From positions 1 to 64,000 of the IMG/VR virus record IMGVR_UViG_3300030117_007745: a stretch of 64,000 nucleotides of DNA. One strand, 5' to 3'. The notes under the pieces were generated by a model. It was not told where the DNA came from, searched no databases, and saw only the letters and a list, made by a program, of their open reading frames with translations. Origin of the DNA: a virus. The translations under genes were made by a program, and so were the position numbers. Positions 1 through 64,000 of this stretch are shown here, in pieces (position 1 is the stretch's first letter; each line of letters opens with the position of its first letter).

Positions 1-234
1 TCCTAAAATCAACAAATTAGCGATATTATACTCAAAATTAAATAGTTCTGTTAAGCCATTTATTCCGAACAAAAATATACCCACCCAAAAACCCGTACAC
101 ATGGGACAATGAATAAGTGCACCAAACCAATCAGATTTTTCCATTATCCAATTGCGCTGGTTTTCAAAAATTGTTCCGTAAACTAAGATTTGGGTCATGC
201 CCCAAGAAGCGAGAATAAAATATAAAAGCTCCAT
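1..234 (-). CDS. DUF1360-like membrane protein, 3' part missing
   Basis: The reading frame runs off the low-coordinate edge, so only the N-terminal 78 residues are visible. It begins with a hydrophobic segment (MELLYFILASWGMTQILV), followed by a CPMCTGFWVG motif (Cys 43 and 46) and a second hydrophobic stretch. A CxxC(x)GFW motif between two membrane segments is typical of the DUF1360 family, small inner-membrane proteins of unknown function found in bacteria and T4-like phages. The start codon shares an A with the stop of the preceding gene (TAATG), so translation is probably coupled. It is the last visible gene of the portal-linked group. Family assignment is by motif; function is unknown. 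Confidence 0.6.
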   Translation of the reverse strand, partial: MELLYFILASWGMTQILVYGTIFENQRNWIMEKSDWFGALIHCPMCTGFWVGIFLFGINGLTELFNFEYNIANLLILG

Positions 235-782
235 TATTCGTACCTATATACCCCTGCAAGTCCGTAATAGTAGCCCGGGTATCCCGGATTCAATGTTCCC
301 TTCTTTCTTTTTTGAGGAACCTCACCTAATTCTGTGCTGTCTTCCTTGTCGGGATTAAGTAACCTTTCTTCATCTTCATCTTCTACATACTCAAATGATT
401 GCATGTATTTTGCCTCATCTTCCATGAAGCCTGCTATATTGTAAAGAACAATCTCGGTAAGATTCTCTATTTTTTCTTCTTTTGGGTAGAGGGCCTCAAT
501 TGACCCAAACACGTTGGCTCCCTTTACTGTTTCTGGCATGATGACTCCCTTCTTGAAAAGGTAATCGAAAAGTCTGTTTTGACTTTTATAAACCAATTCT
601 CCAAAATCTTTTTTTGAATAGGCAGTTACTTTGCCAGTCTTTTCATCCAAAACTATATCCATATCGATATGATTAAAAACCATGATTTGGCCAGACAAGG
701 AGCGCTTCATTGCGAGTTTCCTTATCCTCTCTTGCATCACATCTAATGGTAACTGATTTTTAATACTAATTTTAATAGACAT
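234..782 (-). CDS. Hypothetical protein downstream of portal, possible head-assembly factor
   Basis: A 182-residue soluble protein with no family I recognise. The N-terminal half is mixed (SLSGQIMVFNHIDMDIVLD, then KKDFGELVYKSQ). A central acidic stretch (EYVEDEDEERLL) precedes a basic KRKK patch and a Gly/Tyr-rich tail (GYPGYYYGLAGVYRYE). There is no signal peptide or membrane segment. It starts one base after the stop of the 276-residue gene and ends overlapping the DUF1360 gene, so it belongs to the terminase-portal transcript. In T4 the genes after portal encode prohead core and protease proteins. A head-assembly role is inferred from position only; no protease motif is visible. Confidence 0.6.
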   Translation of the reverse strand: MSIKISIKNQLPLDVMQERIRKLAMKRSLSGQIMVFNHIDMDIVLDEKTGKVTAYSKKDFGELVYKSQNRLFDYLFKKGVIMPETVKGANVFGSIEALYPKEEKIENLTEIVLYNIAGFMEDEAKYMQSFEYVEDEDEERLLNPDKEDSTELGEVPQKRKKGTLNPGYPGYYYGLAGVYRYE

Positions 783-783
783 T

Positions 784-1614
784 TTATTTTTTTATTTCCT
801 TAGCTAGCTCTTGAATCTTTAGAACTTTTTTCAAGTCATCTTGATTCATTGGCTTTTTGCTGAGATTTTCAAGCATTGCAAGAACCGTGTCTGCTTTGCT
901 TTGCATATCTGTGTCTTCTTTAAATTCTTTAATCTCTTTTGCTTTTTGAATCTCTTCTTTTAGTCTTCCTATTTCTTCATTCAAATAAATTTTGAATTCT
1001 AGATTATCCCCAACCCCACTTGCAATGAAAGTAGAGAGCAGCTGCTTTTGTTCTTCCAGAAGACCAGAATATTCACTATTGAATCTATCCACAAATGATT
1101 TAAAAACTAAATTATCAATGTGTTTCAAGTTTTTGTGCTGTGTATTTTCGGTGGCCTCTACCATTAGTTGAAGCGCCTCCTCCTCTAACAAAACCCTCTC
1201 TTTTGCAGATAAGTTTAAATTATTAAAAACTTGATGAAGAGTAGCTAAATTTTTATAGTTTGGGACAAATGTTGTGAAGACATCTTTAGAAAGTTGCTTA
1301 TTGATTTTAGAAATCATTTGACTCTGTTCCGCAAAAATTTGTTTTTTATCCAAAACAGAATATTCTATTTTTGATTCTGATAAAATCTTTTCAGCGATAT
1401 TGGGCTTTATGTCCTTTGTCTCCAAGATGTTCTTGTATATTTTAACCTCGCGGCCCATCAAAGTATCTTGTGCAAAGTGCTCTTTTACAATATCTAAAAC
1501 AATTTGTCTTCGATCTTGATCTTTTTCAACTGTTGCTTTAGTCAATTCTCTGACGAGTGTTTCATAAAGAAAAATAGTATTTCTTTTTTTGTTGTGTTTA
1601 ATTTTCGCTGACAT
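784..1614 (-). CDS. Charged helical protein after portal, candidate prohead core or scaffold protein
   Basis: A 276-residue, strongly charged, probably all-helical protein. The N-terminus has a basic KHNKKRN patch followed by TIFLYETLVRELTKAT, a pattern I associate with a protein commonly encoded next to the portal in marine T4-like phages. The C-terminal third (EEIQKAKEIKEFKED through KKVLKIQELAKEIKK) looks coiled-coil. The start overlaps the portal stop by 17 bases and has GGAG about 9 bases upstream. T4 encodes prohead core proteins gp67, gp68 and gp22 just after portal, and gp22 is of similar length and charge. The scaffold role is inferred from position and composition; homology to gp22 is not demonstrated. 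Confidence 0.65.
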   Translation of the reverse strand: MSAKIKHNKKRNTIFLYETLVRELTKATVEKDQDRRQIVLDIVKEHFAQDTLMGREVKIYKNILETKDIKPNIAEKILSESKIEYSVLDKKQIFAEQSQMISKINKQLSKDVFTTFVPNYKNLATLHQVFNNLNLSAKERVLLEEEALQLMVEATENTQHKNLKHIDNLVFKSFVDRFNSEYSGLLEEQKQLLSTFIASGVGDNLEFKIYLNEEIGRLKEEIQKAKEIKEFKEDTDMQSKADTVLAMLENLSKKPMNQDDLKKVLKIQELAKEIKK

Positions 1615-3574
1615 TCTTTTTTGTCTCCAACTCTGTGATTAAAGATTTTACTCTACTGTTCAATTCAAATATCTTTTTCTCTTCTTCTCTATAATTAGAT
1701 TGCTTTTCCTCAGAAAGCCCTCTTGCTAATCTGGAAAGGTCTTGATAACCTTTGTTGATGTTTCTAGATGAACTGCTAGCTAGGTTGACTCCGGCATTGG
1801 CAGACATTTGTCTTTGCATTGCTCTTTTACCAGACAAATCGTTTCTTGGCTCATACCACTTTCCTTTAGATTTTGAGGTAGTAGTCATCTTTTTAATTCC
1901 AACTTTCTTCTCTAGTTTGTCATCACGATTGGCTGGTGGTACTGCTAAAAGATTTGTATCTGGCTCGTCTGCTGCTGGCTCGTCTGCTGCTGGCTCGTCT
2001 GCTGCTGGCTCGTCTTCGCCTCCTAGGTCCCCTAATCCGCCTTCATCTCCTCCCAATCCTCCCAGATCTTCATCATCGCCACCTCCCAAAAGGCCGCCTC
2101 CGCCGCCGCCTGCCAAATCTGCACCTTCAGCAGATTGATCAAGCTGTGCAGTTATCATTCTATCGTGGAACATTTCTCTTTGATTGCGAACAAACTCTTC
2201 CTCTGAGATTGAGAAAATATTATGTGCGATCCAGCGCTTTGAAAAGAATCCTTCAGAAGCGGCAGAGGCAACATCAAATTTTGTCCTCCACTGCTCCAAG
2301 TCCTGAAGTTCTGCGATCTTGGATGGATTGTTCATTGAAAGCTTGAAGGAAATAAGATCATTCTCTCTATACCCTAGAGTAAAAAGGTGAATGATGGCAA
2401 TTTTTTCTAGTTCTGTAATGACAACTCTTTGCAATCTCTGGATAGTTCTGGCGAAACGAATATCTTTTTGTGCCAATGTTGCCTTATCTTCATCTCCACC
2501 CTCTCCGCGAAAAAGATAAGATTGAGGAATCTTAAGTGCTGAAAATAATTTGTCTTTTAAATACTTTACGTCATCAATATCCCCAGTGTAAGTTCCGCCG
2601 GGCAAGCTCTCAACCCTTGTCGATTGTCCTCCACGGGTAGGAATAAAATAATCTTCATCAACAGACATCGGATTGTACCTAAGATCAACGCGGCCCGTAT
2701 CAGAATCAACAACTTGGTTTCTCTTCATAGAAGTCATGACCTTCTGCATATATTGCTCAATGTCATTTGGTGCCATATTCCCAACATCAACATAGAAAAC
2801 TCTTCTTTCTGGAGAACGGACTATTCTATAGGCCATCATTGCGTCTTCAAGCAAAGACAGTTGCCTAAATATTCTTCTAGAAGGATCAAGCACAGAGGTT
2901 CCGTAAGGAGCGTATTTATCATTTCCTAAGACCCGGAAATGTGCAATTTGCCAGTTTTCAAAAGTAAGTCCAGCAGAATTCCACTGATACTGAATGTAGT
3001 TTGGATTTGTCTTGTCTTCCCCCTCTAGTCGCTCAACTTCTCTTAGGGGGAGGCTAATAACATTTTCAATGCCATGTTTGTCATCGATATCCAAGTAAAG
3101 AATATAGTCTCCATACTTGCACATGGTTCTGCACCAATTAAATATGTTGTGTTCGATGTTTAGCACATTGTGGAAAAGAGAATTCAAGATAATTTTGATC
3201 TCTTCATTTTGACAATGAATGTTTAGCAGAGGGGCCATGTGGGATGATGTTGTCATTTCATCTGCATATATATCTAAAGCAGAAGCAATGATTGGTTCGT
3301 ATTCCATTTGATCAAAATCAATATATCTCTGAAGCCTTGACTGATTAAGATAAACATTGGCGGCCAAATCTGAAAAGGGATTATACTCCATTTTCTTGAA
3401 TTGTTTTCCAGAGGCTGATGTGAATCTGCTTGAATACTTATCCAAATCTGTTCTTCTATTCTGATTTACATTTTGTGCCCTATAATTAACAATGGGGCCG
3501 GAGAATAGTCTAGTCAGCCTCTTGAAAAGAGGGGATGCGGGATTTCTTACATTCTTTCCATTTTTTGGTGCCAT
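1598..3574 (-). CDS. 20: Portal vertex protein (T4 gp20-like) with long C-terminal extension
   Basis: Forms the dodecameric portal at the head vertex through which DNA is packaged and to which the neck attaches. Typical gp20 stretches include TSVLDPSRRIFRQLSLLEDA, the MAYRIVRSPERRVFYVDVGN segment, DEDYFIPTRGGQSTRVESLPGG-type sequence split around the crown, and FARTIQRLQRVVITELEKIA. The ATG at 3574 is preferred because AAAGGATAA lies just upstream; a longer frame would need TTG at 3598. That gives about 658 residues against roughly 524 for T4 gp20. The excess is C-terminal: a Gly-rich acidic linker, EPAAD repeats, then a charged helical tail (GLSEEKQSNYREEEKKIFEL). The gene begins 5 bases after the terminase stop. 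The family call is firm; the tail function is unknown. Confidence 0.93.
   Translation of the reverse strand: MAPKNGKNVRNPASPLFKRLTRLFSGPIVNYRAQNVNQNRRTDLDKYSSRFTSASGKQFKKMEYNPFSDLAANVYLNQSRLQRYIDFDQMEYEPIIASALDIYADEMTTSSHMAPLLNIHCQNEEIKIILNSLFHNVLNIEHNIFNWCRTMCKYGDYILYLDIDDKHGIENVISLPLREVERLEGEDKTNPNYIQYQWNSAGLTFENWQIAHFRVLGNDKYAPYGTSVLDPSRRIFRQLSLLEDAMMAYRIVRSPERRVFYVDVGNMAPNDIEQYMQKVMTSMKRNQVVDSDTGRVDLRYNPMSVDEDYFIPTRGGQSTRVESLPGGTYTGDIDDVKYLKDKLFSALKIPQSYLFRGEGGDEDKATLAQKDIRFARTIQRLQRVVITELEKIAIIHLFTLGYRENDLISFKLSMNNPSKIAELQDLEQWRTKFDVASAASEGFFSKRWIAHNIFSISEEEFVRNQREMFHDRMITAQLDQSAEGADLAGGGGGGLLGGGDDEDLGGLGGDEGGLGDLGGEDEPAADEPAADEPAADEPDTNLLAVPPANRDDKLEKKVGIKKMTTTSKSKGKWYEPRNDLSGKRAMQRQMSANAGVNLASSSSRNINKGYQDLSRLARGLSEEKQSNYREEEKKIFELNSRVKSLITELETKKNVSEN
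1962..2016. repeat. 15-bp in-frame tandem repeats in portal C-terminal linker
   Basis: Three complete 15-bp units (plus-strand form ggctcgtctgctgct) and a partial fourth encode the pentapeptide EPAAD repeated within the portal linker. The neighbouring 2016-2130 stretch encodes a Gly/Asp-rich low-complexity run. These repeats are coding, not a CRISPR or origin iteron array. Confidence 0.9.
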
Positions 3575-3579
3575 TATGT

Positions 3580-5154
3580 TTATCCTTTGAGAAGCCAAAC
3601 GTGTTTCATTTGTTGATCTATCTTATCACTTTTTGCGATTGGTTTATAGCCCTGCTGACCAGAGATTGACGTATTTAATTCACTTTTTGTCTTTGTCATA
3701 GTGCTCAGGAACATTTTGGTATATTCAATATCTCTTTGATTAGTTTCCAAAGCAGTGTCTCTGACCCAGCATCCGATTGCAAAAGCCATGACTAAATCAT
3801 CATTATACATCCTCATCGCTTGGGGCCGGCCATTCTGCCAAACAAATGTCTCTAACTCATTAAATAGTCTAGCAGAATATATTCTAACTAGTTTATTTCT
3901 AATGAATTCTTCCATTTTTGCTACGATCAGCGGTCTTGTCTTGGAGGTAGTTGAGAACCCAGCGACAGCGTTTGATTGAGTTTCTCCCAAATATTGTTCA
4001 ACGTATTCGTGAGTTGACTTAATTGAATAGTATAGGTTGGGATATGCCAAGTCTCTGAGTTTATCCAATACCGCAAAACCAACAGAGTTGTTCTCGATGA
4101 CCATTAGACACTCGCCAAATTCCCTTCCAACTTCATTTAACATATTGGCAAACAAGTCTGGTGTAATTTTTGATTTGTATTCTGCGACAATTTCCATTGT
4201 TTCGAGCTTAAATATGTGAAAAACAGAACTATCTTTATCATCACCACGAGCGACATCAGCCACGAGAAGGTATGTAGAGCCGGGTTGATACTCTTCCCAA
4301 ATCCAAAAATTTCTGTCAAAACCAGTTTTGTATTTGGGATCTTTGAGGCCGGCCTTTATTGTTGCCATGTCATCCGGATGAATAACAGTTTCTCCAGACA
4401 TGTTGAAATTGCACTGATACTCTTGGGCAATTTGTCTTTGGGACATGTTGCGTGTTTCTTCCTCAAACCATTCTTGGTCACGATCAGGATGAACATGCCA
4501 TGGCAAAACAGTAGGGAAGAAGTCGTTAATGCCTGCCTCTGCGTCAGTGTATGTTTGATGAAACCAGTTTCCCACACCATTTGGGGTAGATAGGGCGATG
4601 CAGCGACCCCCTGTTGACAAGGTGGGGTAGAGACCAGTCCATAGTTCTTCAAGGCCTTCTACGTGTGCAGCCTCGTCAATAACAAGAAGAGACAAGGCCT
4701 CTGATCGACCTGCATCTGCTGAAGTTGTAGATGCTTTGATTTGAGAGCCATTCGATAATTCAAATGAAGTTCTATTATCGATTGATATATTAGATATTTG
4801 TATCCACTCTGGTAGGTTTTTAATGATGGCTTTGACTTTTTTAACTAAGTTCGCTGCTGTCTGAAACTTGGTGGCCATAACTAAAATGTTCTTGTCTCGG
4901 TGAAATAGCATCATCCAAGAAACATAAGCAGCAGTAATCGTGGATATTCCTAGCTGACGGCCTTTCAAAATGACATTGAAGCGATGATCATTAAAATCTT
5001 GCAGAAGTTGTGTTTGGAAATCATAGGTTTTGAAAGGGACGAGACCCCTAATCGGATGAGAAATCCTTGCATAATTGTTAATGAAAAAGTTTGGATCCTT
5101 TCCACACTTAACTATTTCAGCAAGGATTTCTTTTTTAGATATTTTGTAAGACAT
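3580..5154 (-). CDS. 17: Terminase large subunit (T4 gp17-like packaging ATPase and nuclease)
   Basis: A 524-residue DNA-packaging motor that translocates DNA through the portal and cuts concatemers. ATPase motifs are Walker A GRQLGIST (about 65-72), Walker B LLVIDEA (156-162) and coupling motif STPNG (189-193). The RNase H-fold nuclease shows LLVADVARGDDKD (Asp 300), VIENN (Glu 354) and YNDDLVMAFAIG (Asp 452-453). All key residues are intact and length is normal for the family. The gene is directly upstream of portal with a 5-base gap, unlike T4 where sheath and tube genes intervene. No clear ribosome binding site precedes the ATG at 5154; an AATAAT-like element sits about 10 bases upstream. 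Assignment is secure. Confidence 0.97.
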   Translation of the reverse strand: MSYKISKKEILAEIVKCGKDPNFFINNYARISHPIRGLVPFKTYDFQTQLLQDFNDHRFNVILKGRQLGISTITAAYVSWMMLFHRDKNILVMATKFQTAANLVKKVKAIIKNLPEWIQISNISIDNRTSFELSNGSQIKASTTSADAGRSEALSLLVIDEAAHVEGLEELWTGLYPTLSTGGRCIALSTPNGVGNWFHQTYTDAEAGINDFFPTVLPWHVHPDRDQEWFEEETRNMSQRQIAQEYQCNFNMSGETVIHPDDMATIKAGLKDPKYKTGFDRNFWIWEEYQPGSTYLLVADVARGDDKDSSVFHIFKLETMEIVAEYKSKITPDLFANMLNEVGREFGECLMVIENNSVGFAVLDKLRDLAYPNLYYSIKSTHEYVEQYLGETQSNAVAGFSTTSKTRPLIVAKMEEFIRNKLVRIYSARLFNELETFVWQNGRPQAMRMYNDDLVMAFAIGCWVRDTALETNQRDIEYTKMFLSTMTKTKSELNTSISGQQGYKPIAKSDKIDQQMKHVWLLKG

Positions 5155-5164
5155 TTTTCAATGA

Positions 5165-5665
5165 TTATTGTTTTCTTGCGGCCTTTAACCAATTTTTAAT
5201 GCTCTCGTTTACATTTTTTGGAGCTTCATCAGCTTCAAGCACACCCTCAAGTGAACCTATTTTATATACGCAAGATGTCTGGTACCAAGTTCTAAAGTTA
5301 GACATCTTTTGAACAAGTATATCAGCTTCCCCTTCTCTTGTTAGTCTAACATTCTTTCCAGCGGCAGCCCTATATTCTTTCTGAATAAAAGAAATAATGT
5401 CTGCAATCTTTTGTTCAACCATGTTTTCAAAATTTGCTTTTTGCACCTGCTTAATATTACACTCAGAGGAGTAACTGAGGATCATTTTATCGCCTTGAAA
5501 TCTCACGCCAAATCCATCAACGAGCCTACTGTCTGTCACAACATTATCTACCTCTCTTTTGAGGCCAATCTTGACTGGGTTTCCCTCTTCGTCAAGCGCT
5601 CCGTCATATCCTTTTTGTCCTACAATATTCTGAATAGTTTGTATAACATCTAAAACCTTAGCCAT
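5165..5665 (-). CDS. Hypothetical protein directly upstream of large terminase
   Basis: A 166-residue protein I do not recognise. It has a KGYDGALDEEGNPVKIGL segment, a strand-rich middle (VDGFGVRFQGDKMILSYSS) and helices toward the C-terminus (ANFENMVEQKIADIISFIQK; ESIKNWLKAARKQ). There is no membrane segment or signal peptide. It overlaps the preceding zinc-ribbon gene by 8 bases and ends 10 bases before terminase. T4 gp16, the small terminase, is of similar size and also lies immediately upstream of gp17, so a small-terminase role is conceivable from position. The sequence shows no motif that proves it, and the neighbouring zinc-ribbon protein is an equal candidate. Confidence 0.6.
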   Translation of the reverse strand: MAKVLDVIQTIQNIVGQKGYDGALDEEGNPVKIGLKREVDNVVTDSRLVDGFGVRFQGDKMILSYSSECNIKQVQKANFENMVEQKIADIISFIQKEYRAAAGKNVRLTREGEADILVQKMSNFRTWYQTSCVYKIGSLEGVLEADEAPKNVNESIKNWLKAARKQ

Positions 5666-6074
5666 TATCTTTCCCCTTATAGAAGTTTGCTAAAAACTCC
5701 ACTCTTTTATCTATGTTCATCCACCTTTCTTCTCTGCCCTCAACAAAATGCATATAGCACTTCCAGCAACAATCATACTTGCTCATATACAAGTCATCTT
5801 TTAGATCAAAAGAGTATTCAAAGCAAGCCGGACAAATACGGTCTTCATCTTTAGTAAGTAGTTTTTTTGAAATGAAAAAACCATCTTTATTAATCTTTTC
5901 CGTGTCTTGAGATATCTTAAAGCTTCTTTTGTATATTATTTTTATTTGTTCTAAATAATCAATCTCTTTTTCTTTTGTCCAAAGAGATCTTGGGTTAACA
6001 ATTGTTTCTTCACCATATTTTTTTGAAATAGCTTGCTCTATTTTGGCGATGGTGTTTAAATCGTGTCTTCTCAT
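5658..6074 (-). CDS. Small zinc-ribbon-like protein upstream of terminase
   Basis: A 138-residue protein carrying two cysteine pairs, CPAC and, after YDC, CWKC, separated by about 20 residues. This spacing is compatible with one structural zinc site. The N-terminus (MRRHDLNTIAKIEQAISKKYG) looks helical and the flanking sequence is charged. No family name is recognised. Position in the packaging transcript, between a fibre gene and the terminase-adjacent gene, suggests a DNA-linked or assembly role, which is inference. AGG lies about 6 bases before the ATG. The stop overlaps the start of the next gene. Confidence 0.65.
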   Translation of the reverse strand: MRRHDLNTIAKIEQAISKKYGEETIVNPRSLWTKEKEIDYLEQIKIIYKRSFKISQDTEKINKDGFFISKKLLTKDEDRICPACFEYSFDLKDDLYMSKYDCCWKCYMHFVEGREERWMNIDKRVEFLANFYKGKDNG

Positions 6075-6083
6075 TGCTGCCTA

Positions 6084-6956
6084 TTATACACCTAATTTAT
6101 CTAATTTTTCAATCAAAAGATCAAGTTTCTTTTCTAAATTATTTATTTTGTTGTCTTGAGCTTTTACACCCTCAACCAAGAAAGAGATAATGCGGATGTA
6201 ATCCATACTATTTGCATACTCTCTGTCTTGAGTAAACTCAACAATGTCTGGCAAAACTTTGCCTACCTCTTCTGCAATAAATCCGTAGTCTTTTTTACCT
6301 GTATCTTTCCACACATAAGATACGCCATCAAGTCTGTTTAGTGTGCCTAGGGGGTCCTCTAGTGGGGCCACATCTTTTTTGTAGCGAATAGAGGAATAAG
6401 TGAGGTAAGCATTTGCTTTTATTTGCCCTGTTGTATCGCTGCTATCTGGCAAAGTTATAGCATGTGTAATACCTGCTCCACTAACGCCCACACCGATGCT
6501 GCCAGAAACTGCAAGATCTGATCCTAGAAATGCATTCCCCACTGCTTGCAAGGTAGAGGAGCCAGAGATATTACCGGCAACTTGCAGGCTAGTCCCATCA
6601 AATGTAAAGTTGGCAGATGCCCCAAAGGCTCCATTGTCATTAAATTGGATTTGAGTATTTGAACCAGCAGGCTCGTCATTTGATGCTGTTAGTTGATGAA
6701 CATAAACCTTCTTTACATTATTGCTATCATCTGCATCAGCCAACAACACAAAATCTGTGTCTGATACTGTTATCTCTGTTCCGTCAGTGGCTCCGTTGAT
6801 ATCAATAGCAAGTGTGACATCTCCGCTGGTGCCTCCACCAGATAGACCATTTGCAGCAGTTACGGCAGTAATGTCGCCTTCAGCAGAAATTGCCGATTTT
6901 GCTTGTTGCTTAATTAAAGATAATAGTTTTGCATGACTATAATTACCTATCGCCAT
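6084..6956 (-). CDS. Fibre protein with C-terminal S74 intramolecular chaperone
   Basis: About 290 residues. The N-terminal half is rich in Gly, Ser, Thr and Asn (TAANGLSGGGTSGDVTLAID; GSNTQIQFNDNGAFGASANF), typical of trimeric beta fibres. The C-terminus carries the Peptidase S74 signature: SSIRYKKDV, then LEDPLGTLNRLDGVSYVWKD and KDYGFIAEEVGKVLP, followed by a coiled coil (NNLEKKLDLLIEKLDKLGV). In S74 proteins this domain drives trimer folding and then self-cleaves at a Ser just before the R-x-K motif. ATG 6956 is chosen over an upstream in-frame start because GGAGATCAA precedes it. It overlaps the preceding membrane gene by 14 bases. Likely a minor tail or head fibre; the receptor is unknown. 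Confidence 0.85.
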   Translation of the reverse strand: MAIGNYSHAKLLSLIKQQAKSAISAEGDITAVTAANGLSGGGTSGDVTLAIDINGATDGTEITVSDTDFVLLADADDSNNVKKVYVHQLTASNDEPAGSNTQIQFNDNGAFGASANFTFDGTSLQVAGNISGSSTLQAVGNAFLGSDLAVSGSIGVGVSGAGITHAITLPDSSDTTGQIKANAYLTYSSIRYKKDVAPLEDPLGTLNRLDGVSYVWKDTGKKDYGFIAEEVGKVLPDIVEFTQDREYANSMDYIRIISFLVEGVKAQDNKINNLEKKLDLLIEKLDKLGV

Positions 6957-7392
6957 TTGATTTGATCTCCACAGCGACAGCAAAGACTGCTATGGAAAGA
7001 ACTATACCACCAAGCACACCACCGGCAAGCCACCAATGGCTGTTATCGTTTGGTCTTTCTAATGCTAGCTCTTGTAGTCGCTTGTTCTCCTCGTCTTTTA
7101 TATTGAGAAGATTTGTGTATTTATCGGTTGCCGAGTTTAGCTTGATCTCGCTGATCTTTAGATCTAGTTCTAGCTTGGCCTTTAATATTTCTATCTCTCT
7201 ATCCATTTCAAGCGCACACTCTTCTGCGGTGTATTTCTGCTCTGTTAGAACTTTGGCTGCTGCTTTGGCATCCATTAGGACACCAGTAAAGGGTGCTCGC
7301 TTGCCTTTCTGTATTTCAGTTATAACTCCCTCTTGCGCCCAAGCAGGGAAAGCAAAGAGTATAACTAAAAATATGGATAGTAGTTGTTTCAT
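6943..7392 (-). CDS. Exported membrane-anchored protein with coiled coil, function unknown
   Basis: 149 residues. A Sec-type signal peptide (MKQLLSIFLVILFAFPAWA, probable cleavage after AWA) is followed by EGVITEIQKGKRAPFTGVLM. A long charged coiled coil follows at about 60-115, then one transmembrane helix (WWLAGGVLGGIVLSIAVFAVAV) near the C-terminus. The KGxxAPFxGVLM pattern recurs, in my memory, in small phage envelope proteins near lysis genes. Topology (exported coil plus membrane anchor) would allow a spanin-like or envelope-modifying role, but the anchor is C-terminal, unlike classical Rz. The start overlaps the previous stop as ATGA. Confidence 0.6.
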   Translation of the reverse strand: MKQLLSIFLVILFAFPAWAQEGVITEIQKGKRAPFTGVLMDAKAAAKVLTEQKYTAEECALEMDREIEILKAKLELDLKISEIKLNSATDKYTNLLNIKDEENKRLQELALERPNDNSHWWLAGGVLGGIVLSIAVFAVAVEIKSNGDR

Positions 7393-7784
7393 ATGATTGA
7401 GTGCGCCTCTTCTTCAGCATATTCGTATTCTTCATCACTATATGTGCCAAATGTATCCTCAATTTCTTGTTGTGTTATTTCTCGGTAAGTTAAGCCGTCT
7501 CCACTAATGTTTTGGGTTATATCTCTAACTGGCATTCTTCCACGACAATCTATAGCTTCATCTGTATCAGGATCATAGACAAAAACATGCTGTATGTCGC
7601 CTGATTTATCAAAAATGCCGTAAGTCGGCAGTTCTAACATATCTGCCACTACATTAGCCAAGAGAGAGCAGTCACCTCTTTTAAAATCAATATACTCGGA
7701 GGGCTGTGTTTCTTCTTCCCCACCCAACTCAATATCTATACCTTCATTTAAATACTGTCGCCAGTTTTCAAGTAGTTGTTTCAT
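7389..7784 (-). CDS. Candidate capsid-targeted protein with Cys-His-Asp protease-like core
   Basis: 131 residues. The first 14 (MKQLLENWRQYLNE) match the N-termini of two neighbouring genes and end in LNE, which fits the L/I-x-E consensus of the T4 prohead protease. The body has RGDCSLLANVVADML (Cys 39), HVFVYDPDTDEAIDC (His 66, Asp 71) and RGRMPVRD. The Cys-helix, then His-strand, then Asp order is that of papain or transglutaminase-fold enzymes. The C-terminus is acidic. Strong AGAGG spacing precedes the ATG at 7784. The fold and packaging into the capsid are inferences from motif order and the shared leader, not demonstrated. Confidence 0.65.
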   Translation of the reverse strand: MKQLLENWRQYLNEGIDIELGGEEETQPSEYIDFKRGDCSLLANVVADMLELPTYGIFDKSGDIQHVFVYDPDTDEAIDCRGRMPVRDITQNISGDGLTYREITQQEIEDTFGTYSDEEYEYAEEEAHSII

Positions 7785-7796
7785 TTTAGCCTCTTA

Positions 7797-7892
7797 CTAG
7801 CAGCAAGCACATGCCTCGCAGGTACAACATCCACAACAGCAGCAGCAGTGATCTTTAAATAGGTTTATTAATCTGTGTAATATCTTTTTCAT
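7797..7892 (-). CDS. 31-residue cysteine-rich peptide
   Basis: A short gene encoding an amphipathic N-terminus (MKKILHRLINLFKDH) followed by 16 residues of which 11 are Cys, including a run of five consecutive Cys, then Gly, CC, TCEAC and ACC. It has a consensus ribosome binding site, GGAGGAATAAAAAATG, with 8 bases to the ATG. The site is formed by the last codons of the preceding gene. It sits in a 100-base gap between two genes with shared leaders, and its own first five residues match MKKIL of the gene upstream. The cysteine pattern suggests metal binding or thiol chemistry. Expression is inferred from the ribosome binding site and fit between neighbours. Confidence 0.6.
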   Translation of the reverse strand: MKKILHRLINLFKDHCCCCCGCCTCEACACC

Positions 7893-7895
7893 TTT

Positions 7896-8279
7896 TTATT
7901 CCTCCGCTTTTACGCAGTTTCTGTATGTCTTACCATACATCTTTTTTGTTTTTCTTTTTGGATGAGTCTTGTAACCTTTTTGGCAGCGTTCATCCAAGTC
8001 GTCTTCTGGCTCTTCGCTGGGAAGTCTTTCTTGGTCGTATGGAGCATCTTGCTGTATATACCGAAGGGCTACGGCTGCAAGATCTTCTCCCGCATCGTGT
8101 TGCATATAGACCATTACTTCTTCGCTTGATGGATCATACTCGACAATATACGAATCGTCGTTGTCCATTATCATTTCAAAGTATTCTAAATCGCCAGCAG
8201 GAGTCATCTTTCTTACACGATTATCCTCGCCTTCATTTTCGTTCAAATACTCTTTCCACTCATTCAAAATCTTTTTCAT
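7896..8279 (-). CDS. Candidate capsid-targeted acidic protein with basic C-terminal motif
   Basis: 127 residues. The leader MKKILNEWKEYLNE aligns with those of the genes at 7389 and 8276 (Trp 8, aromatic 11, Leu 12) and ends in an LNE prohead-protease-like site. The middle is acidic and strand-rich (DDSYIVEYDPSSEEVMVYMQ). The C-terminus switches to a very basic segment between two Cys: DERCQKGYKTHP, RKTKKMYGKTYRNCVK. I associate this CQKGY...RNCVK ending with several marine phage proteins of unknown function; it could bind nucleic acid. The start overlaps the previous stop as ATGA. The role as packaged cargo is inferred. Confidence 0.65.
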   Translation of the reverse strand: MKKILNEWKEYLNENEGEDNRVRKMTPAGDLEYFEMIMDNDDSYIVEYDPSSEEVMVYMQHDAGEDLAAVALRYIQQDAPYDQERLPSEEPEDDLDERCQKGYKTHPKRKTKKMYGKTYRNCVKAEE

Positions 8280-8890
8280 TTCTTGACTAACTCCTTATTT
8301 ACAATATCATAACCTTCCACAACTCCTACCTTTTCGTAGTCAAAGCCGGGGAGTAGGGCGATCTTCTGCTCTGGGAACTTGCCATTCACAATGAACGAGC
8401 AAGCCTGCCCTACTACCTCTGTGAAGAGGGCTGGATGAGATGCTGGTGGCATTGTCTGTATGTGTGCGTTATAGGAGGCAATCTCGCCTTTAGCATCAAA
8501 CTGTGTGCCTCGCTGGATGTGAGACATAAAGTCGTGGACTGCCCTAAACTTTGCGTTTGTTTGTGGGTCAAAGATGTCGTGCTCTGCATCAAGGGTAGAA
8601 ATCCTTAACACGCCATTTTGCTTAACATCTTGCTTTAGCTCCTCTGCGTCGGCATAGGGATGCTCTTCGACAAACTGAACATCAACAACACCTTCAATCC
8701 TTTTGAACATCTTGTCAACAAAGGGCTTCATGGCCTCAAAAGATGACACAGCACCTTGATCAAACTTGGGTGCTCTTGCGTATGCTGCTGCAACCAACTC
8801 ACAATACTTATCCCAGCCGTTTGGGCCGGGCTTCAGCATTAGCTTCTCGCTCATCAAGAACTTTCGCCAGTTTTCAAGTATGAGTTTCAT
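8276..8890 (-). CDS. Conserved hypothetical protein with capsid-targeting-like leader
   Basis: 204 residues. The leader MKLILENWRKFLMSE aligns with those of the two downstream genes, although its final site reads MSE rather than L/I-x-E. The body has WDKYCELVAAAYARAP, then FRAVHDFMSHIQRGTQFD and SYNAHIQTMPP, with three conserved-looking His and an FTEVVGQACSFIVNG segment. The HDxxxH arrangement could ligate metal, but I recognise no enzyme family. A GGGG run lies about 9 bases before the ATG. The gene is between the KLKQ protein and the basic-tailed protein in the same transcript. Unknown function; packaging in the head is inferred from the leader. Confidence 0.6.
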   Translation of the reverse strand: MKLILENWRKFLMSEKLMLKPGPNGWDKYCELVAAAYARAPKFDQGAVSSFEAMKPFVDKMFKRIEGVVDVQFVEEHPYADAEELKQDVKQNGVLRISTLDAEHDIFDPQTNAKFRAVHDFMSHIQRGTQFDAKGEIASYNAHIQTMPPASHPALFTEVVGQACSFIVNGKFPEQKIALLPGFDYEKVGVVEGYDIVNKELVKK

Positions 8891-8902
8891 TCGTATGCCC
8901 CG

Positions 8903-9271
8903 TTAAAGATTGACGACGAAAGAGTAATTGGCCAAGGCCGGATGCTTAATCGCAACTGGCTGATCAAATAAGTCCTTTGGCACAAATACCTTATCACTAA
9001 AGCGAAGCATTTTCACCGGAGACTCTTCGGTCAAAGTCAAAGTAAGTGTTATGGGGACTGGGACTCCTGAAGACTTATCCACTCCAGATATCGTAGCTGG
9101 TTTTTTCTCTTCGTACCCGGATATCTTGAGTTCCGGTGGGTCTTGTATCAGATTAGCAAATTCATACAAATCTACAATCACCCCTTCTTCACCCTTTTTT
9201 TGAAAGCCCTCATATACTTTTTTGATCTCTTCTTTGATGATTTGTTTTAGTTTTGTTTTTGCAATTTTCAT
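8903..9271 (-). CDS. Small protein with KLKQIIKEE leader, first gene of packaging-region transcript
   Basis: 122 residues. The N-terminus (MKIAKTKLKQIIKEEIKKVY) is a basic amphipathic helix of a kind I recall on unrelated marine phage proteins. It contains IKE at residues 12-14, matching the prohead protease L/I-x-E consensus. The rest is strand-rich and Pro-rich (ITLTLTLTEESPVKML; DLFDQPVAIKHPALANYSF), probably a small beta domain. AAGGAGAAAGAAATG is a strong start. It follows the promoter at 9345-9373, so it is the first full gene of that transcript. Function is unknown. Confidence 0.65.
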   Translation of the reverse strand: MKIAKTKLKQIIKEEIKKVYEGFQKKGEEGVIVDLYEFANLIQDPPELKISGYEEKKPATISGVDKSSGVPVPITLTLTLTEESPVKMLRFSDKVFVPKDLFDQPVAIKHPALANYSFVVNL

Positions 9272-9321
9272 TTCTTTCTCCTTATTTTTTCCTTATCGCC
9301 CAAACAAGCTGCTATAGCCAT
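9268..9321 (-). CDS. Possible 17-residue leader ORF overlapping the next start codon
   Basis: Within the 5' untranslated region of the 9345-9373 promoter, an ATG opens a 17-codon frame (MAIAACLGDKEKIRRKK). Its TGA overlaps the ATG of the next gene as ATGA. Such overlap would permit translational coupling. No ribosome binding site precedes its ATG, so translation is doubtful and it may be chance. Confidence 0.2.
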   Translation of the reverse strand: MAIAACLGDKEKIRRKK

Positions 9322-9344
9322 TTGTTGTTTTTTGTTACGCCACA

Positions 9345-9373
9345 ATTATAATATAAATAGTTTTCAAAGTCAA
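9345..9373 (-). promoter_or_regulatory. Sigma70-type promoter for packaging and capsid-cargo genes
   Basis: On the minus strand TTGACT (9368-9373) and TATAAT (9345-9350) are separated by exactly 17 bases, 11 of 12 consensus positions. The predicted start is near 9338, leaving a leader of about 67 bases with AAGGAG before the ATG at 9271. It lies in the largest gap of the window (9272-9395). Confidence 0.8.
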
Positions 9374-9395
9374 ACATATAAATACCCAAATTCTT

Positions 9396-9833
9396 TCATC
9401 CTTGTCCACTCTCAAAGTATGTAATGCCAAATCTCTCCGAGAGTAGTTTGGACAAGTTGCTTGGATCTTCGCTGTTTTCTGCTACAAGTTTTCTAACCTC
9501 TGTTCGCTTTTTGTCCGAGAGTTCTTCTTTTTTACTCTCGTATTCTTTTTCTATTTTAGCAATGATCTCGTGGTACTTAGCTAAAGCACCATCGCGCAAA
9601 GCAATCTCCTCTGCGTGACTACTATTCAAAGTATCTAGTTCTTTCTGGTGGGTTTCTTTCTCTACTTCTAAAACTTCTTTAATTTTATCTGCTTGGCCCT
9701 TAAAATATAGCCATACAGCTAAGGCATAAATTGCACCAGCAAATACTTGCCAATACTTCTTTATAAAGATCCAAAACTTTGCAAACCAAACTTTAGCAAC
9801 TAGCCAAAACTCCATCATTTTCCATGCTTCCAT
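9396..9833 (-). CDS. Membrane-anchored coiled-coil protein, possible inner-membrane spanin
   Basis: Up to 145 residues. A Trp/Phe-rich N-terminus (WLVAKVWFAKFWIFIKKYW) leads into a transmembrane helix (VFAGAIYALAVWLYF). A long charged coiled coil then spans about 48-110 (EVLEVEKETHQKELD; IIAKIEKEYESKKEELSDKK). An N-terminal anchor with a long helical ectodomain is the layout of Rz-type i-spanins, and the preceding gene is holin-like. Three in-frame ATGs are possible (9833, 9818, 9815); the 9815 ATG overlaps the previous stop as TGATG. No outer-membrane partner is obvious nearby. The spanin role is inferred. Confidence 0.6.
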   Translation of the reverse strand: MEAWKMMEFWLVAKVWFAKFWIFIKKYWQVFAGAIYALAVWLYFKGQADKIKEVLEVEKETHQKELDTLNSSHAEEIALRDGALAKYHEIIAKIEKEYESKKEELSDKKRTEVRKLVAENSEDPSNLSKLLSERFGITYFESGQG

Positions 9834-10009
9834 TGTGCAGCGATATCAGCTAATCCCTGAATTCCTATATATGCCAAAGATATAGCGACCCAATCGCCTG
9901 ATTGCAAAGGTAATGCCTCAGTTAACATGAGCCCTGTAGCCGTTAGCCATACCATCAATTTTCTTGATACTAGCTTATTAAGTGTTTTATCTAGTGCATG
10001 TCTCAACAT
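9815..10009 (-). CDS. Small two-helix membrane protein, holin-like
   Basis: 64 residues from ATG 10009, which has GGAGGATGA immediately upstream; a start four codons earlier would put that sequence inside the gene. Two hydrophobic helices are visible: LMVWLTATGLMLTEALPL and WVAISLAYIGIQGLADIAA, separated by QSGD. The C-terminus is short and basic (QWKHGK), as in many holins. It precedes the coiled-coil membrane gene, consistent with a lysis cassette. No endolysin lies beside it, so the holin call rests on size and topology. Confidence 0.55.
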   Translation of the reverse strand: MLRHALDKTLNKLVSRKLMVWLTATGLMLTEALPLQSGDWVAISLAYIGIQGLADIAAQWKHGK

Positions 10010-10010
10010 T

Positions 10011-10208
10011 TCATCCTCCATCAGGTTCTTTAAATTTTATTTTTTCGATAGGATAAACTTTTAATATTTCCCATTCTGGGTGCAATTCATTGAAAATATT
10101 TTTTATTTTCTCAACATCATACTGCTTATAATTTGCTCCAATATGCTGTAAGTGCTTTGTACCATTTGCTTTTTTATACTTAATGACCCAATAATCTTGG
10201 CACCACAT
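10011..10208 (-). CDS. Small hypothetical protein
   Basis: 65 residues with AGGAG six bases before the ATG. Sequence is mixed and aromatic (MWCQDYWVIKYKKANGTKH; ELHPEWEILKVYPIEKIKF), suggesting a small alpha-beta domain. The WVIKYKKANGTKHLQ opening resembles short strand-turn-strand units. No family is recognised. Its last codons (GAT GGA GGA TGA) supply the ribosome binding site of the next, holin-like gene, so the two are likely coupled. Confidence 0.55.
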   Translation of the reverse strand: MWCQDYWVIKYKKANGTKHLQHIGANYKQYDVEKIKNIFNELHPEWEILKVYPIEKIKFKEPDGG

Positions 10209-10216
10209 TCAATCTC

Positions 10217-10375
10217 CTAATCCAAAAAATCTGTTTTTTCAAAAAAAGCCAATGAAATAAAAACGCCAGAAAGAATCCAAAGCGCAGTATCCATTGGTTC
10301 TAACACTACGAAACCAAAGCAAAAGAATATTCCAGCTTTTGCTAAGTTAGATTGAAAAAATCTTTTTGGTTCCAT
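10217..10375 (-). CDS. Very small two-helix membrane protein
   Basis: 52 residues from ATG 10375 (MEPKRFFQSNLAKAG), with two hydrophobic segments, IFFCFGFVVLE and TALWILSGVFISLAFF. An upstream in-frame TTG would extend it into the SbcCD-like gene and looks less likely. No Shine-Dalgarno sequence precedes the ATG. Instead CTATTTAT (10379-10386) ends 3 bases before it, and a TACTAT hexamer overlaps that element. Function is unknown. Confidence 0.5.
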   Translation of the reverse strand: MEPKRFFQSNLAKAGIFFCFGFVVLEPMDTALWILSGVFISLAFFEKTDFLD

Positions 10376-10392
10376 GTAATAAATAGTATGCT

Positions 10393-13300
10393 CTATTGAT
10401 TTACACAAGCAAATCCATTTGCTTTGTCAATCTCAATTGTCATATCAGCGATATCCTTCAAGTGATCTACATGAGAAATCAATAATACAGTTTGATAATA
10501 GGACTTCACCATATCTAAAATACGTATGAATCCCTCCATATTTTCCGCGTCCAAAGCAGTTGCTGGCTCATCAAGAATAAATATAGACCCCTTTGGAAGA
10601 GAAGAGACTGAAAGGAGTGATAACCTTATGGCCATGGCCGCAATCGTTTTTTCTGCGCCGGAGCCCATCTCAATTGGTCTAGCTTCATATTTCGGATGTT
10701 TAATAAAAATATCTAATTTATTTCCTTCCGATTCAAAAAAGACCTCAAAGTCTACAACATTCGCCAAAACTTTACTTATTTCATCATTGATCACTGGTAG
10801 TTTCTTCTTGATGACATCCAGAGATATGCCATTGGTGTGCATGCAACGCATAAAAAGATCGTATGCTGCAAAGCTGTCGCGGAGGTTTTCCATCTCTTCT
10901 TTTTGATTCTTTAGATTTTCTAATCTCTGCTCAAGAGAGCCTCGCTCCTTGATGAGAGAAACTATTTCTTCATTACAATCACTAAGAACGCTTTTTTGGC
11001 CTCCTAGTATATTTTGCTGTTTTACTTTCTCTCCGATAAGTTGCTCTAAATTTTCAATAGCTTCACGATTTTCTTCGTATTCATCTATTTTTCTATCTAA
11101 ATTTTCTATTTCAAGATTTAAAGTCTTTATTTTGCTCTTGTTCTTGTCTATCACTAATTCATTCTGATTGATGGAATTGTAAATATCATCCCTCATTTCC
11201 AATACTTCTTCGTATTTTTCTATCTTTCTCTCTAATGATTTAGGATCTAAAGTCTGAATATCCTCGAATAGGCCCTCGGTCTCCTCCCTAAGCTCTTGAA
11301 GGTTTTTCTCAATAACAGTTATATTTCCTTGAGCACTGTAGGCATCTCTAATGAATTTACAGGAAGAATATTCGTTTCCACAGGGCACCTCTAGTAATAG
11401 CTTGACCTTGTTTTTGTTTTGATGCAAACGGTATTCCTGTTGTTCTATTGTTTGATTAGTCCCTTCAAGCAATACTCTTTTGCGATTGATTTCCTCTTGG
11501 TGTGTCTTGAGGGCCTCAATATCAAAGTTACTTAATACTTCACTAATCCTCTGATGGTCGATTCTTTTTGTTTTGCATTCTTGTGTGAGAGTTTCTATTT
11601 GGCCTTGTAAGACATCCATCTCTTTTTGTTTAGAGATTTGTTCTTCTTTAACCTCTACAATATTAATTATGTCTGCTGGTATTGAATCAATTTTTCGTTC
11701 AATCTCTTTGATAGAGTCTTCAGTGTTCTCAATTGATTTTGAGTATTTACGACATTTTCGTTGTTGTTTCTTTTCTGCGGCAAAGTTTTGTTCAAGTTCT
11801 GCTGTTGTTGCTGAAATGTCAGCGTCATATTCTTTTCCCTCCAATAGTTTCAAAGCACCCTTCATGTCAGATGCATCTTCTTTAGCCTTTTTAAATTTTT
11901 TGTCAAAAATTTCTAGATCAAGGAATTTTCCTAAAATTTCTTTTCTTTTTGTAGACCCTTCATTAATAAATGATAGGCTATCGACCTGTGAGGCCATAGA
12001 GGTAAGTAGAAAGTCATCAACAGTTCCGAACAATTTTCTTATGTTTTTATCTGTCCCATTGCGACTATCGCCATTTAGCTCGTTTTCTTCTTGCATTACT
12101 TTATCATAATAGGAGAATTCAATATCAGTTTTAGCCTCCATAGTCTCATTGCCCTTAAGCTTTTTTAAATACTTGACTGAACTTCTTTCAATAAGATAGT
12201 CTCTTTCGCCTATTGATATCTCAAGCCTCCCTCGACCTTCATCCTTGTTTTGGTTGATGACATTTAAATTTTTTCTCTCATTTTTACTAGTAGAATTAAA
12301 AAGAGTGTATAAAAAAGCATCAATAATAGATGATTTTCCTGAGTAGTTTTTTCCAAAGATTCCCACAATTCCATGAAGCTTTTCAAAATCAACCCTATTT
12401 CCTTCCCCATAATTAAAAAGATTGTCCCACTCAAATGATTTCAGAGACCAGTTAATGTTTCTTGAAACCTCCTCTTCCTCTTCGGCCATGGTATTGTATT
12501 TTCTATTGAGCGCAAAAACTTTTTCTAACGTCTCTGATTTTGCCTCATAATCTTTAAGGTATTCATCTATTAGTTCCTCTTGAACCATTGGATCTCTAAG
12601 ATCCTCTATGTTAATGCCGTCAGTTATATCCTGAACAGATCCCCTTTCTCCGCTCGAACGATTGAGAAAAGTAACACTTTCTGGACTAAATCTACCCTTT
12701 GCAATGTCTAGTGCCCGTCGCATAACATCTAGAGGTAAATTATTCTGAGATACCAAGCGAAGACGTGCGCCTTTGGGTACATCCATGTTCTTCGGCATCT
12801 TTCCCTTCGGAGTAAGCTCAATTGTTATAAACGGCTTTGGATTTGTAAGAGGAAAGTGTTCGCAAGTAAAACTTTCTTTGTCTTCAATGTCCCAAAGCAA
12901 AAATCCCTTGTCTTGGCTCTCACCAAAGTTCTGCTGAACTAGGGATCCGGGGTAGGCCACTTTCCCCATATCGTCAAGTTTCTGATATGTCTTGTGAATG
13001 TCACCGAGTAATACATAATCAAAAGGCTCAAATGATTTGATATCAACATCGCCATGATCCATGACCCAGCCAGTATCCGTAGTCACTCCAGCAACAGAGC
13101 CGTGAAAAAGTGCGATATTAATCTTACTCTTATCAGTTGGATCAATCCACTGATCTTCATCAACAATCGACAGAACATTAAGAACAAACCCATTTCCAAG
13201 ATCAACTTCTTGAGAAAACTTGTGAAAATGAATATCCTTGTGGTCTAGAGCCTCAACAATTGGAGTTACGGCATCAATTTTGCCCGGGTTGCGAAGATTG

Positions 13301-13545
13301 AGGTCATGGTTCCCAAGTATAACATGGAGGGGCGCTATGTCTGCTAAGTTCTCAAAAAGCTTGGCAGTCATATGAAAATAAGCAGGGCTTAATTGCAATT
13401 TGGTGTGTGCAGTATCACCAGTATTGACGATGATGTCTGGTTTTAATTCTCTCAGTTTTGCATAGAGTTCTTCAAACACAGCACTATATTCTTCATGATA
13501 CCTATGATTCCGGATGTGGATGTCTGATATATGAGCGATTTTCAT
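10393..13545 (-). CDS. Fused SbcD-SbcC (T4 gp47-gp46-like) nuclease and SMC-type ATPase
   Basis: A single 1050-residue chain joins two proteins that T4 encodes separately as gp47 and gp46, the Mre11-Rad50-type complex for recombination-dependent replication and DNA end processing. The N-terminal phosphoesterase shows SDIH (7-10), GDTAH (43-47), GNHD (78-81), FHG (His 148) and GDIH (181-184). The ATPase begins near 365 with Walker A GKNYSGKSS (398-406). Coiled coils follow, with a cysteine pair at 722 and 729 (PCGNEYSSC) at the hook. The signature GSGAEKT (961-967) and Walker B SIFILDEPATALD (987-999) come last. The ATG at 13545 has AAGGAAGG upstream and overlaps the previous stop as ATGA. All catalytic motifs look intact. 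Confidence 0.93.
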   Translation of the reverse strand: MKIAHISDIHIRNHRYHEEYSAVFEELYAKLRELKPDIIVNTGDTAHTKLQLSPAYFHMTAKLFENLADIAPLHVILGNHDLNLRNPGKIDAVTPIVEALDHKDIHFHKFSQEVDLGNGFVLNVLSIVDEDQWIDPTDKSKINIALFHGSVAGVTTDTGWVMDHGDVDIKSFEPFDYVLLGDIHKTYQKLDDMGKVAYPGSLVQQNFGESQDKGFLLWDIEDKESFTCEHFPLTNPKPFITIELTPKGKMPKNMDVPKGARLRLVSQNNLPLDVMRRALDIAKGRFSPESVTFLNRSSGERGSVQDITDGINIEDLRDPMVQEELIDEYLKDYEAKSETLEKVFALNRKYNTMAEEEEEVSRNINWSLKSFEWDNLFNYGEGNRVDFEKLHGIVGIFGKNYSGKSSIIDAFLYTLFNSTSKNERKNLNVINQNKDEGRGRLEISIGERDYLIERSSVKYLKKLKGNETMEAKTDIEFSYYDKVMQEENELNGDSRNGTDKNIRKLFGTVDDFLLTSMASQVDSLSFINEGSTKRKEILGKFLDLEIFDKKFKKAKEDASDMKGALKLLEGKEYDADISATTAELEQNFAAEKKQQRKCRKYSKSIENTEDSIKEIERKIDSIPADIINIVEVKEEQISKQKEMDVLQGQIETLTQECKTKRIDHQRISEVLSNFDIEALKTHQEEINRKRVLLEGTNQTIEQQEYRLHQNKNKVKLLLEVPCGNEYSSCKFIRDAYSAQGNITVIEKNLQELREETEGLFEDIQTLDPKSLERKIEKYEEVLEMRDDIYNSINQNELVIDKNKSKIKTLNLEIENLDRKIDEYEENREAIENLEQLIGEKVKQQNILGGQKSVLSDCNEEIVSLIKERGSLEQRLENLKNQKEEMENLRDSFAAYDLFMRCMHTNGISLDVIKKKLPVINDEISKVLANVVDFEVFFESEGNKLDIFIKHPKYEARPIEMGSGAEKTIAAMAIRLSLLSVSSLPKGSIFILDEPATALDAENMEGFIRILDMVKSYYQTVLLISHVDHLKDIADMTIEIDKANGFACVNQ

Positions 13546-13793
13546 TTTGCCTTCCTTACTAATTCTAATTCTTTGTTCCAAACTGGAATTGGGTATTTTG
13601 ATCCCATGGGCACAATCATGTAATAATACTTATTCCAATCATGATTTGCACCTTTCATTTTTCCCTTCACTTCCGAGATTATTCCTAGAGTATTAAGACT
13701 GTCTTTTATCAATACTAGGTCTCCGACCTCAAAGTTTGGATGACTCCCAAGAACTTTGTGGGCATCGGATCTATTTGATTGTTTTTTACCCAT
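13542..13793 (-). CDS. Small barrel-like protein or -1 frame module of a fusion
   Basis: 83 residues. After a basic N-terminus (MGKKQSNRSDAHK) it reads FEVGDLVLIKDSLNTLGIIS and YYYMIVPMGSKYPIPVWNKE, the pattern of a small SH3- or KOW-like beta barrel. The first 79 bases overlap the preceding gene in another frame. An AGGGAG lies 13 bases before the ATG, far for a ribosome binding site. The frame is exactly -1 to its neighbour at an A AAA AAC heptamer, so it may be made partly or only as an extension of that neighbour. The stop overlaps the SbcCD start. Function unknown. Confidence 0.6.
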   Translation of the reverse strand: MGKKQSNRSDAHKVLGSHPNFEVGDLVLIKDSLNTLGIISEVKGKMKGANHDWNKYYYMIVPMGSKYPIPVWNKELELVRKAK

Positions 13794-13903
13794 CTTATGT
13801 AAGCTACTCCCTTCTCTTCATCCAATCTGATAATTATTGCCATAGGAGAACCCTCCGGCATTTCAATTGGACTCTTATAATAAACTAGATCACCGGGTTT
13901 CAT
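13715..13903 (-). CDS. Small barrel-like protein, upstream frame of possible frameshift pair
   Basis: 62 residues beginning MKPGDLVYYKSPIEMPEG, then MAIIIRLDEEKGVAYIRWVK, a short SH3- or KOW-like strand pattern similar to GDLVLIKD in the next gene. The remaining 22 residues (from NNQIDPMPT) look unstructured and lie entirely in the overlap. No Shine-Dalgarno sequence is seen; the start lies inside the preceding gene (14-base overlap), so translation is likely coupled. If ribosomes slip at 13781-13787 the product would join both barrel-like modules. Function unknown. Confidence 0.6.
   Translation of the reverse strand: MKPGDLVYYKSPIEMPEGSPMAIIIRLDEEKGVAYIRWVKNNQIDPMPTKFLGVIQTLRSET
13781..13787 (-). 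promoter_or_regulatory. Slippery heptamer A AAA AAC, possible -1 frameshift site
   Basis: The minus strand reads GTA AAA AAC in the frame of the 13715-13903 gene, giving a canonical X XXY YYZ heptamer. A -1 slip continues with CAA TCA, which is the frame of the 13542-13793 gene. An AGGGAG element lies 19 bases upstream. No downstream pseudoknot was worked out. Confidence 0.45.
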
Positions 13904-14342
13904 TTGAATTGTTTTCTATGCTATCAGCAACGAGTTCGCTGGAGCTTTGTACCTTGCCTCCGCCAATGCCCCAGATTAAATCGATATCTAACTCTTCAGC
14001 AACAGATATCTCCGGTATATTTTCAGATGTTCTGTCACCGCCATTAGCAAAGGCAATTTTGAAAGTTGTCCAAAGGGCCCTGACTTTCTTGAGCAAATCA
14101 CAAGCAGAATTATCAGAATCATCAAAAGACATTGCTTTGGAAACTCCTCTAACTCCTTGCACCATCTCTCTCCTTTCGTCGTGAGACATAAATACATAAC
14201 CCTTTTTTCTCATTAGCCAATCGTCAGAATTGACACCGACAATAACAATTTCAGCCATTTTTGCAGCCTCCTGCATCATGCGAAGATGACCAACATGCAT
14301 TGGGTCAAACCCTCCGCTCAAAACAATAACATCATATTTCAT
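13890..14342 (-). CDS. Cytidylyltransferase-like nucleotidyltransferase
   Basis: 150 residues of the HIGH-superfamily nucleotidyltransferase fold. The nucleotide-binding motif is GGFDPMHVGHLRMMQEA (HxGH at about 16-19), followed by VIVGVNSDDWLMRKKG and the HDERREMVQGVRGV helix. FANGGDRTSENIPE resembles the GGD segment of glycerol-3-phosphate cytidylyltransferase and HldE relatives. The usual C-terminal STTx-type element is represented by VQSSSELV. It activates some phosphorylated small molecule with CTP or ATP; the substrate is not predictable. ATAGGAGATATTATG gives a strong start, and a promoter inside the terminator at 14355-14400 probably drives it. Confidence 0.8.
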   Translation of the reverse strand: MKYDVIVLSGGFDPMHVGHLRMMQEAAKMAEIVIVGVNSDDWLMRKKGYVFMSHDERREMVQGVRGVSKAMSFDDSDNSACDLLKKVRALWTTFKIAFANGGDRTSENIPEISVAEELDIDLIWGIGGGKVQSSSELVADSIENNSNETR

Positions 14343-14354
14343 AATATCTCCTAT

Positions 14355-14390
14355 AAAAAAAGCACCCCTACAATATAGCAGAGGTGCTTT
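14355..14390 (-). terminator. Rho-independent terminator after the lipoprotein gene
   Basis: On the minus strand AAAGCACC pairs with GGTGCTTT across a 16-base loop and the second arm runs straight into a T tract (14355-14360). It lies 20 bases after the lipoprotein stop codon. It would end the transcript from the 17697-17725 promoter. Confidence 0.8.
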
Positions 14391-14400
14391 GTAAAGTCAA
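14372..14400 (-). promoter_or_regulatory. Sigma70-type promoter superimposed on the terminator
   Basis: The minus strand has TTGACT (14395-14400), 17 bases, then TATATT (14372-14377), 10 of 12 consensus positions. The -10 lies in the loop of the terminator hairpin and initiation would fall in its second arm. New transcripts would therefore lack a complete hairpin and carry a leader of about 20 bases with AGGAG before the nucleotidyltransferase ATG. Confidence 0.65.
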
Positions 14401-14409
14401 GAACTATTT

Positions 14410-16209
14410 TTATTTTTGAAGCCTAGGATAGATGCCTGACCTTAAATCCACGTCTCCAAACAAAATAACTCGGTTGTCCCCAGTTGGAACTCTAACTGAG
14501 CTTTTTACTCGATTCCCGTTTACTCTGGTTGAAGTTTTTTGATATTGACTTGCGTCTAGAGGGATATGAGTAATTTTAGTTTCCACAAGCGGTACAACCT
14601 CCTCCGTTGTGCAAATGCCATCATAATTTGTGTCTGCCCAAACATACAGTTTCCCAAATTCCTTGTCTTTAACGCTAACAGTTCCATCTTGGTTGGAGTC
14701 CATAGAGGCTAGGTGAGTAAACCCGCCTGAGTAGTTTGGCGATGTTCCGAAAAACTCTGTCCCATTGTCTGCAATTCCATTAGAGTTTTTGTCAACGAAA
14801 AGAAAACCATCACCACTAAGCCAGCTAACTGCTGTTTTTCTTTTGCCAAACATTGAAAAATTAACTCCATTTTCAACTGATGTGACATCAAAGCGGCCGT
14901 TATTATTCAAATCAATAACAATAGGGTCTGAAACATTGCATGGCACGACTTTAAAAATCTTTACAGCCGCCAAAGCAAACTCATCTTGTATACCCTCTTG
15001 TAAGGCGTTACTATAGTCCGTTTGAGCTTGAGCATACATAATTTCATCATCACTATTGACTGGCACGTAATCATCACACAGGGGGTTTTGCTCCATAGCC
15101 TGACTAATAGTATTCATGGAGTCGTTAAATACTGGATCTAAGATTGACTGGTCTGCTTGACAGACTTCAATTGGGTCTGACATTAGGGGGTAATCTCCTG
15201 TATATCCGTTAGTTGTCAGCCAATTATTCATACTATTAATAAAATGTTGCCTGCCGACAATAAGGCCTTTTTCTGCCGAGCTTTTTACAGGCGATGGATT
15301 GTTGTTGCATAGCTGCTTTGACTTAAGATCAACCCTAACCATCACGCGAGCTTGCTCTAAGCCACTAACCGCGCCCTGCTCAAACCAAAAATCTTGCTCA
15401 CTAAGGTCGGGGTTGTAGCTATCCCTACTAGCACTCAAGGTACTGTAAAGTTTAGAATAAGACTCTGATCGCGCTTGATCTACCAAATACTCACATGCAT
15501 AACCATTCATAACCCCTTGGTTGTTATAAAATTCAACATAAGGGCACGGAGAGGTTTCCGGAAGGGTCTCATCCTCATTTGTAATTTCGTAATTAGGATC
15601 AAGCCCCAAGTCTTCTAATGCCAAAGAGACTTGAGATAAATAAAGATCTTTTCCTATACCTAGGCCTCCAAAGATATTGTCTCTCAAAATTTCAATATCT
15701 GCGAACTCGTCCACTGTGAGATCTTCTAAGGTCACTTCGTCGTCAGTAGTTTCAACCTCAACTTGCTCCTGCTCATCGGTGGAATCGACCTCTGTTTCAG
15801 GGGTTGTTTCCTCTGTTTCAGAGGTTGTTTCCTCTGTTTCAGGGGTTGTTTCCTCTGTTTCGGGGGTTGTTTCCTCTGTTTCAGGGGTTGTTTCCTCTGT
15901 TTCAGGGGTTGTTTCCTCTGTTTCAGGGGTTGTTTCCTCTGTTTCAGACGGAACTGTGTTAGTTTCATTGTTTTCGCTATTGTTTTCCACTTCAGAGGCT
16001 TGGTCTGTCTCGGTACCGGCTTCTTGCGGAGTTAAGGTAGTTTCTCCTACCTCATTAGTTGTAGTTGTAGTTGTGGTTGTTGCGGTGTTATCTGTTGCTC
16101 CCGTGAATTGGATTGTTTTTTGCTCTCCAGTTTCTCCAGTTGTTGTTTCCGTATCCTCACAAGCAACCATGCAAAATACAGCCATAGCTGCGACAATATA
16201 GTTTCTCAT
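14410..16209 (-). CDS. Repeat-rich lipoprotein with calcium-binding domain
   Basis: 599 residues. A type II signal peptide ends in the lipobox MVAC (Cys 17), so the mature protein should be lipid-anchored in the host envelope. Residues about 20-150 are a Thr/Glu-rich stalk containing eight ETEETT units. A middle Cys-containing domain follows. The last 175 residues repeat Asp-rich loops: DPIVIDLNNNGRFD, DGFLFVDKNSNGIADNG, TEFFG, DSNQDGTVSVKD and WADTNYDGICTTEE. These match the EF-hand-like calcium-binding module found in RTX and adhesin-type proteins. AAAAAGGAGAATAAATG provides the start. It lies between primase and a terminator. A surface role such as blocking superinfection is plausible but inferred. 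Confidence 0.8.
   Translation of the reverse strand: MRNYIVAAMAVFCMVACEDTETTTGETGEQKTIQFTGATDNTATTTTTTTTNEVGETTLTPQEAGTETDQASEVENNSENNETNTVPSETEETTPETEETTPETEETTPETEETTPETEETTPETEETTSETEETTPETEVDSTDEQEQVEVETTDDEVTLEDLTVDEFADIEILRDNIFGGLGIGKDLYLSQVSLALEDLGLDPNYEITNEDETLPETSPCPYVEFYNNQGVMNGYACEYLVDQARSESYSKLYSTLSASRDSYNPDLSEQDFWFEQGAVSGLEQARVMVRVDLKSKQLCNNNPSPVKSSAEKGLIVGRQHFINSMNNWLTTNGYTGDYPLMSDPIEVCQADQSILDPVFNDSMNTISQAMEQNPLCDDYVPVNSDDEIMYAQAQTDYSNALQEGIQDEFALAAVKIFKVVPCNVSDPIVIDLNNNGRFDVTSVENGVNFSMFGKRKTAVSWLSGDGFLFVDKNSNGIADNGTEFFGTSPNYSGGFTHLASMDSNQDGTVSVKDKEFGKLYVWADTNYDGICTTEEVVPLVETKITHIPLDASQYQKTSTRVNGNRVKSSVRVPTGDNRVILFGDVDLRSGIYPRLQK
15791..15947. repeat. 21-bp in-frame tandem repeats in lipoprotein stalk
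   Basis: Seven 21-bp units (plus-strand form tctgtttcaggggttgtttcc, with a few substitutions) and a partial eighth encode the heptapeptide PETEETT repeated in the lipoprotein. There are no unique spacers, so this is not a CRISPR array. Copy number may vary by slippage. Confidence 0.92.
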
Positions 16210-16222
16210 TTATTCTCCTTTT

Positions 16223-17182
16223 TTAAAAATTAAAACTATTAATAAACTTCTGTAAGAATGCATCTTCAGAAGATATAAGTTTAGCAGAGTTTTTTCTGCT
16301 AATAAATTCTTTTTTTGACATTTCCCCTACATCGCTGTATGGATAAACATCAATATTGTATACCTCCGCACCATATTTTACTAAATTTTCTATCAAATAA
16401 GATGCTTTTTTTTGGGCGTCTGGATCCAGAGCTACATAAACTGGTGTGTCGTTTGTGATAATACTCTTGAACAGTTTTGATTGCTCCTTTAAAGACGAGC
16501 CCAAAATGGGAACTGAATTCTTTCCGGCCACTATAGCATCAAACACACCCTCTGTCAAGGTTAAATCTTCATTCCAATCAATATATAATTCATTAAATAC
16601 AATCTTGCTCTTTGAGGCGGGAGGATTCATGTATTTTCTCCAATCACCCCTGTAAGTCCTAGCGATAAAATAATTGCAGTCTCCACTTTTACTAAATGAT
16701 GGTATCACAATTCTTCCAGCATACTCTCCGCTTGGGCAGTAGCCAATTTTCCAAAACAAAATATCTTCATTATCTACTCCTCTTCCTAGCAGATAGTTTC
16801 TAGCTTTAACAGAAAGCACAGATTTGCTTTTATTTGCTAGGGATATAAATTCATTTGGAAGTTTTACTATCTCTTCTACCTCTTCAGTATCCTCGGGGAA
16901 GAGAGTCGCTATAATTTCATCAAACCTATCAATTTCTACTTGGCCAGTTAATTCTCTCCATTTCGATATCAAAGAAAAATCTGCGTATTTTTTAACAAGT
17001 CTGCCAATATTTGTACCTCGGTACTCACATATCCAGCATTTAAACATATTTTTGTCTATATTTACGCTAAGTTTCTTTTTGTGGTGGTTACATTTTGGAC
17101 AGGTGAAAAGATACTCTTGGCCTGTTCTGTTGTAACTGCCGAGGAATTCTTTAAGAATTGTTATCTTTTCTTTGTTGGACAA
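16223..17182 (-). CDS. DNA primase (DnaG/gp61-like, zinc ribbon plus Toprim)
   Basis: About 319 residues that make RNA primers for lagging-strand synthesis. The N-terminal zinc ribbon has CPKC (28, 31) with HH at 33-34 and CWIC (49, 52). The Toprim catalytic core shows LTLTEGVFDAIVAG (Glu 211) and VYVALDPDAQKK (Asp 253, 255). The size is close to T4 gp61. No ATG precedes the zinc ribbon, so the start is probably TTG at 17182, with GCAGG about 8 bases upstream and a 32-base overlap with the resolvase gene. A replicative helicase is not in the window. Confidence in the family is high, in the exact start moderate. Confidence 0.9.
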   Translation of the reverse strand: MSNKEKITILKEFLGSYNRTGQEYLFTCPKCNHHKKKLSVNIDKNMFKCWICEYRGTNIGRLVKKYADFSLISKWRELTGQVEIDRFDEIIATLFPEDTEEVEEIVKLPNEFISLANKSKSVLSVKARNYLLGRGVDNEDILFWKIGYCPSGEYAGRIVIPSFSKSGDCNYFIARTYRGDWRKYMNPPASKSKIVFNELYIDWNEDLTLTEGVFDAIVAGKNSVPILGSSLKEQSKLFKSIITNDTPVYVALDPDAQKKASYLIENLVKYGAEVYNIDVYPYSDVGEMSKKEFISRKNSAKLISSEDAFLQKFINSFNF

Positions 17183-17690
17183 GATTAAAACCTGCTTTTG
17201 CTATCACAATGCTGTCAGCAATATCATAATATTTTGGTTTGATGTTTCCTGATTTGGTGTATTCTACAGTAAACTTAGGTTCTTTGTCAAGTAAAAAATT
17301 AACAACAACCTGTTTTGCTTTTTCTCCCCTAGGAATTGAAATACCGCAAGATTTTCTAGCAGAGGAGGCCGAGATGTGTTCCGGCTTTATATCAAACTCC
17401 CTGTAGCAAAGATAAGTCACGACCCCGTTAAATGATGATAGGGCCGAAAGGGTTTTGGCCGAGGAAAATCCAGATCTAAACATTTGCAGACTTTGTTCTA
17501 TGAAAATGTGCTTTATATTGTAATTTCTCTGTATGTCCATTAATTCGCCTTGCACATGATTGTACTTTTCAAACAAATCTTTGTACTTGTTCTTATTTCT
17601 TAAATCTATAGCGAATGTTTTTTTTATGACACCATTGTCTATGATTGTCATGCCAATAATGCTTGTTGAAATGTCTAAGCCTAAGATCAT
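17151..17690 (-). CDS. RuvC-like Holliday junction resolvase
   Basis: 179 residues with an RNase H-type fold. Acidic active-site candidates are Asp 6 in ILGLDISTSIIGMTIID, Glu 65 in HIFIEQSLQMF, and Asp 156 and Asp 159 in YYDIADSIVIAKAG. The arrangement and length match RuvC-type resolvases, which cut branched DNA during recombination and before packaging; in T4 that job is done by the unrelated gp49. The ATG lies 6 bases after a perfect -10 element, so the message is probably leaderless. An initiating Met any later would remove the first catalytic strand. It is the first gene of the resolvase-primase-lipoprotein unit. Confidence 0.88.
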   Translation of the reverse strand: MILGLDISTSIIGMTIIDNGVIKKTFAIDLRNKNKYKDLFEKYNHVQGELMDIQRNYNIKHIFIEQSLQMFRSGFSSAKTLSALSSFNGVVTYLCYREFDIKPEHISASSARKSCGISIPRGEKAKQVVVNFLLDKEPKFTVEYTKSGNIKPKYYDIADSIVIAKAGFNLVQQRKDNNS

Positions 17691-17696
17691 GAACAG

Positions 17697-17725
17697 ATTA
17701 TATTACACTTAAAACTAAATGTCAA
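17697..17725 (-). promoter_or_regulatory. Perfect-consensus sigma70 promoter, leaderless
   Basis: The minus strand shows TTGACA (17720-17725), a 17-base spacer and TATAAT (17697-17702), identical to the bacterial consensus. Six bases separate the -10 from the ATG at 17690, so +1 falls on the A of the start codon. The -35 overlaps the end of the preceding structural gene. Confidence 0.9.
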
Positions 17726-18971
17726 GTTTTAATTTAAAAGTCATATCTCTGCTCAGTTTTTTGTTTATAGGAGTAGATACTTTAGCGACACCAATACAAT
17801 TCATATCTTCATCATAAATTTTTACTTTAGATACAAACGTTTGCTTTTGGAAGCTTTCTGTTAAGTCTGTAAAAGCTCCACTAATGGTGTTTTTGATAAT
17901 TAGCTTTTCTGGCTCTTTGTAATAAGTTGAACCAGAAAATGGATCTAAACTTTGTGAAAACTGTATGTATGTAGGATTGTTCGAATGGTTCAACTCTCCC
18001 GCAACTGCATGAGCAAACATGGTCATAACACTTGTTTCTGTTGAGCCAGAGAACCTCAAAGCGAAGCTGCTGCTAGGGATATTTCTTCCCAAACTTGCTG
18101 TTTCTGCCCCAGTGCCATAATAAACCCATTTTGGAGATTCAGTACCCCCAAGATAAGGCTCAGTATGGTCTGGGTCTAGGTCCCAACTTCCAGTAAGCAA
18201 TATAAATCCTTCGTTATAGAGGACAACGCCTGCGACTGCGCCAGAGCCATGGAGGGCTGGCCTGAGTTCATTTGCGGCCCCAGATACTTGAATAAGCTCA
18301 CCATTCTTATTAACGTCCTTTAGTCTGCCTGCCAAAGTACCACTAACAAAAAAGTCTAACTCTACAGTGCCTTTTTCTATTGAACTACCGTAAAATATTG
18401 ATGGAATGCTTATTAGGTTTGAGACCTGAATTTCTTTTGCCCAGATCAAGGGAGGGACCGAGCCTCTGACTGAATAGTGGGGGCTTAGATAACTATAATG
18501 ATTGAGGGTATTTTTGAGGGCCACAATTCTATTCCGTTGGCCTGTTTTATTGGTAGTCAGAGAATTTGTAAAGTATTGAGATCCATGATTCAAAGGAAAA
18601 TATTCTCTAGAAATTGTGGCAGATTTAGGATAGAATCCTAAAAAGCTCGTTCCATACAGGGCAGAGTTAAAGGCTCCCGTTGTCACAGTTTTCAAGCTAG
18701 TAAGATAGCCATCCTTAGTGACTTCTGGCCTTATACGCCTCATTCCGAGCGGGGCGGAAAGGTCATCTGGGTTGTCCCTATCAACATTATATTCATACAA
18801 GCTTATGTGCCCGGGCGGAACATTGGGCACTGAGCCTGTAAAAGCTCCAGACAATTCAGGTCTATTTTGAAAATATACTACATCTTGATAAATGTAAAAT
18901 CTGGCACTAGGATTGCTTTTGACTACATTTCTCACAATGTCATCAGGTCCAAAGGCAAAGATTGTGCTCAT
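17715..18971 (-). CDS. Virion structural protein, paralogue of the next upstream gene
   Basis: 418 residues, Ser/Gly/Thr-rich and probably beta-structured, with no signal peptide. The C-terminal part (HSNNPTYIQFSQ; FVSKVKIYDEDMNCIGVAKV; MTFKLKLDI) lines up with the end of the neighbouring 381-residue protein (YSSNPSYLLNSKIRV; ITTIGLYSANNELLAVAKTS; LVLRVRLDY). The middle also shares KKGTF/EKGTVELDF-type strands. The pair therefore arose by duplication. GAGAGGTGTAGC precedes the ATG. It is the last gene of the structural block, ending where the resolvase promoter begins. Probably a tail or neck component; the exact place in the particle is unknown. Confidence 0.7.
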   Translation of the reverse strand: MSTIFAFGPDDIVRNVVKSNPSARFYIYQDVVYFQNRPELSGAFTGSVPNVPPGHISLYEYNVDRDNPDDLSAPLGMRRIRPEVTKDGYLTSLKTVTTGAFNSALYGTSFLGFYPKSATISREYFPLNHGSQYFTNSLTTNKTGQRNRIVALKNTLNHYSYLSPHYSVRGSVPPLIWAKEIQVSNLISIPSIFYGSSIEKGTVELDFFVSGTLAGRLKDVNKNGELIQVSGAANELRPALHGSGAVAGVVLYNEGFILLTGSWDLDPDHTEPYLGGTESPKWVYYGTGAETASLGRNIPSSSFALRFSGSTETSVMTMFAHAVAGELNHSNNPTYIQFSQSLDPFSGSTYYKEPEKLIIKNTISGAFTDLTESFQKQTFVSKVKIYDEDMNCIGVAKVSTPINKKLSRDMTFKLKLDI

Positions 18972-18991
18972 GCTACACCTCTCTCAGCTCT

Positions 18992-20137
18992 TTAGTAATC
19001 CAATCTGACCCTAAGAACTAACTCAGTGTCTGGTGTTTTCTGCAACGGTTCAGAGGTTTTTGCAACTGCTAACAACTCATTGTTTGCAGAATACAACCCA
19101 ATTGTTGTGATAAAAGATACTGGCTGGTCTAAGCTTTCTTCTTTTACTCTAATCTTACTATTAAGCAAATAAGATGGATTAGAACTGTAATTAAATTCAT
19201 TGTGAGAAGCCCTACAGAAATATACTGTTGAATTTAGCTCAGTTGTATTATTAAAACTTAGATTATAGAGCCTGTTTCTAATAGCGTCTGCCGACCCCGA
19301 AATTGATGATCCAGATATAAACTGGAATCCTGTGGCTCCGGCTAATCTATTTTGGGGATTGCCCAAGTTGGCAGTCCCTTGTGCATTGGCTAATACGCCC
19401 CCATGGGCTGCATCATTAAAAATCGAACCAGAGACAACTGCAATTCCTGCTTGGTAAAATACTAGACCAACAGGGACTTGATCGTTTGTCAAATATGTGG
19501 TTCCATCGCCGGTGCTAGATGTAGCGTATAGAATTCCATAATCTCCCGCTGGAGAATTTACTAAGTAAGATGTTGAGCCACTTAAATCAGAAGCTTTCAC
19601 TCTCCTACCGAAGTTTTGGCCATCAAAACTAGCTGATGCTGGAGGAGTGCCAACTGAGCCAGTGATCCCAAATTCTAAAGTAAAAGTTCCTTTTTTGATT
19701 TCATCTTTTTGAAGAAGTCTTGCAAAGTTAATAAAGAAAACCTCATTAAGTTTTTTGCCGCCGGAACTAAGGTTACCATCTTCGTCAAATTGCCTAATAG
19801 AACCTGTTGCGTCGTGACCCATCAGAACTTGGGCCATTTGATTGTACATGTTGATCTTATCTTTGTTTTGAGTATTGGCAGATGATGACATGCCAGAAAC
19901 ATTAGAGTAACCAACTGTTATATCAAAAATATGATTTGCTGAAGAACTTAAGAAAGGGTAGTCATAAACGGACTGGAAAAGTCCGTGAGAAAAGTTCTTA
20001 ATATTTTTTTCACTAGTTGAATTCCCTTCATTGTAAGTACCAGAGACAATAGAACCTGTGACTGGTATGTTCTCGTGAAGCAGTGTTCTGGTAGAGGTTA
20101 TATCATTATTTAAAAATGATTTAAAAGTAGTAGCCAT
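18992..20137 (-). CDS. Virion structural protein, paralogue of the downstream gene
   Basis: 381 residues. Segments such as FSHGLFQSVYDYPFLSSSAN and HIFDITVGYSNVSGMSSSAN precede a strand-rich core (KKGTFTLEFGITGS; VPVGLVFYQAGIAVVSGSIF). It ends with the block shared with the 418-residue protein. The repeated pattern FxAG(I/F)xxxxGS is seen in both. AAGGA precedes the ATG by 10 bases. I recall related proteins from marine phages annotated only as virion structural. Function within tail or neck is unknown. Confidence 0.7.
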   Translation of the reverse strand: MATTFKSFLNNDITSTRTLLHENIPVTGSIVSGTYNEGNSTSEKNIKNFSHGLFQSVYDYPFLSSSANHIFDITVGYSNVSGMSSSANTQNKDKINMYNQMAQVLMGHDATGSIRQFDEDGNLSSGGKKLNEVFFINFARLLQKDEIKKGTFTLEFGITGSVGTPPASASFDGQNFGRRVKASDLSGSTSYLVNSPAGDYGILYATSSTGDGTTYLTNDQVPVGLVFYQAGIAVVSGSIFNDAAHGGVLANAQGTANLGNPQNRLAGATGFQFISGSSISGSADAIRNRLYNLSFNNTTELNSTVYFCRASHNEFNYSSNPSYLLNSKIRVKEESLDQPVSFITTIGLYSANNELLAVAKTSEPLQKTPDTELVLRVRLDY

Positions 20138-20153
20138 GGTTTAACAATCCTTT

Positions 20154-21068
20154 TTAGTCTTTCTTTACGTATCTAATTGGCACGTTTATTGAATATCCTG
20201 TAGTTGCTCCAGTAACCTTAACTATTGAGTCAATATAGGAATATGTGCCCGAAGCATTTAGCCAAGTATTTCCTGTAGTGCCTAATTTAGTAAATAAGAA
20301 ACTACTTGTTTGCAGTTCAAGCGAGGGTTTAATTTTAAATCTAAAAGCCGACCCTCTTGGGCCATCGATTGGGGTGCCAACTGTTTGCGCTGATAGCGCT
20401 GCGAAAAAGCCCTGTGTATCTGCCACATTGGCAATATTGTATGTGGCTATATTGTCATCATCCAAAAACGAAAACGGCTGGATAATATTGGATACATTAG
20501 CCAATGTTCCCAACCTATTGTCCATTTCAATTATGTAATGAGTCTCAGTTAGAGTAGGGTCTAGGGGCTGGTTAGGAGGTAGTTCATCTGTATCTAAACC
20601 TTGATCGAGTTGAATGAAGTTATTGATATTTTTAATAGCAAAGAAAACACCCTTTCTATCGTCGGATGATAGAGTTTCAAATGCATCATCTGTTGTTTCA
20701 TCAACTAAAACTGCAAATGAATTTGATGATTGCGTAGAGATGGCATTTAACGGCTCTCCGTCTGTCTCATTAATAAGAACAACCGGTAAGAAAAGCAAAT
20801 TGTTCTTAGAAATAGAAATTAGTTTGCTCTTCATCGTAGAAGTGTTGTTAGTAAATGCCTCCAAAACTGGTGTTGATAAAATATCAATTGCATAATATGC
20901 ATTACCATTTAGATTAAGCTTGTTGTATTTTGCATAATCTATTTCATCATCAGCGAAGGCAAATTTTGTAATTTTAAAAGATCCATCACCTGCTGCTAGA
21001 CGTGCTCTTCCTGCATCAGTCAAAACAGCGTCTAAGATTATATCTCCACTATTGTCTAAAAAAGCCAT
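20154..21068 (-). CDS. Virion structural protein with LTxxG N-terminal module
   Basis: 304 residues starting MAFLDNSGDIILDAVLTDAG, then RARLAAGDGSFKITKFAFAD and DEIDY. This N-terminal module recurs in the 398-residue protein at 28570-29766. The remainder is strand-rich (FLPVVLINETDGEPLNAIST; GYSINVPIRYVKKD). AGGAG lies 9 bases before the ATG. The 72-base gap upstream contains a small stem (21084-21088 with 21096-21100) and no convincing promoter. Likely a tail or baseplate component by position. Confidence 0.7.
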   Translation of the reverse strand: MAFLDNSGDIILDAVLTDAGRARLAAGDGSFKITKFAFADDEIDYAKYNKLNLNGNAYYAIDILSTPVLEAFTNNTSTMKSKLISISKNNLLFLPVVLINETDGEPLNAISTQSSNSFAVLVDETTDDAFETLSSDDRKGVFFAIKNINNFIQLDQGLDTDELPPNQPLDPTLTETHYIIEMDNRLGTLANVSNIIQPFSFLDDDNIATYNIANVADTQGFFAALSAQTVGTPIDGPRGSAFRFKIKPSLELQTSSFLFTKLGTTGNTWLNASGTYSYIDSIVKVTGATTGYSINVPIRYVKKD

Positions 21069-21140
21069 AATTAATTTCTCCTAAGTAACCTTATATTACT
21101 ATCATAATTAGTGTTTTTAAATAAATAATCCTTTTTTTGT

Positions 21141-24100
21141 TTACGGGCAACTCTTTAATGCCTCATCCGGCTCAGTATGATTAGTTTTGAACTTAATATT
21201 TAAGTCTATCATTTTTCCAGTGTGCTTTGAAGTTATTCTAAATTTGAATTTTTTCTGATTCCATAAAGTCTGCGGCATAATGCCCAAAATAGGCAGCGGA
21301 ACGTTTGAGGTTTCACCTGTTATTCCAGATTTTTCTTTGTTAATCATTTTTTGCAACAAGGACGCTTCAATTTTTAAATATTGCTTAAAAGGCTTGATCT
21401 TCGATCCAATTTTTTTAGTACCAAACTCATAAACATTAACTATAGGATAGTATACTCCAGAATTTAAAACCATTTCAACTTCAAAAACTTTTGTAGGATT
21501 AGATATGTTGTCATGTATATCTATGGCCCTGAATACATAATAAAATTTCTTATTTGGCTCCAAATCTTCTATAAATGCTGTTTTTTCTTCCACATCAATA
21601 GTGCTATACAAGCTGCCGACGAAATCTGAATAGGATGATGGGGCAGAATCGAGTCTAAACACTTGATATGCCTTTGGAAAGTCATCTGACTTGAACCTTA
21701 GAGTTGGAATCATATAAGAGCCATCATCTTTTTTTATATTTCTCCCCTGTGCTGTTCTTTGGAGTGCAAATATACTTTTGTCTGAATTTGTCAAGGTGAT
21801 AGGAATCTCTTCTCTATCGCCAGTTTGATTCTCCAAAGTAATCAAAAGTTTTGAGCCTTTTCCAACCAAAGGATCAAAGTTTACGTTGGGGGGTATTGGT
21901 GGGAGGTCCAATATAACTACATCTTGTTCATAATATGGAACCTCATCAATAATAACTTTGGGATATATCGTAGCTCTAAAAATAGCCATCTTGCTTTGCT
22001 CAATTGGCCTTTTGGGGATGCCGGGGAGGTTAACGAAAGTTCCGATGGGCGACGTGGTCACATTTTCCGAAAAGTCTTGAGCTTGAGAAATGTCTTTTTG
22101 TTTGCTGTAAAGTGTGAACTTTGTTTCGTTAAGGCCGCCGCTATTTCCATTATCGCCAAGATCGTTCATTAGTTCTTCTTTAGTTGAATTTTTAGCTTTC
22201 ATTCCAAGTGAATTATATGCTATCTTTCCATTGTCTAGTCTTAGTGAGCTAAAAACAGTGTCCATATCATATTTTTCGGTATACCCCATGGCGAACGCTA
22301 ACTTGTCTGTTGCGCTAGTATTAGCAAACCTATATCTATATTCTCCTCCAACAATAATTCTTACCTGAGTTATCTTGTAGCGGTAGAGGTGCCCATATTT
22401 AACTTGAGTATCTACGTAATTCAATCTATGAATTTCGGGAGAAGGGGCAACTGCTTCCTCATCAGCGGCAAAAATCTTTGACTTAGCATCGGGATGTGGT
22501 ATGTATATTGTCTGTATTAAATCATCATTTATATCATACTTCTCTATTCTATACATTATAGGCTCAGAGTAATTGGGCCTTTTTGAAAAAATGTCGCTCA
22601 GGAGAGGCGTTTTATCTTTTACAATAGCGATCATTTGTTTAATTATGGAAGGAATATCAACACCTTTAGTTAGATGGGTTTCAAATAGAGAGAAAAAATT
22701 ATTGGTGGCGTGGCTAAAATCAATCGTATATTTTTTGAATTTAAATTCTGATGCGATAGGATATCCCGGAACCTCTTCTTCTTCATATGTTCCGTTACCA
22801 ACAGCAAACCATTCAAGATAAAATCTAAGCCACCTATCAACATCATATTTGATTTTTTTAGTCACATCTGAAACATTTAATGTGTCTCCTAGGAACTGCG
22901 GTGTATATATGGATTGTTGATGAATAGAAGCCAATCTTTGTTCATCAGTGGGGCTGGAGTATCCAAAATAATCAAACATAGCACTTAAGCTGTTCATATA
23001 TATTGTCAAAGCCTTTGACACTGTTGTCTCATCTACGGCATCGGAATTTTGTGCAAGTAATTGTTTTATTTCATAATCTGATCTTGGTCCGTGAATTAAA
23101 GTTAGCATTGAGTACAAAAAGTCTTTTAATAATCCCGAGGAGTACCAAATGTTTTTAATCTCTCTATTAGCATTTATTAAAACATCGAACCCTACATCTA
23201 TGTGCATGGGAGCGCCGGTAATTCCAGTCTTTTTGTTTTTCATTCCCTCTTCAAGGGTTCTTGCATCAATAATAATATTTTTAAAACGTTGTCCATAGCC
23301 TTCAAGCATAACATCATAGGGTCGGCATAATAAGAATATTTGTGTTGCTCTCAGTCTATACAGATCTTCGAGGGAATCACCACTCTTGCCAGTGACTGGC
23401 ACATAATAATTGGGAACCACAACCTCTGGTATAAATTTTGCTAGATTCTCAAAATCAGTATCTAGATAATTATAATGTGGTGTTATATCTGCCGTTAAAA
23501 GATATTTATCAGAGGCTAAAGTGCCATCGGCTATAAAGGAATTTATAGGAATTCCTGTTGCAACATCAAAATACTGAGCTTGGGTAACTGCAAGCGGGTT
23601 GCCCATTTTATTGAATCCATTGCCTGTTGTTTCGATCATTCTTCTAACTCCTAGAGGATACTCTACATTAAAAGAAATATCAGTATTGACAGTTGTTTTT
23701 CTTGTTACTGGGTCATCTAAATTAGATAACATTCGATACGCTATATCTGTTATTTCAGCTGTTTTTTCTGCGGAAGTTTCTCCTAGAAGGCCATTTTGGT
23801 AGAAAGTGTCGAGATCAACATTCCCCGCAGGTTTAATAAAACTGTCTGCAATCCTATCAAAATCATAAGGACTATAGCTATCATTAAAAGTTAAAGTATT
23901 TTGTGTTGGAGTTGTTGCTTTTGTAAAGTACAAATCATCTGTTTTGTATATGAACCCGTCTAATTTTTGTGGCATGCTAGCAAACAATGATAACAGATTT
24001 AATATAAGCCTATTTTTTGCATCTTCATAATTAAATATGCCGGGGAGGCCCTTGAAACTGGGGGCCCTGAGATAAATTTGAACGAGTTGTTCTTTTCTAA

Positions 24101-24827
24101 AGGTAAATATCTTCAGCGGACCACTGCTTGTGATATCACCCGGTGATATCACGTTCTGATCAATGCCCCCTGTTTCAAAAATCTTATAAAATTGGGGGCC
24201 CGGGAACCCTATGTAGTTATCATACTTGGGTACTATATCATCAGATTCTTTTGGACCTGCGATGCCGCCGAAGGGACTTTCTCCCGGTGTGCTAAATCTA
24301 ATTTGATTTATATTGCCATAGCTGTAGTTTTTTGGCAAATCATATGGAACTCCAGCCTCATAGGTATTAATGTATGGCTGCACTCCATCTACAATAATAT
24401 TTTCTATAGTATACCCCGAGGCTGGTGCTGCATAATTCCTGAGCATTTGGTAGTTTGCTTTTTCTCGAAAAAATGGAACGGAACCAATTGATTGCCTAAG
24501 TGTATCGTAATTAAATGTCAGCCCAGATCCGTTGAAGGCAGACGGTGCGCCAAAAGTAAAGGGTGGAGTAAAAGTATAGGGCTTGCTTGTGAGCGGTGCA
24601 TTTGGAGTGGCCCTAACTACACCATGTTGTGTAACAATTTGATATCTTTTGCCATAAAAACTCTGATAGTATTCATTATCATAAGCAAAAATATAATTCG
24701 CAAGAAATGAGTATGTATTTATTCCGGGAACTTTGGGTATTTTTCCCTTTAAAACACCATATTTTGGATATTCTGTCACATTAGACCCAAAAGCATTTCC
24801 TGATTTTTGATAATCTGATAAATTCAT
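21141..24827 (-). CDS. Large virion structural protein, 1228 residues
   Basis: Acts, by position, as a tail or baseplate component. The N-terminal half is Tyr/Asn/Pro-rich (SFLANYIFAYDNEYYQSFYG; TPPFTFGAPSAFNGSGLTFN). The C-terminal third contains fibronectin-like strands (YRYKITQVRIIVGGEYRYRF; LPPIPPNVNFDPLVGKGSKL; KKFYYVFRAIDIHDNISNPT). No enzyme motif, membrane helix or signal peptide is visible. AGGAAGA precedes the ATG. Start and stop lie 12 and 72 bases from the neighbours. I do not recognise a named T4 counterpart. Confidence 0.7.
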   Translation of the reverse strand: MNLSDYQKSGNAFGSNVTEYPKYGVLKGKIPKVPGINTYSFLANYIFAYDNEYYQSFYGKRYQIVTQHGVVRATPNAPLTSKPYTFTPPFTFGAPSAFNGSGLTFNYDTLRQSIGSVPFFREKANYQMLRNYAAPASGYTIENIIVDGVQPYINTYEAGVPYDLPKNYSYGNINQIRFSTPGESPFGGIAGPKESDDIVPKYDNYIGFPGPQFYKIFETGGIDQNVISPGDITSSGPLKIFTFRKEQLVQIYLRAPSFKGLPGIFNYEDAKNRLILNLLSLFASMPQKLDGFIYKTDDLYFTKATTPTQNTLTFNDSYSPYDFDRIADSFIKPAGNVDLDTFYQNGLLGETSAEKTAEITDIAYRMLSNLDDPVTRKTTVNTDISFNVEYPLGVRRMIETTGNGFNKMGNPLAVTQAQYFDVATGIPINSFIADGTLASDKYLLTADITPHYNYLDTDFENLAKFIPEVVVPNYYVPVTGKSGDSLEDLYRLRATQIFLLCRPYDVMLEGYGQRFKNIIIDARTLEEGMKNKKTGITGAPMHIDVGFDVLINANREIKNIWYSSGLLKDFLYSMLTLIHGPRSDYEIKQLLAQNSDAVDETTVSKALTIYMNSLSAMFDYFGYSSPTDEQRLASIHQQSIYTPQFLGDTLNVSDVTKKIKYDVDRWLRFYLEWFAVGNGTYEEEEVPGYPIASEFKFKKYTIDFSHATNNFFSLFETHLTKGVDIPSIIKQMIAIVKDKTPLLSDIFSKRPNYSEPIMYRIEKYDINDDLIQTIYIPHPDAKSKIFAADEEAVAPSPEIHRLNYVDTQVKYGHLYRYKITQVRIIVGGEYRYRFANTSATDKLAFAMGYTEKYDMDTVFSSLRLDNGKIAYNSLGMKAKNSTKEELMNDLGDNGNSGGLNETKFTLYSKQKDISQAQDFSENVTTSPIGTFVNLPGIPKRPIEQSKMAIFRATIYPKVIIDEVPYYEQDVVILDLPPIPPNVNFDPLVGKGSKLLITLENQTGDREEIPITLTNSDKSIFALQRTAQGRNIKKDDGSYMIPTLRFKSDDFPKAYQVFRLDSAPSSYSDFVGSLYSTIDVEEKTAFIEDLEPNKKFYYVFRAIDIHDNISNPTKVFEVEMVLNSGVYYPIVNVYEFGTKKIGSKIKPFKQYLKIEASLLQKMINKEKSGITGETSNVPLPILGIMPQTLWNQKKFKFRITSKHTGKMIDLNIKFKTNHTEPDEALKSCP

Positions 24828-24838
24828 TTCTTCCTAAC

Positions 24839-27800
24839 CTAATAAGTGGATGTTGATCCGCCGGATCCTGCTCCGCCTCCGGTGGGAGTGCCACCACCAC
24901 CAGATGGACTTGTTCCGGTGCGTTGCCCTGTTGTTTGAGTTTCTTCGTTTGGCCTTATTCCATAGACGGATAAATCTTCCAAGGTGTTAGTTGGCAAAAA
25001 TGATGACAAACCCTTTCCTTGTAGATCCTGCGCTAAAACAAAATTGCTCTTGTTTTCATTTTGCCTTTGTCTATCGATAAGTTTTTTAACAAAAGAAGAA
25101 TCTCTAAAGCCCAACTTTGTTAAATTAATATCTTTTATAACTATATTTGAGTTTAAAAATTCAGACCTTACTACTGAACCTTGTTTAGAAATATTTGGCT
25201 CTGTTATCATGCCCCTCTGCTCAAATAATCTTGTTGCTATATCATTTATGTCATTGCGAGAGATAAAATTTGGCCTTGAGAAATCTGATTGATTTGATAA
25301 AACAAATTCTCCAATAACCGTTGTATTGCCTCGCTCTGTTGAATTCAAGGAAATGAAGAAATGTTCATTATAAGTTGGGAGCTGCAAGCTATTATCCATT
25401 TCTAATCCGTAATTGGGATTTAAATATTCAACGTGACGGCAGAGCAAAAGAGACCCTTTTTGTATGTTTTTTAAATCACTCGCAGTTAATCGGCTATATA
25501 TTGGGCTTTTAATTGCAATCGAGTCTGTTGTTTGATCGTAGCCCCTAAAAACCTCAATCATTCTAATATTTCTATAATTATAGTACATAAATCCTAAATT
25601 TCTTGGATCTGTAAATAAGTCTCTAGTGCTTGACTCAACTTGAAAAATACTATTTTGTATAACTGAATCTGAGTTCAATAAAGATAGCAACAGAGCTTTA
25701 ATTTGATTTGGAGCCAAATTTAGTCTGGGTGTAGTTGCAAGTTGTATAGTGGGGGACCTATTTGCATCTTGTTCTAATTCTCTCTTAAATGTCCGGCCTC
25801 CTTCTGGTTCATTTATTTGATAAAATATTGCAGAATTTGAATTTGAACTAATTGTCCCATTCGAATACATGTTCAAAAAAGTCATAAAGCCCTTTGCACT
25901 GTCTAGTGCACCGTTTTTGTCGTCCAGCATAGCTTGTTGATTGTATAAGTTCTCTCTATTATCTATCGCATCGATTTGTGCTGAATTTGGGAATGGAGTT
26001 GTTTTTGCTCGTTCAAAATATCTTTTTCTGCCTTGATTGATGCGGATGCTCTGATTTAGTGATATGCCATCTAAAATCTTTTGCGTTGCCCTATCAGAAT
26101 CAGGAGATGTCTTAGATCCACGTAGCAAACCCTTGTTTTGATTTATCAAATAAACCTCATTTAAAATATCATTTAATTCATTTTTGCTAGAGTTTTTAAT
26201 TGGGTTTAATGTATTTGAATAAGAAATTGTCTGATCTTCTCGTTTTAGATTTATATTTGAAACTGTGAAAAAAGAATACATACTGTTTTCTATTGCATCT
26301 CCACCATTATAGACGATCCTGTCTTTATCTGTTATCAGTATATTGGATATTTGACTAGCAAAATATTTAGAAACCTCTAGTAACGACCTGTCAATGATAT
26401 CCTGCTTTGTAAAAAGCGCGAGGCCATCAGTGTTTTTTTCCATTTGATTTTTTGTAGCAAAAAGATAATCATAACCAATCCCGGGATTTGTGCGAGCATT
26501 ATATAAGTTATTAAAAGCAAAACGAAACTTTGTGGTTTTATTTTCCCTCGTAGAGCGTATAGAGCGGCTATCTGCTAATGTAGAATCTGAAACGTCTCCC
26601 CTATACTTAACATATCTTGAATTTGTTTGGAATACTTTTAAAAGTGATTCCTCTAGTCTATACATTAAACTTAAAACTATCTGTATTCCTTCTGGACTGC
26701 CACAATTTGGGCTAGCTATATTTGTCAAATAATTCATTGTTGCAACTTGACTCAATCTTAATTCACTAGGTATCGTGAAGTACCGAAAAAACATTCTAGT
26801 CATAAAAGAAACTGTTCTAAATAAAAAATTCTCTGTATCATAAGAAGAATTTGAATTAGTATTATATTTTGTATTATAAAAATCTAAAAATGACAAACTA
26901 AATTGTTGTGTTTTGGGTTCGAAATATGATTCTTTAGATAAACTATCCCTGTAATACTGCTCGAATCCAGATGATGCTGTGCTTCCCCCTATCAACCCCT
27001 TCAGTGTTAGCAAGTCATTTTTCAACATCTTCATTACGGGATCTAGCACTTCAACCTCAACTCCATATTGAAAAAGGCCGTCTCTCTTTTCAGAAATGTC
27101 AAAGTCTGTTCCGGTGAAGTGCCTTACTGCTGGAGATGGAGTTGATGACGCTACACTTACCTCTTCAATTAAGCCGAATGTTCTTGGTCTCAAGTTTCTA
27201 TTGCCGGGATCTCTCTTAGAGTTTGAATTAATTGATGCTCTTAGTATTCCGGGAAAGTCAGAGGAATCTGAGCTACTCGCTATTTTAATGGACGGCTTGC
27301 TATTATCTACAGAAACCACCATTTCTCCGTTTTCCAAAGCACGGCTAGCCCTAACTTGTTGTCTTCCAACCGTTAAATTAATTATTTTTGCGTTGATTAG
27401 AAGGTTTTGATGTGTGGTGGGATCAAATTTCTTTAAATTATCTAAAATTTTAGGAAAATCAGTGTTGCTTTTCACTATCTCTTCCATATTCAAAGAAAAA
27501 AAGAATCTAGCATTGTTTTTGCTGTCTCTTGTGATATTAAAGTCAGAAATATAATTTGTCCTTCTCCTTATTAAATCTAGGTTTGAGTCTTTTCTTAACC
27601 TAGAAATTAATTTTTCATCTTTTGTAACAAATTCTCCATCACCTACAAGGTCAAATTGTGCGCTGCCTATTTTATCAATAACTCTATGATCTTTTATTTT
27701 TATATTTGGCACAGTTAATAATCTAAGTTTAGAGATGCTGGAATCGAGACTATGGCTTGAGTATTTCATCCAATCGCCATTAGGCATCTGATGAACTGGC

Positions 27801-28570
27801 CCGGGCCAGTATTGGCCGCCAATTTCTCTAAAGGCAAATGAATCTGTAACTACATTTCCACTTCTTATAACAACTTCAGAAGATATTTTGCCAATTGAAA
27901 GAAAATCAGCCACCAGAGAGGGTGATGTTGGTATAATTTTTTCAATTGATTTGGTGGCTACATCATAAAAACTAAAAGCAAAATAAGATAAAAATTGTGG
28001 ATCTGCACCGCCCTCAGACTCATTTATAACAAACTCCGCCTCCAAGGGAATATCATAAACTACGCCGCCGTCTCTGCATTTTGTAGCGTTGAATGGGAAT
28101 TCTTCCTCATTGGCCTCTGTTGTTTCACGTCCTTGCAGAGTTTGCCCTTTAATTTCACTATACCCTTTCCTTAAAAGCTGCCCAATGGGTATTATTTTTG
28201 TTTTAAATTGGGGCGTTTCCACGTTTTTTGTTGGATATTTCTTTATTATATTAATAAATTTATCAAAGGGTGAGGCATTTAATATGTCATGCGAACGCTT
28301 AGAGCGGCATTGAACCACCATCACTTTTAGGTATTGAATATCTTCATTAAAATTTGTCAAAAAATCAAGTGAAGTTGTTTTAGCAGCCATTCTCAAATTA
28401 CATTTAAGCGAGAATCCTTGCGCCAATTGAGAATTATTAGATGATATTTGCTTATAGAAATTTCCTTTAGCAACCTTTTTGTTGTCAGAAGAGATAGATA
28501 AGCTCACGCTATTAATATAGATATTTGGCAACATACCGCCAGAAAAAGGCCCAGATGATACGTTATACAT
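24839..28570 (-). CDS. Large virion structural protein, 1243 residues
   Basis: The N-terminus has paired strands (PNIYINSVSLSISSDNKKVA; GFSLKCNLRMAAKTTSLDFL), then a long Ser/Asn-rich body. A Gly/Thr/Ser-rich C-terminal tail (TSPSGGGGTPTGGGAGSGGS) may be a flexible linker or attachment arm. There is no enzyme motif. The start codon shares an A with the previous stop (TAATG), tying its translation to the 398-residue gene. Position suggests a tail or baseplate role; no T4 homologue is obvious. Confidence 0.7.
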   Translation of the reverse strand: MYNVSSGPFSGGMLPNIYINSVSLSISSDNKKVAKGNFYKQISSNNSQLAQGFSLKCNLRMAAKTTSLDFLTNFNEDIQYLKVMVVQCRSKRSHDILNASPFDKFINIIKKYPTKNVETPQFKTKIIPIGQLLRKGYSEIKGQTLQGRETTEANEEEFPFNATKCRDGGVVYDIPLEAEFVINESEGGADPQFLSYFAFSFYDVATKSIEKIIPTSPSLVADFLSIGKISSEVVIRSGNVVTDSFAFREIGGQYWPGPVHQMPNGDWMKYSSHSLDSSISKLRLLTVPNIKIKDHRVIDKIGSAQFDLVGDGEFVTKDEKLISRLRKDSNLDLIRRRTNYISDFNITRDSKNNARFFFSLNMEEIVKSNTDFPKILDNLKKFDPTTHQNLLINAKIINLTVGRQQVRASRALENGEMVVSVDNSKPSIKIASSSDSSDFPGILRASINSNSKRDPGNRNLRPRTFGLIEEVSVASSTPSPAVRHFTGTDFDISEKRDGLFQYGVEVEVLDPVMKMLKNDLLTLKGLIGGSTASSGFEQYYRDSLSKESYFEPKTQQFSLSFLDFYNTKYNTNSNSSYDTENFLFRTVSFMTRMFFRYFTIPSELRLSQVATMNYLTNIASPNCGSPEGIQIVLSLMYRLEESLLKVFQTNSRYVKYRGDVSDSTLADSRSIRSTRENKTTKFRFAFNNLYNARTNPGIGYDYLFATKNQMEKNTDGLALFTKQDIIDRSLLEVSKYFASQISNILITDKDRIVYNGGDAIENSMYSFFTVSNINLKREDQTISYSNTLNPIKNSSKNELNDILNEVYLINQNKGLLRGSKTSPDSDRATQKILDGISLNQSIRINQGRKRYFERAKTTPFPNSAQIDAIDNRENLYNQQAMLDDKNGALDSAKGFMTFLNMYSNGTISSNSNSAIFYQINEPEGGRTFKRELEQDANRSPTIQLATTPRLNLAPNQIKALLLSLLNSDSVIQNSIFQVESSTRDLFTDPRNLGFMYYNYRNIRMIEVFRGYDQTTDSIAIKSPIYSRLTASDLKNIQKGSLLLCRHVEYLNPNYGLEMDNSLQLPTYNEHFFISLNSTERGNTTVIGEFVLSNQSDFSRPNFISRNDINDIATRLFEQRGMITEPNISKQGSVVRSEFLNSNIVIKDINLTKLGFRDSSFVKKLIDRQRQNENKSNFVLAQDLQGKGLSSFLPTNTLEDLSVYGIRPNEETQTTGQRTGTSPSGGGGTPTGGGAGSGGSTSTY

Positions 28571-29766
28571 TATACTTCATCCTCACACAAGTCAAATACA
28601 TTTTCCGGTGGAACTGTAATATCGCTTGGTTTCTGCTGTGCTGTTTGTATTTCATCGTCACAAGAGACTTTAAAAAAATACTCTACATAATTTTCAGACA
28701 CTTTTAAATTATTTCCTGTTTTATCATACAGATATTGCGAATACAGATCTGAAAAATAATCCCCTCCAAATCTCAAAGGCAACATTCTTTCTGACTTGGA
28801 GTCACTAAATCGTCCCGCCGCCACGTCTTCTATCTCATAAACCTCGACATAAAAGTCCTCTTTTTCATTTAAAGAATGCAATTCCTTTAAATCTATTGAT
28901 ATATAGTCCTCTTCAATTTTAACAAACGTTCCGTCACTTGTGACAATAGAATAATCAAATTCAACGGCTTCGGCCGAATCTTTGACAGAAAGTATATCAT
29001 TGAGAGTTATTGATTTTCCACCATCTGCTATTTGGCCTATTGTTGTTTCAAAAGTTACCTCAACTTCCAATTGAGGTATTCTAACAATACCATAAGGACT
29101 ACTATCATAATAAATTGAATCTGATATTTTTCCCTTTTTGAAGTTCAAATCAAAAGCAGGATAGTAGATATCATTGTACCCAGATGTGCCTAAAGGAATT
29201 TCTAATCCTACAAGATTTTGTTTTTTTGGAACTGGATATCTGTAGGAGCGCGATGGGTCCGGAGAAAATGTTGGGTTTAAAAATTTATCTACAGGCGAAA
29301 GAGGAGCGACCTTAAAGATGGAGCCACCGGATCTACCTGTGCCGGCGAAGGAACTTCCTTCACCTTCTGTCTTAAATTTTTCTATTGCTTTAGCTAATGC
29401 AGATTCGTCAAAAATCGCTCCGCCGTATGCGTCTACGAATATATTATCTTCTAGATCCACAAGAACGAAATCTCCGAAAGCAATTTGATTTACACTTTTC
29501 TCAACAGTGTCAACGCTGTGGATAGCTTTAATTCTTGGGGTCTCTTTAATTCTATCTTCTGTGTCTTTTTGATTTTCTGGTGGGCCTGTTCTTGCATCGG
29601 ATGATGAATCATTAGGCGGAAGCCCTTGGTATTTTGTGTCGTAATCAACATCATTATCAAAAAAAGAATAATAAACTGGTTTCAGCTTACCAACTGATAA
29701 TAGATATTTTCCGTACTGCGTTAACTGCACGTCTAACACTTCTTCTTTTCTATCAAAAAATTCCAT
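28570..29766 (-). CDS. Virion structural protein with LTxxG N-terminal module
   Basis: 398 residues beginning MEFFDRKEEVLDVQLTQYGK, then YLLSVGKLKPVYYSFFDNDV and DYD. The pattern M-x-F-x-D, L-D-x-x-L-T-x-x-G, L-x-x-G, F-x-D-D/N-x-x-D-Y also opens the 304-residue protein at 20154-21068. The rest is acidic and strand-rich (DAYGGAIFDESALAKAIEKF; EEDYISIDLKELHSLNEKED). No Shine-Dalgarno sequence is seen; CTATTTAT (29774-29781) lies 7 bases before the ATG. Likely a tail component. Confidence 0.7.
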   Translation of the reverse strand: MEFFDRKEEVLDVQLTQYGKYLLSVGKLKPVYYSFFDNDVDYDTKYQGLPPNDSSSDARTGPPENQKDTEDRIKETPRIKAIHSVDTVEKSVNQIAFGDFVLVDLEDNIFVDAYGGAIFDESALAKAIEKFKTEGEGSSFAGTGRSGGSIFKVAPLSPVDKFLNPTFSPDPSRSYRYPVPKKQNLVGLEIPLGTSGYNDIYYPAFDLNFKKGKISDSIYYDSSPYGIVRIPQLEVEVTFETTIGQIADGGKSITLNDILSVKDSAEAVEFDYSIVTSDGTFVKIEEDYISIDLKELHSLNEKEDFYVEVYEIEDVAAGRFSDSKSERMLPLRFGGDYFSDLYSQYLYDKTGNNLKVSENYVEYFFKVSCDDEIQTAQQKPSDITVPPENVFDLCEDEV

Positions 29767-29797
29767 ATTGTTTATAAATAGCCTTAATTATTAATTT

Positions 29798-32700
29798 CTA
29801 TTCCTCTGGTGGTTCAAAAACTACTTCTGATTCAATTTGAGCTAATTCAACAAGAGAGAAAAAATCATATGGCCAATTATAACTGTAAGTTAATTCTGCC
29901 TCTGGATTTGATGATACCCCTTGCAATTCTTTAAGTGCGGTGAAAGAAAATCCTTTTGCAGTCTCTGATTGTTGAGTGACGTTCATAAAGTTATTTCTCG
30001 CTTTTTGTTTTACTTTAAAAACCATCCATCTTATATTATTTGGCAATTGACCTTCTTTATATTGGCCAAAGAATTCGTAATTAACCCCTATTTGATGTTC
30101 AATCGCAACAGAAGCTTTTTCTGCTGTTCTAGAAATTTTAGGCATCAAGTTCTGCCAAATATCAGCGAGGTCCTGCTTGTCAAGCGTATGATTAAACTCG
30201 AAAATATACATAACGAATGGATCAATGTTTGGATTATTTAAAAAGTCCATTTGTGGAGGAAGAGAAAATTTGCTCATTTTTTCAATCATTTGTGTAATTG
30301 ATGTTTGCCCTATGTCATTCTTAGCTCCAAAGTCGCCGGCCAACAAAGCCTTATTACTAGTTTCATGGTTTGTTTTTTGCTTTAAGAACATATCTGGATC
30401 TATAGAAAAGAACTTTCCCTTTTCATCAATTGGGACAGCGATAATAGCCTCAGATATTATTTTCTTTGATCTGATTTTTCCTACTCTTTCTTTGCTCGCC
30501 TTAAATCCGCAGACATCAATTAGAGATCCGCTTAATTCTTTTACGCCGCCACCTTGTGTATCGTTTAATATCTGAGGAAAGCTTTCTTTAAGTTGCAAGA
30601 ATATTCCTTCAGAACCAGATGGTATCACACCATAGCCCTTCCAGATTCCTCTAGTAAAATATTTTTCATTTCCATGGCCAATTGCTGCACCGAGCGAACC
30701 TGTGTCCATATGGGCCAGATTAACTGATGGGCACTCAAACTTTGTTTCAATAATCCAAGCGTCATTTGTGCCTTGGACGACAGGGGTTGTAGCACTTTTA
30801 GCCTTAAATGTTCCATCAGGATTCTTTTCTGTGCCGTATTCAACCTCTTTTAGTGTGAGCTGGCCGAACAGATTTACAGATGAACTTAACTGCATCTGTG
30901 CAATCCCCGCAGCAAAATTATTTCTATATGAATCTTCCTGTAGTGTCTTGGCTAATTGATTTTCGTTTTGATAGCTAGTAGAAATTTTTGAGTTAGATAA
31001 TATCTCCTCCAAAGTAAATTTGGCAGCTTCTCCAGTCTGCATATCTCTTACTTCATGCGGCTTAAAGGCTATTCTGGCCCTAGAGGTTCCATAGAAATAT
31101 GGCGGAGTATGCGGAGCATATGTTGGATCTTGTGCTCTAAAAGCTGCATATGGTACACTACCAGTACCTGTTGATCCATAAACAAGGCCGTGGGCTTTAT
31201 AAGAAGGTCCATAGTGCATTCCCCTAGCTCCAACTCTTGTGTTCAAAATTCCATCCCCAGTAACTACTATAAGGTTATCAGTTAAGAATGGGGCGTATTT
31301 TATTCCGCCATCATACCTGAATGTGTCTGGGCCCGGGCCTTCATAGGATACAAAGTCTCCAGTTTTATATAATAAAACATCCATATAATAAACCGACCCA
31401 GAGACCATAGACTTAAAGTCTTTTTCTGGCTTTGAAATAAAGCTAGTTAAAGTCCCATCATCTAAGAAAAAATCGACCGATTCTGCAAAGAAGTTATTCG
31501 CTGCTAAGGAATATTTAGGATCGCTTCCGCCACTCCATTCAAAAAATAGCTGCGGCTGAGATCCTGTTGCGCGACTGTCTGCTGCCTCTAAAGAAACATA
31601 GGGATAGCTTGTAGATTGCCCAACGTAGTAATTTTCTAAGAAAAGGGCTCCACCTACAGATCCAGTAAAGTTAGGATAAGCAAAAAATACTTTTGATGAA
31701 AGATTATTGCCATCAACTGCGCCAGTTACCGATGAGGACAAGGGTAAAAACTGGTCCGGATCTAAAATGGCTTCAAAAGGGAAGCTATAATTTGGTACAG
31801 TTTGGTATTGATTAGAAACAAACATAGAACCACTGGTTGGTTTGCTAACCCCCAAATTAGTATTTGCAACAACCTGCGGAGCAGAGGAAGTGTGAACTGG
31901 GTAGCTAACTGCAATACCAGACTTTATTGTATTGAAAAATACTCCGGGCGCGAAAAACGGCTGATAAAGAGCTGCTAGTCTTTCTTGATCTCCGTCTCTC
32001 CTATTGGACCCGCTTATGAAGGGTGCATAAGATGACGAGAAGATATGTCCTAACTGAACAGACCTTAAGGCTGGGTAAAAGCCTTGATATGGCAATAATT
32101 TCTTTACGGCATTTGCCTCCAATCTAATTTTTGATGCAAATGCCGTATCGTTTTTCTTGTGATCTTCTTGAATAACAGAAAAATGCTTCATAAAATCACT
32201 ATGAGAATATACTTTAAAGAAATCTGGGTTGAAAGATCCAGACTCATTAGTTGCACTTGAACTAACAGACAAAGATGCTCCAATTAAATCTAAAAACTTA
32301 TTGTTGTCAGCAAAAAACCCTTCTTTTAAATAATAATCTATATGATCGGTGATTCTAAATTCTGGCAATACCGTATAATCTTTTGCTATTCTTCTAATAT
32401 CTTCTGAATAATCTTCATAAGAGTTGAACCAAGGACTCTTCCCACTTAAAACATCTGTTCTGTAGGGCGGTATCAAGTGAAGCGATGCAGAGGGAGAATT
32501 TCTCCTAGGGACCATCGCTCCCGACATTATCATATTGGGATATTCAAATTGGAAAGAGGCCGTTGGCTTGAAACTTAAACCTGTCGTTGTTATAAAGTTT
32601 GGGACTGGCCCAGATGCAGTTGGGGCTCCAAGTTCGCGCACTTTGCCTTGCAAATTTATGCCAAGCAAGTTGTAAATGTATCCAGCGCAAGACAATTCGC

Positions 32701-35700
32701 CATTTTTATTTAGATTAGCGAATCTACTGGTAGTGTTAGTGCTTAGAGTAGCTCCAGAAGCATGTAGCGGGGCCCAGTAATAGGGGTTATATGGTCCGCC
32801 GCTATAAGATGCAGATATTTGATGCAGATCGTAAAATGGCTCTTCGGCATCTAATGGCCAAATGCTCATGTCTGTTAATCCAAAGAATGATGAACCGCTA
32901 GCAATAATTAAGCCCTCTGCGTTTCTTGCTACTGCATCTGTTCTTAAACGATCATCAATGTTATCTTTCCAAAAGGCAAGAGAATCCCCTAAGCGAATAT
33001 CAAAATTTGTTTGCCCCTTGGATACAGTGTAGTTTTCTCGACCCCTTGCCTTGGCAAGACCGGTATTTCTTTCTCTTGGGAAAACGACTTCTCTATAGCA
33101 CAATTTTAAAATTGAAGGCTTCAAATCATCTGGTAGTTCATTTGATATGTAAGATTTCTTAATAAAGTTATATGCTAATTTTATATCTTTATTATCTTTC
33201 TTAAAATCAAGTATGTCATCTATTTTGTTGTTTGTAAATGTTCCCAGCATGTTAGCGTAAGAGTAATCAAGCTCAACCATGTTTGTCCCTTGGCCATCAT
33301 CTTCTTTAACGAGAATATCATGTTCCAGTGGCTTATATTTAAAAGACACCATTGGCTCAGTAAAATTATTAAGCGTTTGCGTCTTTATCTTCTGCAACTT
33401 TAGATCGCCCGGAGAAATACTTGTCTTTTCTGTTAAGACCGAAAACGTGTTGTGCTTTACAAAATTTCTTATAAGTGGGTGATATGAAGACCTGCTTAGA
33501 TCTCTTGTGGAAAATCCATATGCTCCATTTCTGTTCAACAAGATCGAATTCAAAAGAAGCGTTGAATCTAATTGTTGGTTTGTTGGGAACAAATCTATAT
33601 TTGCACTTGACTCTAAAAGATTAGAGCCTGTCGTCAATGTGTCAACTACAACAGAATTAAGGCCAACAAAATCAACATTTATTAGCTCACCATTGGCCTG
33701 CTCTGCACCAGTTAGGCTAGCACTAACAAAAACTAAATCTGTTGCTGCATAGCTTTTGTTCTGGTAGTCTTTTTCAGAAAATCCAAAAGGAAACGCAATA
33801 GTTGAAGAGGAAATCCAAGCATATTGTTGATCACTTTGTGGAATCTGATGTTGTATAAAATAATTATCATATACAGAGCTTGTTAAAGTGTTTCCAAATA
33901 TATCTTGCCTCTTTATATATTTTCTTCCGTTTCTTTGAGTTTTTTTGAAGGATGCAGACGGAGAACCTATTACACTGTCATATCCACCGAATGCTGTATG
34001 TCTGGTTAAAAGAGTGCGTAATGGCTGTCTAACTGACAGATTTCTAAAGGGCATTGCGTTATACGGACTATATACCTCTGATTCATAGTTCAAAAATGCT
34101 GGCCCATTGACTTCTGGGCCGCCGGGTGCAGAAAATCTACTAACAAATATATGCTCACTCTTTCCTTTAACTGGAATAGCCCAATCGTATGCACCTGAAA
34201 CTGAAGGTGTTCCGATGGACTCAAATGACGCAGTAGAGATACCATTGTTTTTGAAGAAATACCTGTTATTGGTGTCTCTGCCTGCTATTTGAACAATCTG
34301 ATAGTCCTTTTCATAGTTACCATTATAGGCCTTTACCTGCCCGAGTTCATTAAACGGTGGCAAACTAGTTTGTGATGGAATGAAGCTGCTAGTTGTTGAC
34401 TTAATATTTTTAATATTTAATGGCCTTTTAGCAGCCTCTTCTCTAAGCATCGTTGCTCTGGGGGCGTTTACACCGCCGGGTAAATCATAGATATTATAAA
34501 AATCAAAATTAATCCCATTTGGATTGGCTGTAATGGTTCTTAAAGCATACCAAGCCTCTGGCTTTACGTGTGGGCTTTGTCCTATGTGCAAGTGAAGGCC
34601 CGAATGTCTATAGGCATATCCTCCAACATTCTGCTCTGTAAATGGACCTTGCATGGGAATATCTTTGTTATCTAGATAGTAATCTTGGAGATGCTGGGTT
34701 GATACTTCATAGCCAATGTGCCAAGGGGTGCTTCCCGTTATAAAAGGATTATCTGTCGAAGAGCTTTGAAATGACAGTGGAGCATATTTTCTACCATCGT
34801 ATCCTCGTTCTGTCGATATTGATGGTATTTGAACTTTAAATTCTGGTTTGAATTTTCTATTTGGATCAATCTTGTCAGGAGTATTAGTATTTGGTTGTCT
34901 TTCAATGGTGTTTGTATTGAAAGATATCCTATTGCCTGAACCGGCAGGAGATTCAGCGAAAACTACATTTCTAAAATTTCTATCTTTTTTGGGTCGAGAC
35001 CTATTTTGATCATTAAAAGCGCCCTTGTCGCCGGAATCTACTGAGAAATCTAAAGCTGCACCGCCCGCAGCCTTAACTAATGGATTTAAAGAATCTTCGT
35101 CTAAAACATCACTATATTTACTTAAATAGTATGAAAATGCTGACATATAGGCTTGGTTTATTGCATTGTCTATATCGGCATTACCAGTGCTTTTAGGAGT
35201 TTCTAATGAAAATGGCACTCTATTTCTCCACCAACTAAGGCTTTCTTTTTCATCGAATCTTCCGTCGTATTCTAAAATACCAACTTCAATAGGTGCTGAA
35301 TTGAATTCCCAGCCATCCGCTCTTCTGAGGTAGATGCCAGAGAAGTCAAAGCCTTCAAGACCCCTGATGACCTTGACTGGTGTGGTGATCCTAACTTCGT
35401 AAACCCCCTCTTCGTTTGTAATAATATCACGAAAATGAATGTCGTCTTTTAGTTGAGTTACTTTTAACTTTTTAGGACTTCTTTTATCAAGAGTGGGGTA
35501 TTTGTGCTTATATTTACTTCTTTCAAAAACGTGGCTTTCAATTACATTTCTGACCGTGCTAAATCTAGATGAAGCTGGAACTACCTGTTGTATCACTTGG
35601 CCAATACTGGTGTCTAACCACTTAAAATACTCTATGTAACGATCCAAATCAGGAACGTTGCCAACTCTTTCAAAAAATATGTTTCTTATTTTTTCTAGCT

Positions 35701-38700
35701 CTTTATATCGATCTCTGTATTTGTTGACTGGTGCACCTATCAAATCCTCCATGGCAGAGGCCTCTTTGGAGGCAGCTATGAAGTTTAACATCTCTTCCGA
35801 TATGCTTTGATACATGCTTTTTTCTACTGAGAAAGAAAAGGTTATTGGGCGGGTTCTTCTGGTAAAGAATTCATCGTCCCTGTTCAATACCTTTATTGCA
35901 TCTTGATTGTTTAAATTTTCTGGCACTTGTTGTCTATAAGAATGAACATACTCTCTTGAAATTGAACCAGTTTGGTTGTTTCCAGTTTCAAAAAATGCAC
36001 CCCGCCCAGTGTGTTGTTTTTCAAGCAAATTAGAAATGTGGAGGCCATATCTATTGTCTCCAGACCCAGATGAGAAATCCTGCACTTCAAATCCACCATT
36101 GTGCTCTCCAGTGTCAGACCCTGTGATATTGTCAAAATCCCAATTCATTGCTAATGTTTTTATTCTTGGAACTTCGACTGGATATGCGGCAGTTACTCCT
36201 CCACTAAAGGTGGCCACCCCGTCATCGCCTTCTCCTCCACTAGCGAGGGCAGTTGCATCGCCCCCAGTGGCAGTTTGGAACGTTCTAGACTCGGGGTTGG
36301 AGATGATATTAATGTTTTTCCCCACTACAGCTCCAGTATTTATTGCTTCAACCAGTTCCGCTGTTGTAAGATTAACGGGAGTAAAACCGTTATTGGTTCC
36401 GTCATTTGGCTTGACGTTAATAAATAATGGGTCTGTGGTGCTGGAAAATGAAAGGAGCACTGTATCTGACGGATTGTTTCCGGCGCTGAGGACAGTGAGT
36501 TTAATTTGTTTACCATTCCTCTCTTGTCCTGCCGCAGTAGAAGTGAAAACAATGGGAGTGGTGGTGTCTAATGTCGCAGTTGCTGCTACCGTCTGACGGT
36601 CCTCTAAAAGATACGCGCTTTGCATTGAGTTGTAAACACCATAATTTTTTGGATCCATGGCATGAGATTTCAATTCATCGTTAGTTAGCGGCACTCCCCA
36701 ATATCTACAGGACGATATTTTTGCATTAGTTCCAACTAACAAGCTACCAGTAAAGTTTGTTCTGTGTGCTCCAATATAAATTCTTTTGTTTGCTACGAGA
36801 TAGCTGAGTCTGGTGGAGAGGGGCATACGTTTCTTTATATCAAAACTATTTTGTATGATATCGCCAACCATGTTATATCCAGAGAATTGTACTGTGAGAT
36901 CTCCAAATTCTGATCCGCTTAACATTCCAATATTCGGATACCTACTGGGATACATTCTTACTGATAGATTCCACCTCTCATTATTATAAACTTTTTTATA
37001 TGTCTCAGTTGTTATTTCAGATATAAGTCCTTCTGCGGCGGCATTTGGGTTTGACGATGTTAAAATAAATCTGACATTTTCACTTTCTGGTGCGTTTCGG
37101 CTGGCCTTTTCTTTTACAGCATAAACTTGAAAATTTCCGTAGTCTCTGAGGTGATTTGTTGTGTCACCCGGAGTCGATGAGGCTTCTGTTATTGCCTCGT
37201 GAATTCCAAAGAGAGATGCAGATAAAGTAGGAAATTCATAAAATCTAAAACTCGGGTCATTTATTGCTGGTTGTTTAGGAAATATAACTTCCGTCTCCAA
37301 GGTAAAGCCTGTCTCACTATCCCAGCCGACCACGCTTGAGCCAGTTATAAAGGAAACAGAATTAGCATTATTAGAGGCTGTCATCTGGTAAACGGTTGCA
37401 CCATGTCTGGTGTAGTAATTAAAATCTGCATATGACTTTCTTGACGTTTTGGATTTAAAGTTGCCCTTTAAATCCAATTCGGCATTGTCAGCATAAAAAT
37501 TTATACTATACAGATCGTCGTCAACTCCAAAACATCTCATAATGTTTGTAATTGATTTTTCAGTCCCTTTTGTCTTGTTAATAAACAATAGATTATTATA
37601 AAGATTTGTATAAATCTCATTTTTTATATCTGTTAGTTTCCTATCAAATTCTCTATCATCATCCCTGTTGGCTAGAGCTTCAAAAGCGCTAGCATTTGAG
37701 AATATTTCTGGTACTACAAAGCCTGCATTCGACAATAATTTATCTGCAAAAGGAAGAGGCTTGTTTAAACTGCCGGACGATGAGCCTGATACATATGCTA
37801 TGTCCTTTAGCCTAGGCAATGATTGAATTTGAAGAAACAGATTATCAAAATAACTGGCCATTATTTGATTTAATTTTAATATCTCATTTCTTCCCTTTTG
37901 CTCATCCTCATCTATTATCCAGCTTGGCAACATGTTATACAAATACATGGAGTTTCTGCCATCAAATTCTCTACCTTTATAGCGAACATCACTTTCGTAG
38001 CTAACTACTGATGGGTGGAAATTGTAAATAATTGGGTCTTTGAATTCTCTTAATGCAGCATTTGCCTCAACGATGGCAGAGCCAGTATATCTCATTGCCG
38101 CTGTATAATTGCTTATGTATCCATTTGAAACTCTGCCCGAATAATCTAGAGCAACTCTATCGATTGAAGATGTGAGAGTTGCTCCCTCATTAAATTTAAA
38201 ATAAACACCCAAGTTAACAGGGTTTATGTCTTCATAAAATTTTGAACTTGCAGCACCAAAGTCGCTGTTAGTTCCACCTGCCACTTGTTTAAACCAATTA
38301 AATTTAATATCATCAGAGTCTCTATGGATTGTCCAAAATCTAAACTCATCAATAAGCGATCCAGTTAACGATCCATAGCCTTCGTACACGGGCCCCGCGA
38401 TACGGGCAGCTATACTAGGCGGGCGCTTGTAGGCTCCAATAGTAGAATTGAAAGATCCTGTGGATACGGGCTGTACTCTGCTTCCAGTAACTGTAGTTTC
38501 GATCAAATTACCGTTTGCGTAAAGCTTTATTTCTAGGTTATCTGTAGTAGGATGATTTTCAACTGTAAAAGCTATATGATTCCAATCTGCCAAATCAATT
38601 CCAAGAGAAGATGTTAAATCTTTTGATCCGATTGGCGCTCTCTGTACTCCACTTGTGCCACTCATATAAGTAACATGAAACAAGGAGTCTTGCACGTATT

Positions 38701-39544
38701 CTCCATCAGGATTTCCTCCAGATGTTGTGTATCTTGTTTCAATCAAGAACCTCCCATATTGGTTGCTAGCGCCGGCGGATTCGCCATTCCATAAATCAAA
38801 ATATGCATGAGATGGAGATGTTTGACTTTTTGAGGGTTCAAATGGTAATTTGAGCCAAAACTCTACTGTATTCCCTTTTGTTCCGTCTATAGTAAAGTTT
38901 TGTATCTGATTGGTTGTCGCATCAAAAATGTTAGCTTTTTGCTCTTTTTCTTTAAAGCTAAGTTCTTTTTCATAAGATCCAGTGGCATACGCTGGTATCG
39001 ATGCTGCATGGGGGCCGCCTCTGACAGAAATGTACTGCGGTGCATCTGATAATTTATATATATCTGGCTCCTCGGAAGAGCCGGGTGTGACTGTTGCACT
39101 AACACTACCCCAAGTTTCTCCTATCTCAATGTAACCATTAGTCCTTGGGTATTCATATTCAAAAATATAATTATCAAAGTAAGAAGACGAGTTGTGCCAT
39201 TGCATTCTTTCTTTTAAAGAGCCATCATAAGGATAAAATCTAGATATATTTTCAATAGATTTTACATAATATTGCTCTGCCGAGCCAAATTTTGCAAAGT
39301 TGCCCGGGTCTGAAAAATCTACTCTTGGTATGAATCTACTTCTATCAAAAAAGAATTGGCCAACATAGTCTGGTGATTCTATTTTTCTAGATACCACATC
39401 GAGGCTGGTGTTTCTTATAGCATATATGCCCCTGCCAGCGTTATTGATAATATTCTGGGATTTTATAATATAATCCATTATTTTACTGCCAGATGACCCA
39501 TCGCCCGAGAAGTCGAGGCCATCTACCATTAATTCGTATCCCAT
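29798..39544 (-). CDS. Giant tail or baseplate protein with LamG-like domains, 3248 residues
   Basis: The largest gene in the window. Residues about 218-418 form a concanavalin/LamG-like domain (NTVEFWLKLPFEPSKSQ; DLADWNHIAFTVENHPTTD; LEIKLYANGNLIETTVTG; GSLIDEFRFWTIHRDSDD). A second lies at about 730-970 (GFTLETEVIFPKQPA; RIYIGAHRTNFTGSLLVG; CRYWGVPLTNDELKSHAMDP). Between about 985 and 1120 is a Thr/Gly/Ala-rich module encoded by visibly more GC-rich DNA. The remaining 2000 residues are Tyr/Ser/Pro-rich structural sequence without enzyme motifs. LamG-type domains commonly bind glycans, so a surface-binding or wedge-linked role is plausible. The start codon shares an A with the previous stop (TGATG). 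Confidence 0.75.
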   Translation of the reverse strand: MGYELMVDGLDFSGDGSSGSKIMDYIIKSQNIINNAGRGIYAIRNTSLDVVSRKIESPDYVGQFFFDRSRFIPRVDFSDPGNFAKFGSAEQYYVKSIENISRFYPYDGSLKERMQWHNSSSYFDNYIFEYEYPRTNGYIEIGETWGSVSATVTPGSSEEPDIYKLSDAPQYISVRGGPHAASIPAYATGSYEKELSFKEKEQKANIFDATTNQIQNFTIDGTKGNTVEFWLKLPFEPSKSQTSPSHAYFDLWNGESAGASNQYGRFLIETRYTTSGGNPDGEYVQDSLFHVTYMSGTSGVQRAPIGSKDLTSSLGIDLADWNHIAFTVENHPTTDNLEIKLYANGNLIETTVTGSRVQPVSTGSFNSTIGAYKRPPSIAARIAGPVYEGYGSLTGSLIDEFRFWTIHRDSDDIKFNWFKQVAGGTNSDFGAASSKFYEDINPVNLGVYFKFNEGATLTSSIDRVALDYSGRVSNGYISNYTAAMRYTGSAIVEANAALREFKDPIIYNFHPSVVSYESDVRYKGREFDGRNSMYLYNMLPSWIIDEDEQKGRNEILKLNQIMASYFDNLFLQIQSLPRLKDIAYVSGSSSGSLNKPLPFADKLLSNAGFVVPEIFSNASAFEALANRDDDREFDRKLTDIKNEIYTNLYNNLLFINKTKGTEKSITNIMRCFGVDDDLYSINFYADNAELDLKGNFKSKTSRKSYADFNYYTRHGATVYQMTASNNANSVSFITGSSVVGWDSETGFTLETEVIFPKQPAINDPSFRFYEFPTLSASLFGIHEAITEASSTPGDTTNHLRDYGNFQVYAVKEKASRNAPESENVRFILTSSNPNAAAEGLISEITTETYKKVYNNERWNLSVRMYPSRYPNIGMLSGSEFGDLTVQFSGYNMVGDIIQNSFDIKKRMPLSTRLSYLVANKRIYIGAHRTNFTGSLLVGTNAKISSCRYWGVPLTNDELKSHAMDPKNYGVYNSMQSAYLLEDRQTVAATATLDTTTPIVFTSTAAGQERNGKQIKLTVLSAGNNPSDTVLLSFSSTTDPLFINVKPNDGTNNGFTPVNLTTAELVEAINTGAVVGKNINIISNPESRTFQTATGGDATALASGGEGDDGVATFSGGVTAAYPVEVPRIKTLAMNWDFDNITGSDTGEHNGGFEVQDFSSGSGDNRYGLHISNLLEKQHTGRGAFFETGNNQTGSISREYVHSYRQQVPENLNNQDAIKVLNRDDEFFTRRTRPITFSFSVEKSMYQSISEEMLNFIAASKEASAMEDLIGAPVNKYRDRYKELEKIRNIFFERVGNVPDLDRYIEYFKWLDTSIGQVIQQVVPASSRFSTVRNVIESHVFERSKYKHKYPTLDKRSPKKLKVTQLKDDIHFRDIITNEEGVYEVRITTPVKVIRGLEGFDFSGIYLRRADGWEFNSAPIEVGILEYDGRFDEKESLSWWRNRVPFSLETPKSTGNADIDNAINQAYMSAFSYYLSKYSDVLDEDSLNPLVKAAGGAALDFSVDSGDKGAFNDQNRSRPKKDRNFRNVVFAESPAGSGNRISFNTNTIERQPNTNTPDKIDPNRKFKPEFKVQIPSISTERGYDGRKYAPLSFQSSSTDNPFITGSTPWHIGYEVSTQHLQDYYLDNKDIPMQGPFTEQNVGGYAYRHSGLHLHIGQSPHVKPEAWYALRTITANPNGINFDFYNIYDLPGGVNAPRATMLREEAAKRPLNIKNIKSTTSSFIPSQTSLPPFNELGQVKAYNGNYEKDYQIVQIAGRDTNNRYFFKNNGISTASFESIGTPSVSGAYDWAIPVKGKSEHIFVSRFSAPGGPEVNGPAFLNYESEVYSPYNAMPFRNLSVRQPLRTLLTRHTAFGGYDSVIGSPSASFKKTQRNGRKYIKRQDIFGNTLTSSVYDNYFIQHQIPQSDQQYAWISSSTIAFPFGFSEKDYQNKSYAATDLVFVSASLTGAEQANGELINVDFVGLNSVVVDTLTTGSNLLESSANIDLFPTNQQLDSTLLLNSILLNRNGAYGFSTRDLSRSSYHPLIRNFVKHNTFSVLTEKTSISPGDLKLQKIKTQTLNNFTEPMVSFKYKPLEHDILVKEDDGQGTNMVELDYSYANMLGTFTNNKIDDILDFKKDNKDIKLAYNFIKKSYISNELPDDLKPSILKLCYREVVFPRERNTGLAKARGRENYTVSKGQTNFDIRLGDSLAFWKDNIDDRLRTDAVARNAEGLIIASGSSFFGLTDMSIWPLDAEEPFYDLHQISASYSGGPYNPYYWAPLHASGATLSTNTTSRFANLNKNGELSCAGYIYNLLGINLQGKVRELGAPTASGPVPNFITTTGLSFKPTASFQFEYPNMIMSGAMVPRRNSPSASLHLIPPYRTDVLSGKSPWFNSYEDYSEDIRRIAKDYTVLPEFRITDHIDYYLKEGFFADNNKFLDLIGASLSVSSSATNESGSFNPDFFKVYSHSDFMKHFSVIQEDHKKNDTAFASKIRLEANAVKKLLPYQGFYPALRSVQLGHIFSSSYAPFISGSNRRDGDQERLAALYQPFFAPGVFFNTIKSGIAVSYPVHTSSAPQVVANTNLGVSKPTSGSMFVSNQYQTVPNYSFPFEAILDPDQFLPLSSSVTGAVDGNNLSSKVFFAYPNFTGSVGGALFLENYYVGQSTSYPYVSLEAADSRATGSQPQLFFEWSGGSDPKYSLAANNFFAESVDFFLDDGTLTSFISKPEKDFKSMVSGSVYYMDVLLYKTGDFVSYEGPGPDTFRYDGGIKYAPFLTDNLIVVTGDGILNTRVGARGMHYGPSYKAHGLVYGSTGTGSVPYAAFRAQDPTYAPHTPPYFYGTSRARIAFKPHEVRDMQTGEAAKFTLEEILSNSKISTSYQNENQLAKTLQEDSYRNNFAAGIAQMQLSSSVNLFGQLTLKEVEYGTEKNPDGTFKAKSATTPVVQGTNDAWIIETKFECPSVNLAHMDTGSLGAAIGHGNEKYFTRGIWKGYGVIPSGSEGIFLQLKESFPQILNDTQGGGVKELSGSLIDVCGFKASKERVGKIRSKKIISEAIIAVPIDEKGKFFSIDPDMFLKQKTNHETSNKALLAGDFGAKNDIGQTSITQMIEKMSKFSLPPQMDFLNNPNIDPFVMYIFEFNHTLDKQDLADIWQNLMPKISRTAEKASVAIEHQIGVNYEFFGQYKEGQLPNNIRWMVFKVKQKARNNFMNVTQQSETAKGFSFTALKELQGVSSNPEAELTYSYNWPYDFFSLVELAQIESEVVFEPPEE

Positions 39545-41478
39545 CAGTGCTCTCCTACCTTAAACTTAAACACTTCTTTTTGTTCTCTATAAGAACCATT
39601 TGAATAGTAAGCAAATTTTAGGCCGTATTCATATCCCGCCTGCAATAAAGACATATCTAAATCAAAATAATTGCCAGAAATATCGTAAGATAATCTCGTG
39701 TATGACCCTGCTGAACCACTGGCTTGGGGAGATATCGCAGAACCTGTTCCAAAAGGAATTATCTCATAATCGTCAACAGTTCTGTAAAGACTAAAATATG
39801 CATCTTCAATTACACTTGATACTGGTTCGGCTTGAACAACTGTGTAATTATTTGGATTCCAGTCTTTCTCCCTAACAAATAATCTAAATCTTGCCTCTTC
39901 TTTTCTGGAGTAGACGGGTTTAAGATTATCTATGGTTGTAACATATTCTGGATCCGGGTTGAAATTGGATGCGTTAATAGTGTTTACTGTAATTTCAGAG
40001 CTTGTATGATACGCAACTAGATCATTGTAATGCCATACGGCATATACAGAACCTGAGAAGCCTGCTGTTCCTTCAGAATGGCTCATGGCTAGAGATGCAG
40101 TGTATATTCCAGTGGACACAATTCCACCAACTGCATTAGTGTCATTCGCGCTAGCAACATTTCCACCTTTAGGTAGTTTTAATTTATCATAAACATTTCC
40201 AACAGAGTTTGAATACAGGCTGACTTTCATATTTGTGCGCGTATCGGAATGTTGGGCATTATCCGGTATGTTCTGTAGCTTTCCTTTTACGTAATTGTAT
40301 AAAAACAATGTATTTAGGTTATCTTCTGCTGTTGCTAAAGAGCTACTTTGTACAAAATTGGCCGCACTATCTTTGTCAGAGGAATCCCACCTAGCCTCTA
40401 GGTTTGGCCTAAGAAAGAAGTACTCGCTTGATCTAGCAAAGAACTTTTTGGTATAGTATGAGTGTGATCCAGTTTCAAAGCTAGAGGATAGAAACACTCC
40501 TAATCCGTAGTTTGTTGTAGTGTCATCCATTCCACCTTGAAATTGCCGGAACATACTTAAATGACCTGTTGCACCAGAGGCATCGAAATTACCATTTCCT
40601 CCAATATTGTTTCCCGCTAGTCCGATAGCATCCATAGTTAGGGTAAATTGTGAAGTCGTAGCTCCGTTTGATGCGTCTATTTTTAAACTAGAAACCGCAT
40701 CAATTGAACTGACAATTTTATCTCTTATAGCCTCTGTTGTTGAAAGGCCTGAGAGTCCTATTGTCTCACCAGTTGATGATACATCTTTGTCAAACGTAAA
40801 TGTAACTGTTGTTCCTTCATAATCTGTTAGGGAAAAAGTTTTTTCATCAAAATCTGTTATACCGGAAGCACCATTTAATAATCCAGTAGCCGTTGCAGCA
40901 ACACCATTGCCATCAACCCAATTTTCTACCAAATGGCTGATATCTATTGACAAGTCTTCAGTGCCGTCTACAAAGGAAGCTGAATACGCCGGGGATGTGG
41001 TGCTTTCGGTAAAATCTCCTCCCGCGTCAGACCAAGCTGCAAAACCGTCACCGGTGGCACCTCTTCTAGCCCAATTTGATCCAGTGCCCTCATAAGTTTG
41101 GTCTGTATAATTTTCCATGTCTAGACCGTAACCCTCTTGCCATGATTTTTCAACAACCTTTACTGTCACTTTAAAATCTTTTGGTAGAGTAAAGGTGTGA
41201 GGAGCATTATACAAATTTAAATACCAAGCGACATTTCCACTAATTGGTATTAATCCATTTATTCTATCTTGCTTGATCTTTGCTGTGTCAAATTGAACTA
41301 ATATCCTAGATTTTTCGGCAGTTGTGCCAGCAGAAGAGCTTAATTGGCCATATATGTAGAATACCTCTAGGGTGTCAGCTGCACCCATATTCGAGCCTGT
41401 ACCTCTGGTTTGCAAATCCATTTGATATGCGTTGCTAATTGTGTTGTCTGCCGAAGCGATATATCTTTTTATACCCAT
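39544..41478 (-). CDS. Virion structural protein downstream of gp6, with inserted domain
   Basis: 644 residues. The N-terminus (SADNTISNAYQMDLQTRGTG; FYIYGQLSSSAGTTAEKSRI; VQFDTAKI) is a carbohydrate-binding-like beta arrangement. It is interrupted at about 203-322 by a Thr/Gly-rich module (KTFSLTDYEGTTVTFTFDKD; LTMDAIGLAGNNIGGNGNFD). Translation is coupled to gp6 through TAATG and to the 3248-residue gene through TGATG. In T4 the genes after gp6 encode wedge proteins gp7 and gp8, so a wedge role is possible by position. Sequence homology to them is not evident to me. Confidence 0.7.
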   Translation of the reverse strand: MGIKRYIASADNTISNAYQMDLQTRGTGSNMGAADTLEVFYIYGQLSSSAGTTAEKSRILVQFDTAKIKQDRINGLIPISGNVAWYLNLYNAPHTFTLPKDFKVTVKVVEKSWQEGYGLDMENYTDQTYEGTGSNWARRGATGDGFAAWSDAGGDFTESTTSPAYSASFVDGTEDLSIDISHLVENWVDGNGVAATATGLLNGASGITDFDEKTFSLTDYEGTTVTFTFDKDVSSTGETIGLSGLSTTEAIRDKIVSSIDAVSSLKIDASNGATTSQFTLTMDAIGLAGNNIGGNGNFDASGATGHLSMFRQFQGGMDDTTTNYGLGVFLSSSFETGSHSYYTKKFFARSSEYFFLRPNLEARWDSSDKDSAANFVQSSSLATAEDNLNTLFLYNYVKGKLQNIPDNAQHSDTRTNMKVSLYSNSVGNVYDKLKLPKGGNVASANDTNAVGGIVSTGIYTASLAMSHSEGTAGFSGSVYAVWHYNDLVAYHTSSEITVNTINASNFNPDPEYVTTIDNLKPVYSRKEEARFRLFVREKDWNPNNYTVVQAEPVSSVIEDAYFSLYRTVDDYEIIPFGTGSAISPQASGSAGSYTRLSYDISGNYFDLDMSLLQAGYEYGLKFAYYSNGSYREQKEVFKFKVGEH

Positions 41479-43310
41479 TACTTAATTGTTCCTACAATAT
41501 CTGAATCTGGAAATTTTAATTCAAAAATAACATCAGATGGTGCTACCACAATTCTTCCGTCAGAGGTTGTCATTTGATCAATGTTAAATATTGCTGTAGA
41601 ATATGATGATCCCACTTTTCTAACAATATTCAAGCTAACCACATCTAGAAGTCCATCGACGTTTTTTAAAACTCTCAAAATGTCCCCATACCTTATAGGT
41701 TCACCTATGTTCATCTTTGCTGCACCGAAATAATCTTTTAACTGTATTATTGCAGTGCTCAAAACCTCATAAGCATTAAAATTATTATCTGCAATTATTG
41801 AAAAATTTAATCCAAAATTTACTATTTTTGCATCTAAAATGTCTATAGTATCATTAACCATTTTATAATTGGCCAACCATACTTTTAAATTATTTTTTAT
41901 GGCTGTTGATGTTGGGCTTAATTTTCCTAATTCGTCTTCAGACACAACATATAAATTTAGATTTCTTTTGAAAGAATTGAGATCTTTAACTATTGCTGTT
42001 CTTTTGACAGCCCCAAATTTAGCCGGCATATTATAGGTTAAAGAAATATAATCCTGCTCTGTAACTGCTCTATTCTGCGAGGAGTAAGACCCATATGCCT
42101 TGTATTTTATTTCTTGTGAAGAATCCTCTCTGGTGCTACCAACAATTGGTTGCTCATTTTCAAATTCTAAAGATGAAATAACATCTTGTATTTTAGATGA
42201 GTCTAAAGTATTGATTTCGTTAAAATCGAATACCTGATCTGAAACACTAGCTAAAGATTTGGCTGTAATATTTACATTTCGGGGGCCGTTTATTCTATAA
42301 ACGACAGTAAGATTGGTATTTGATGGAGCAACACCCAATTTATCACCATTCGTGAGCCTTGTTGGATCAAAGGATAGGTCTGAAATATAATCTCTACCAT
42401 GCAAATTTATTGCTACCTTTGATGGATCAGAAAAAGTTTCTTGTGTTAAATCTGCGGAAGAACCTGCACCAAACTGTATGAAATATCCCTCTTGAGTGCT
42501 CTCTGTTATAAACCTTCTAGGCACTGCCATTGGTTTTAAGGAAAAGAGAGTTTCTGTGTTAGCTACTTGTGTTGTTAGGTTAACACTATTGTTTCTGACA
42601 GGAATATAAACTGTGTCTTGCGATAATGAGCCAACCTCAAAATAGTCATTTCCATCTGAGTCCACTATAGATACTACTTCAACAATATTTGACCCATCAA
42701 GTTGAAACCTTGGAAACCTCTGATATTCTCCAACAGATATAGTTTGAGAGGTTAGCTCTCCAGATATGACTTGTCCGTAAGCTTTGATTGCATAAGTTAT
42801 AGGAGAACCAAATGAATCAACGGCTGCCGGAACTGCTTGTGAATTTACGGAGTTAAAATTGACATCTTCTGCAAGAGTAAACACAACTCCACTATTTGTA
42901 GAGAATTTTGTACCTCTCCTCAAAACTGGTGCATATCTATAATCTGGTTCGTTAGCGACGCCACCAGCAGTTTGATCAGCTGGTATTATAACATATAAGG
43001 CTACAGGGCCTGAAGATACTGGTACACCAGATTTCCTATAACCCATTTGGCGGCCAAGCTTTAAAATATTATTATATTCATTAGCTGTTTCTAAAAAAGA
43101 TTCATTTGCTTGGTAGTCTAGGTAAAAAGATAAAACGTCTCCGACATATGCTACAGTATCAAGCATAAGAGACCCAAATGATCCCTCACTAAAATCTTGA
43201 AACGTGTCCGGATAGTATCTCTTGGTATAATCCAGTAACTCTTCTTTAATTGAATTGAATTCTCGGTTTGTATAATTTATTGGAATAATTCTTTTTTTAT
43301 CAAAAGGCAC
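41478..43310 (-). CDS. 6: Baseplate wedge protein (T4 gp6 / Baseplate J-like)
   Basis: 610 residues. The opening NYTNREFNSIKEELLDYTKR, then YYPDTFQDFSEGSFGSLMLD, TVAYVGDVLSFYLDYQANES and RQMGYRKSGVPVSSGPVAL is the hallmark of gp6-like wedge proteins, which form the iris ring of the baseplate. The C-terminal half has the expected VTEQDYISLTYNMPAKFGAV segment and the closing region RYGDILRVLKNVDGLLDVVS. The start is GTG at 43310 with AAGGAG 10 bases upstream, inside a 59-base gap containing a small stem-loop. It follows gp25, a standard pairing. Assignment is firm. Confidence 0.93.
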   Translation of the reverse strand: MPFDKKRIIPINYTNREFNSIKEELLDYTKRYYPDTFQDFSEGSFGSLMLDTVAYVGDVLSFYLDYQANESFLETANEYNNILKLGRQMGYRKSGVPVSSGPVALYVIIPADQTAGGVANEPDYRYAPVLRRGTKFSTNSGVVFTLAEDVNFNSVNSQAVPAAVDSFGSPITYAIKAYGQVISGELTSQTISVGEYQRFPRFQLDGSNIVEVVSIVDSDGNDYFEVGSLSQDTVYIPVRNNSVNLTTQVANTETLFSLKPMAVPRRFITESTQEGYFIQFGAGSSADLTQETFSDPSKVAINLHGRDYISDLSFDPTRLTNGDKLGVAPSNTNLTVVYRINGPRNVNITAKSLASVSDQVFDFNEINTLDSSKIQDVISSLEFENEQPIVGSTREDSSQEIKYKAYGSYSSQNRAVTEQDYISLTYNMPAKFGAVKRTAIVKDLNSFKRNLNLYVVSEDELGKLSPTSTAIKNNLKVWLANYKMVNDTIDILDAKIVNFGLNFSIIADNNFNAYEVLSTAIIQLKDYFGAAKMNIGEPIRYGDILRVLKNVDGLLDVVSLNIVRKVGSSYSTAIFNIDQMTTSDGRIVVAPSDVIFELKFPDSDIVGTIK

Positions 43311-43369
43311 TGTATATTTTCTCCTTATTTGATAAGTAGTATCATTTTATCATTATTTTTTGAACAAAA

Positions 43370-43765
43370 CTAAAAATCATAGCTTTGAACATTAACCTGC
43401 ACTTCATCCTGTGCATTCAAAGCTGGTACGGCGTATTTGATGACCACTCCAAGAGTATTATCTTTTAAGCCGGGGTCTGCTTTGTTATCAATAAAATTTA
43501 TATCTTTTATTGTTATAAATGGCATATAAATTGAAACTTGCTGCTGTATTTTAGTTCTGACCTTTTCTTTCAATAAAGGATTAAAAGGCTCAAAGAAAAA
43601 CCTATATAATCCAACACCAAAGTCTGGCATCATTATTCTTTCGCCGGGAACAGTTAGAATTAACATTCTAAAATTCTGCCTTATAACGCCCGACATTGTT
43701 TTTAACATTTCATAAGTTGTCTCGCTTCCTCTGGTAAGCGGCAACTGGGGTGCATAATATCTCAT
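43370..43765 (-). CDS. 25: Baseplate wedge protein (T4 gp25-like)
   Basis: 131 residues of the GPW/gp25 family, the conserved wedge component that contacts the sheath initiator in contractile tails and related injection systems. The signature is VIRQNFRMLILTVPGERIMM followed by PDFGVGLYRFFFEPFNPLL. Helix and strand segments (KEKVRTKIQQQVSIYMPFIT; VIKYAVPALNAQDEVQVNVQ) complete the fold. Length is typical. GAGG lies about 10 bases before the ATG, and the gene ends 59 bases before gp6. Confidence 0.94.
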   Translation of the reverse strand: MRYYAPQLPLTRGSETTYEMLKTMSGVIRQNFRMLILTVPGERIMMPDFGVGLYRFFFEPFNPLLKEKVRTKIQQQVSIYMPFITIKDINFIDNKADPGLKDNTLGVVIKYAVPALNAQDEVQVNVQSYDF

Positions 43766-43770
43766 TTAAA

Positions 43771-46700
43771 TTAATCCTCGTTTACCTTTGATGATGCTGA
43801 TGAGGCTATTCCTCTTTCGCCTCCTTTTTCCTTAACATAAGCTGGCTCATAGGCATATGATTTAGAGCCCTTAACATCATAAATAGATTGTATGCTTTGT
43901 TTTAATATCTCTTTTGTTTCATCAAAGCTAGATTCTAGGTCTTTATCTTGATTAACCGCTAGAGCATTATAAATTGCTAGCATTGATACCATCTTTGATA
44001 TTGGAATGCTATAAGTGAACAAAGCTCTCATTTCTGGGCCGGTGGACATTTCACTAACTAATTTCTTTATAATCTCCGCTCCTTGAAAATCTTTAGCATA
44101 CTTAGTTAGTTTTATTAGTGTGCTCTCTGCAAAATTCTCGTCTTCAGCTATATAAGAATCAACCGATGCACTAAAGGGGCTGTTTTCGCTTTTTGGAACA
44201 TCAATTTCTTTACTAAATATTGGAAAGATAATATTGGTTTTAACAATTGGATTGCCCTCGCCCGAGACTTGTTCTGTTACAAGTAAGCACTTTTCTCTTA
44301 GCTGAAAATCAATAAGCTCTGGGTTCTGCGCGTTATTGGCTAACAGGGTTACAATCAAATCTTCTTTTAATTTTTTTATTTCTGGTTTTTGAGGCACATC
44401 TTGATCAATTATTTTAACAGGATTTCCATCTTCATCTTTTATTTCTTCTGATGAATCTACTAACGCATACACCAAACGAACACCCAATTTTATGCTTTTA
44501 AAGAAATCATGAAATGGCTTTTGTTGATCTTGTATTGAAATTTCATAGGTTCCGTCAGCTACATTAAAAGGCCCATTTGACATTATTTTCCACAAGTTAC
44601 TGATTCCAAAATTATTTAATATTCCCTTCAAGCGAGCATCTGGAGGGGAATCATCGGGGCCAGCATCTTCAACTTCGTCTGCATCGGGATCGAACTGTCC
44701 TCCGCCAAGAGGATCTGTTTTGAAAGCATCTCTAGCTACTAAACGTTCATTGTAAAGAGGGTCTCCGGGCTCAAGCTCTTCAAATCTATAATAAAATTGA
44801 AATACAAATTTTCCATTTTTAAATTCATGGATAGCCTCGGGCCCAAACAGCGTTGAAGCAAGGTTTTCTTGCAGACCATCATACATTTCAAAATTACTAG
44901 TGTGTATCTCTCTTAAATTTTTGTGACAGATGAAATTAAATGGATTTACTTCTGTGTCCATTGGGTAAGCTTTTAGCTCAGTTTCTTTTAAGCGAGTTTT
45001 CAAAAATTCTAAAGGTCTTTCAAAATTCTGTCTAATATAATATGCCGTAGCATCTTGCCAGCTTGTGATGGGAACTTCTCTTCCCAATTGAGTGTCATAA
45101 ATACTTCCATTGATTGCAGCAGGTGCGCCGCCACCAAACTCTCCCGCAAGAGCCGGCTTATTGGATCCGGGCACAGGAGTAAACTCTGGCTTTTCATAAA
45201 CAATTCTTGTCACCAAATTAAACCATCTTTGGTCAGTCCCGTCAAGTTGTTTCAAAAGCCACGACCTGTATTGAGCAACAACAAATTGAACATAAAGTTC
45301 ATTAAAAAATAACTCTTTTGGAAAGAATGGCAAAATAGCAATGCTCTTTACCAAAGTTTCTCCAATAAAAAGCTGCATTGTCCATGATATTACAGCCTCT
45401 AATATAGCAAAGTGAGGCATTCCAATTACATCTGAATTTGGATCATGATATTTTGAAAAGTCATAAGCTTGTTTTGCTAATTCTGATCCGTAATTAAAAT
45501 CAACAAATGTTTGGGGCCCAACTTTTGATCCGACTTTTGTTAAGTTTAAATTTTCAATCTCACACCTGAAAAGATCTGGTAAAAAATACTCGACTGTAAA
45601 ATCTGCTGCTGTTGGGTTTGGTGCGCCCATCAGCTGATAGGTAAGAATTTCTTGAGTCTGTACGGTGAGGAAGAGTGGGTTCATTGAAAAAAGAACAATT
45701 GCTGCGTCAGAAAAAGGCTGTATTCCATACTTTTTTAACAAATTTGAATCGCCACACGTCTGTGCCATTTTCTCAAGCATAGAACTCAATATTGAATAAT
45801 ATACATCACCTTCAAATAATTCTTTTACTATATTAGTTGTAGCATTGTCTGGTATTTCTACAATTCCGTCATCGTTTGTAGACGATAATCCCAAACTTTG
45901 TAATAAAAGACTACTAAAAAATTGCGCTTGCTCCGGGGTCTCTCCTTTTAAAGAAAACTTTTGTAAAAATTGTTTTACGTCATCACCTAGTGGAGGCATC
46001 TCATCTCCACTAACCATCACATCAATACCAAATGCGCCAAGGTTGGGTAGGCCCTTTATCCTTACTTGATAATTATTAGTATAAATTTTTTGACCAGTCT
46101 CCTCATCTGCGGCAGGAGGGTTAAGAATAAAATGAACAAAATCTTCATCGCTCAAATTAAGTTTAAATGTGTTATCTTCTTTTGCATCTGCAAAGTTTAG
46201 TCCTTGTGAAATATTGAACAAGAACTGATCAACCGATTTCTTTCCTCCGTCTGGCATTGTGAATTCAATTAATTCGTTTTCATAGATGTCTTTAGATGTG
46301 CCTATGGCCAGAGGAAGAGCTAAAGTATCTGGTAATCTTACAATTTCCTCTAAAACATCACTTCCTTTTACTAATTTGTTTCTTTTTGGTTTAGTTAATC
46401 CTATTGAATTTTCAATTAATTTTGGTTCAGCAGTTATTATTATGGAATCAAGTGCTTTTTGCAAGGCAAAATCCGCTGTCTCTGCTTTTTGGCCAGATAG
46501 AAGACCTTGAGTTCCTTTACCATCTGTGAATAGCGGAGGCAGCTGTGAAGATAAATCATCATTATCTCTAATAATTTTTGCCAAATTTTTATACTTGTCA
46601 ATGTCGTGATTAAGATTTTTATCGGCTATATCGTCAAATCCCGGGATATCGCCACACTTATCTTTTAGCAGCTTCTTTGCTTTTGTAGCTAATTCAGTAC

Positions 46701-49700
46701 AAAGAACAGGGTCGTTAATTTTTTCATTGGCCTGCTTGTCAAGAAAATCAAACATAGCAGGATCCATTTTTTTACCTAAGCATTCAAAAAAGTCTGCTAT
46801 TTTTGATATGTCTTTCATCTTAGGTTGCTTCTGAATGGAAGGGTATGCAAACAATATTTGTTCTACTGTCTCTAAGGTTTCTTTTGAAGGGCTGCCGTCA
46901 AAAAGACCCAAGACTTCGGGAGTTGTTAGAGCCTCTGATATACTTACAAGCATATCATCTATAACTGCTTGTTCCGCAATCAACCCACAATTAACTAAAT
47001 CTTGTGAAGCGTTGTCTGAATAAGTATTAAGCAGATCTCCAATATTTTGAGCCCCATAATCTTTTAATCTAGTTTCTCCAGCTGTGCAATTTAACTCCGG
47101 GCATGTTAATAGAGCGTCCAACAATGCAGCTATTAGTTCCAATAAAATTTGCGCTAATGCAAATTCTAAAAGAGCCTTTAGTGCCTGTATTAGAGAGTCC
47201 AACAAATCAGTTGTTGGAAGCCTAAAAAACACTGAGGGTATTCTAAAGCAAAAAGAACAGAGTAGGTCTTCTACGGCAACTTGCTCCATAAAAGCGTCTC
47301 TGCCTTTAAAATTACCATCTTCATCAACAAAGTTATTATTAAAGCTGGCTCCTTTAGAATTAAAGATTTGCTTTGGATTGTTTTGTATCGTAGATGGATT
47401 TAAATTTAGTCCTCCCGAGCCTCCCGAAGCATTAATGGTCAGATTGGGGATGCCAATCTCTTCAGCGCCGATAACATCTAGAAAACATTTGCATATTTTG
47501 CTATATAACACCTCTGGCGTAATATAGTTTAATACGTATGCATACAGGTCATCTAAATCAAATATTTTACTTTTTATGTCTCTTAATGCAGCTCCGGATG
47601 ATAAAAAGTCTCCTACATATTGCTCTAATCTATCTGCCTCCTCGGCTAAAGCTCCCAAAAACTCACCATTCTCTGCGACAGTTGTTTCTTTGTCAATTTC
47701 TGATAGAAATTTAAAAAATGCTGTCCCTTTTCCGGGTGGAGGCTTTGGGCAGGGAGGGAAGAACTGTAGCAAACTAAATTGAAATGCACCTAAATCATAC
47801 CTTGGATTTAAATCTAAAAGTTCATCCAGTCTTTGTGCGACATTATTTATAATTTCTGTAAAAGGCGGCAAAGAGAAATATGAGAAGCCACATTTTTGTG
47901 ATGGCAAATCCAATGGCACAGGACCTTGTTTAGGAAGTATTTGAGGCTTTGGTTCCGGTAGCCATTGCTCAAATATTGTTTGCCACTTTAGAAGAGGGTT
48001 TTTTATATCCCTGTGATAGTATAAAAATGCCATTGTATATGGGAAAATAAAAGGCTCTTGTTGTTTAAAATAGTCGAACCCCACTGATAAAAGTTCTTCT
48101 TGTTTACTATTAACCTCGCTTGCATCTTCTATGTAAGACACGAATGTTAATTTAAAGTTATTGTCAAAACCAATATTTATTATATTATCACTTTGTTTAT
48201 TGATATCAAATCCGTTAGCTGCCACTATTTTCTTTATAGCAGTGGGGACAAAAGCTAGCCTCTCAGCTTCTTTAGCTAAATTTATGCCTTCAACAATAAA
48301 CTCTGAACTAAAAATGTCTAAATATATTTGATTCAAAGAGAACAGGGCTTGTTGTAGGTGCAAGTCAAAATATCTCGAATCTAATGAAAGTATTTTTGCA
48401 GACTTATTTTTTAGCTCTTGTAAGGATTCCTCTTTTGAGGGGAATGAATTAACATATATTCCTCCAACCTTTACCAATATTTTTACTTTTGCCCCGGGTC
48501 TAGCTGACAACATGTAATCTTCTGCTCTGACTACCAAGTAAGTTTCAACTAAATCTATCAATTCCTGATCGGTATAAGATTTATTTTGAAAATCTAATAT
48601 TTTTCTAAGTCCAAATTTTTTGGCCAATTCTTTTTGAGCTTCCAAATCTTGATCATCGACAATGCAATCATTCGGCATTGTAACACTAACCCAGTATTCC
48701 CCATCAGCTCTGTGATAATATGGCTGATCCATATCTCTATACCAAGTTGGGATTAGGGCCTCTGCCATTTCGGACATAAATGTCACAAGAGTTCCTTTAA
48801 GTGGCCGATTCGGAAATCTTTGCTCAAAGAATATTTTATAAGATGTTTTAGCGCTGGGTGATATAGGTCTTAAAAACTTTGGATGTATGAAACCCTCTTT
48901 CCCATTGTGAGTAGAGGAGGGGTCTCTTACAACAATCTTGTTATACTCGCCTTTGCCATTAACCCACTCTTTTAGAACTTTTACAGTTGTGTTATCATCT
49001 AAGTAGCCAACATTTGGCGCATTTGGGCCCGGGGCTTCTTTAAATCTAACTGTGGGAACATTGAAATCTGAAAGGCAAATGTAACTAGTTACAGCAAATA
49101 TGTCTTCTGGAGATTGTTCCAATATTTGGGTTGCTTTTTCTGTTACGACATCCGGTGGGAATGGGGGGCAGTCAAAATCTGGATTTGATCCAAAAAGAGA
49201 TGGAAAGTCATTCAAGTCCACTCCCAAAGAAGTAGAAAAATCATAATCTCCACTTTCATAAGTTTCAATTAAATCGGCAGATGAAACATTTCCATTTGAT
49301 TTTCCTAATAATTCTGTTATGACAAATCCTGCGTTCTCATACTCTTCTACAGTTCCATCAAAAGAAGCAACCCCTTGCCCAACCATGTCCATTATAAGTT
49401 TTCTTTCGTCAATATCAAGTTCAACAACGTATCTTACTTCAACATAGCCGTAATGGCCGAAGCCAGCAAAAGAAGGCTCTGCAATAATCTTTACAGCCGC
49501 AGATGTAACTTCTTCCATAGGCTTGTTTTTGTAACTTCCCAGTTGGGCTATTCCACTAGTTGTCTGGGGTGTATTGGAGCCAGCGAACGGATCAACGCGA
49601 GTTGCTATAGTTTGATTATCTGTGCATGGGTAAATCCTCAATCCCGTCACCCACTCTGGTATTCCATAGTTTACAATTGCCGTCAAAGATGGGTTCTGAG

Positions 49701-52245
49701 AAAAGGCTTCTTTTAATGCGTCTTCTTTATCTTTAAATTCGTTTAACTTTTTCCATTCAATTTGGCTAATTTCTTGTTTAGTGCCAGCATCATATTTCCA
49801 AATTGGAAATGCCAAAGGAGATTCTTGATTAATTTTAAGATCAGGTTGATCGCCACTGTCTCCATCTGTTTCATTGTAGTCCTTGATAACGAGGTTAGCG
49901 CTTTCACCAGTAAGGGAGCCAGTTTCCTTATAAATATCAATTTGATCTTGCTTAATGGTACCATCTTCACCCATGGCGATAGCAGGGAGGCTCGCATCGG
50001 ATAGGCCCAATTCTGAATATGTGAAGCCTTTAAGAAGAGCCTTTATCTCTTCAGATGATAAGTTCGGATTCAAGATAGAGGGATAATACATTGGGGCCGC
50101 AGGTGCATTAAAAACATCGACATCCAGCTCATTTGCTAGGGTTGCGGCTGGATTAAGATAAGCTAAAACATTGCCGGTCTGATAGCCAGATGGCCTTTTT
50201 AAGAACATATAACTCAACAACTTTGTGGAAAAAAATACAGATTTTTCCAACATGTTAAAGCCATCGTCAGAATCTGCATGCTTGCTGTATTCTCCAACCA
50301 TTTCACTCGGGATGTAATGAGATCCGCCGCCAGAAATATCTTCTGAATTAGGAAGAATTCCTTTTGTTTGCACCGGCAATTGTTCTTTTTGAAGTGGAGA
50401 AAAATACCCATTAACGGCAAATTGGTACTTATCGAAGTGGTATCCTCCTTTGCCTTGTGGATTTAAAAAATAGTCTAGGTGTAATTGTGTTTTAAATATG
50501 ACTGAGAACTTATTTCTGAAATATCGTATAGTAGGATCTTCATTTTGATTCTTGATGTCATAAAATGCTAGGGCTGCCTTTGTTTTGTCCAAAGAACCAA
50601 TTATGTGTGTTGGCCCTAACTTATCATATTTATAAGATTCAATTGGTTGGCTAGAAATTTGCTTAAATTCTTGAAGTTCCCATCCTAGTCTAAATTTCCT
50701 TAAAAAACTCTTGTTCTGTAATCCATCCGGAGATTCTAGGGCTTCTGGAGTTATTATGTCCGATGCATTAAGAGGTGTGCTAACTGTGCCACCTCCCGCC
50801 GGCGATGGTATGCGTCCCTGAGTCATAAACATAGGGACAACATCTCTAACATATTTAAAAATTCTCGGATATATTTTATTAAGAGTTTTAGCTGGATCTT
50901 CTCTAAAAGGCAATAAATTTTGTGGTGCTACGTCTAAATTTGATGGCACAAGCTTATAAAGAGATGCTATGTTGGCTGTTTTAAAATCGATTGGAACTTG
51001 AGAATCTGGGTCGTCTACTTGCTCGATATAGCTCGCAGGATAGTGTTGCCAATCAGAAGAATTGTTAAAAGTGTCGCCTAATGTCAAGGACAAAGAGTTT
51101 AGCAAACTATCATCTATAAAAGCGTTTGGAGTCATTTGCTGTCTCCAAGTGTAGTTTCCTAGGGTTGTTTGGGCACTGCTATATAGATAGAACGCTTTTG
51201 TTCCGGGGATATATTCTCCCTGATAGTTGAAATTGCCGTCTGCCGTTGATGGAGCCCATGCTCTGCTGTATGTTCTATCTATAGGATTGCTTTCGTGACT
51301 CCATTTCCCGTAAAATCTAAGGTCCATTTGTTGAAATCCTTCGATTGTGGAATCGTTTTCTACTTTAAGGCCGGAAGCTTGGGCGTCAACACCTATTGGC
51401 TCAACATATGAAAACGACCCTCCTATGGAGGCTTGGGTCTCGCCATTGCCCAAGGATCCGTGAAGAAAATTAAAAAACTCTTTCACAGGATTATAAGATG
51501 GAGACTCGGTATTTATAGCAGTTGTGTTAAGTTTTTCAGGAATTGTTCCAAAAATATTCTCGGGAGGAGATTGAGGGACATCATCAACAAAGGATGGCAA
51601 TTCTCCAAGTTCCCCAAGTTGATATAGGCCCTTTGCGTATTCAATGAAAACAGCCTTGGGAGTTGCATCAAACTCAGAAGCTCCCAGCTCGTTTCCCGGT
51701 AGATCTGCGTTGTCTGCCATAAAAATACTAGTGGCTCCATCTTCAACTTGTACAGAATTAAGGCCAAAGGACTTATCTCTACTTGCGACTCTACGGCGTA
51801 TCTGGAACCTATTGTCACCAAATTTTGTAGCATTTATTTGTAGATAATTCTCATCAACAAATATTCCGGAATTAAGGTTTGCCACTGGAAATCCGAAATA
51901 GTTATACAATAAGCCATATCTGATTGCCTTGCTCAAGGCACCATTTTCAGTAATTAATCTAGCAAAATCTTCAGGACCATAGTTTCTATAAACGTTTTGA
52001 AAAGACAACATCCCCTCTTTTCCCGGCACAGGAGAGGTTTCTTCAGCAACTGCATCGTATAAAGGCAATCTAATGACAACCGACGACTTTATCTTTATTG
52101 GATTATTTGGTGGCTTTTGTTTGAAATAGAATTTATTTGGCAGAAATGAATTGCTGTCAACAAGGTAGTCTTCTACGAGGTCTTGGCCTGCTAGTTTAAC
52201 TTCTTTATCGCCTATTACAACTATTTTAGGTGGTTTTATTGCCAT
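43771..52245 (-). CDS. Giant virion protein with SH3b-like domain, 2824 residues
   Basis: The second-largest gene, between the spike-like gene and gp25, so almost certainly a baseplate or tail component. An SH3b-like domain lies near 1065-1130 (VPTVRFKEAPGPNAPNVGYL; TTVKVLKEWVN; EGFIHPKFLRPIS). Around 1585-1720 are three Cys pairs (CKC, CSFC, CPELNC) flanking a hydrophobic helix (LLEFALAQILLELIAALLDA). The C-terminal third is helical with alternating strands. No protease or muramidase motif was found. It could include a tape-measure-like or wedge function, but no such family is recognised. The ribosome binding site is weak (AGGT), and a TATAAATA box lies 46 bases upstream. Confidence 0.7.
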   Translation of the reverse strand: MAIKPPKIVVIGDKEVKLAGQDLVEDYLVDSNSFLPNKFYFKQKPPNNPIKIKSSVVIRLPLYDAVAEETSPVPGKEGMLSFQNVYRNYGPEDFARLITENGALSKAIRYGLLYNYFGFPVANLNSGIFVDENYLQINATKFGDNRFQIRRRVASRDKSFGLNSVQVEDGATSIFMADNADLPGNELGASEFDATPKAVFIEYAKGLYQLGELGELPSFVDDVPQSPPENIFGTIPEKLNTTAINTESPSYNPVKEFFNFLHGSLGNGETQASIGGSFSYVEPIGVDAQASGLKVENDSTIEGFQQMDLRFYGKWSHESNPIDRTYSRAWAPSTADGNFNYQGEYIPGTKAFYLYSSAQTTLGNYTWRQQMTPNAFIDDSLLNSLSLTLGDTFNNSSDWQHYPASYIEQVDDPDSQVPIDFKTANIASLYKLVPSNLDVAPQNLLPFREDPAKTLNKIYPRIFKYVRDVVPMFMTQGRIPSPAGGGTVSTPLNASDIITPEALESPDGLQNKSFLRKFRLGWELQEFKQISSQPIESYKYDKLGPTHIIGSLDKTKAALAFYDIKNQNEDPTIRYFRNKFSVIFKTQLHLDYFLNPQGKGGYHFDKYQFAVNGYFSPLQKEQLPVQTKGILPNSEDISGGGSHYIPSEMVGEYSKHADSDDGFNMLEKSVFFSTKLLSYMFLKRPSGYQTGNVLAYLNPAATLANELDVDVFNAPAAPMYYPSILNPNLSSEEIKALLKGFTYSELGLSDASLPAIAMGEDGTIKQDQIDIYKETGSLTGESANLVIKDYNETDGDSGDQPDLKINQESPLAFPIWKYDAGTKQEISQIEWKKLNEFKDKEDALKEAFSQNPSLTAIVNYGIPEWVTGLRIYPCTDNQTIATRVDPFAGSNTPQTTSGIAQLGSYKNKPMEEVTSAAVKIIAEPSFAGFGHYGYVEVRYVVELDIDERKLIMDMVGQGVASFDGTVEEYENAGFVITELLGKSNGNVSSADLIETYESGDYDFSTSLGVDLNDFPSLFGSNPDFDCPPFPPDVVTEKATQILEQSPEDIFAVTSYICLSDFNVPTVRFKEAPGPNAPNVGYLDDNTTVKVLKEWVNGKGEYNKIVVRDPSSTHNGKEGFIHPKFLRPISPSAKTSYKIFFEQRFPNRPLKGTLVTFMSEMAEALIPTWYRDMDQPYYHRADGEYWVSVTMPNDCIVDDQDLEAQKELAKKFGLRKILDFQNKSYTDQELIDLVETYLVVRAEDYMLSARPGAKVKILVKVGGIYVNSFPSKEESLQELKNKSAKILSLDSRYFDLHLQQALFSLNQIYLDIFSSEFIVEGINLAKEAERLAFVPTAIKKIVAANGFDINKQSDNIINIGFDNNFKLTFVSYIEDASEVNSKQEELLSVGFDYFKQQEPFIFPYTMAFLYYHRDIKNPLLKWQTIFEQWLPEPKPQILPKQGPVPLDLPSQKCGFSYFSLPPFTEIINNVAQRLDELLDLNPRYDLGAFQFSLLQFFPPCPKPPPGKGTAFFKFLSEIDKETTVAENGEFLGALAEEADRLEQYVGDFLSSGAALRDIKSKIFDLDDLYAYVLNYITPEVLYSKICKCFLDVIGAEEIGIPNLTINASGGSGGLNLNPSTIQNNPKQIFNSKGASFNNNFVDEDGNFKGRDAFMEQVAVEDLLCSFCFRIPSVFFRLPTTDLLDSLIQALKALLEFALAQILLELIAALLDALLTCPELNCTAGETRLKDYGAQNIGDLLNTYSDNASQDLVNCGLIAEQAVIDDMLVSISEALTTPEVLGLFDGSPSKETLETVEQILFAYPSIQKQPKMKDISKIADFFECLGKKMDPAMFDFLDKQANEKINDPVLCTELATKAKKLLKDKCGDIPGFDDIADKNLNHDIDKYKNLAKIIRDNDDLSSQLPPLFTDGKGTQGLLSGQKAETADFALQKALDSIIITAEPKLIENSIGLTKPKRNKLVKGSDVLEEIVRLPDTLALPLAIGTSKDIYENELIEFTMPDGGKKSVDQFLFNISQGLNFADAKEDNTFKLNLSDEDFVHFILNPPAADEETGQKIYTNNYQVRIKGLPNLGAFGIDVMVSGDEMPPLGDDVKQFLQKFSLKGETPEQAQFFSSLLLQSLGLSSTNDDGIVEIPDNATTNIVKELFEGDVYYSILSSMLEKMAQTCGDSNLLKKYGIQPFSDAAIVLFSMNPLFLTVQTQEILTYQLMGAPNPTAADFTVEYFLPDLFRCEIENLNLTKVGSKVGPQTFVDFNYGSELAKQAYDFSKYHDPNSDVIGMPHFAILEAVISWTMQLFIGETLVKSIAILPFFPKELFFNELYVQFVVAQYRSWLLKQLDGTDQRWFNLVTRIVYEKPEFTPVPGSNKPALAGEFGGGAPAAINGSIYDTQLGREVPITSWQDATAYYIRQNFERPLEFLKTRLKETELKAYPMDTEVNPFNFICHKNLREIHTSNFEMYDGLQENLASTLFGPEAIHEFKNGKFVFQFYYRFEELEPGDPLYNERLVARDAFKTDPLGGGQFDPDADEVEDAGPDDSPPDARLKGILNNFGISNLWKIMSNGPFNVADGTYEISIQDQQKPFHDFFKSIKLGVRLVYALVDSSEEIKDEDGNPVKIIDQDVPQKPEIKKLKEDLIVTLLANNAQNPELIDFQLREKCLLVTEQVSGEGNPIVKTNIIFPIFSKEIDVPKSENSPFSASVDSYIAEDENFAESTLIKLTKYAKDFQGAEIIKKLVSEMSTGPEMRALFTYSIPISKMVSMLAIYNALAVNQDKDLESSFDETKEILKQSIQSIYDVKGSKSYAYEPAYVKEKGGERGIASSASSKVNED

Positions 52246-52267
52246 TATTTACTTTACCTGTTCTTTA

Positions 52268-53239
52268 CTAGTTTACATGATTCGCTTTGCTATTTATATA
52301 CCTAGCACCATATGGATTTAAAAATTCAATCTCTTCAGAAATATTATTAAAAGTTTGTACAATCTGAGATGGTATATCAGAAACTATTCTCTTTATCTGA
52401 GAATTGATTGTATAAATACCAAGTTCGATTGAAGGGATTGCTACTCCGGGACCTGCTGCGCCGCCTGTGGTGTGTGTATGGCAAGCTAGCATAGATTCTA
52501 GAGCTGCCTGACCTAGGGTTAGCGAATGAATCATCTGAGCCAGTCTTCTACTATCGTCTACCATATACTTTAATAACTGCGCTAAATTTTCACCCTTTAC
52601 CATTGGCTGCAAATCTGAATCATCATCTCCGGCGATGATGTCAACACCAAGTATAACATCCATTCTTCCGCCCATTGAATTTTTTTCATCAGGTCTGGTA
52701 ACCAATTTTATACCTTCTCTGGCCATAATTCTAACATTATCGGCCTTGATTCCTATACCAGATCTACCTCTGGGGTTTCCAATTTTTCCGGGAACTAATC
52801 CAAAATTTAAATCTATGTCTGTTCTTTCTGAAATATATATTCTCGCTGAGTCTGCTACAAAATCATTATCGACTTTTAGTGTTTTATCTTTTTTGTCAAC
52901 TCTCCTAGCATTTCTCCCTGATCTACCTACTACTAAATCAATTGCACTAGCGCCGCCAGCACCGATTCCGCCATATCCGCTGCCGGCCTCTCCGGGTCGG
53001 TCGCGGCCTAAAACTATGTAACTATTGTTTTGCCCTTCGTATACTGTCTCGCATTCTACTTCATTAAAAATTGGTTTTGGTTCAATCTTTTTTTTACCCA
53101 TCAAACCGCTAGCATGATAGAAGAATGGTTCTTCTGGAATCTGATCGAGTCTTTCTTTTAAGTTTTTAGACAGGGCTTCAATATAGGGTCCTTCATTAAG
53201 CTGAACTCTTTCCCCACCATCGTCATATGATATTCCCAT
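52268..53239 (-). CDS. Baseplate spike-like protein with HxH motif
   Basis: 323 residues. The middle has beta-helix or beta-prism-like repeats (DSARIYISERTDIDLNFGL; SGIGIKADNVRIMAREGIKL), as in central spike proteins. ACHTHTTGGAAGPGVA at about 252-267 resembles the HxH-then-Gly-rich segment near the apex of P2 gpV-type spikes, where three chains bind an iron ion. A helical tail follows (INSQIKRIVSDIPSQIVQTF). GGGGAGGTAGATCT gives a strong start. It lies between the gp5-like hub and the giant baseplate gene. The spike call is moderate and rests on motif and context. Confidence 0.6.
   Translation of the reverse strand: MGISYDDGGERVQLNEGPYIEALSKNLKERLDQIPEEPFFYHASGLMGKKKIEPKPIFNEVECETVYEGQNNSYIVLGRDRPGEAGSGYGGIGAGGASAIDLVVGRSGRNARRVDKKDKTLKVDNDFVADSARIYISERTDIDLNFGLVPGKIGNPRGRSGIGIKADNVRIMAREGIKLVTRPDEKNSMGGRMDVILGVDIIAGDDDSDLQPMVKGENLAQLLKYMVDDSRRLAQMIHSLTLGQAALESMLACHTHTTGGAAGPGVAIPSIELGIYTINSQIKRIVSDIPSQIVQTFNNISEEIEFLNPYGARYINSKANHVN
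52291..52298 (-). promoter_or_regulatory. Possible T4-type late promoter box TATAAATA
   Basis: The minus strand reads TATAAATA, identical to the T4 late-promoter -10 box recognised by gp55, 46 bases before the ATG of the 2824-residue gene. A gp55-like factor is encoded in the window. Exact matches also occur inside genes by chance in such AT-rich DNA, so support is weak. Confidence 0.25.
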
Positions 53240-53253
53240 AGATCTACCTCCCC

Positions 53254-54636
53254 TTATGCAACCGCTTCTGATTTTGGAAGTGCTTTGTATTTTAATATCA
53301 CTTCGTAGTCTTCCTTGCCATCACTACCTTTAACGCTTGCATAGGTACCATCCGCCAGATTCAAACGCAATTCTGCGGCAATTTTTCCTGTTGCTTTGCC
53401 GGATGGGCCCAAATTTCCCCCCGCTAATAATGCCCTGTCGCCCTCTATTTTATAAACCACATCGCCATGGCTGGCTGCCGGTTGTTTCTTATTGTTCTTT
53501 GGAAATCTTGGTTTTACTAGAATATCCCCAATGTTTGCCACAATTTTACCGGGCTGATCTCCTAATAATGAGTATGCTTTCCATGGACTACTTGCGGAGG
53601 TTTTTCCCTTTGTATCACCATTGGCACCAATATAAAAATAATGTGATTGCCTACCAGAAAATTCTAAATCTCTAAAAATATAAGAAATAAATGCAGCGCT
53701 CCATGGTGCATCGTTTTTGTATTTCTTAGCTGGGTTTGCGTTTACGTTCTTCCAGTATTCTGCTATCCTGTCATACTCGGGCCGGCCGGGCTTATACTTT
53801 CCATTTCCCTCGTGCTTGCCATTCCAAAAATCTAATTCTTCTTGGGCTGCTTTGGTGACTTCTGTGTAATCTGTTCCCACTATAATCTTTCCTTCAGGGA
53901 TTACTCTATCTTTATTAGCTAATCTCTCAGAGATTTTAGTTATAAAATTTTTAGCGTATCCGGGGGGAGGCGCTGTTCCAGTGTACTCTGAGCCGTCTCC
54001 TTCTTCCACTTCTTCTTCGCCGCCGGGGGCTGTCTCCTCCGGCGGTACAGTTTCTTCTTTTTTAAATGCCTCGGTAGATAAAATAGTTTCTCTTGCGGGA
54101 AGCTGGGGTGTTCTGCTATCAACGATATCAATATAGATTCCACCATTCATCGTTTCTTTATTCTGAAAGTCAACCCACACCAATTGCCCCCTAGATGGCA
54201 CACTGACTTCAGCTGTTTGCGCTGTGAACAAAGGATATTGATTTATGATGTCATGATCGGGACTAGAAGTAGAATCATTTGGTAAGTCTTGAGGTATTGG
54301 CAAGCATGCATGAATTTCAGGTACTCTGACTCTAATTTGCACGAGGGCCGGCCCATCTGATGCTATATCGCCATGGATAATTGAATTTGTTGTCGCATGC
54401 CAACTAGTTGGGTCCATTGCAGCACCTTGATTTGTATACCCCTCAACTCTTAAAACTATTCCAACCATCGGGCCCGGGTTTGCTAGGTCCTGTGTTCCAA
54501 GTGTATCTTTGGCAGTTTTCATCATCGTGCTAAAAAAACTGACTTCATCAGTATCATAACTTTTTTTATGCTGACTATCAAAAGACGGGTTTAGGACTCC
54601 GTACCCTGCGTCAAGCATTTTATATCTACTAACCAT
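53254..54636 (-). CDS. gp5-like baseplate hub with DUF2272 cell-wall hydrolase-like domain
   Basis: 460 residues from ATG 54636, with AAGGGGG seven bases upstream. Residues about 55-180 form an OB-fold like the gp5/gpV hub N-terminus (MVGIVLRVEGYTNQGA; VQIRVRVPEIHACLPIPQDL; VPSRGQLVWVDFQNKE). An acidic, Pro-rich linker leads to a C-terminal domain with the DUF2272 signature: EVTKAAQEELDFWNGK, DAPWSAAFISYIFRD, QSHYFYI and SHGDVVY. DUF2272 is related to the NlpC/P60-CHAP peptidases. T4 gp5 carries a lysozyme here instead. It would puncture the periplasm during injection. Catalytic activity is inferred, because the expected Cys position is Ser in WSAAFIS. Confidence 0.75.
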   Translation of the reverse strand: MVSRYKMLDAGYGVLNPSFDSQHKKSYDTDEVSFFSTMMKTAKDTLGTQDLANPGPMVGIVLRVEGYTNQGAAMDPTSWHATTNSIIHGDIASDGPALVQIRVRVPEIHACLPIPQDLPNDSTSSPDHDIINQYPLFTAQTAEVSVPSRGQLVWVDFQNKETMNGGIYIDIVDSRTPQLPARETILSTEAFKKEETVPPEETAPGGEEEVEEGDGSEYTGTAPPPGYAKNFITKISERLANKDRVIPEGKIIVGTDYTEVTKAAQEELDFWNGKHEGNGKYKPGRPEYDRIAEYWKNVNANPAKKYKNDAPWSAAFISYIFRDLEFSGRQSHYFYIGANGDTKGKTSASSPWKAYSLLGDQPGKIVANIGDILVKPRFPKNNKKQPAASHGDVVYKIEGDRALLAGGNLGPSGKATGKIAAELRLNLADGTYASVKGSDGKEDYEVILKYKALPKSEAVA

Positions 54637-54919
54637 CGCCAACCCCCTTTATAAGATCAAATAGTTCATTTTTATCTTGATCCGTCAGTCCCTGTTCTGC
54701 TCCGGCTTTCTTTTGTAGCAATGCACTAATCTTTACTAATTGCTCATTTGATCTTTGCAAAGTTTCAACGTATTTTGCTGCTATAGTGCCGACAGATCCC
54801 TTTTTGTCATCGTCTTTTTTCATATACTCCATCAACTCCATTAATAAAGTTGTGGTGATTGCTCTATCGCTACGTATGTTTTTAATTGCTTCGTCTATGT
54901 ATGCTTCCAAATCTTTCAT
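54629..54919 (-). CDS. Small helical hypothetical protein between sigma factor and hub
   Basis: 96 residues, predicted helical throughout (MKDLEAYIDEAIKNIRSDRA; AKYVETLQRSNEQLVKISAL; LTDQDKNELFDLIKGVGDG), without membrane segments. No family name is known to me. Its last codons provide the AAGGGGG ribosome binding site for the hub gene, so the two are coupled. Its own ATG lacks a Shine-Dalgarno sequence but has CTATTTAT (54927-54934) 7 bases upstream. A hub chaperone or small baseplate part is possible. Confidence 0.6.
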   Translation of the reverse strand: MKDLEAYIDEAIKNIRSDRAITTTLLMELMEYMKKDDDKKGSVGTIAAKYVETLQRSNEQLVKISALLQKKAGAEQGLTDQDKNELFDLIKGVGDG

Positions 54920-54952
54920 AACAAAAATAAATAGTTGTGCATTAAAAAAGTA

Positions 54953-55636
54953 TTATAAATCGCCTCTGTCCCATTTCTTTTTAAAAACTCTATATTTTAT
55001 TCTCATCTTGTTTAGATTGTTGACTACCTGTTTTGTATTAAGGCCAGTAATCTCTCTTATATAAAAATATATTGCTTTTTTATTAAAAATGTCTATTCGA
55101 TCTGGGTTTGAGAAAATTAATCTAATTGCCTCGTATACCTTCTCTTCATTAGGCTTCATGTTAGAAGTTTCCCAAGAATTAACCTCTTGCCAAAAACTCA
55201 TCCAAAATTCCTTTTCAACCCTCTTTGATTCATATTCATTTACAACAGTAAATTGTCTTATCTCTACATTTTTTGGTATTTGATCAAACTTTACTTCTCT
55301 TTTGTTTTCTAAAGTTGTTTTTTTAACCTTGTGGATAAACCAATTTTTAGTAATAACACTAAAATATGAAAAAGCTTTAGAGCCTTTGTTTGGATCGTAC
55401 TTATCTAATATGGTTGTAAGCCATATCTTACAATCATCTTTTAGCACTTCTATGTTTGGGAGGTTGGTAAATTTATAAGTGTAGATAATTTTATCTACCA
55501 TTTCACTAAATGCAGGCTCTATATATTCAATATATAAATCAGTTCTTATCTTTATATCATTTGTATTCGCATACTTAACGATTGCATCTTCATGAACCTG
55601 TGTAAAGTATAAGTTTTTCTTTTTTGCTTTTGGCAT
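54953..55636 (-). CDS. 55: Late-transcription sigma factor (T4 gp55-like)
   Basis: 227 residues. The core resembles sigma70 region 2 (DDCKIWLTTILDKYDPNKGS; KAFSYFSVITKNWFIHKVKK), with the KYDPNKG...FSYF pattern typical of gp55 and other phage or SigB-type factors. A C-terminal helix-turn-helix-like segment (ITGLNTKQVVNNLNKMRIKY) occupies the region 4 position. T4 gp55 directs host RNA polymerase to late promoters with the sliding clamp. The start shares an A with the previous stop (TAATG). No clamp or gp33 co-activator gene is in the window. Confidence 0.88.
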   Translation of the reverse strand: MPKAKKKNLYFTQVHEDAIVKYANTNDIKIRTDLYIEYIEPAFSEMVDKIIYTYKFTNLPNIEVLKDDCKIWLTTILDKYDPNKGSKAFSYFSVITKNWFIHKVKKTTLENKREVKFDQIPKNVEIRQFTVVNEYESKRVEKEFWMSFWQEVNSWETSNMKPNEEKVYEAIRLIFSNPDRIDIFNKKAIYFYIREITGLNTKQVVNNLNKMRIKYRVFKKKWDRGDL

Positions 55637-55935
55637 TATTCTTGTTCTTCATCTTCTAGGCCTTCGTTCGTTAGTGTATAGATGTCTTCAAATTCTTTTA
55701 TATCTTCTATTACTTGCTTTGAGTGCCTGATCAAAGAACCTAGTGTTTCGTCTCCATAATATGTCTCCAAGGAATGTAAATTATCCAAGTGACTAGAGAA
55801 ATTTTTGGCACTAACCAATAAAGATCCAATGCTATCAGAAACGTATAACAATTTTGCTAGCATCTTCCTAATATACCATATTAAAAGTGCGTTAATTCCC
55901 AAAGATAGAACTAGGGAAAAGATAAGTATACTCAA
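55636..55935 (-). CDS. Small conserved membrane protein
   Basis: 99 residues. A single N-terminal transmembrane helix (LIFSLVLSLGINALLIWYI) with a basic flank (RKMLAKLL) is followed by a cytoplasmic helical part (FSSHLDNLHSLETYYGDETL; RHSKQVIEDIKEFEDIYTL). I recall similar proteins beside gp55 in marine T4-like phages. The start is TTG at 55935: AAGGAG sits 8 bases upstream and the TTG overlaps the previous TGA. Function is unknown. Confidence 0.65.
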   Translation of the reverse strand: MSILIFSLVLSLGINALLIWYIRKMLAKLLYVSDSIGSLLVSAKNFSSHLDNLHSLETYYGDETLGSLIRHSKQVIEDIKEFEDIYTLTNEGLEDEEQE

Positions 55936-56174
55936 TTTTTATACTCCTTTCTCATTTGTTCTTTATCCTCACGAACTTGCTGCTTGGCATCTTCAATGTG
56001 CTGCTTAACAACTTTACCAGCGTTATTGCTATTTAAATAAATTGGGACTTCTGGTATTTTATTTAGTGCATTTTGGGCCCCGCATGCTTCGCAGTCAGTT
56101 CGGTCCTCACTCATTGAATGAAAAACCTCAAAAACCTCTTCACATTCAGAGCACTCATACACATAGCTAGGCAT
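55932..56174 (-). CDS. FmdB-family zinc-ribbon protein
   Basis: 80 residues. MPSYVYECSECEEVFEVFHS followed by DCEACG is the FmdB/CxxC_CxxC_SSSS zinc-ribbon signature, with four Cys ligands. A helical basic tail (AGKVVKQHIEDAKQQVREDK) follows. Such proteins are common in bacteria and T4-like phages and are presumed regulatory, although no activity is established. GAGG lies 7 bases before the ATG and the stop overlaps the next TTG start. The neighbour gp55 makes a transcription-related role conceivable. Confidence 0.85.
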   Translation of the reverse strand: MPSYVYECSECEEVFEVFHSMSEDRTDCEACGAQNALNKIPEVPIYLNSNNAGKVVKQHIEDAKQQVREDKEQMRKEYKN

Positions 56175-56176
56175 TA

Positions 56177-56377
56177 CTATACCTCTTCAGCTACTTCTTC
56201 GCTGCCCATCTTTACAAGTGGAGGATTTTTTACGTAAAGTTGTGCCTCATCACCTTCTTTATCGGCTGCGGGTACAAATTCAAAACCCTTAATTACGGGA
56301 ACAATATCGCTTTGCTCCAAAATGCTCTTTTGTAGTGCCATCATAACGGCCCCCACTGCTTGATCTGAAAGTTTCAT
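56177..56377 (-). CDS. Small conserved T4-like phage protein
   Basis: 66 residues from ATG 56377, which has AGGAG five bases upstream; an earlier ATG overlaps the sugar dehydratase gene and lacks this. MKLSDQAVGAVMMALQKSIL and EQSDIVPVIKGFEFVP, then LYVKNPPLV, match a small protein I recall from many marine T4-like phages (QALGAxMMALQ...DIVPVL...NPP). Function is unknown. It separates the sugar genes from the FmdB gene. Confidence 0.7.
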   Translation of the reverse strand: MKLSDQAVGAVMMALQKSILEQSDIVPVIKGFEFVPAADKEGDEAQLYVKNPPLVKMGSEEVAEEV

Positions 56378-56385
56378 ATATTCTC

Positions 56386-57342
56386 CTACCATTTAAAATT
56401 ATCTATGTAGAATTTTACCATCTTTTCTACTTCTTCGTTAAATATTTTTTCAGGTTTCCAGCCCAAAGATCGCAACTTGTCATCATTTAGGGCATACCTT
56501 ACGTCTTGTCCAAGCCTTTTGTAGCCAAGATCTACATATTGTTGCCAATTCTCGTCTGTTCCATGGTAAGCTTTGATGACTTTTCTAACAGTTTCCCTGT
56601 TTTCTTGCTCAAATCCGCCGGCGATGTTGTAAATTTCGTTTGTTTTTCCACTATTTATGATAGTTACAACTGCATTTGCCGTATCTTCAGCATGTAACCA
56701 GTTTCTTATAGGCTTACCCTCATCATGAAGTCTAATTTTTTTACCTCTCATTAAAAGTTTGACTGTTAAAGGGACCAGTTTCTCTGGATACTGGTAAGAG
56801 CCATAGTTGTTTGTAGGTCGAAGGATAATATACTCTAATCCATAAGTTCTTGCCCAAGATTTTACAAGCATATCTGCGGCCGCTTTGGAGGCAGAGTATG
56901 GATTACTAGGGTTTAGGGGGTCAGTTTCTATGTGTTCTCCGTCTGCTATGTCACCATACACTTCATCAGTACTAAATTGCAAAAATACGGGCCTTTCTAC
57001 AACATTATTTGGCTTTTTTTTGATTAATTCTAATAAATTGTGCACTCCATCGACATTTGTTCTTAAAAATTCTTTACTATCAAGAATACTATTGCCAACA
57101 TGAGTTTCTGCCGCAACATTAATGACATAATCGCAATCTGGTAAGCTCTTTAGCTCTGTTATATCCTCATCAATAAAAGTAAAGTTATCTTTATAATGAG
57201 TTTTGAATTTTCTGATCAAACTAGGGTTTGATGCGTATGTTTTGTTGTCTATACCATACACTTTCCAGCCTTGACCTAAGCACTTATTCGTCACATGAGA
57301 CCCAATAAACCCCAAACAACCTGTTATAACAACTAATTTCAT
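56386..57342 (-). CDS. dTDP-glucose 4,6-dehydratase-like enzyme (RmlB family)
   Basis: 318 residues, extended short-chain dehydrogenase. The NAD-binding motif is GCLGFIG (8-14). STDEVYGD (124-131) holds the Thr-Asp-Glu active-site triplet typical of RmlB, and NPYSASKAAADMLV carries the Tyr 149/Lys 153 pair. ILRPTNNYGSYQYPEKLVPL is also an RmlB hallmark. The enzyme would oxidise, dehydrate and reduce an NDP-hexose to its 4-keto-6-deoxy form. GGAG precedes the ATG. It is the last gene of the sugar island. The nucleotide carried by its substrate cannot be read from sequence with certainty. Confidence 0.88.
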   Translation of the reverse strand: MKLVVITGCLGFIGSHVTNKCLGQGWKVYGIDNKTYASNPSLIRKFKTHYKDNFTFIDEDITELKSLPDCDYVINVAAETHVGNSILDSKEFLRTNVDGVHNLLELIKKKPNNVVERPVFLQFSTDEVYGDIADGEHIETDPLNPSNPYSASKAAADMLVKSWARTYGLEYIILRPTNNYGSYQYPEKLVPLTVKLLMRGKKIRLHDEGKPIRNWLHAEDTANAVVTIINSGKTNEIYNIAGGFEQENRETVRKVIKAYHGTDENWQQYVDLGYKRLGQDVRYALNDDKLRSLGWKPEKIFNEEVEKMVKFYIDNFKW

Positions 57343-57702
57343 CTAATCTCCCTTGTGAATCCTGTGACTGTCACTATCGAAGTGTTGTGTTGAAAATTCA
57401 AACAATTCGGTGTCCTCTAAAGCTATCATTTGGTGCCTTAAACCTCTGTAAACATGGAAGTTATCGCCTCTATTCAAGATTAACTCCTTTGCAGACTCAA
57501 TATCATCTTCGTCAGAGTACTTAACCAACATTTTACCTGACTGAATATAAAATACCTCGTCTTTTAACTCATGATAATGCCATGAACACCTCTTGCCCTT
57601 GACAAAATAGAGCAATTTTCCACAATATTCTTCATTATTTACGATCCACTTTTCAAATCCCCAACCTTTAGGGACAAATTTCATTGGTAAAGAAGTGTCC
57701 AT
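57343..57702 (-). CDS. Cupin-fold protein, sugar-isomerase-like
   Basis: About 119 residues from ATG 57702, with AAGGGG seven bases upstream; the first 35 bases overlap the HAD gene. The cupin motif is seen as CSWHYHELKDEVFYIQSGKM and GDNFHVYRGLRHQMIALED, giving three His and one Glu for metal. The PKGWGFEKWIVNNEEYCGKL opening is like the cupin domain of mannose-6-phosphate isomerase type proteins found in sugar islands. Isomerase or epimerase activity is plausible but not specified. Confidence 0.75.
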   Translation of the reverse strand: MDTSLPMKFVPKGWGFEKWIVNNEEYCGKLLYFVKGKRCSWHYHELKDEVFYIQSGKMLVKYSDEDDIESAKELILNRGDNFHVYRGLRHQMIALEDTELFEFSTQHFDSDSHRIHKGD

Positions 57703-58003
57703 CACTAATCCCCTTATCATCTATGTATAGGTCTCCGCTTGGTTTACCTAAAATTAACTGGTGGTATTTAACTTTCCAAGAATTTAATTGATTTTCCGTC
57801 AAAGCGTAAAATTCTTGTATCGCTAAAGTAGCATTATTGTTATACCTGCCCATCCCTCGGGCCGTAAAGAAAACTATTTCATTTCCTTCATCATAAAGCC
57901 TATTTATAAATTCTATTCTGTGATCATAGGGCTCTGACTTGTCATAATCTTCATTATCTTTTTTGTAACAAATTGTTCCGTCAATGTCAAAAACATATCT
58001 CAT
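57668..58003 (-). CDS. Small HAD-family phosphatase
   Basis: 111 residues. Motif I is VFDIDGTIC (Asp nucleophile and acid), motif II FFTARG, then KPSGDLYIDDKG gives motif III/IV. There is no cap domain, as in the capsule-biosynthesis HAD phosphatases often found beside sugar nucleotidyltransferases. It starts as ATGA inside the adenylyltransferase stop. A sugar-phosphate phosphatase for the heptose-like pathway is a reasonable inference. Confidence 0.82.
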   Translation of the reverse strand: MRYVFDIDGTICYKKDNEDYDKSEPYDHRIEFINRLYDEGNEIVFFTARGMGRYNNNATLAIQEFYALTENQLNSWKVKYHQLILGKPSGDLYIDDKGISDGHFFTNEICP

Positions 58004-58380
58004 AACTTACTCAACGTGCTAGTAGTGGAATAACCATCAATATAATTAAATATTTTAACATCACACAAGTCGCTACCAACAACTGTGCTGACTGTATAAT
58101 CACCACCTTTAACTATTATATCAGGTTTTGTCTGTTTTATTAAGTTATAAGGAGTGTCTTCGTCAAATATATGCACTTCGTCAACATACTTACAAGAAAG
58201 AAGCATAAATATTCTGTCTTCCTGAGAAAAGACTGGCCTAGATGGGCCCTTTAACTCCCTGACACTAGTGTCGCTATTTAGGCCAACGATAACATAGCCT
58301 AGAGATTTGCAATACCTAAGCAGTTCAAAGTGCCCTCGATGCAATACATCAAAGCACCCATTGGTAAAAATCTTCTTCAT
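58000..58380 (-). CDS. HldE-C-like heptose-1-phosphate adenylyltransferase
   Basis: 126 residues. TNGCFDVLHRGHFELLRYCK gives the HxGH motif (14-17), followed by VGLNSDTSVRELKGPSRPVF, DIIVKGGDY and YSTTSTLSK. This series is characteristic of the C-terminal domain of HldE/RfaE, which forms ADP-heptose from heptose-1-phosphate. In bacteria the domain is usually fused to a kinase; here the kinase is the separate preceding gene and the two overlap as ATGA. Specificity for heptose is inferred from family. Confidence 0.85.
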   Translation of the reverse strand: MKKIFTNGCFDVLHRGHFELLRYCKSLGYVIVGLNSDTSVRELKGPSRPVFSQEDRIFMLLSCKYVDEVHIFDEDTPYNLIKQTKPDIIVKGGDYTVSTVVGSDLCDVKIFNYIDGYSTTSTLSKL

Positions 58381-59117
58381 ACAATGCTAACCCCTCGTTT
58401 TTGAACAACTTTTGTTGCACACTGATTAGCAAATTTAATTGCATCAACTATGTCTTTTGTCCGGACATACTCAAAGCACAGGCCGGATACAAATGTGTCT
58501 CCTGCTCCTGATGTATCCTTCACTTCAACTGTTGGGACTGAATAGATATTGTTTTGAAACTCTGAACCGTATTGCCCTTTTGTTAAAATCACTTTTTGCT
58601 TAAGGGTGTCTGTAAAATTATCTCGATTGTTCTCGTATTCTTTATGATTTAGCTTAATAAAATTAAATCCTTCGGCCCAATCAGATAAAAGTCTTTTTGT
58701 GTCAATAAAAGTTGTGTGATGCATTCCAGAGATAGCATGCAATACTTCTTCCGACATATAACCTTTGTTATAATCAGACACAATCACAGCATCATAATCT
58801 TCAAAGTTTATTTCCTGTAGCTGATCCAGTGTCAGGGTTCCGTAAGAATTGTCGTTTTCATCAACACGCAGGAACATGTGATTTGTTCTGTTGTCCATGT
58901 ACCTTGTTTTTGTTATTGAGTCGTTGGTAGCGTTGGTAATTAAATCTACTCTTGCACCCAAAGATAGTAGGTTTCTTTCAACGTTCTTGGCCATACCCCA
59001 TGTTTCAACTGTATTTATCAGCTTAAAGACAGGGACAGGTGCATCAGGGCACAGACGGCTACAATCTCCGTAATGAAATACATCTTTGCAGCTTTCACCA
59101 AAAACTAATATTTTCAT
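58377..59117 (-). CDS. HldE-N-like PfkB-family sugar kinase
   Basis: 246 residues, shorter than the roughly 320-residue kinase domain of HldE. RLCPDAPVPVFK (HldE-like), GMAKNVERNLLSLGARVDLI, VIVSDYNKGYMSEE and the PfkB signature VKDTSGAGDTFVSG are present, including the catalytic Asp. The usual GGAANVA motif reads WGMAKNV. It would phosphorylate a heptose-7-phosphate-type substrate for the next gene. It overlaps neighbours on both sides as ATGA. Confidence 0.83.
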   Translation of the reverse strand: MKILVFGESCKDVFHYGDCSRLCPDAPVPVFKLINTVETWGMAKNVERNLLSLGARVDLITNATNDSITKTRYMDNRTNHMFLRVDENDNSYGTLTLDQLQEINFEDYDAVIVSDYNKGYMSEEVLHAISGMHHTTFIDTKRLLSDWAEGFNFIKLNHKEYENNRDNFTDTLKQKVILTKGQYGSEFQNNIYSVPTVEVKDTSGAGDTFVSGLCFEYVRTKDIVDAIKFANQCATKVVQKRGVSIV

Positions 59118-60121
59118 CGAGTTAAGAACCTTCTACCAGTTTTTATTTGTTGTCTCCAATATTCTAACAGATCTTTCATTGTTTTGTCAAATGAAATTTC
59201 AGGCTCCCACCCAGTATGCTCTTTAAACTTTGATGTATCAGGCACCTGAAGATCTGCATCAATTGGTCGAAGGCGATCAGGGTCGATCTCTACCTTAATA
59301 TCTTTGACGGTAGATAATGATATAAGATGTTCTAACATTTCTCGAACAGTGCAGGTGTAAGACCCTCCAATGTTATAGTACTCTCCAGCTTGTGGATTCT
59401 CTGTAACCAATAAATAATAAGCTCGCACCGCATCTCTAACATCAGACCAAGTTCTAAGTGAATCTAAGTTTCCAACCTTAATAACAGGAGGTATCAAGCC
59501 TTCCTCAATCATTGCAATTTGCTTTGCAAATGTTGACTCTGCAAAAACATCTCCTCGTCTTGGCCCTGTGTGAGTAAACATTCTGGTTGTCATCACTGTC
59601 ATACCATATGCTTCTCCATAGAAGCGGCCAACCAAATCTGTGCCGACTTTGGAAATTGCATACGGAGAAGCTGGATGAAACGTTATGTCTTCGTGAATTG
59701 GCAAAAACTCTTTTGGCACTCTTCCAAACACTTCTGAAGATGCACAAACATGCACCACTGGATTTTGTCCGAGAACTCTGATTGCTTCTAAAACCTTTGC
59801 AGTACCAAGCACATTTGTCTCTAGCGTTTCTAGCGGAGCAGAAAAGCTTGTCTTTGGATAACTTTGTGCTGCCAAGTGAAATACATAATCAGGCTTTGAT
59901 TCCTCAAAGCATGTTATCAGCGAGGCCAAATCATTAATGTCAGCATTTAAAAGATGTACCCTTTCTTTATTGTTGATTAAGGGCATAAGGTGCTCAATGT
60001 TATCCATCTTATCATTCCATCGAACTAATCCATAAACTTCCCAGTCCGTATTCTCAAGTAGATAATCGGCTAGATGAGAGCCAACCATACCAGTGATTCC
60101 AGTGATTACTGCTTTTTTCAT
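59114..60121 (-). CDS. GDP-mannose 4,6-dehydratase-like enzyme
   Basis: 335 residues, extended short-chain dehydrogenase with GITGMVG (8-14), PASPYAISKVG (Tyr and Lys of the active site) and HTGPRRGDVFAESTFAKQIA, a segment typical of the GMD/RMD group. RLRPIDADLQVPDTSKF near the C-terminus is the usual GMD-like ending. The family forms GDP-4-keto-6-deoxymannose, the precursor of fucose, rhamnose, perosamine and colitose. Product use by the other island genes is inferred. ATGA overlaps occur at both ends. Confidence 0.86.
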   Translation of the reverse strand: MKKAVITGITGMVGSHLADYLLENTDWEVYGLVRWNDKMDNIEHLMPLINNKERVHLLNADINDLASLITCFEESKPDYVFHLAAQSYPKTSFSAPLETLETNVLGTAKVLEAIRVLGQNPVVHVCASSEVFGRVPKEFLPIHEDITFHPASPYAISKVGTDLVGRFYGEAYGMTVMTTRMFTHTGPRRGDVFAESTFAKQIAMIEEGLIPPVIKVGNLDSLRTWSDVRDAVRAYYLLVTENPQAGEYYNIGGSYTCTVREMLEHLISLSTVKDIKVEIDPDRLRPIDADLQVPDTSKFKEHTGWEPEISFDKTMKDLLEYWRQQIKTGRRFLTR

Positions 60122-60906
60122 TTGTTTTTCTCCGCGTCATAACGATCTAAAAGGCGGCGTTGTGCAGTGAATCCGGGCCAGAATGGCTCTTTTTCTTTAA
60201 TATACACTGAGTATATTGTTCTACGCCATCGTGTTGGATGCATATTCTTGTCAGCTTTATGAAGTAATAAGCCATTAACTACAAGAATATCTCCTGCATT
60301 GTACTTTAATTGTTTTGTTGGTAGCTCATCAGAAAGTATATTTCCATCAGAATCTCTATAATCACTTAACTTCTTAGCATCTCCAATGGGCGCAACCTGA
60401 ACTATTCGACCCTCTTCGTCACGAGAAAAATTTGGGCTTGGATCAAAAGACAGCATTCCAAACTTATGACTTTTTGGTACGACAATTAAAGATCCGTTTG
60501 TCTCATCTGCGTCGTCTACAATTATAGCCAAGTTTATGTAATTGTTCCCGTTTGGGGCCATTGGGGCAAAGTTATCTTGATGCCATATAGAACCATACTC
60601 CAATGGATTACTCGGCTTACAGAAAAAAGTAGTCGAGGCTATTGGAATTGCGCGGCCTTTACATATTGCATCACCAATATCACACATCTTCTTTCCCCTG
60701 TGTGCCTGTTTGATGCTTTTATGAAAATGCATATCTAAGCGAACCGTAAAGTGTCCATTAGCAGCGTCGTCCAAGTCTTTTCTGATGATGTCTACTTCTT
60801 CGCTGTTCCACACCTGTGGGATTAGCAAGTACCCATTTTCCTCATAAAAATCGAGCTGATCTGGACTTAGTTCATACGAGTCCATATGTGTCCTTAATTC
60901 ACTCAC
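60118..60906 (-). CDS. Phytanoyl-CoA dioxygenase (PhyH)-family Fe(II)/2-oxoglutarate oxygenase
   Basis: 262 residues if GTG 60906 is used (AGGAG 7 bases upstream); an ATG at 60885 with AAGG is an alternative. Metal ligands are His 109 and Asp 111 in SIWHQDN and His 216 in GLLLHKADKN. Arg 226 or 228 in RWRRTIYS would hold 2-oxoglutarate. PhyH-like enzymes hydroxylate lipids and, in secondary metabolism, sugars or amino acids. Placement inside a sugar-nucleotide operon suggests hydroxylation of a glycan precursor; the substrate is unknown. Confidence 0.85.
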   Translation of the reverse strand: MSELRTHMDSYELSPDQLDFYEENGYLLIPQVWNSEEVDIIRKDLDDAANGHFTVRLDMHFHKSIKQAHRGKKMCDIGDAICKGRAIPIASTTFFCKPSNPLEYGSIWHQDNFAPMAPNGNNYINLAIIVDDADETNGSLIVVPKSHKFGMLSFDPSPNFSRDEEGRIVQVAPIGDAKKLSDYRDSDGNILSDELPTKQLKYNAGDILVVNGLLLHKADKNMHPTRWRRTIYSVYIKEKEPFWPGFTAQRRLLDRYDAEKNK

Positions 60907-61852
60907 TACAGTTCTCCTGATACCACTTGATTGTTTTTTCCAAACCTCTCCCTAAAGTATGGGCTGGCTTCCAATCAAGCTCTTTCTCTGCTTTTGTGCA
61001 ATCTAAAAATAAAGATGTTGGCACAGTCGGCTTTGTTAAATCGTGCCTAATCGCAAGATCTCTACCAGAGCATTGTATCACTTTCTCAACCAAATTTTTA
61101 ATTTTTATTCCCTCTCCTAAGCCCACATTGTAAAGCTCATAGTTGCCTTCTTGCTTCGATAGAGCAGCCTCTATAAAAGAGATAAAATCTTCTACGTACA
61201 GCAAATCTCTTGCTTCTTCGCCTGTTCCCCATACATTAACAAGCCCATCCTGAGATGTCATTACCTTAGTGATTGTTGCCCCTGTAACATGAGACTTCTC
61301 CAAATCGTACTTATCGTAGGGGCCATATAGATTAGAATGCCTGATCACTGTGTGCTTTGTTTTTCCAAAGCCAGCATAAAATTTACACATGTTCTCCAAG
61401 TATACCTTTGTGTGGCCTGCTCCGTAATAAAAAGGCAGAATATCATCTGATGGGTTGTAGTCACTTTCCTTTAAGGCTTTTTCTGATTTTTGGTACATTA
61501 TTGTACAACTAGGGAAAATGAAATGCTCTATACCTTGCTCAAATGCCTCTCGTAAAAGATATGAATTCATTACAACATTGTCTGTTACGTGGATGTATGG
61601 CTTAGAAACAATATCTTTGGCTCCAGTTGTTGTGGCAGCAAACTGCATAACAATATCCACGTCTTTAAGAATATTTGATACCTGCTTTGGATCGCGCAGA
61701 TCACACTGCACCCATTCGACATCTGCATATTCAGATAACGCTGGTCTTTTGAAGTGAGTGGCCCTAATTTTATATTTGTTAGTCTTAGAATAAAAATCTA
61801 ATAAGTTTTTTCCTATAAACCCTGTTGCTCCACAAATCAAAATTCTTTTCAT
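60899..61852 (-). CDS. GDP-fucose synthase-like sugar epimerase/reductase lacking YxxxK
   Basis: 317 residues. GATGFIG (8-14) binds NAD(P). RHSNLYGPYDKYDLEKSHV is typical of the GDP-L-fucose synthase (WcaG) group. The catalytic YxxxK is not seen: FYYGAGHTK places Tyr 142-143 six or seven residues before Lys 149, with Ala at the expected position. GTGEEARDLLYVEDFISFIE and DCTKAEKELDWKPAHTL are otherwise normal. I recall a subfamily with this spacing, so it may still be active. ATGA overlaps join it to both neighbours. Confidence 0.82.
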   Translation of the reverse strand: MKRILICGATGFIGKNLLDFYSKTNKYKIRATHFKRPALSEYADVEWVQCDLRDPKQVSNILKDVDIVMQFAATTTGAKDIVSKPYIHVTDNVVMNSYLLREAFEQGIEHFIFPSCTIMYQKSEKALKESDYNPSDDILPFYYGAGHTKVYLENMCKFYAGFGKTKHTVIRHSNLYGPYDKYDLEKSHVTGATITKVMTSQDGLVNVWGTGEEARDLLYVEDFISFIEAALSKQEGNYELYNVGLGEGIKIKNLVEKVIQCSGRDLAIRHDLTKPTVPTSLFLDCTKAEKELDWKPAHTLGRGLEKTIKWYQENCSE

Positions 61853-62430
61853 TTCTTTCTCCCGTCCAGTATTAGCTCTTCTTTCTTTTCTATGAAAGCA
61901 TTGTAGATCTTATCAACGACCATATCAATGTCCATAGCATTAACTCTATCTGGAGTTGTCTTTATGTTCGTGGGATACACATCTAATACCTGAATATTGT
62001 TTTCTTTTTTGAAACTATTTGAAAACCCTCGAAGGCCCCACTTAGTAGCAGAATACAGAGTTCTGGGTGTCTTTACTTCTAATCCTACCATCGAGTTTAT
62101 ATTTATAACCCCTTTAAGATTTTTCAATAATCTCTTGGTTAAAAGAACTGGGGCCTTTAAATTAACTTCTATCATGGAATTAATTAAATCATCTTCATAT
62201 TCTTCCAAAGGAATGTTCGGACAGACAATCGCAGCGTTATTAACCAACACATTTACCTGTAGTCTGTTGGCCTCTTGAGATAGTTTCTTAACCTCATCTG
62301 CATTTGTCAGGTCGTAATGTTTCCTTCCTTCGTGCCGAAAAACAAAATGGCCCTCGTTTTCAAATTTATTAGCTAAATGAAAACCAAGGCCAGAAGAGCA
62401 TCCAGTTATTAAAATTCTAAACTTATTCAA
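61849..62430 (-). CDS. Classical short-chain dehydrogenase/reductase
   Basis: 193 residues, at the short end of the family. TGCSSGLGFHLA is the cofactor motif, VNVLVNNAAIV the structural NNAG-like motif, and Ser 113, Tyr 126 and Lys 130 (LYSATK) the catalytic triad. The start is TTG at 62430, with GGAG six bases upstream inside the previous gene's end. A keto-reductase step on a sugar intermediate is likely from context, but the substrate cannot be read. Confidence 0.84.
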   Translation of the reverse strand: MNKFRILITGCSSGLGFHLANKFENEGHFVFRHEGRKHYDLTNADEVKKLSQEANRLQVNVLVNNAAIVCPNIPLEEYEDDLINSMIEVNLKAPVLLTKRLLKNLKGVININSMVGLEVKTPRTLYSATKWGLRGFSNSFKKENNIQVLDVYPTNIKTTPDRVNAMDIDMVVDKIYNAFIEKKEELILDGRKK

Positions 62431-63402
62431 TTATTTCTCCAATAATTTAAAAACATCCTTACCAGAGTCTGCCACTGCTTTATTCTCTAGGTACCATTGA
62501 ATTGTTTCCTTCACACCCTCTTCAATTGAAATTTGAGGCTGAAATCCATAAGACTTTGCCCTTTCCATATCGAAGACCCTCCTGTGATCGCCTGTCGGCT
62601 TGGAGGTATCCCACTCTATTTCTACGTTTGCTTCGGCTGCTACAGCTTCAGCAATTCTTTTAATGCTAATTTCATCACCTGATCCGAGATTAAGCGGCTC
62701 TGTTATTTTGTTTTCAACTGCAAAAACCATTCCTCGTGCAACATCTCTAGCATGGATAAAATCCCGAATAGAAGATCCATCTCCCCACACTTCTAGAGTA
62801 TTATTACTAAAGGCTTTTCTTATAAGAGAGGGAATCACCATTGCACTATCTAAATCAAAATTATCATGAGGGCCATATACATTTGCAGGCCTAACAATGC
62901 TGCACTTTCCTTCGCCATATTGCTTTTGGTATGCCTGACATTGAAGCTCGCCCATTCTTTTTGCCCAACCGCCGAACCAATCATTTCTTGACGGCTGTGT
63001 TTGCCATACATCATCCTCTCTTAGTACCTCTGCTGGCTGATATACTCCAACAGTGCTTGTATACAAATACCACTCTACATTGTGATACATGGCCGCTTCT
63101 AGCATATTTGTGTTAAACTGCATCATTGGTCCCATGATTTTTGCCGGCTCTTCAATGCAGACGCGAGGTGAACATTTGATGCCAACTAAATTAAAAACAT
63201 AGTCCATTCCCTCACAAATTTTTAAACACGAAGAGTATTCTCTTAAGTCTACTTTGACAAATGTGACCTTTTCTTTTAAATCTTCTGGCTGTTTTAAGTC
63301 TGCAACATGAACATCTGCACCTTTGTCTAAAAGAATCGTTACCAGTTCACGGCCGATCATTCCTGCTCCGCCTGTTACTAATACTTTTTTATTCTCAAAC
63401 AT
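62431..63402 (-). CDS. Extended short-chain dehydrogenase, GDP-fucose synthase-like
   Basis: 323 residues. TGGAGMIGRELV binds cofactor. The active-site region reads RNDWFGGWAKRMGELQ, where Gly 144 occupies the Tyr position of YxxxK and Phe 143 and Trp 142 precede it. VRPANVYGPHDNFDLDSAMV and GSGDEISIKRIAEAVA are typical of the WcaG/GDP-fucose synthase group. GAGG lies 7 bases before the ATG, which sits in the previous gene's stop region. Probably an epimerase-reductase for a deoxy-sugar nucleotide, with modified catalysis. Confidence 0.82.
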   Translation of the reverse strand: MFENKKVLVTGGAGMIGRELVTILLDKGADVHVADLKQPEDLKEKVTFVKVDLREYSSCLKICEGMDYVFNLVGIKCSPRVCIEEPAKIMGPMMQFNTNMLEAAMYHNVEWYLYTSTVGVYQPAEVLREDDVWQTQPSRNDWFGGWAKRMGELQCQAYQKQYGEGKCSIVRPANVYGPHDNFDLDSAMVIPSLIRKAFSNNTLEVWGDGSSIRDFIHARDVARGMVFAVENKITEPLNLGSGDEISIKRIAEAVAAEANVEIEWDTSKPTGDHRRVFDMERAKSYGFQPQISIEEGVKETIQWYLENKAVADSGKDVFKLLEK

Positions 63403-64000
63403 TGTTTAACCTCTTGCAAAGCTCTAAAATCTGCTCTTCTCTAAGCTCGGGGTGATTTCCTATGTAAAGTCCGTAGTCTTGTATGTAATCAGAAACTTCC
63501 AACTTTCCAACTACCTTATGATCGTATCTTTCAAGGTATGGCTGCCTAGCTTGGTTGCCGCCGCCTGCCGTGCCGAGACGATATTCTACCTTTTCTTCTT
63601 CCAAAATCTCACAAACTAGCTTAATTTTATCGTTATCTTTTGTTAAGATCAAAGGTAGTGCATAATTGCTGCTACCCTCTACATTATACTCTGTATAATA
63701 CAACATATTGTCCAAGTTTGTCAACCAAACATTTAGATTTTCTTGCCTTTTTTCAATATTATAATCAAGACGTTGGATCTGTTCGAGTCCCAAAACTGCA
63801 TTAATCTCGCTTGATCGCATGTTATATCCCGGTACTGCAAAAGTAAACAGCGGATTTACATCTGGCTTTGCGTATTTCTCATGTGTTTCTTGGCTAGCTT
63901 CCCTTGTCATACCATGAGACCTAAACATTCGCGCCAACTGATAAATTTCTTCGTTATTTGTGCAAAGCATGCCACCTTCAATTGTTGTCATGTGATGTCC
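63395..64000 (-). CDS. PLP-dependent sugar enzyme, ColD/E1-like 3-dehydratase candidate, 5' part missing
   Basis: The C-terminal 201 residues of a DegT/DnrJ/EryC1-type enzyme; the frame is open to the window edge. The first visible residues are GHHMTTIEGGM. In sugar aminotransferases the corresponding motif has the PLP-binding Lys where the first His stands. ColD and E1, which remove the 3-hydroxyl instead of transaminating, have His here. RSHGMTRE and FAVPGYNMRSSEINAVLGLE are normal family segments. With a GMD-like and two GDP-fucose-synthase-like genes downstream, a GDP-colitose-like 3,6-dideoxyhexose is a plausible product. This is inference from one residue and context. Confidence 0.8.
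   Translation of the reverse strand, partial: GHHMTTIEGGMLCTNNEEIYQLARMFRSHGMTREASQETHEKYAKPDVNPLFTFAVPGYNMRSSEINAVLGLEQIQRLDYNIEKRQENLNVWLTNLDNMLYYTEYNVEGSSNYALPLILTKDNDKIKLVCEILEEEKVEYRLGTAGGGNQARQPYLERYDHKVVGKLEVSDYIQDYGLYIGNHPELREEQILELCKRLNNV

Follow-up and report, generated by a model that had tools for sequence, protein, structure and literature searches.

Unrelated proteins of a marine T4-type myophage, and of its relatives, share a short N-terminus that is probably a T4-type capsid targeting sequence (CTS) in a lineage-specific form: it would be cut by the S77 prohead protease, and the packed cargo would be ejected into the host. The stretch of DNA analysed (hereafter, the window) consists of positions 1-64000 of a 112,654-base IMG/VR virus record, and contains the following head genes:

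234..1614, minus strand: two conserved genes, flanked in relatives (by synteny) by the portal and the S77 prohead protease
1598..3598, minus strand: T4-type portal gp20 (PF07230, E=4.6e-83)
3580..5154, minus strand: terminase large subunit of the gp17 type (PF03237 match)

The nearest cultured terminase is that of the Flavobacterium phage immuto, with 46% identity. The head module, marked by the terminase gene, sits downstream of the four leader genes of the window. As the earlier note described, these four open reading frames are all on the minus strand, with a purine-rich stretch before each start:

7389-7784, minus strand: ORF 1, N-terminus MKQLLENWRQYLNEG
7743..7784, minus strand: class B leader MKQLLENWRQYLNE, predicted cut after E14 (LNE/G junction)
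7389..7742, minus strand: cargo 1, 117 aa, with Cys39, His66, Asp79 and a CRG motif, without a Pfam or PHROG family above threshold
7896-8279, minus strand: ORF 2, N-terminus MKKILNEWKEYLNEN
8238..8279, minus strand: class B leader MKKILNEWKEYLNE, predicted cut between LNE and N
7896..8237, minus strand: cargo 2, whose C-terminal module ERCQKGYKTHPKRKTKKMYGKTYRNCVK is basic, contains Cys and is common to other leader proteins
8276-8890, minus strand: ORF 3, N-terminus MKLILENWRKFLMSEK
8846..8890, minus strand: class B leader MKLILENWRKFLMSE, predicted cut at the MSE/K junction, displaced by one residue
8276..8845, minus strand: cargo 3, with a PHROG 3170-like domain
8903-9271, minus strand: ORF 4, N-terminus MKIAKTKLKQIIKEEI
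9230..9271, minus strand: class A leader MKIAKTKLKQIIKE(E), predicted cut between IKE and E
8903..9229, minus strand: cargo 4, with one homologue found (L154 89-418), which also has a class A leader

The alignment at Trp8, an aromatic residue at 11 and Leu12, first noticed in the earlier note, was recovered in the first three ORFs. As it had also reported, three of the four leaders end in L/I-x-E (LNE, LNE and IKE), while the remaining one (ORF 3, 8276-8890) ends in MSE, one residue further on, and past the leader the divergence is complete, the bodies of the window having no mutual resemblance. The fourth leader (8903-9271) is of a second class, with spacing identical to that of the first. 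The rest of the record contains seven more leader genes, for a total of about 11: L082 8593-9729 (N-terminus MSNIHKNWKEFIINEA), L083 2071-2985 (N-terminus MKELMESWRKFSADVLNE), and L083 1211-1846, 1843-2070, 3230-3922, 5677-6114 and 6854-7225. Elsewhere in the window we observed a tail/baseplate region with two giant genes (29798-39544, 3,248 aa, and 43771-52245, 2,824 aa), a predicted lipoprotein with an ETEETTP repeat tract (14410-16209), and a run of sugar-nucleotide/glycosyl genes (56386-64000, continuing in L081) including epimerases, a nucleotidyltransferase, a dioxygenase-like gene and an aminotransferase.

In general, the leader comprises 14-18 residues at the extreme N-terminus and occurs in two classes, B (MKxLLENWRxYLNE) and A (MKITKxxLKQIIKEE), which align without gaps at W/L8, aromatic/I11, L/I12 and E14. 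To estimate chance, we took contigs selected by terminase similarity only, plus the own record, with 1,621 distinct genes in total. Residue 8 is the start of the motif Wxx[FY][LI]xE in 10 of these genes (expected 0.01) and of Lxx[IVL][IL]xEE in 44 (expected 0.04), the expected counts being derived from the internal rate; both motifs are nearly absent from other positions. Sharing of the leader among unrelated bodies is thus far above chance in the TerL-selected genomes, with 54 genes against ~0.05 expected, numbers that are approximate because the gene caller was simple and some loci overlap, the contrast being several hundredfold.

The leader is not a habit of marine phages generally, a possibility that we rejected on the basis of a podophage control: in marine T7-like podophage terminase loci, neither motif was found at residue 8 (0/1,279 genes). 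Likewise, neither motif was found among 1,102 genes of T4-like cyanophage terminase loci. These cyanophages carry the T4 form MK[ST]FxxF[IL]xE at position 4, on few genes near TerL, and the T4-spacing motif at position 4 was found in 0 of 1,009 genes within the clade studied here. The class B pattern occurs in at least 120 IMG/VR stretches; among 84,980 prokaryote genomes it gave one match, on a WOR-3 MAG contig, where the leader protein (L749 1747-2391) resembles the L082 8593-9729 cargo and the stretch is probably of phage origin. The leader peptides were not found in the paper text of the open-access literature, and in tblastn against cultured phages the leader alone was too short a query to inform.

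Then, we considered the position of the leader genes and the presence of the protease. The leader genes near TerL, 28 in all, share its strand without exception, with 22 of them upstream and six within 3-5 kb downstream, in the protease/core-gene region. The gene order in relatives is terminase, portal, two to three small genes, S77 protease, conserved core gene, scaffold and Gp23 capsid, and in phage immuto it is terminase, gp20, prohead core serine protease and Gp23 capsid. The earlier note had advised looking for the protease gene outside the window. In the own record PF03420 gave no match, as the record ends inside the head module: it breaks off past the two small genes (234-1614), which would put the protease immediately outside, on the far side of position 1, and the syntenic gene is found in the near relative G005. 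The synteny of this gene pair was drawn from G001, G002, G004, G005, G010, G013 and G021, together with phage immuto. A T4-type S77 prohead protease is encoded by 31 of the 40 long contigs, and is present in all 31 that have the head module. In the nine S77-less contigs the head module is incomplete: eight are also without T4 portal and Terminase_6N, while the ninth, G018, breaks off in the portal, and the own record breaks off shortly after it. No S78 protease was found in the 24 records tested.

Other features of the head region deserve mention. A conserved small gene lies directly after the S77 protease (L410 10888-11277 and orthologues; MKKSELKxxLKPLIKECIxEVLxEEG) and looks like a core protein. 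The word RxKxLAGI ends scaffolds (e.g., L410 12049-13029) and some protease-adjacent proteins. We rejected a C-terminal 'LAGI' as a second tag, since it is found on scaffolds and other proteins and on 0 strict leader proteins; its presence also in an immuto N-terminus suggests a docking motif. Furthermore, immuto has, upstream of the terminase, other N-termini ending in [L/I]xE (L372 11675-12139, 17631-18632 and 18632-18931), namely RMQKLAGIITES, FNLRSFLTEN and FDLKKFLVEN, which are perhaps further leader forms.

The leader behaves as a module. A check for unrelated bodies sharing it, foreseen in the earlier note, sorted 517 leader proteins into 303 body groups, including 243 singletons, and the body groups largely differ between related genomes. 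Homologous bodies were also found behind either leader class, as in the L167/L245 proteins (69% identical), in GNAT acetyltransferases, and in the basic C-terminal module, which follows a class B leader in the window (7896-8279) and a class A leader in the near relative L013 (6847-7218; 82% over 38 aa). This basic Cys module, ERCQKGYKTHPxxKTKKMYGKTYRNCVK, ends leader proteins of both classes (window 7899-8000; L013 6847-7218; L284 2114-2431; L313 12878-13570), and is possibly a DNA-binding tail. The profile of one cargo family caught dozens of unrelated bodies through the leader, and family searches must therefore mask it.

No function was assignable from matches for the four cargoes of the window. 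The Cys-His-Asp protease-like core proposed for cargo 1 found no support: the residues are there, but the AlphaFold model (pLDDT 73) matched no PDB fold (best E=0.4), no Pfam family was above threshold, and the two significant matches of the model are both uncharacterised phage/viral proteins. The domain of cargo 3 (mean pLDDT of the structure model, 56) also forms part of 433-aa proteins without a leader in Bxz1-like mycobacteriophages, a homologue that has no direct bearing on the leader question.

Among the body representatives of the relatives, Pfam and PHROG matches include ART-PolyVal ADP-ribosyltransferase, protein kinase, GNAT, S-adenosylmethionine lyase, Zeta toxin/AAA kinases, NUDIX, HAD nucleotidase, polynucleotide kinase, tRNA_lig_CPD (2H-type phosphodiesterase), ParB-like, DnaJ, YkuD and pentapeptide repeats; each family name is a match and not a tested function. 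The leader-bearing 2H-type phosphodiesterases with HxT motifs (PF08302) are located at L277 2038-2490, L279 5181-5633 and L288 1225-1671. Alt of T4 is itself an ADP-ribosyltransferase. In T4, NUDIX, polynucleotide kinase and deoxyribonucleotidase are not known to be packaged, and the deoxyribonucleotidase of the T4-like Pelagibacter phage HTVC008M has no clear leader. Judging from these matches, the cargo of the relatives resembles proteins useful immediately after injection, with nucleotide enzymes also present, and this repertoire suggests a role in host takeover.

The cargo could instead consist of assembly factors or core components, brought to the prohead core or scaffold by the leader and then degraded or kept as structural parts, not injected. 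This would agree with the resemblance between class A and the N-terminus of the conserved protease-adjacent gene, with the leader genes that adjoin the protease, and with the class A bodies, which are mostly small and without recognised function. However, more than 300 unrelated body groups, many with enzyme domains and differing between related genomes, are unlike conserved assembly factors, and we consider this explanation unlikely, albeit worth keeping in mind.

We then investigated the cut site. The IMG/VR query was limited to the opening eight codons of class B, and the downstream residues were subsequently read. In this first-half scan, class B residue 14 is E in 79% and D in 1% of cases, and from residue 15 onward E and D have similar frequencies. 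Among class A leaders, E is found in 76 cases versus 3 for D. In conservation, Glu is thus strongly preferred to Asp at the predicted P1. Overall, [LI]xE is present within residues 11-18 in 63 of 75 leaders, against a shuffle mean of 9.8 and a maximum of 17. The canonical [LI]xE near residue 14 is missing from about a sixth of class B leaders. E14 is missing in 16 leaders, and 13 of these keep a displaced [LIVMF]xE (e.g., MKLLFENWRKYLLTE followed by A, and MKVLLENWKSFTDTLTE followed by S), versus 3.0 in shuffles, a value of 13 being reached by 0 of 2000 shuffles. As the leaders are related by descent, these counts are inflated; despite this kinship, a site that returns after displacement is hard to explain otherwise. 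ORF 3 of the window (LMSE) is one such displaced case: its orthologues, 87-92% identical over the whole protein, have MSE, LNE, MNE or LDE at the same junction. Moreover, the propeptide of the major capsid protein in the clade carries an invariant LL[K/R]E immediately ahead of the mature shell domain, which is consistent with the specificity of the protease, the exact cut there being presumed from T4.

These features can be compared to those of known systems. In T4, the CTS of IPI, IPII, IPIII and Alt is cut by gp21 (Peptidase S77), and IPII and IPIII start with MKTYQEFIAE, as read from the T4 record. Amber-suppressor work attributed targeting to residues 4 and 7 and processing to residues 8 and 10, with Asp at residue 10 blocking processing (PMC9026906). 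Shifted by four and without gaps, Y4, F7, I8 and E10 of the T4 CTS correspond to W/L8, aromatic/I11, L/I12 and E14 of the marine leader. Both are short and N-terminal (the 14-18 residues of the marine leader fall within the 10-19 of T4-type CTS propeptides), with Lys2, aromatics or hydrophobics at a three-residue interval, L/I-x-E and diverse bodies, and, like T4, the marine lineage has a T4-type portal, the major capsid protein Gp23 and an S77 protease. Unlike the T4 CTS, the marine leader is four residues longer, has W or L at 8 and two classes side by side, and is carried in each genome by proteins of greater number and variety (about 11 here). It shows no identity to MKTYQEFIAE at the T4 spacing, its hydrophobic pair being at 8/11 and not at 4/7. 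The T4-like cyanophage leaders share the logic and the cut site, but at position 4 instead of 8.

More distant parallels exist. The N-terminal 30 residues of P1 DarB, an antirestriction protein believed to enter the cell, send a reporter into heads; unlike the marine leader, the Dar proteins are without a common consensus or a demonstrated L/I-x-E cut, and P1 has another head protease (PMC9024508). In SPN3US/phiKZ, inner head and ejection proteins have N-terminal propeptides cut after Glu, and the first 15 residues are identical on two diverged paralogues; unlike the marine leader, several of these propeptides exceed 100 residues, and the motif is A/S-x-E (PMC5694885). The earlier note had spoken of a T4-like targeting and cleavage leader distinct from that of T4, a view now strongly supported by position, spacing, cut-site conservation and leader swapping, as well as by late-operon location, phage-only distribution and the S77 protease of the relatives.

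This evidence also bears on the idea of a docking or localisation peptide for a non-capsid complex of the phage or host (replisome, RNA polymerase or membrane). Several cargoes are nucleotide or nucleic-acid enzymes, and an amphipathic-helix leader could bind other partners. Such a peptide would not be expected to show a constrained cut site (E over D, reappearing after displacement), to match the determinants of the T4 CTS, or to be placed strictly on the late strand beside head genes and be absent from podophages, and we hold this explanation to be very unlikely.

At the DNA level, synonymous codons in the leader are mostly free, with conservation little beyond codon usage, which indicates that the leader is conserved as a peptide; a DNA-level repeat as the source of the similarity was rejected on this basis. 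A functionless mobile 5' module (translation start and first codons), recently duplicated and spread by recombination, could account for the slight excess of identical codons (0.55-0.64 versus about 0.45 from codon usage), but with specific residues constrained among free synonymous codons, and with W8, F11 and the cut site persisting in ORF 3 orthologues whose bodies are 88-92% identical and whose other leader positions vary, we give it almost no credit.

Returning to the capsid targeting sequence, the leader and the cut site are supported by the sequences, from which we infer a docking partner, cleavage and a host-takeover role and, on good grounds, packing and injection. The leader would form an amphipathic helix, with hydrophobics at 8 and 11, that binds the scaffold or core during prohead assembly, and its docking would build the attached protein into the prohead. 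The S77 protease would then cut after [L/I]xE, at residue 14 or at a site at most four residues downstream, and the leader would depart, while the mature cargo would stay in the head with the DNA and be ejected into the host in the following round of infection. Unrelated genes could gain packaging by acquiring the leader, and the phages would in this way carry a fast-changing set of pre-made effectors.

More broadly, we lean towards the view that the leader is a protein 'postal code': each oceanic T4-superfamily lineage would have its own leader form and a common [L/I]xE site, packing exchangeable effectors. The clade studied here would use W/L at 8, cyanophages position 4, and flavophages possibly other forms still. 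Among phage proteins, the injected ones encounter host defences first. Beyond T4, P1 and a few jumbo phages, packed proteins are hard to tell from sequence, and the leader makes finding them a pattern search. It had been suggested that the CTS gives T4-like phages an evolutionary means of loading diverse proteins (PMC9026906), and our finding bears this out at scale. From it come definite predictions of cut sites and cargo for very abundant marine phages, together with named candidate enzymes of host takeover; if the postal-code reading is true, hundreds of injected effectors would be directly readable from metagenomes.
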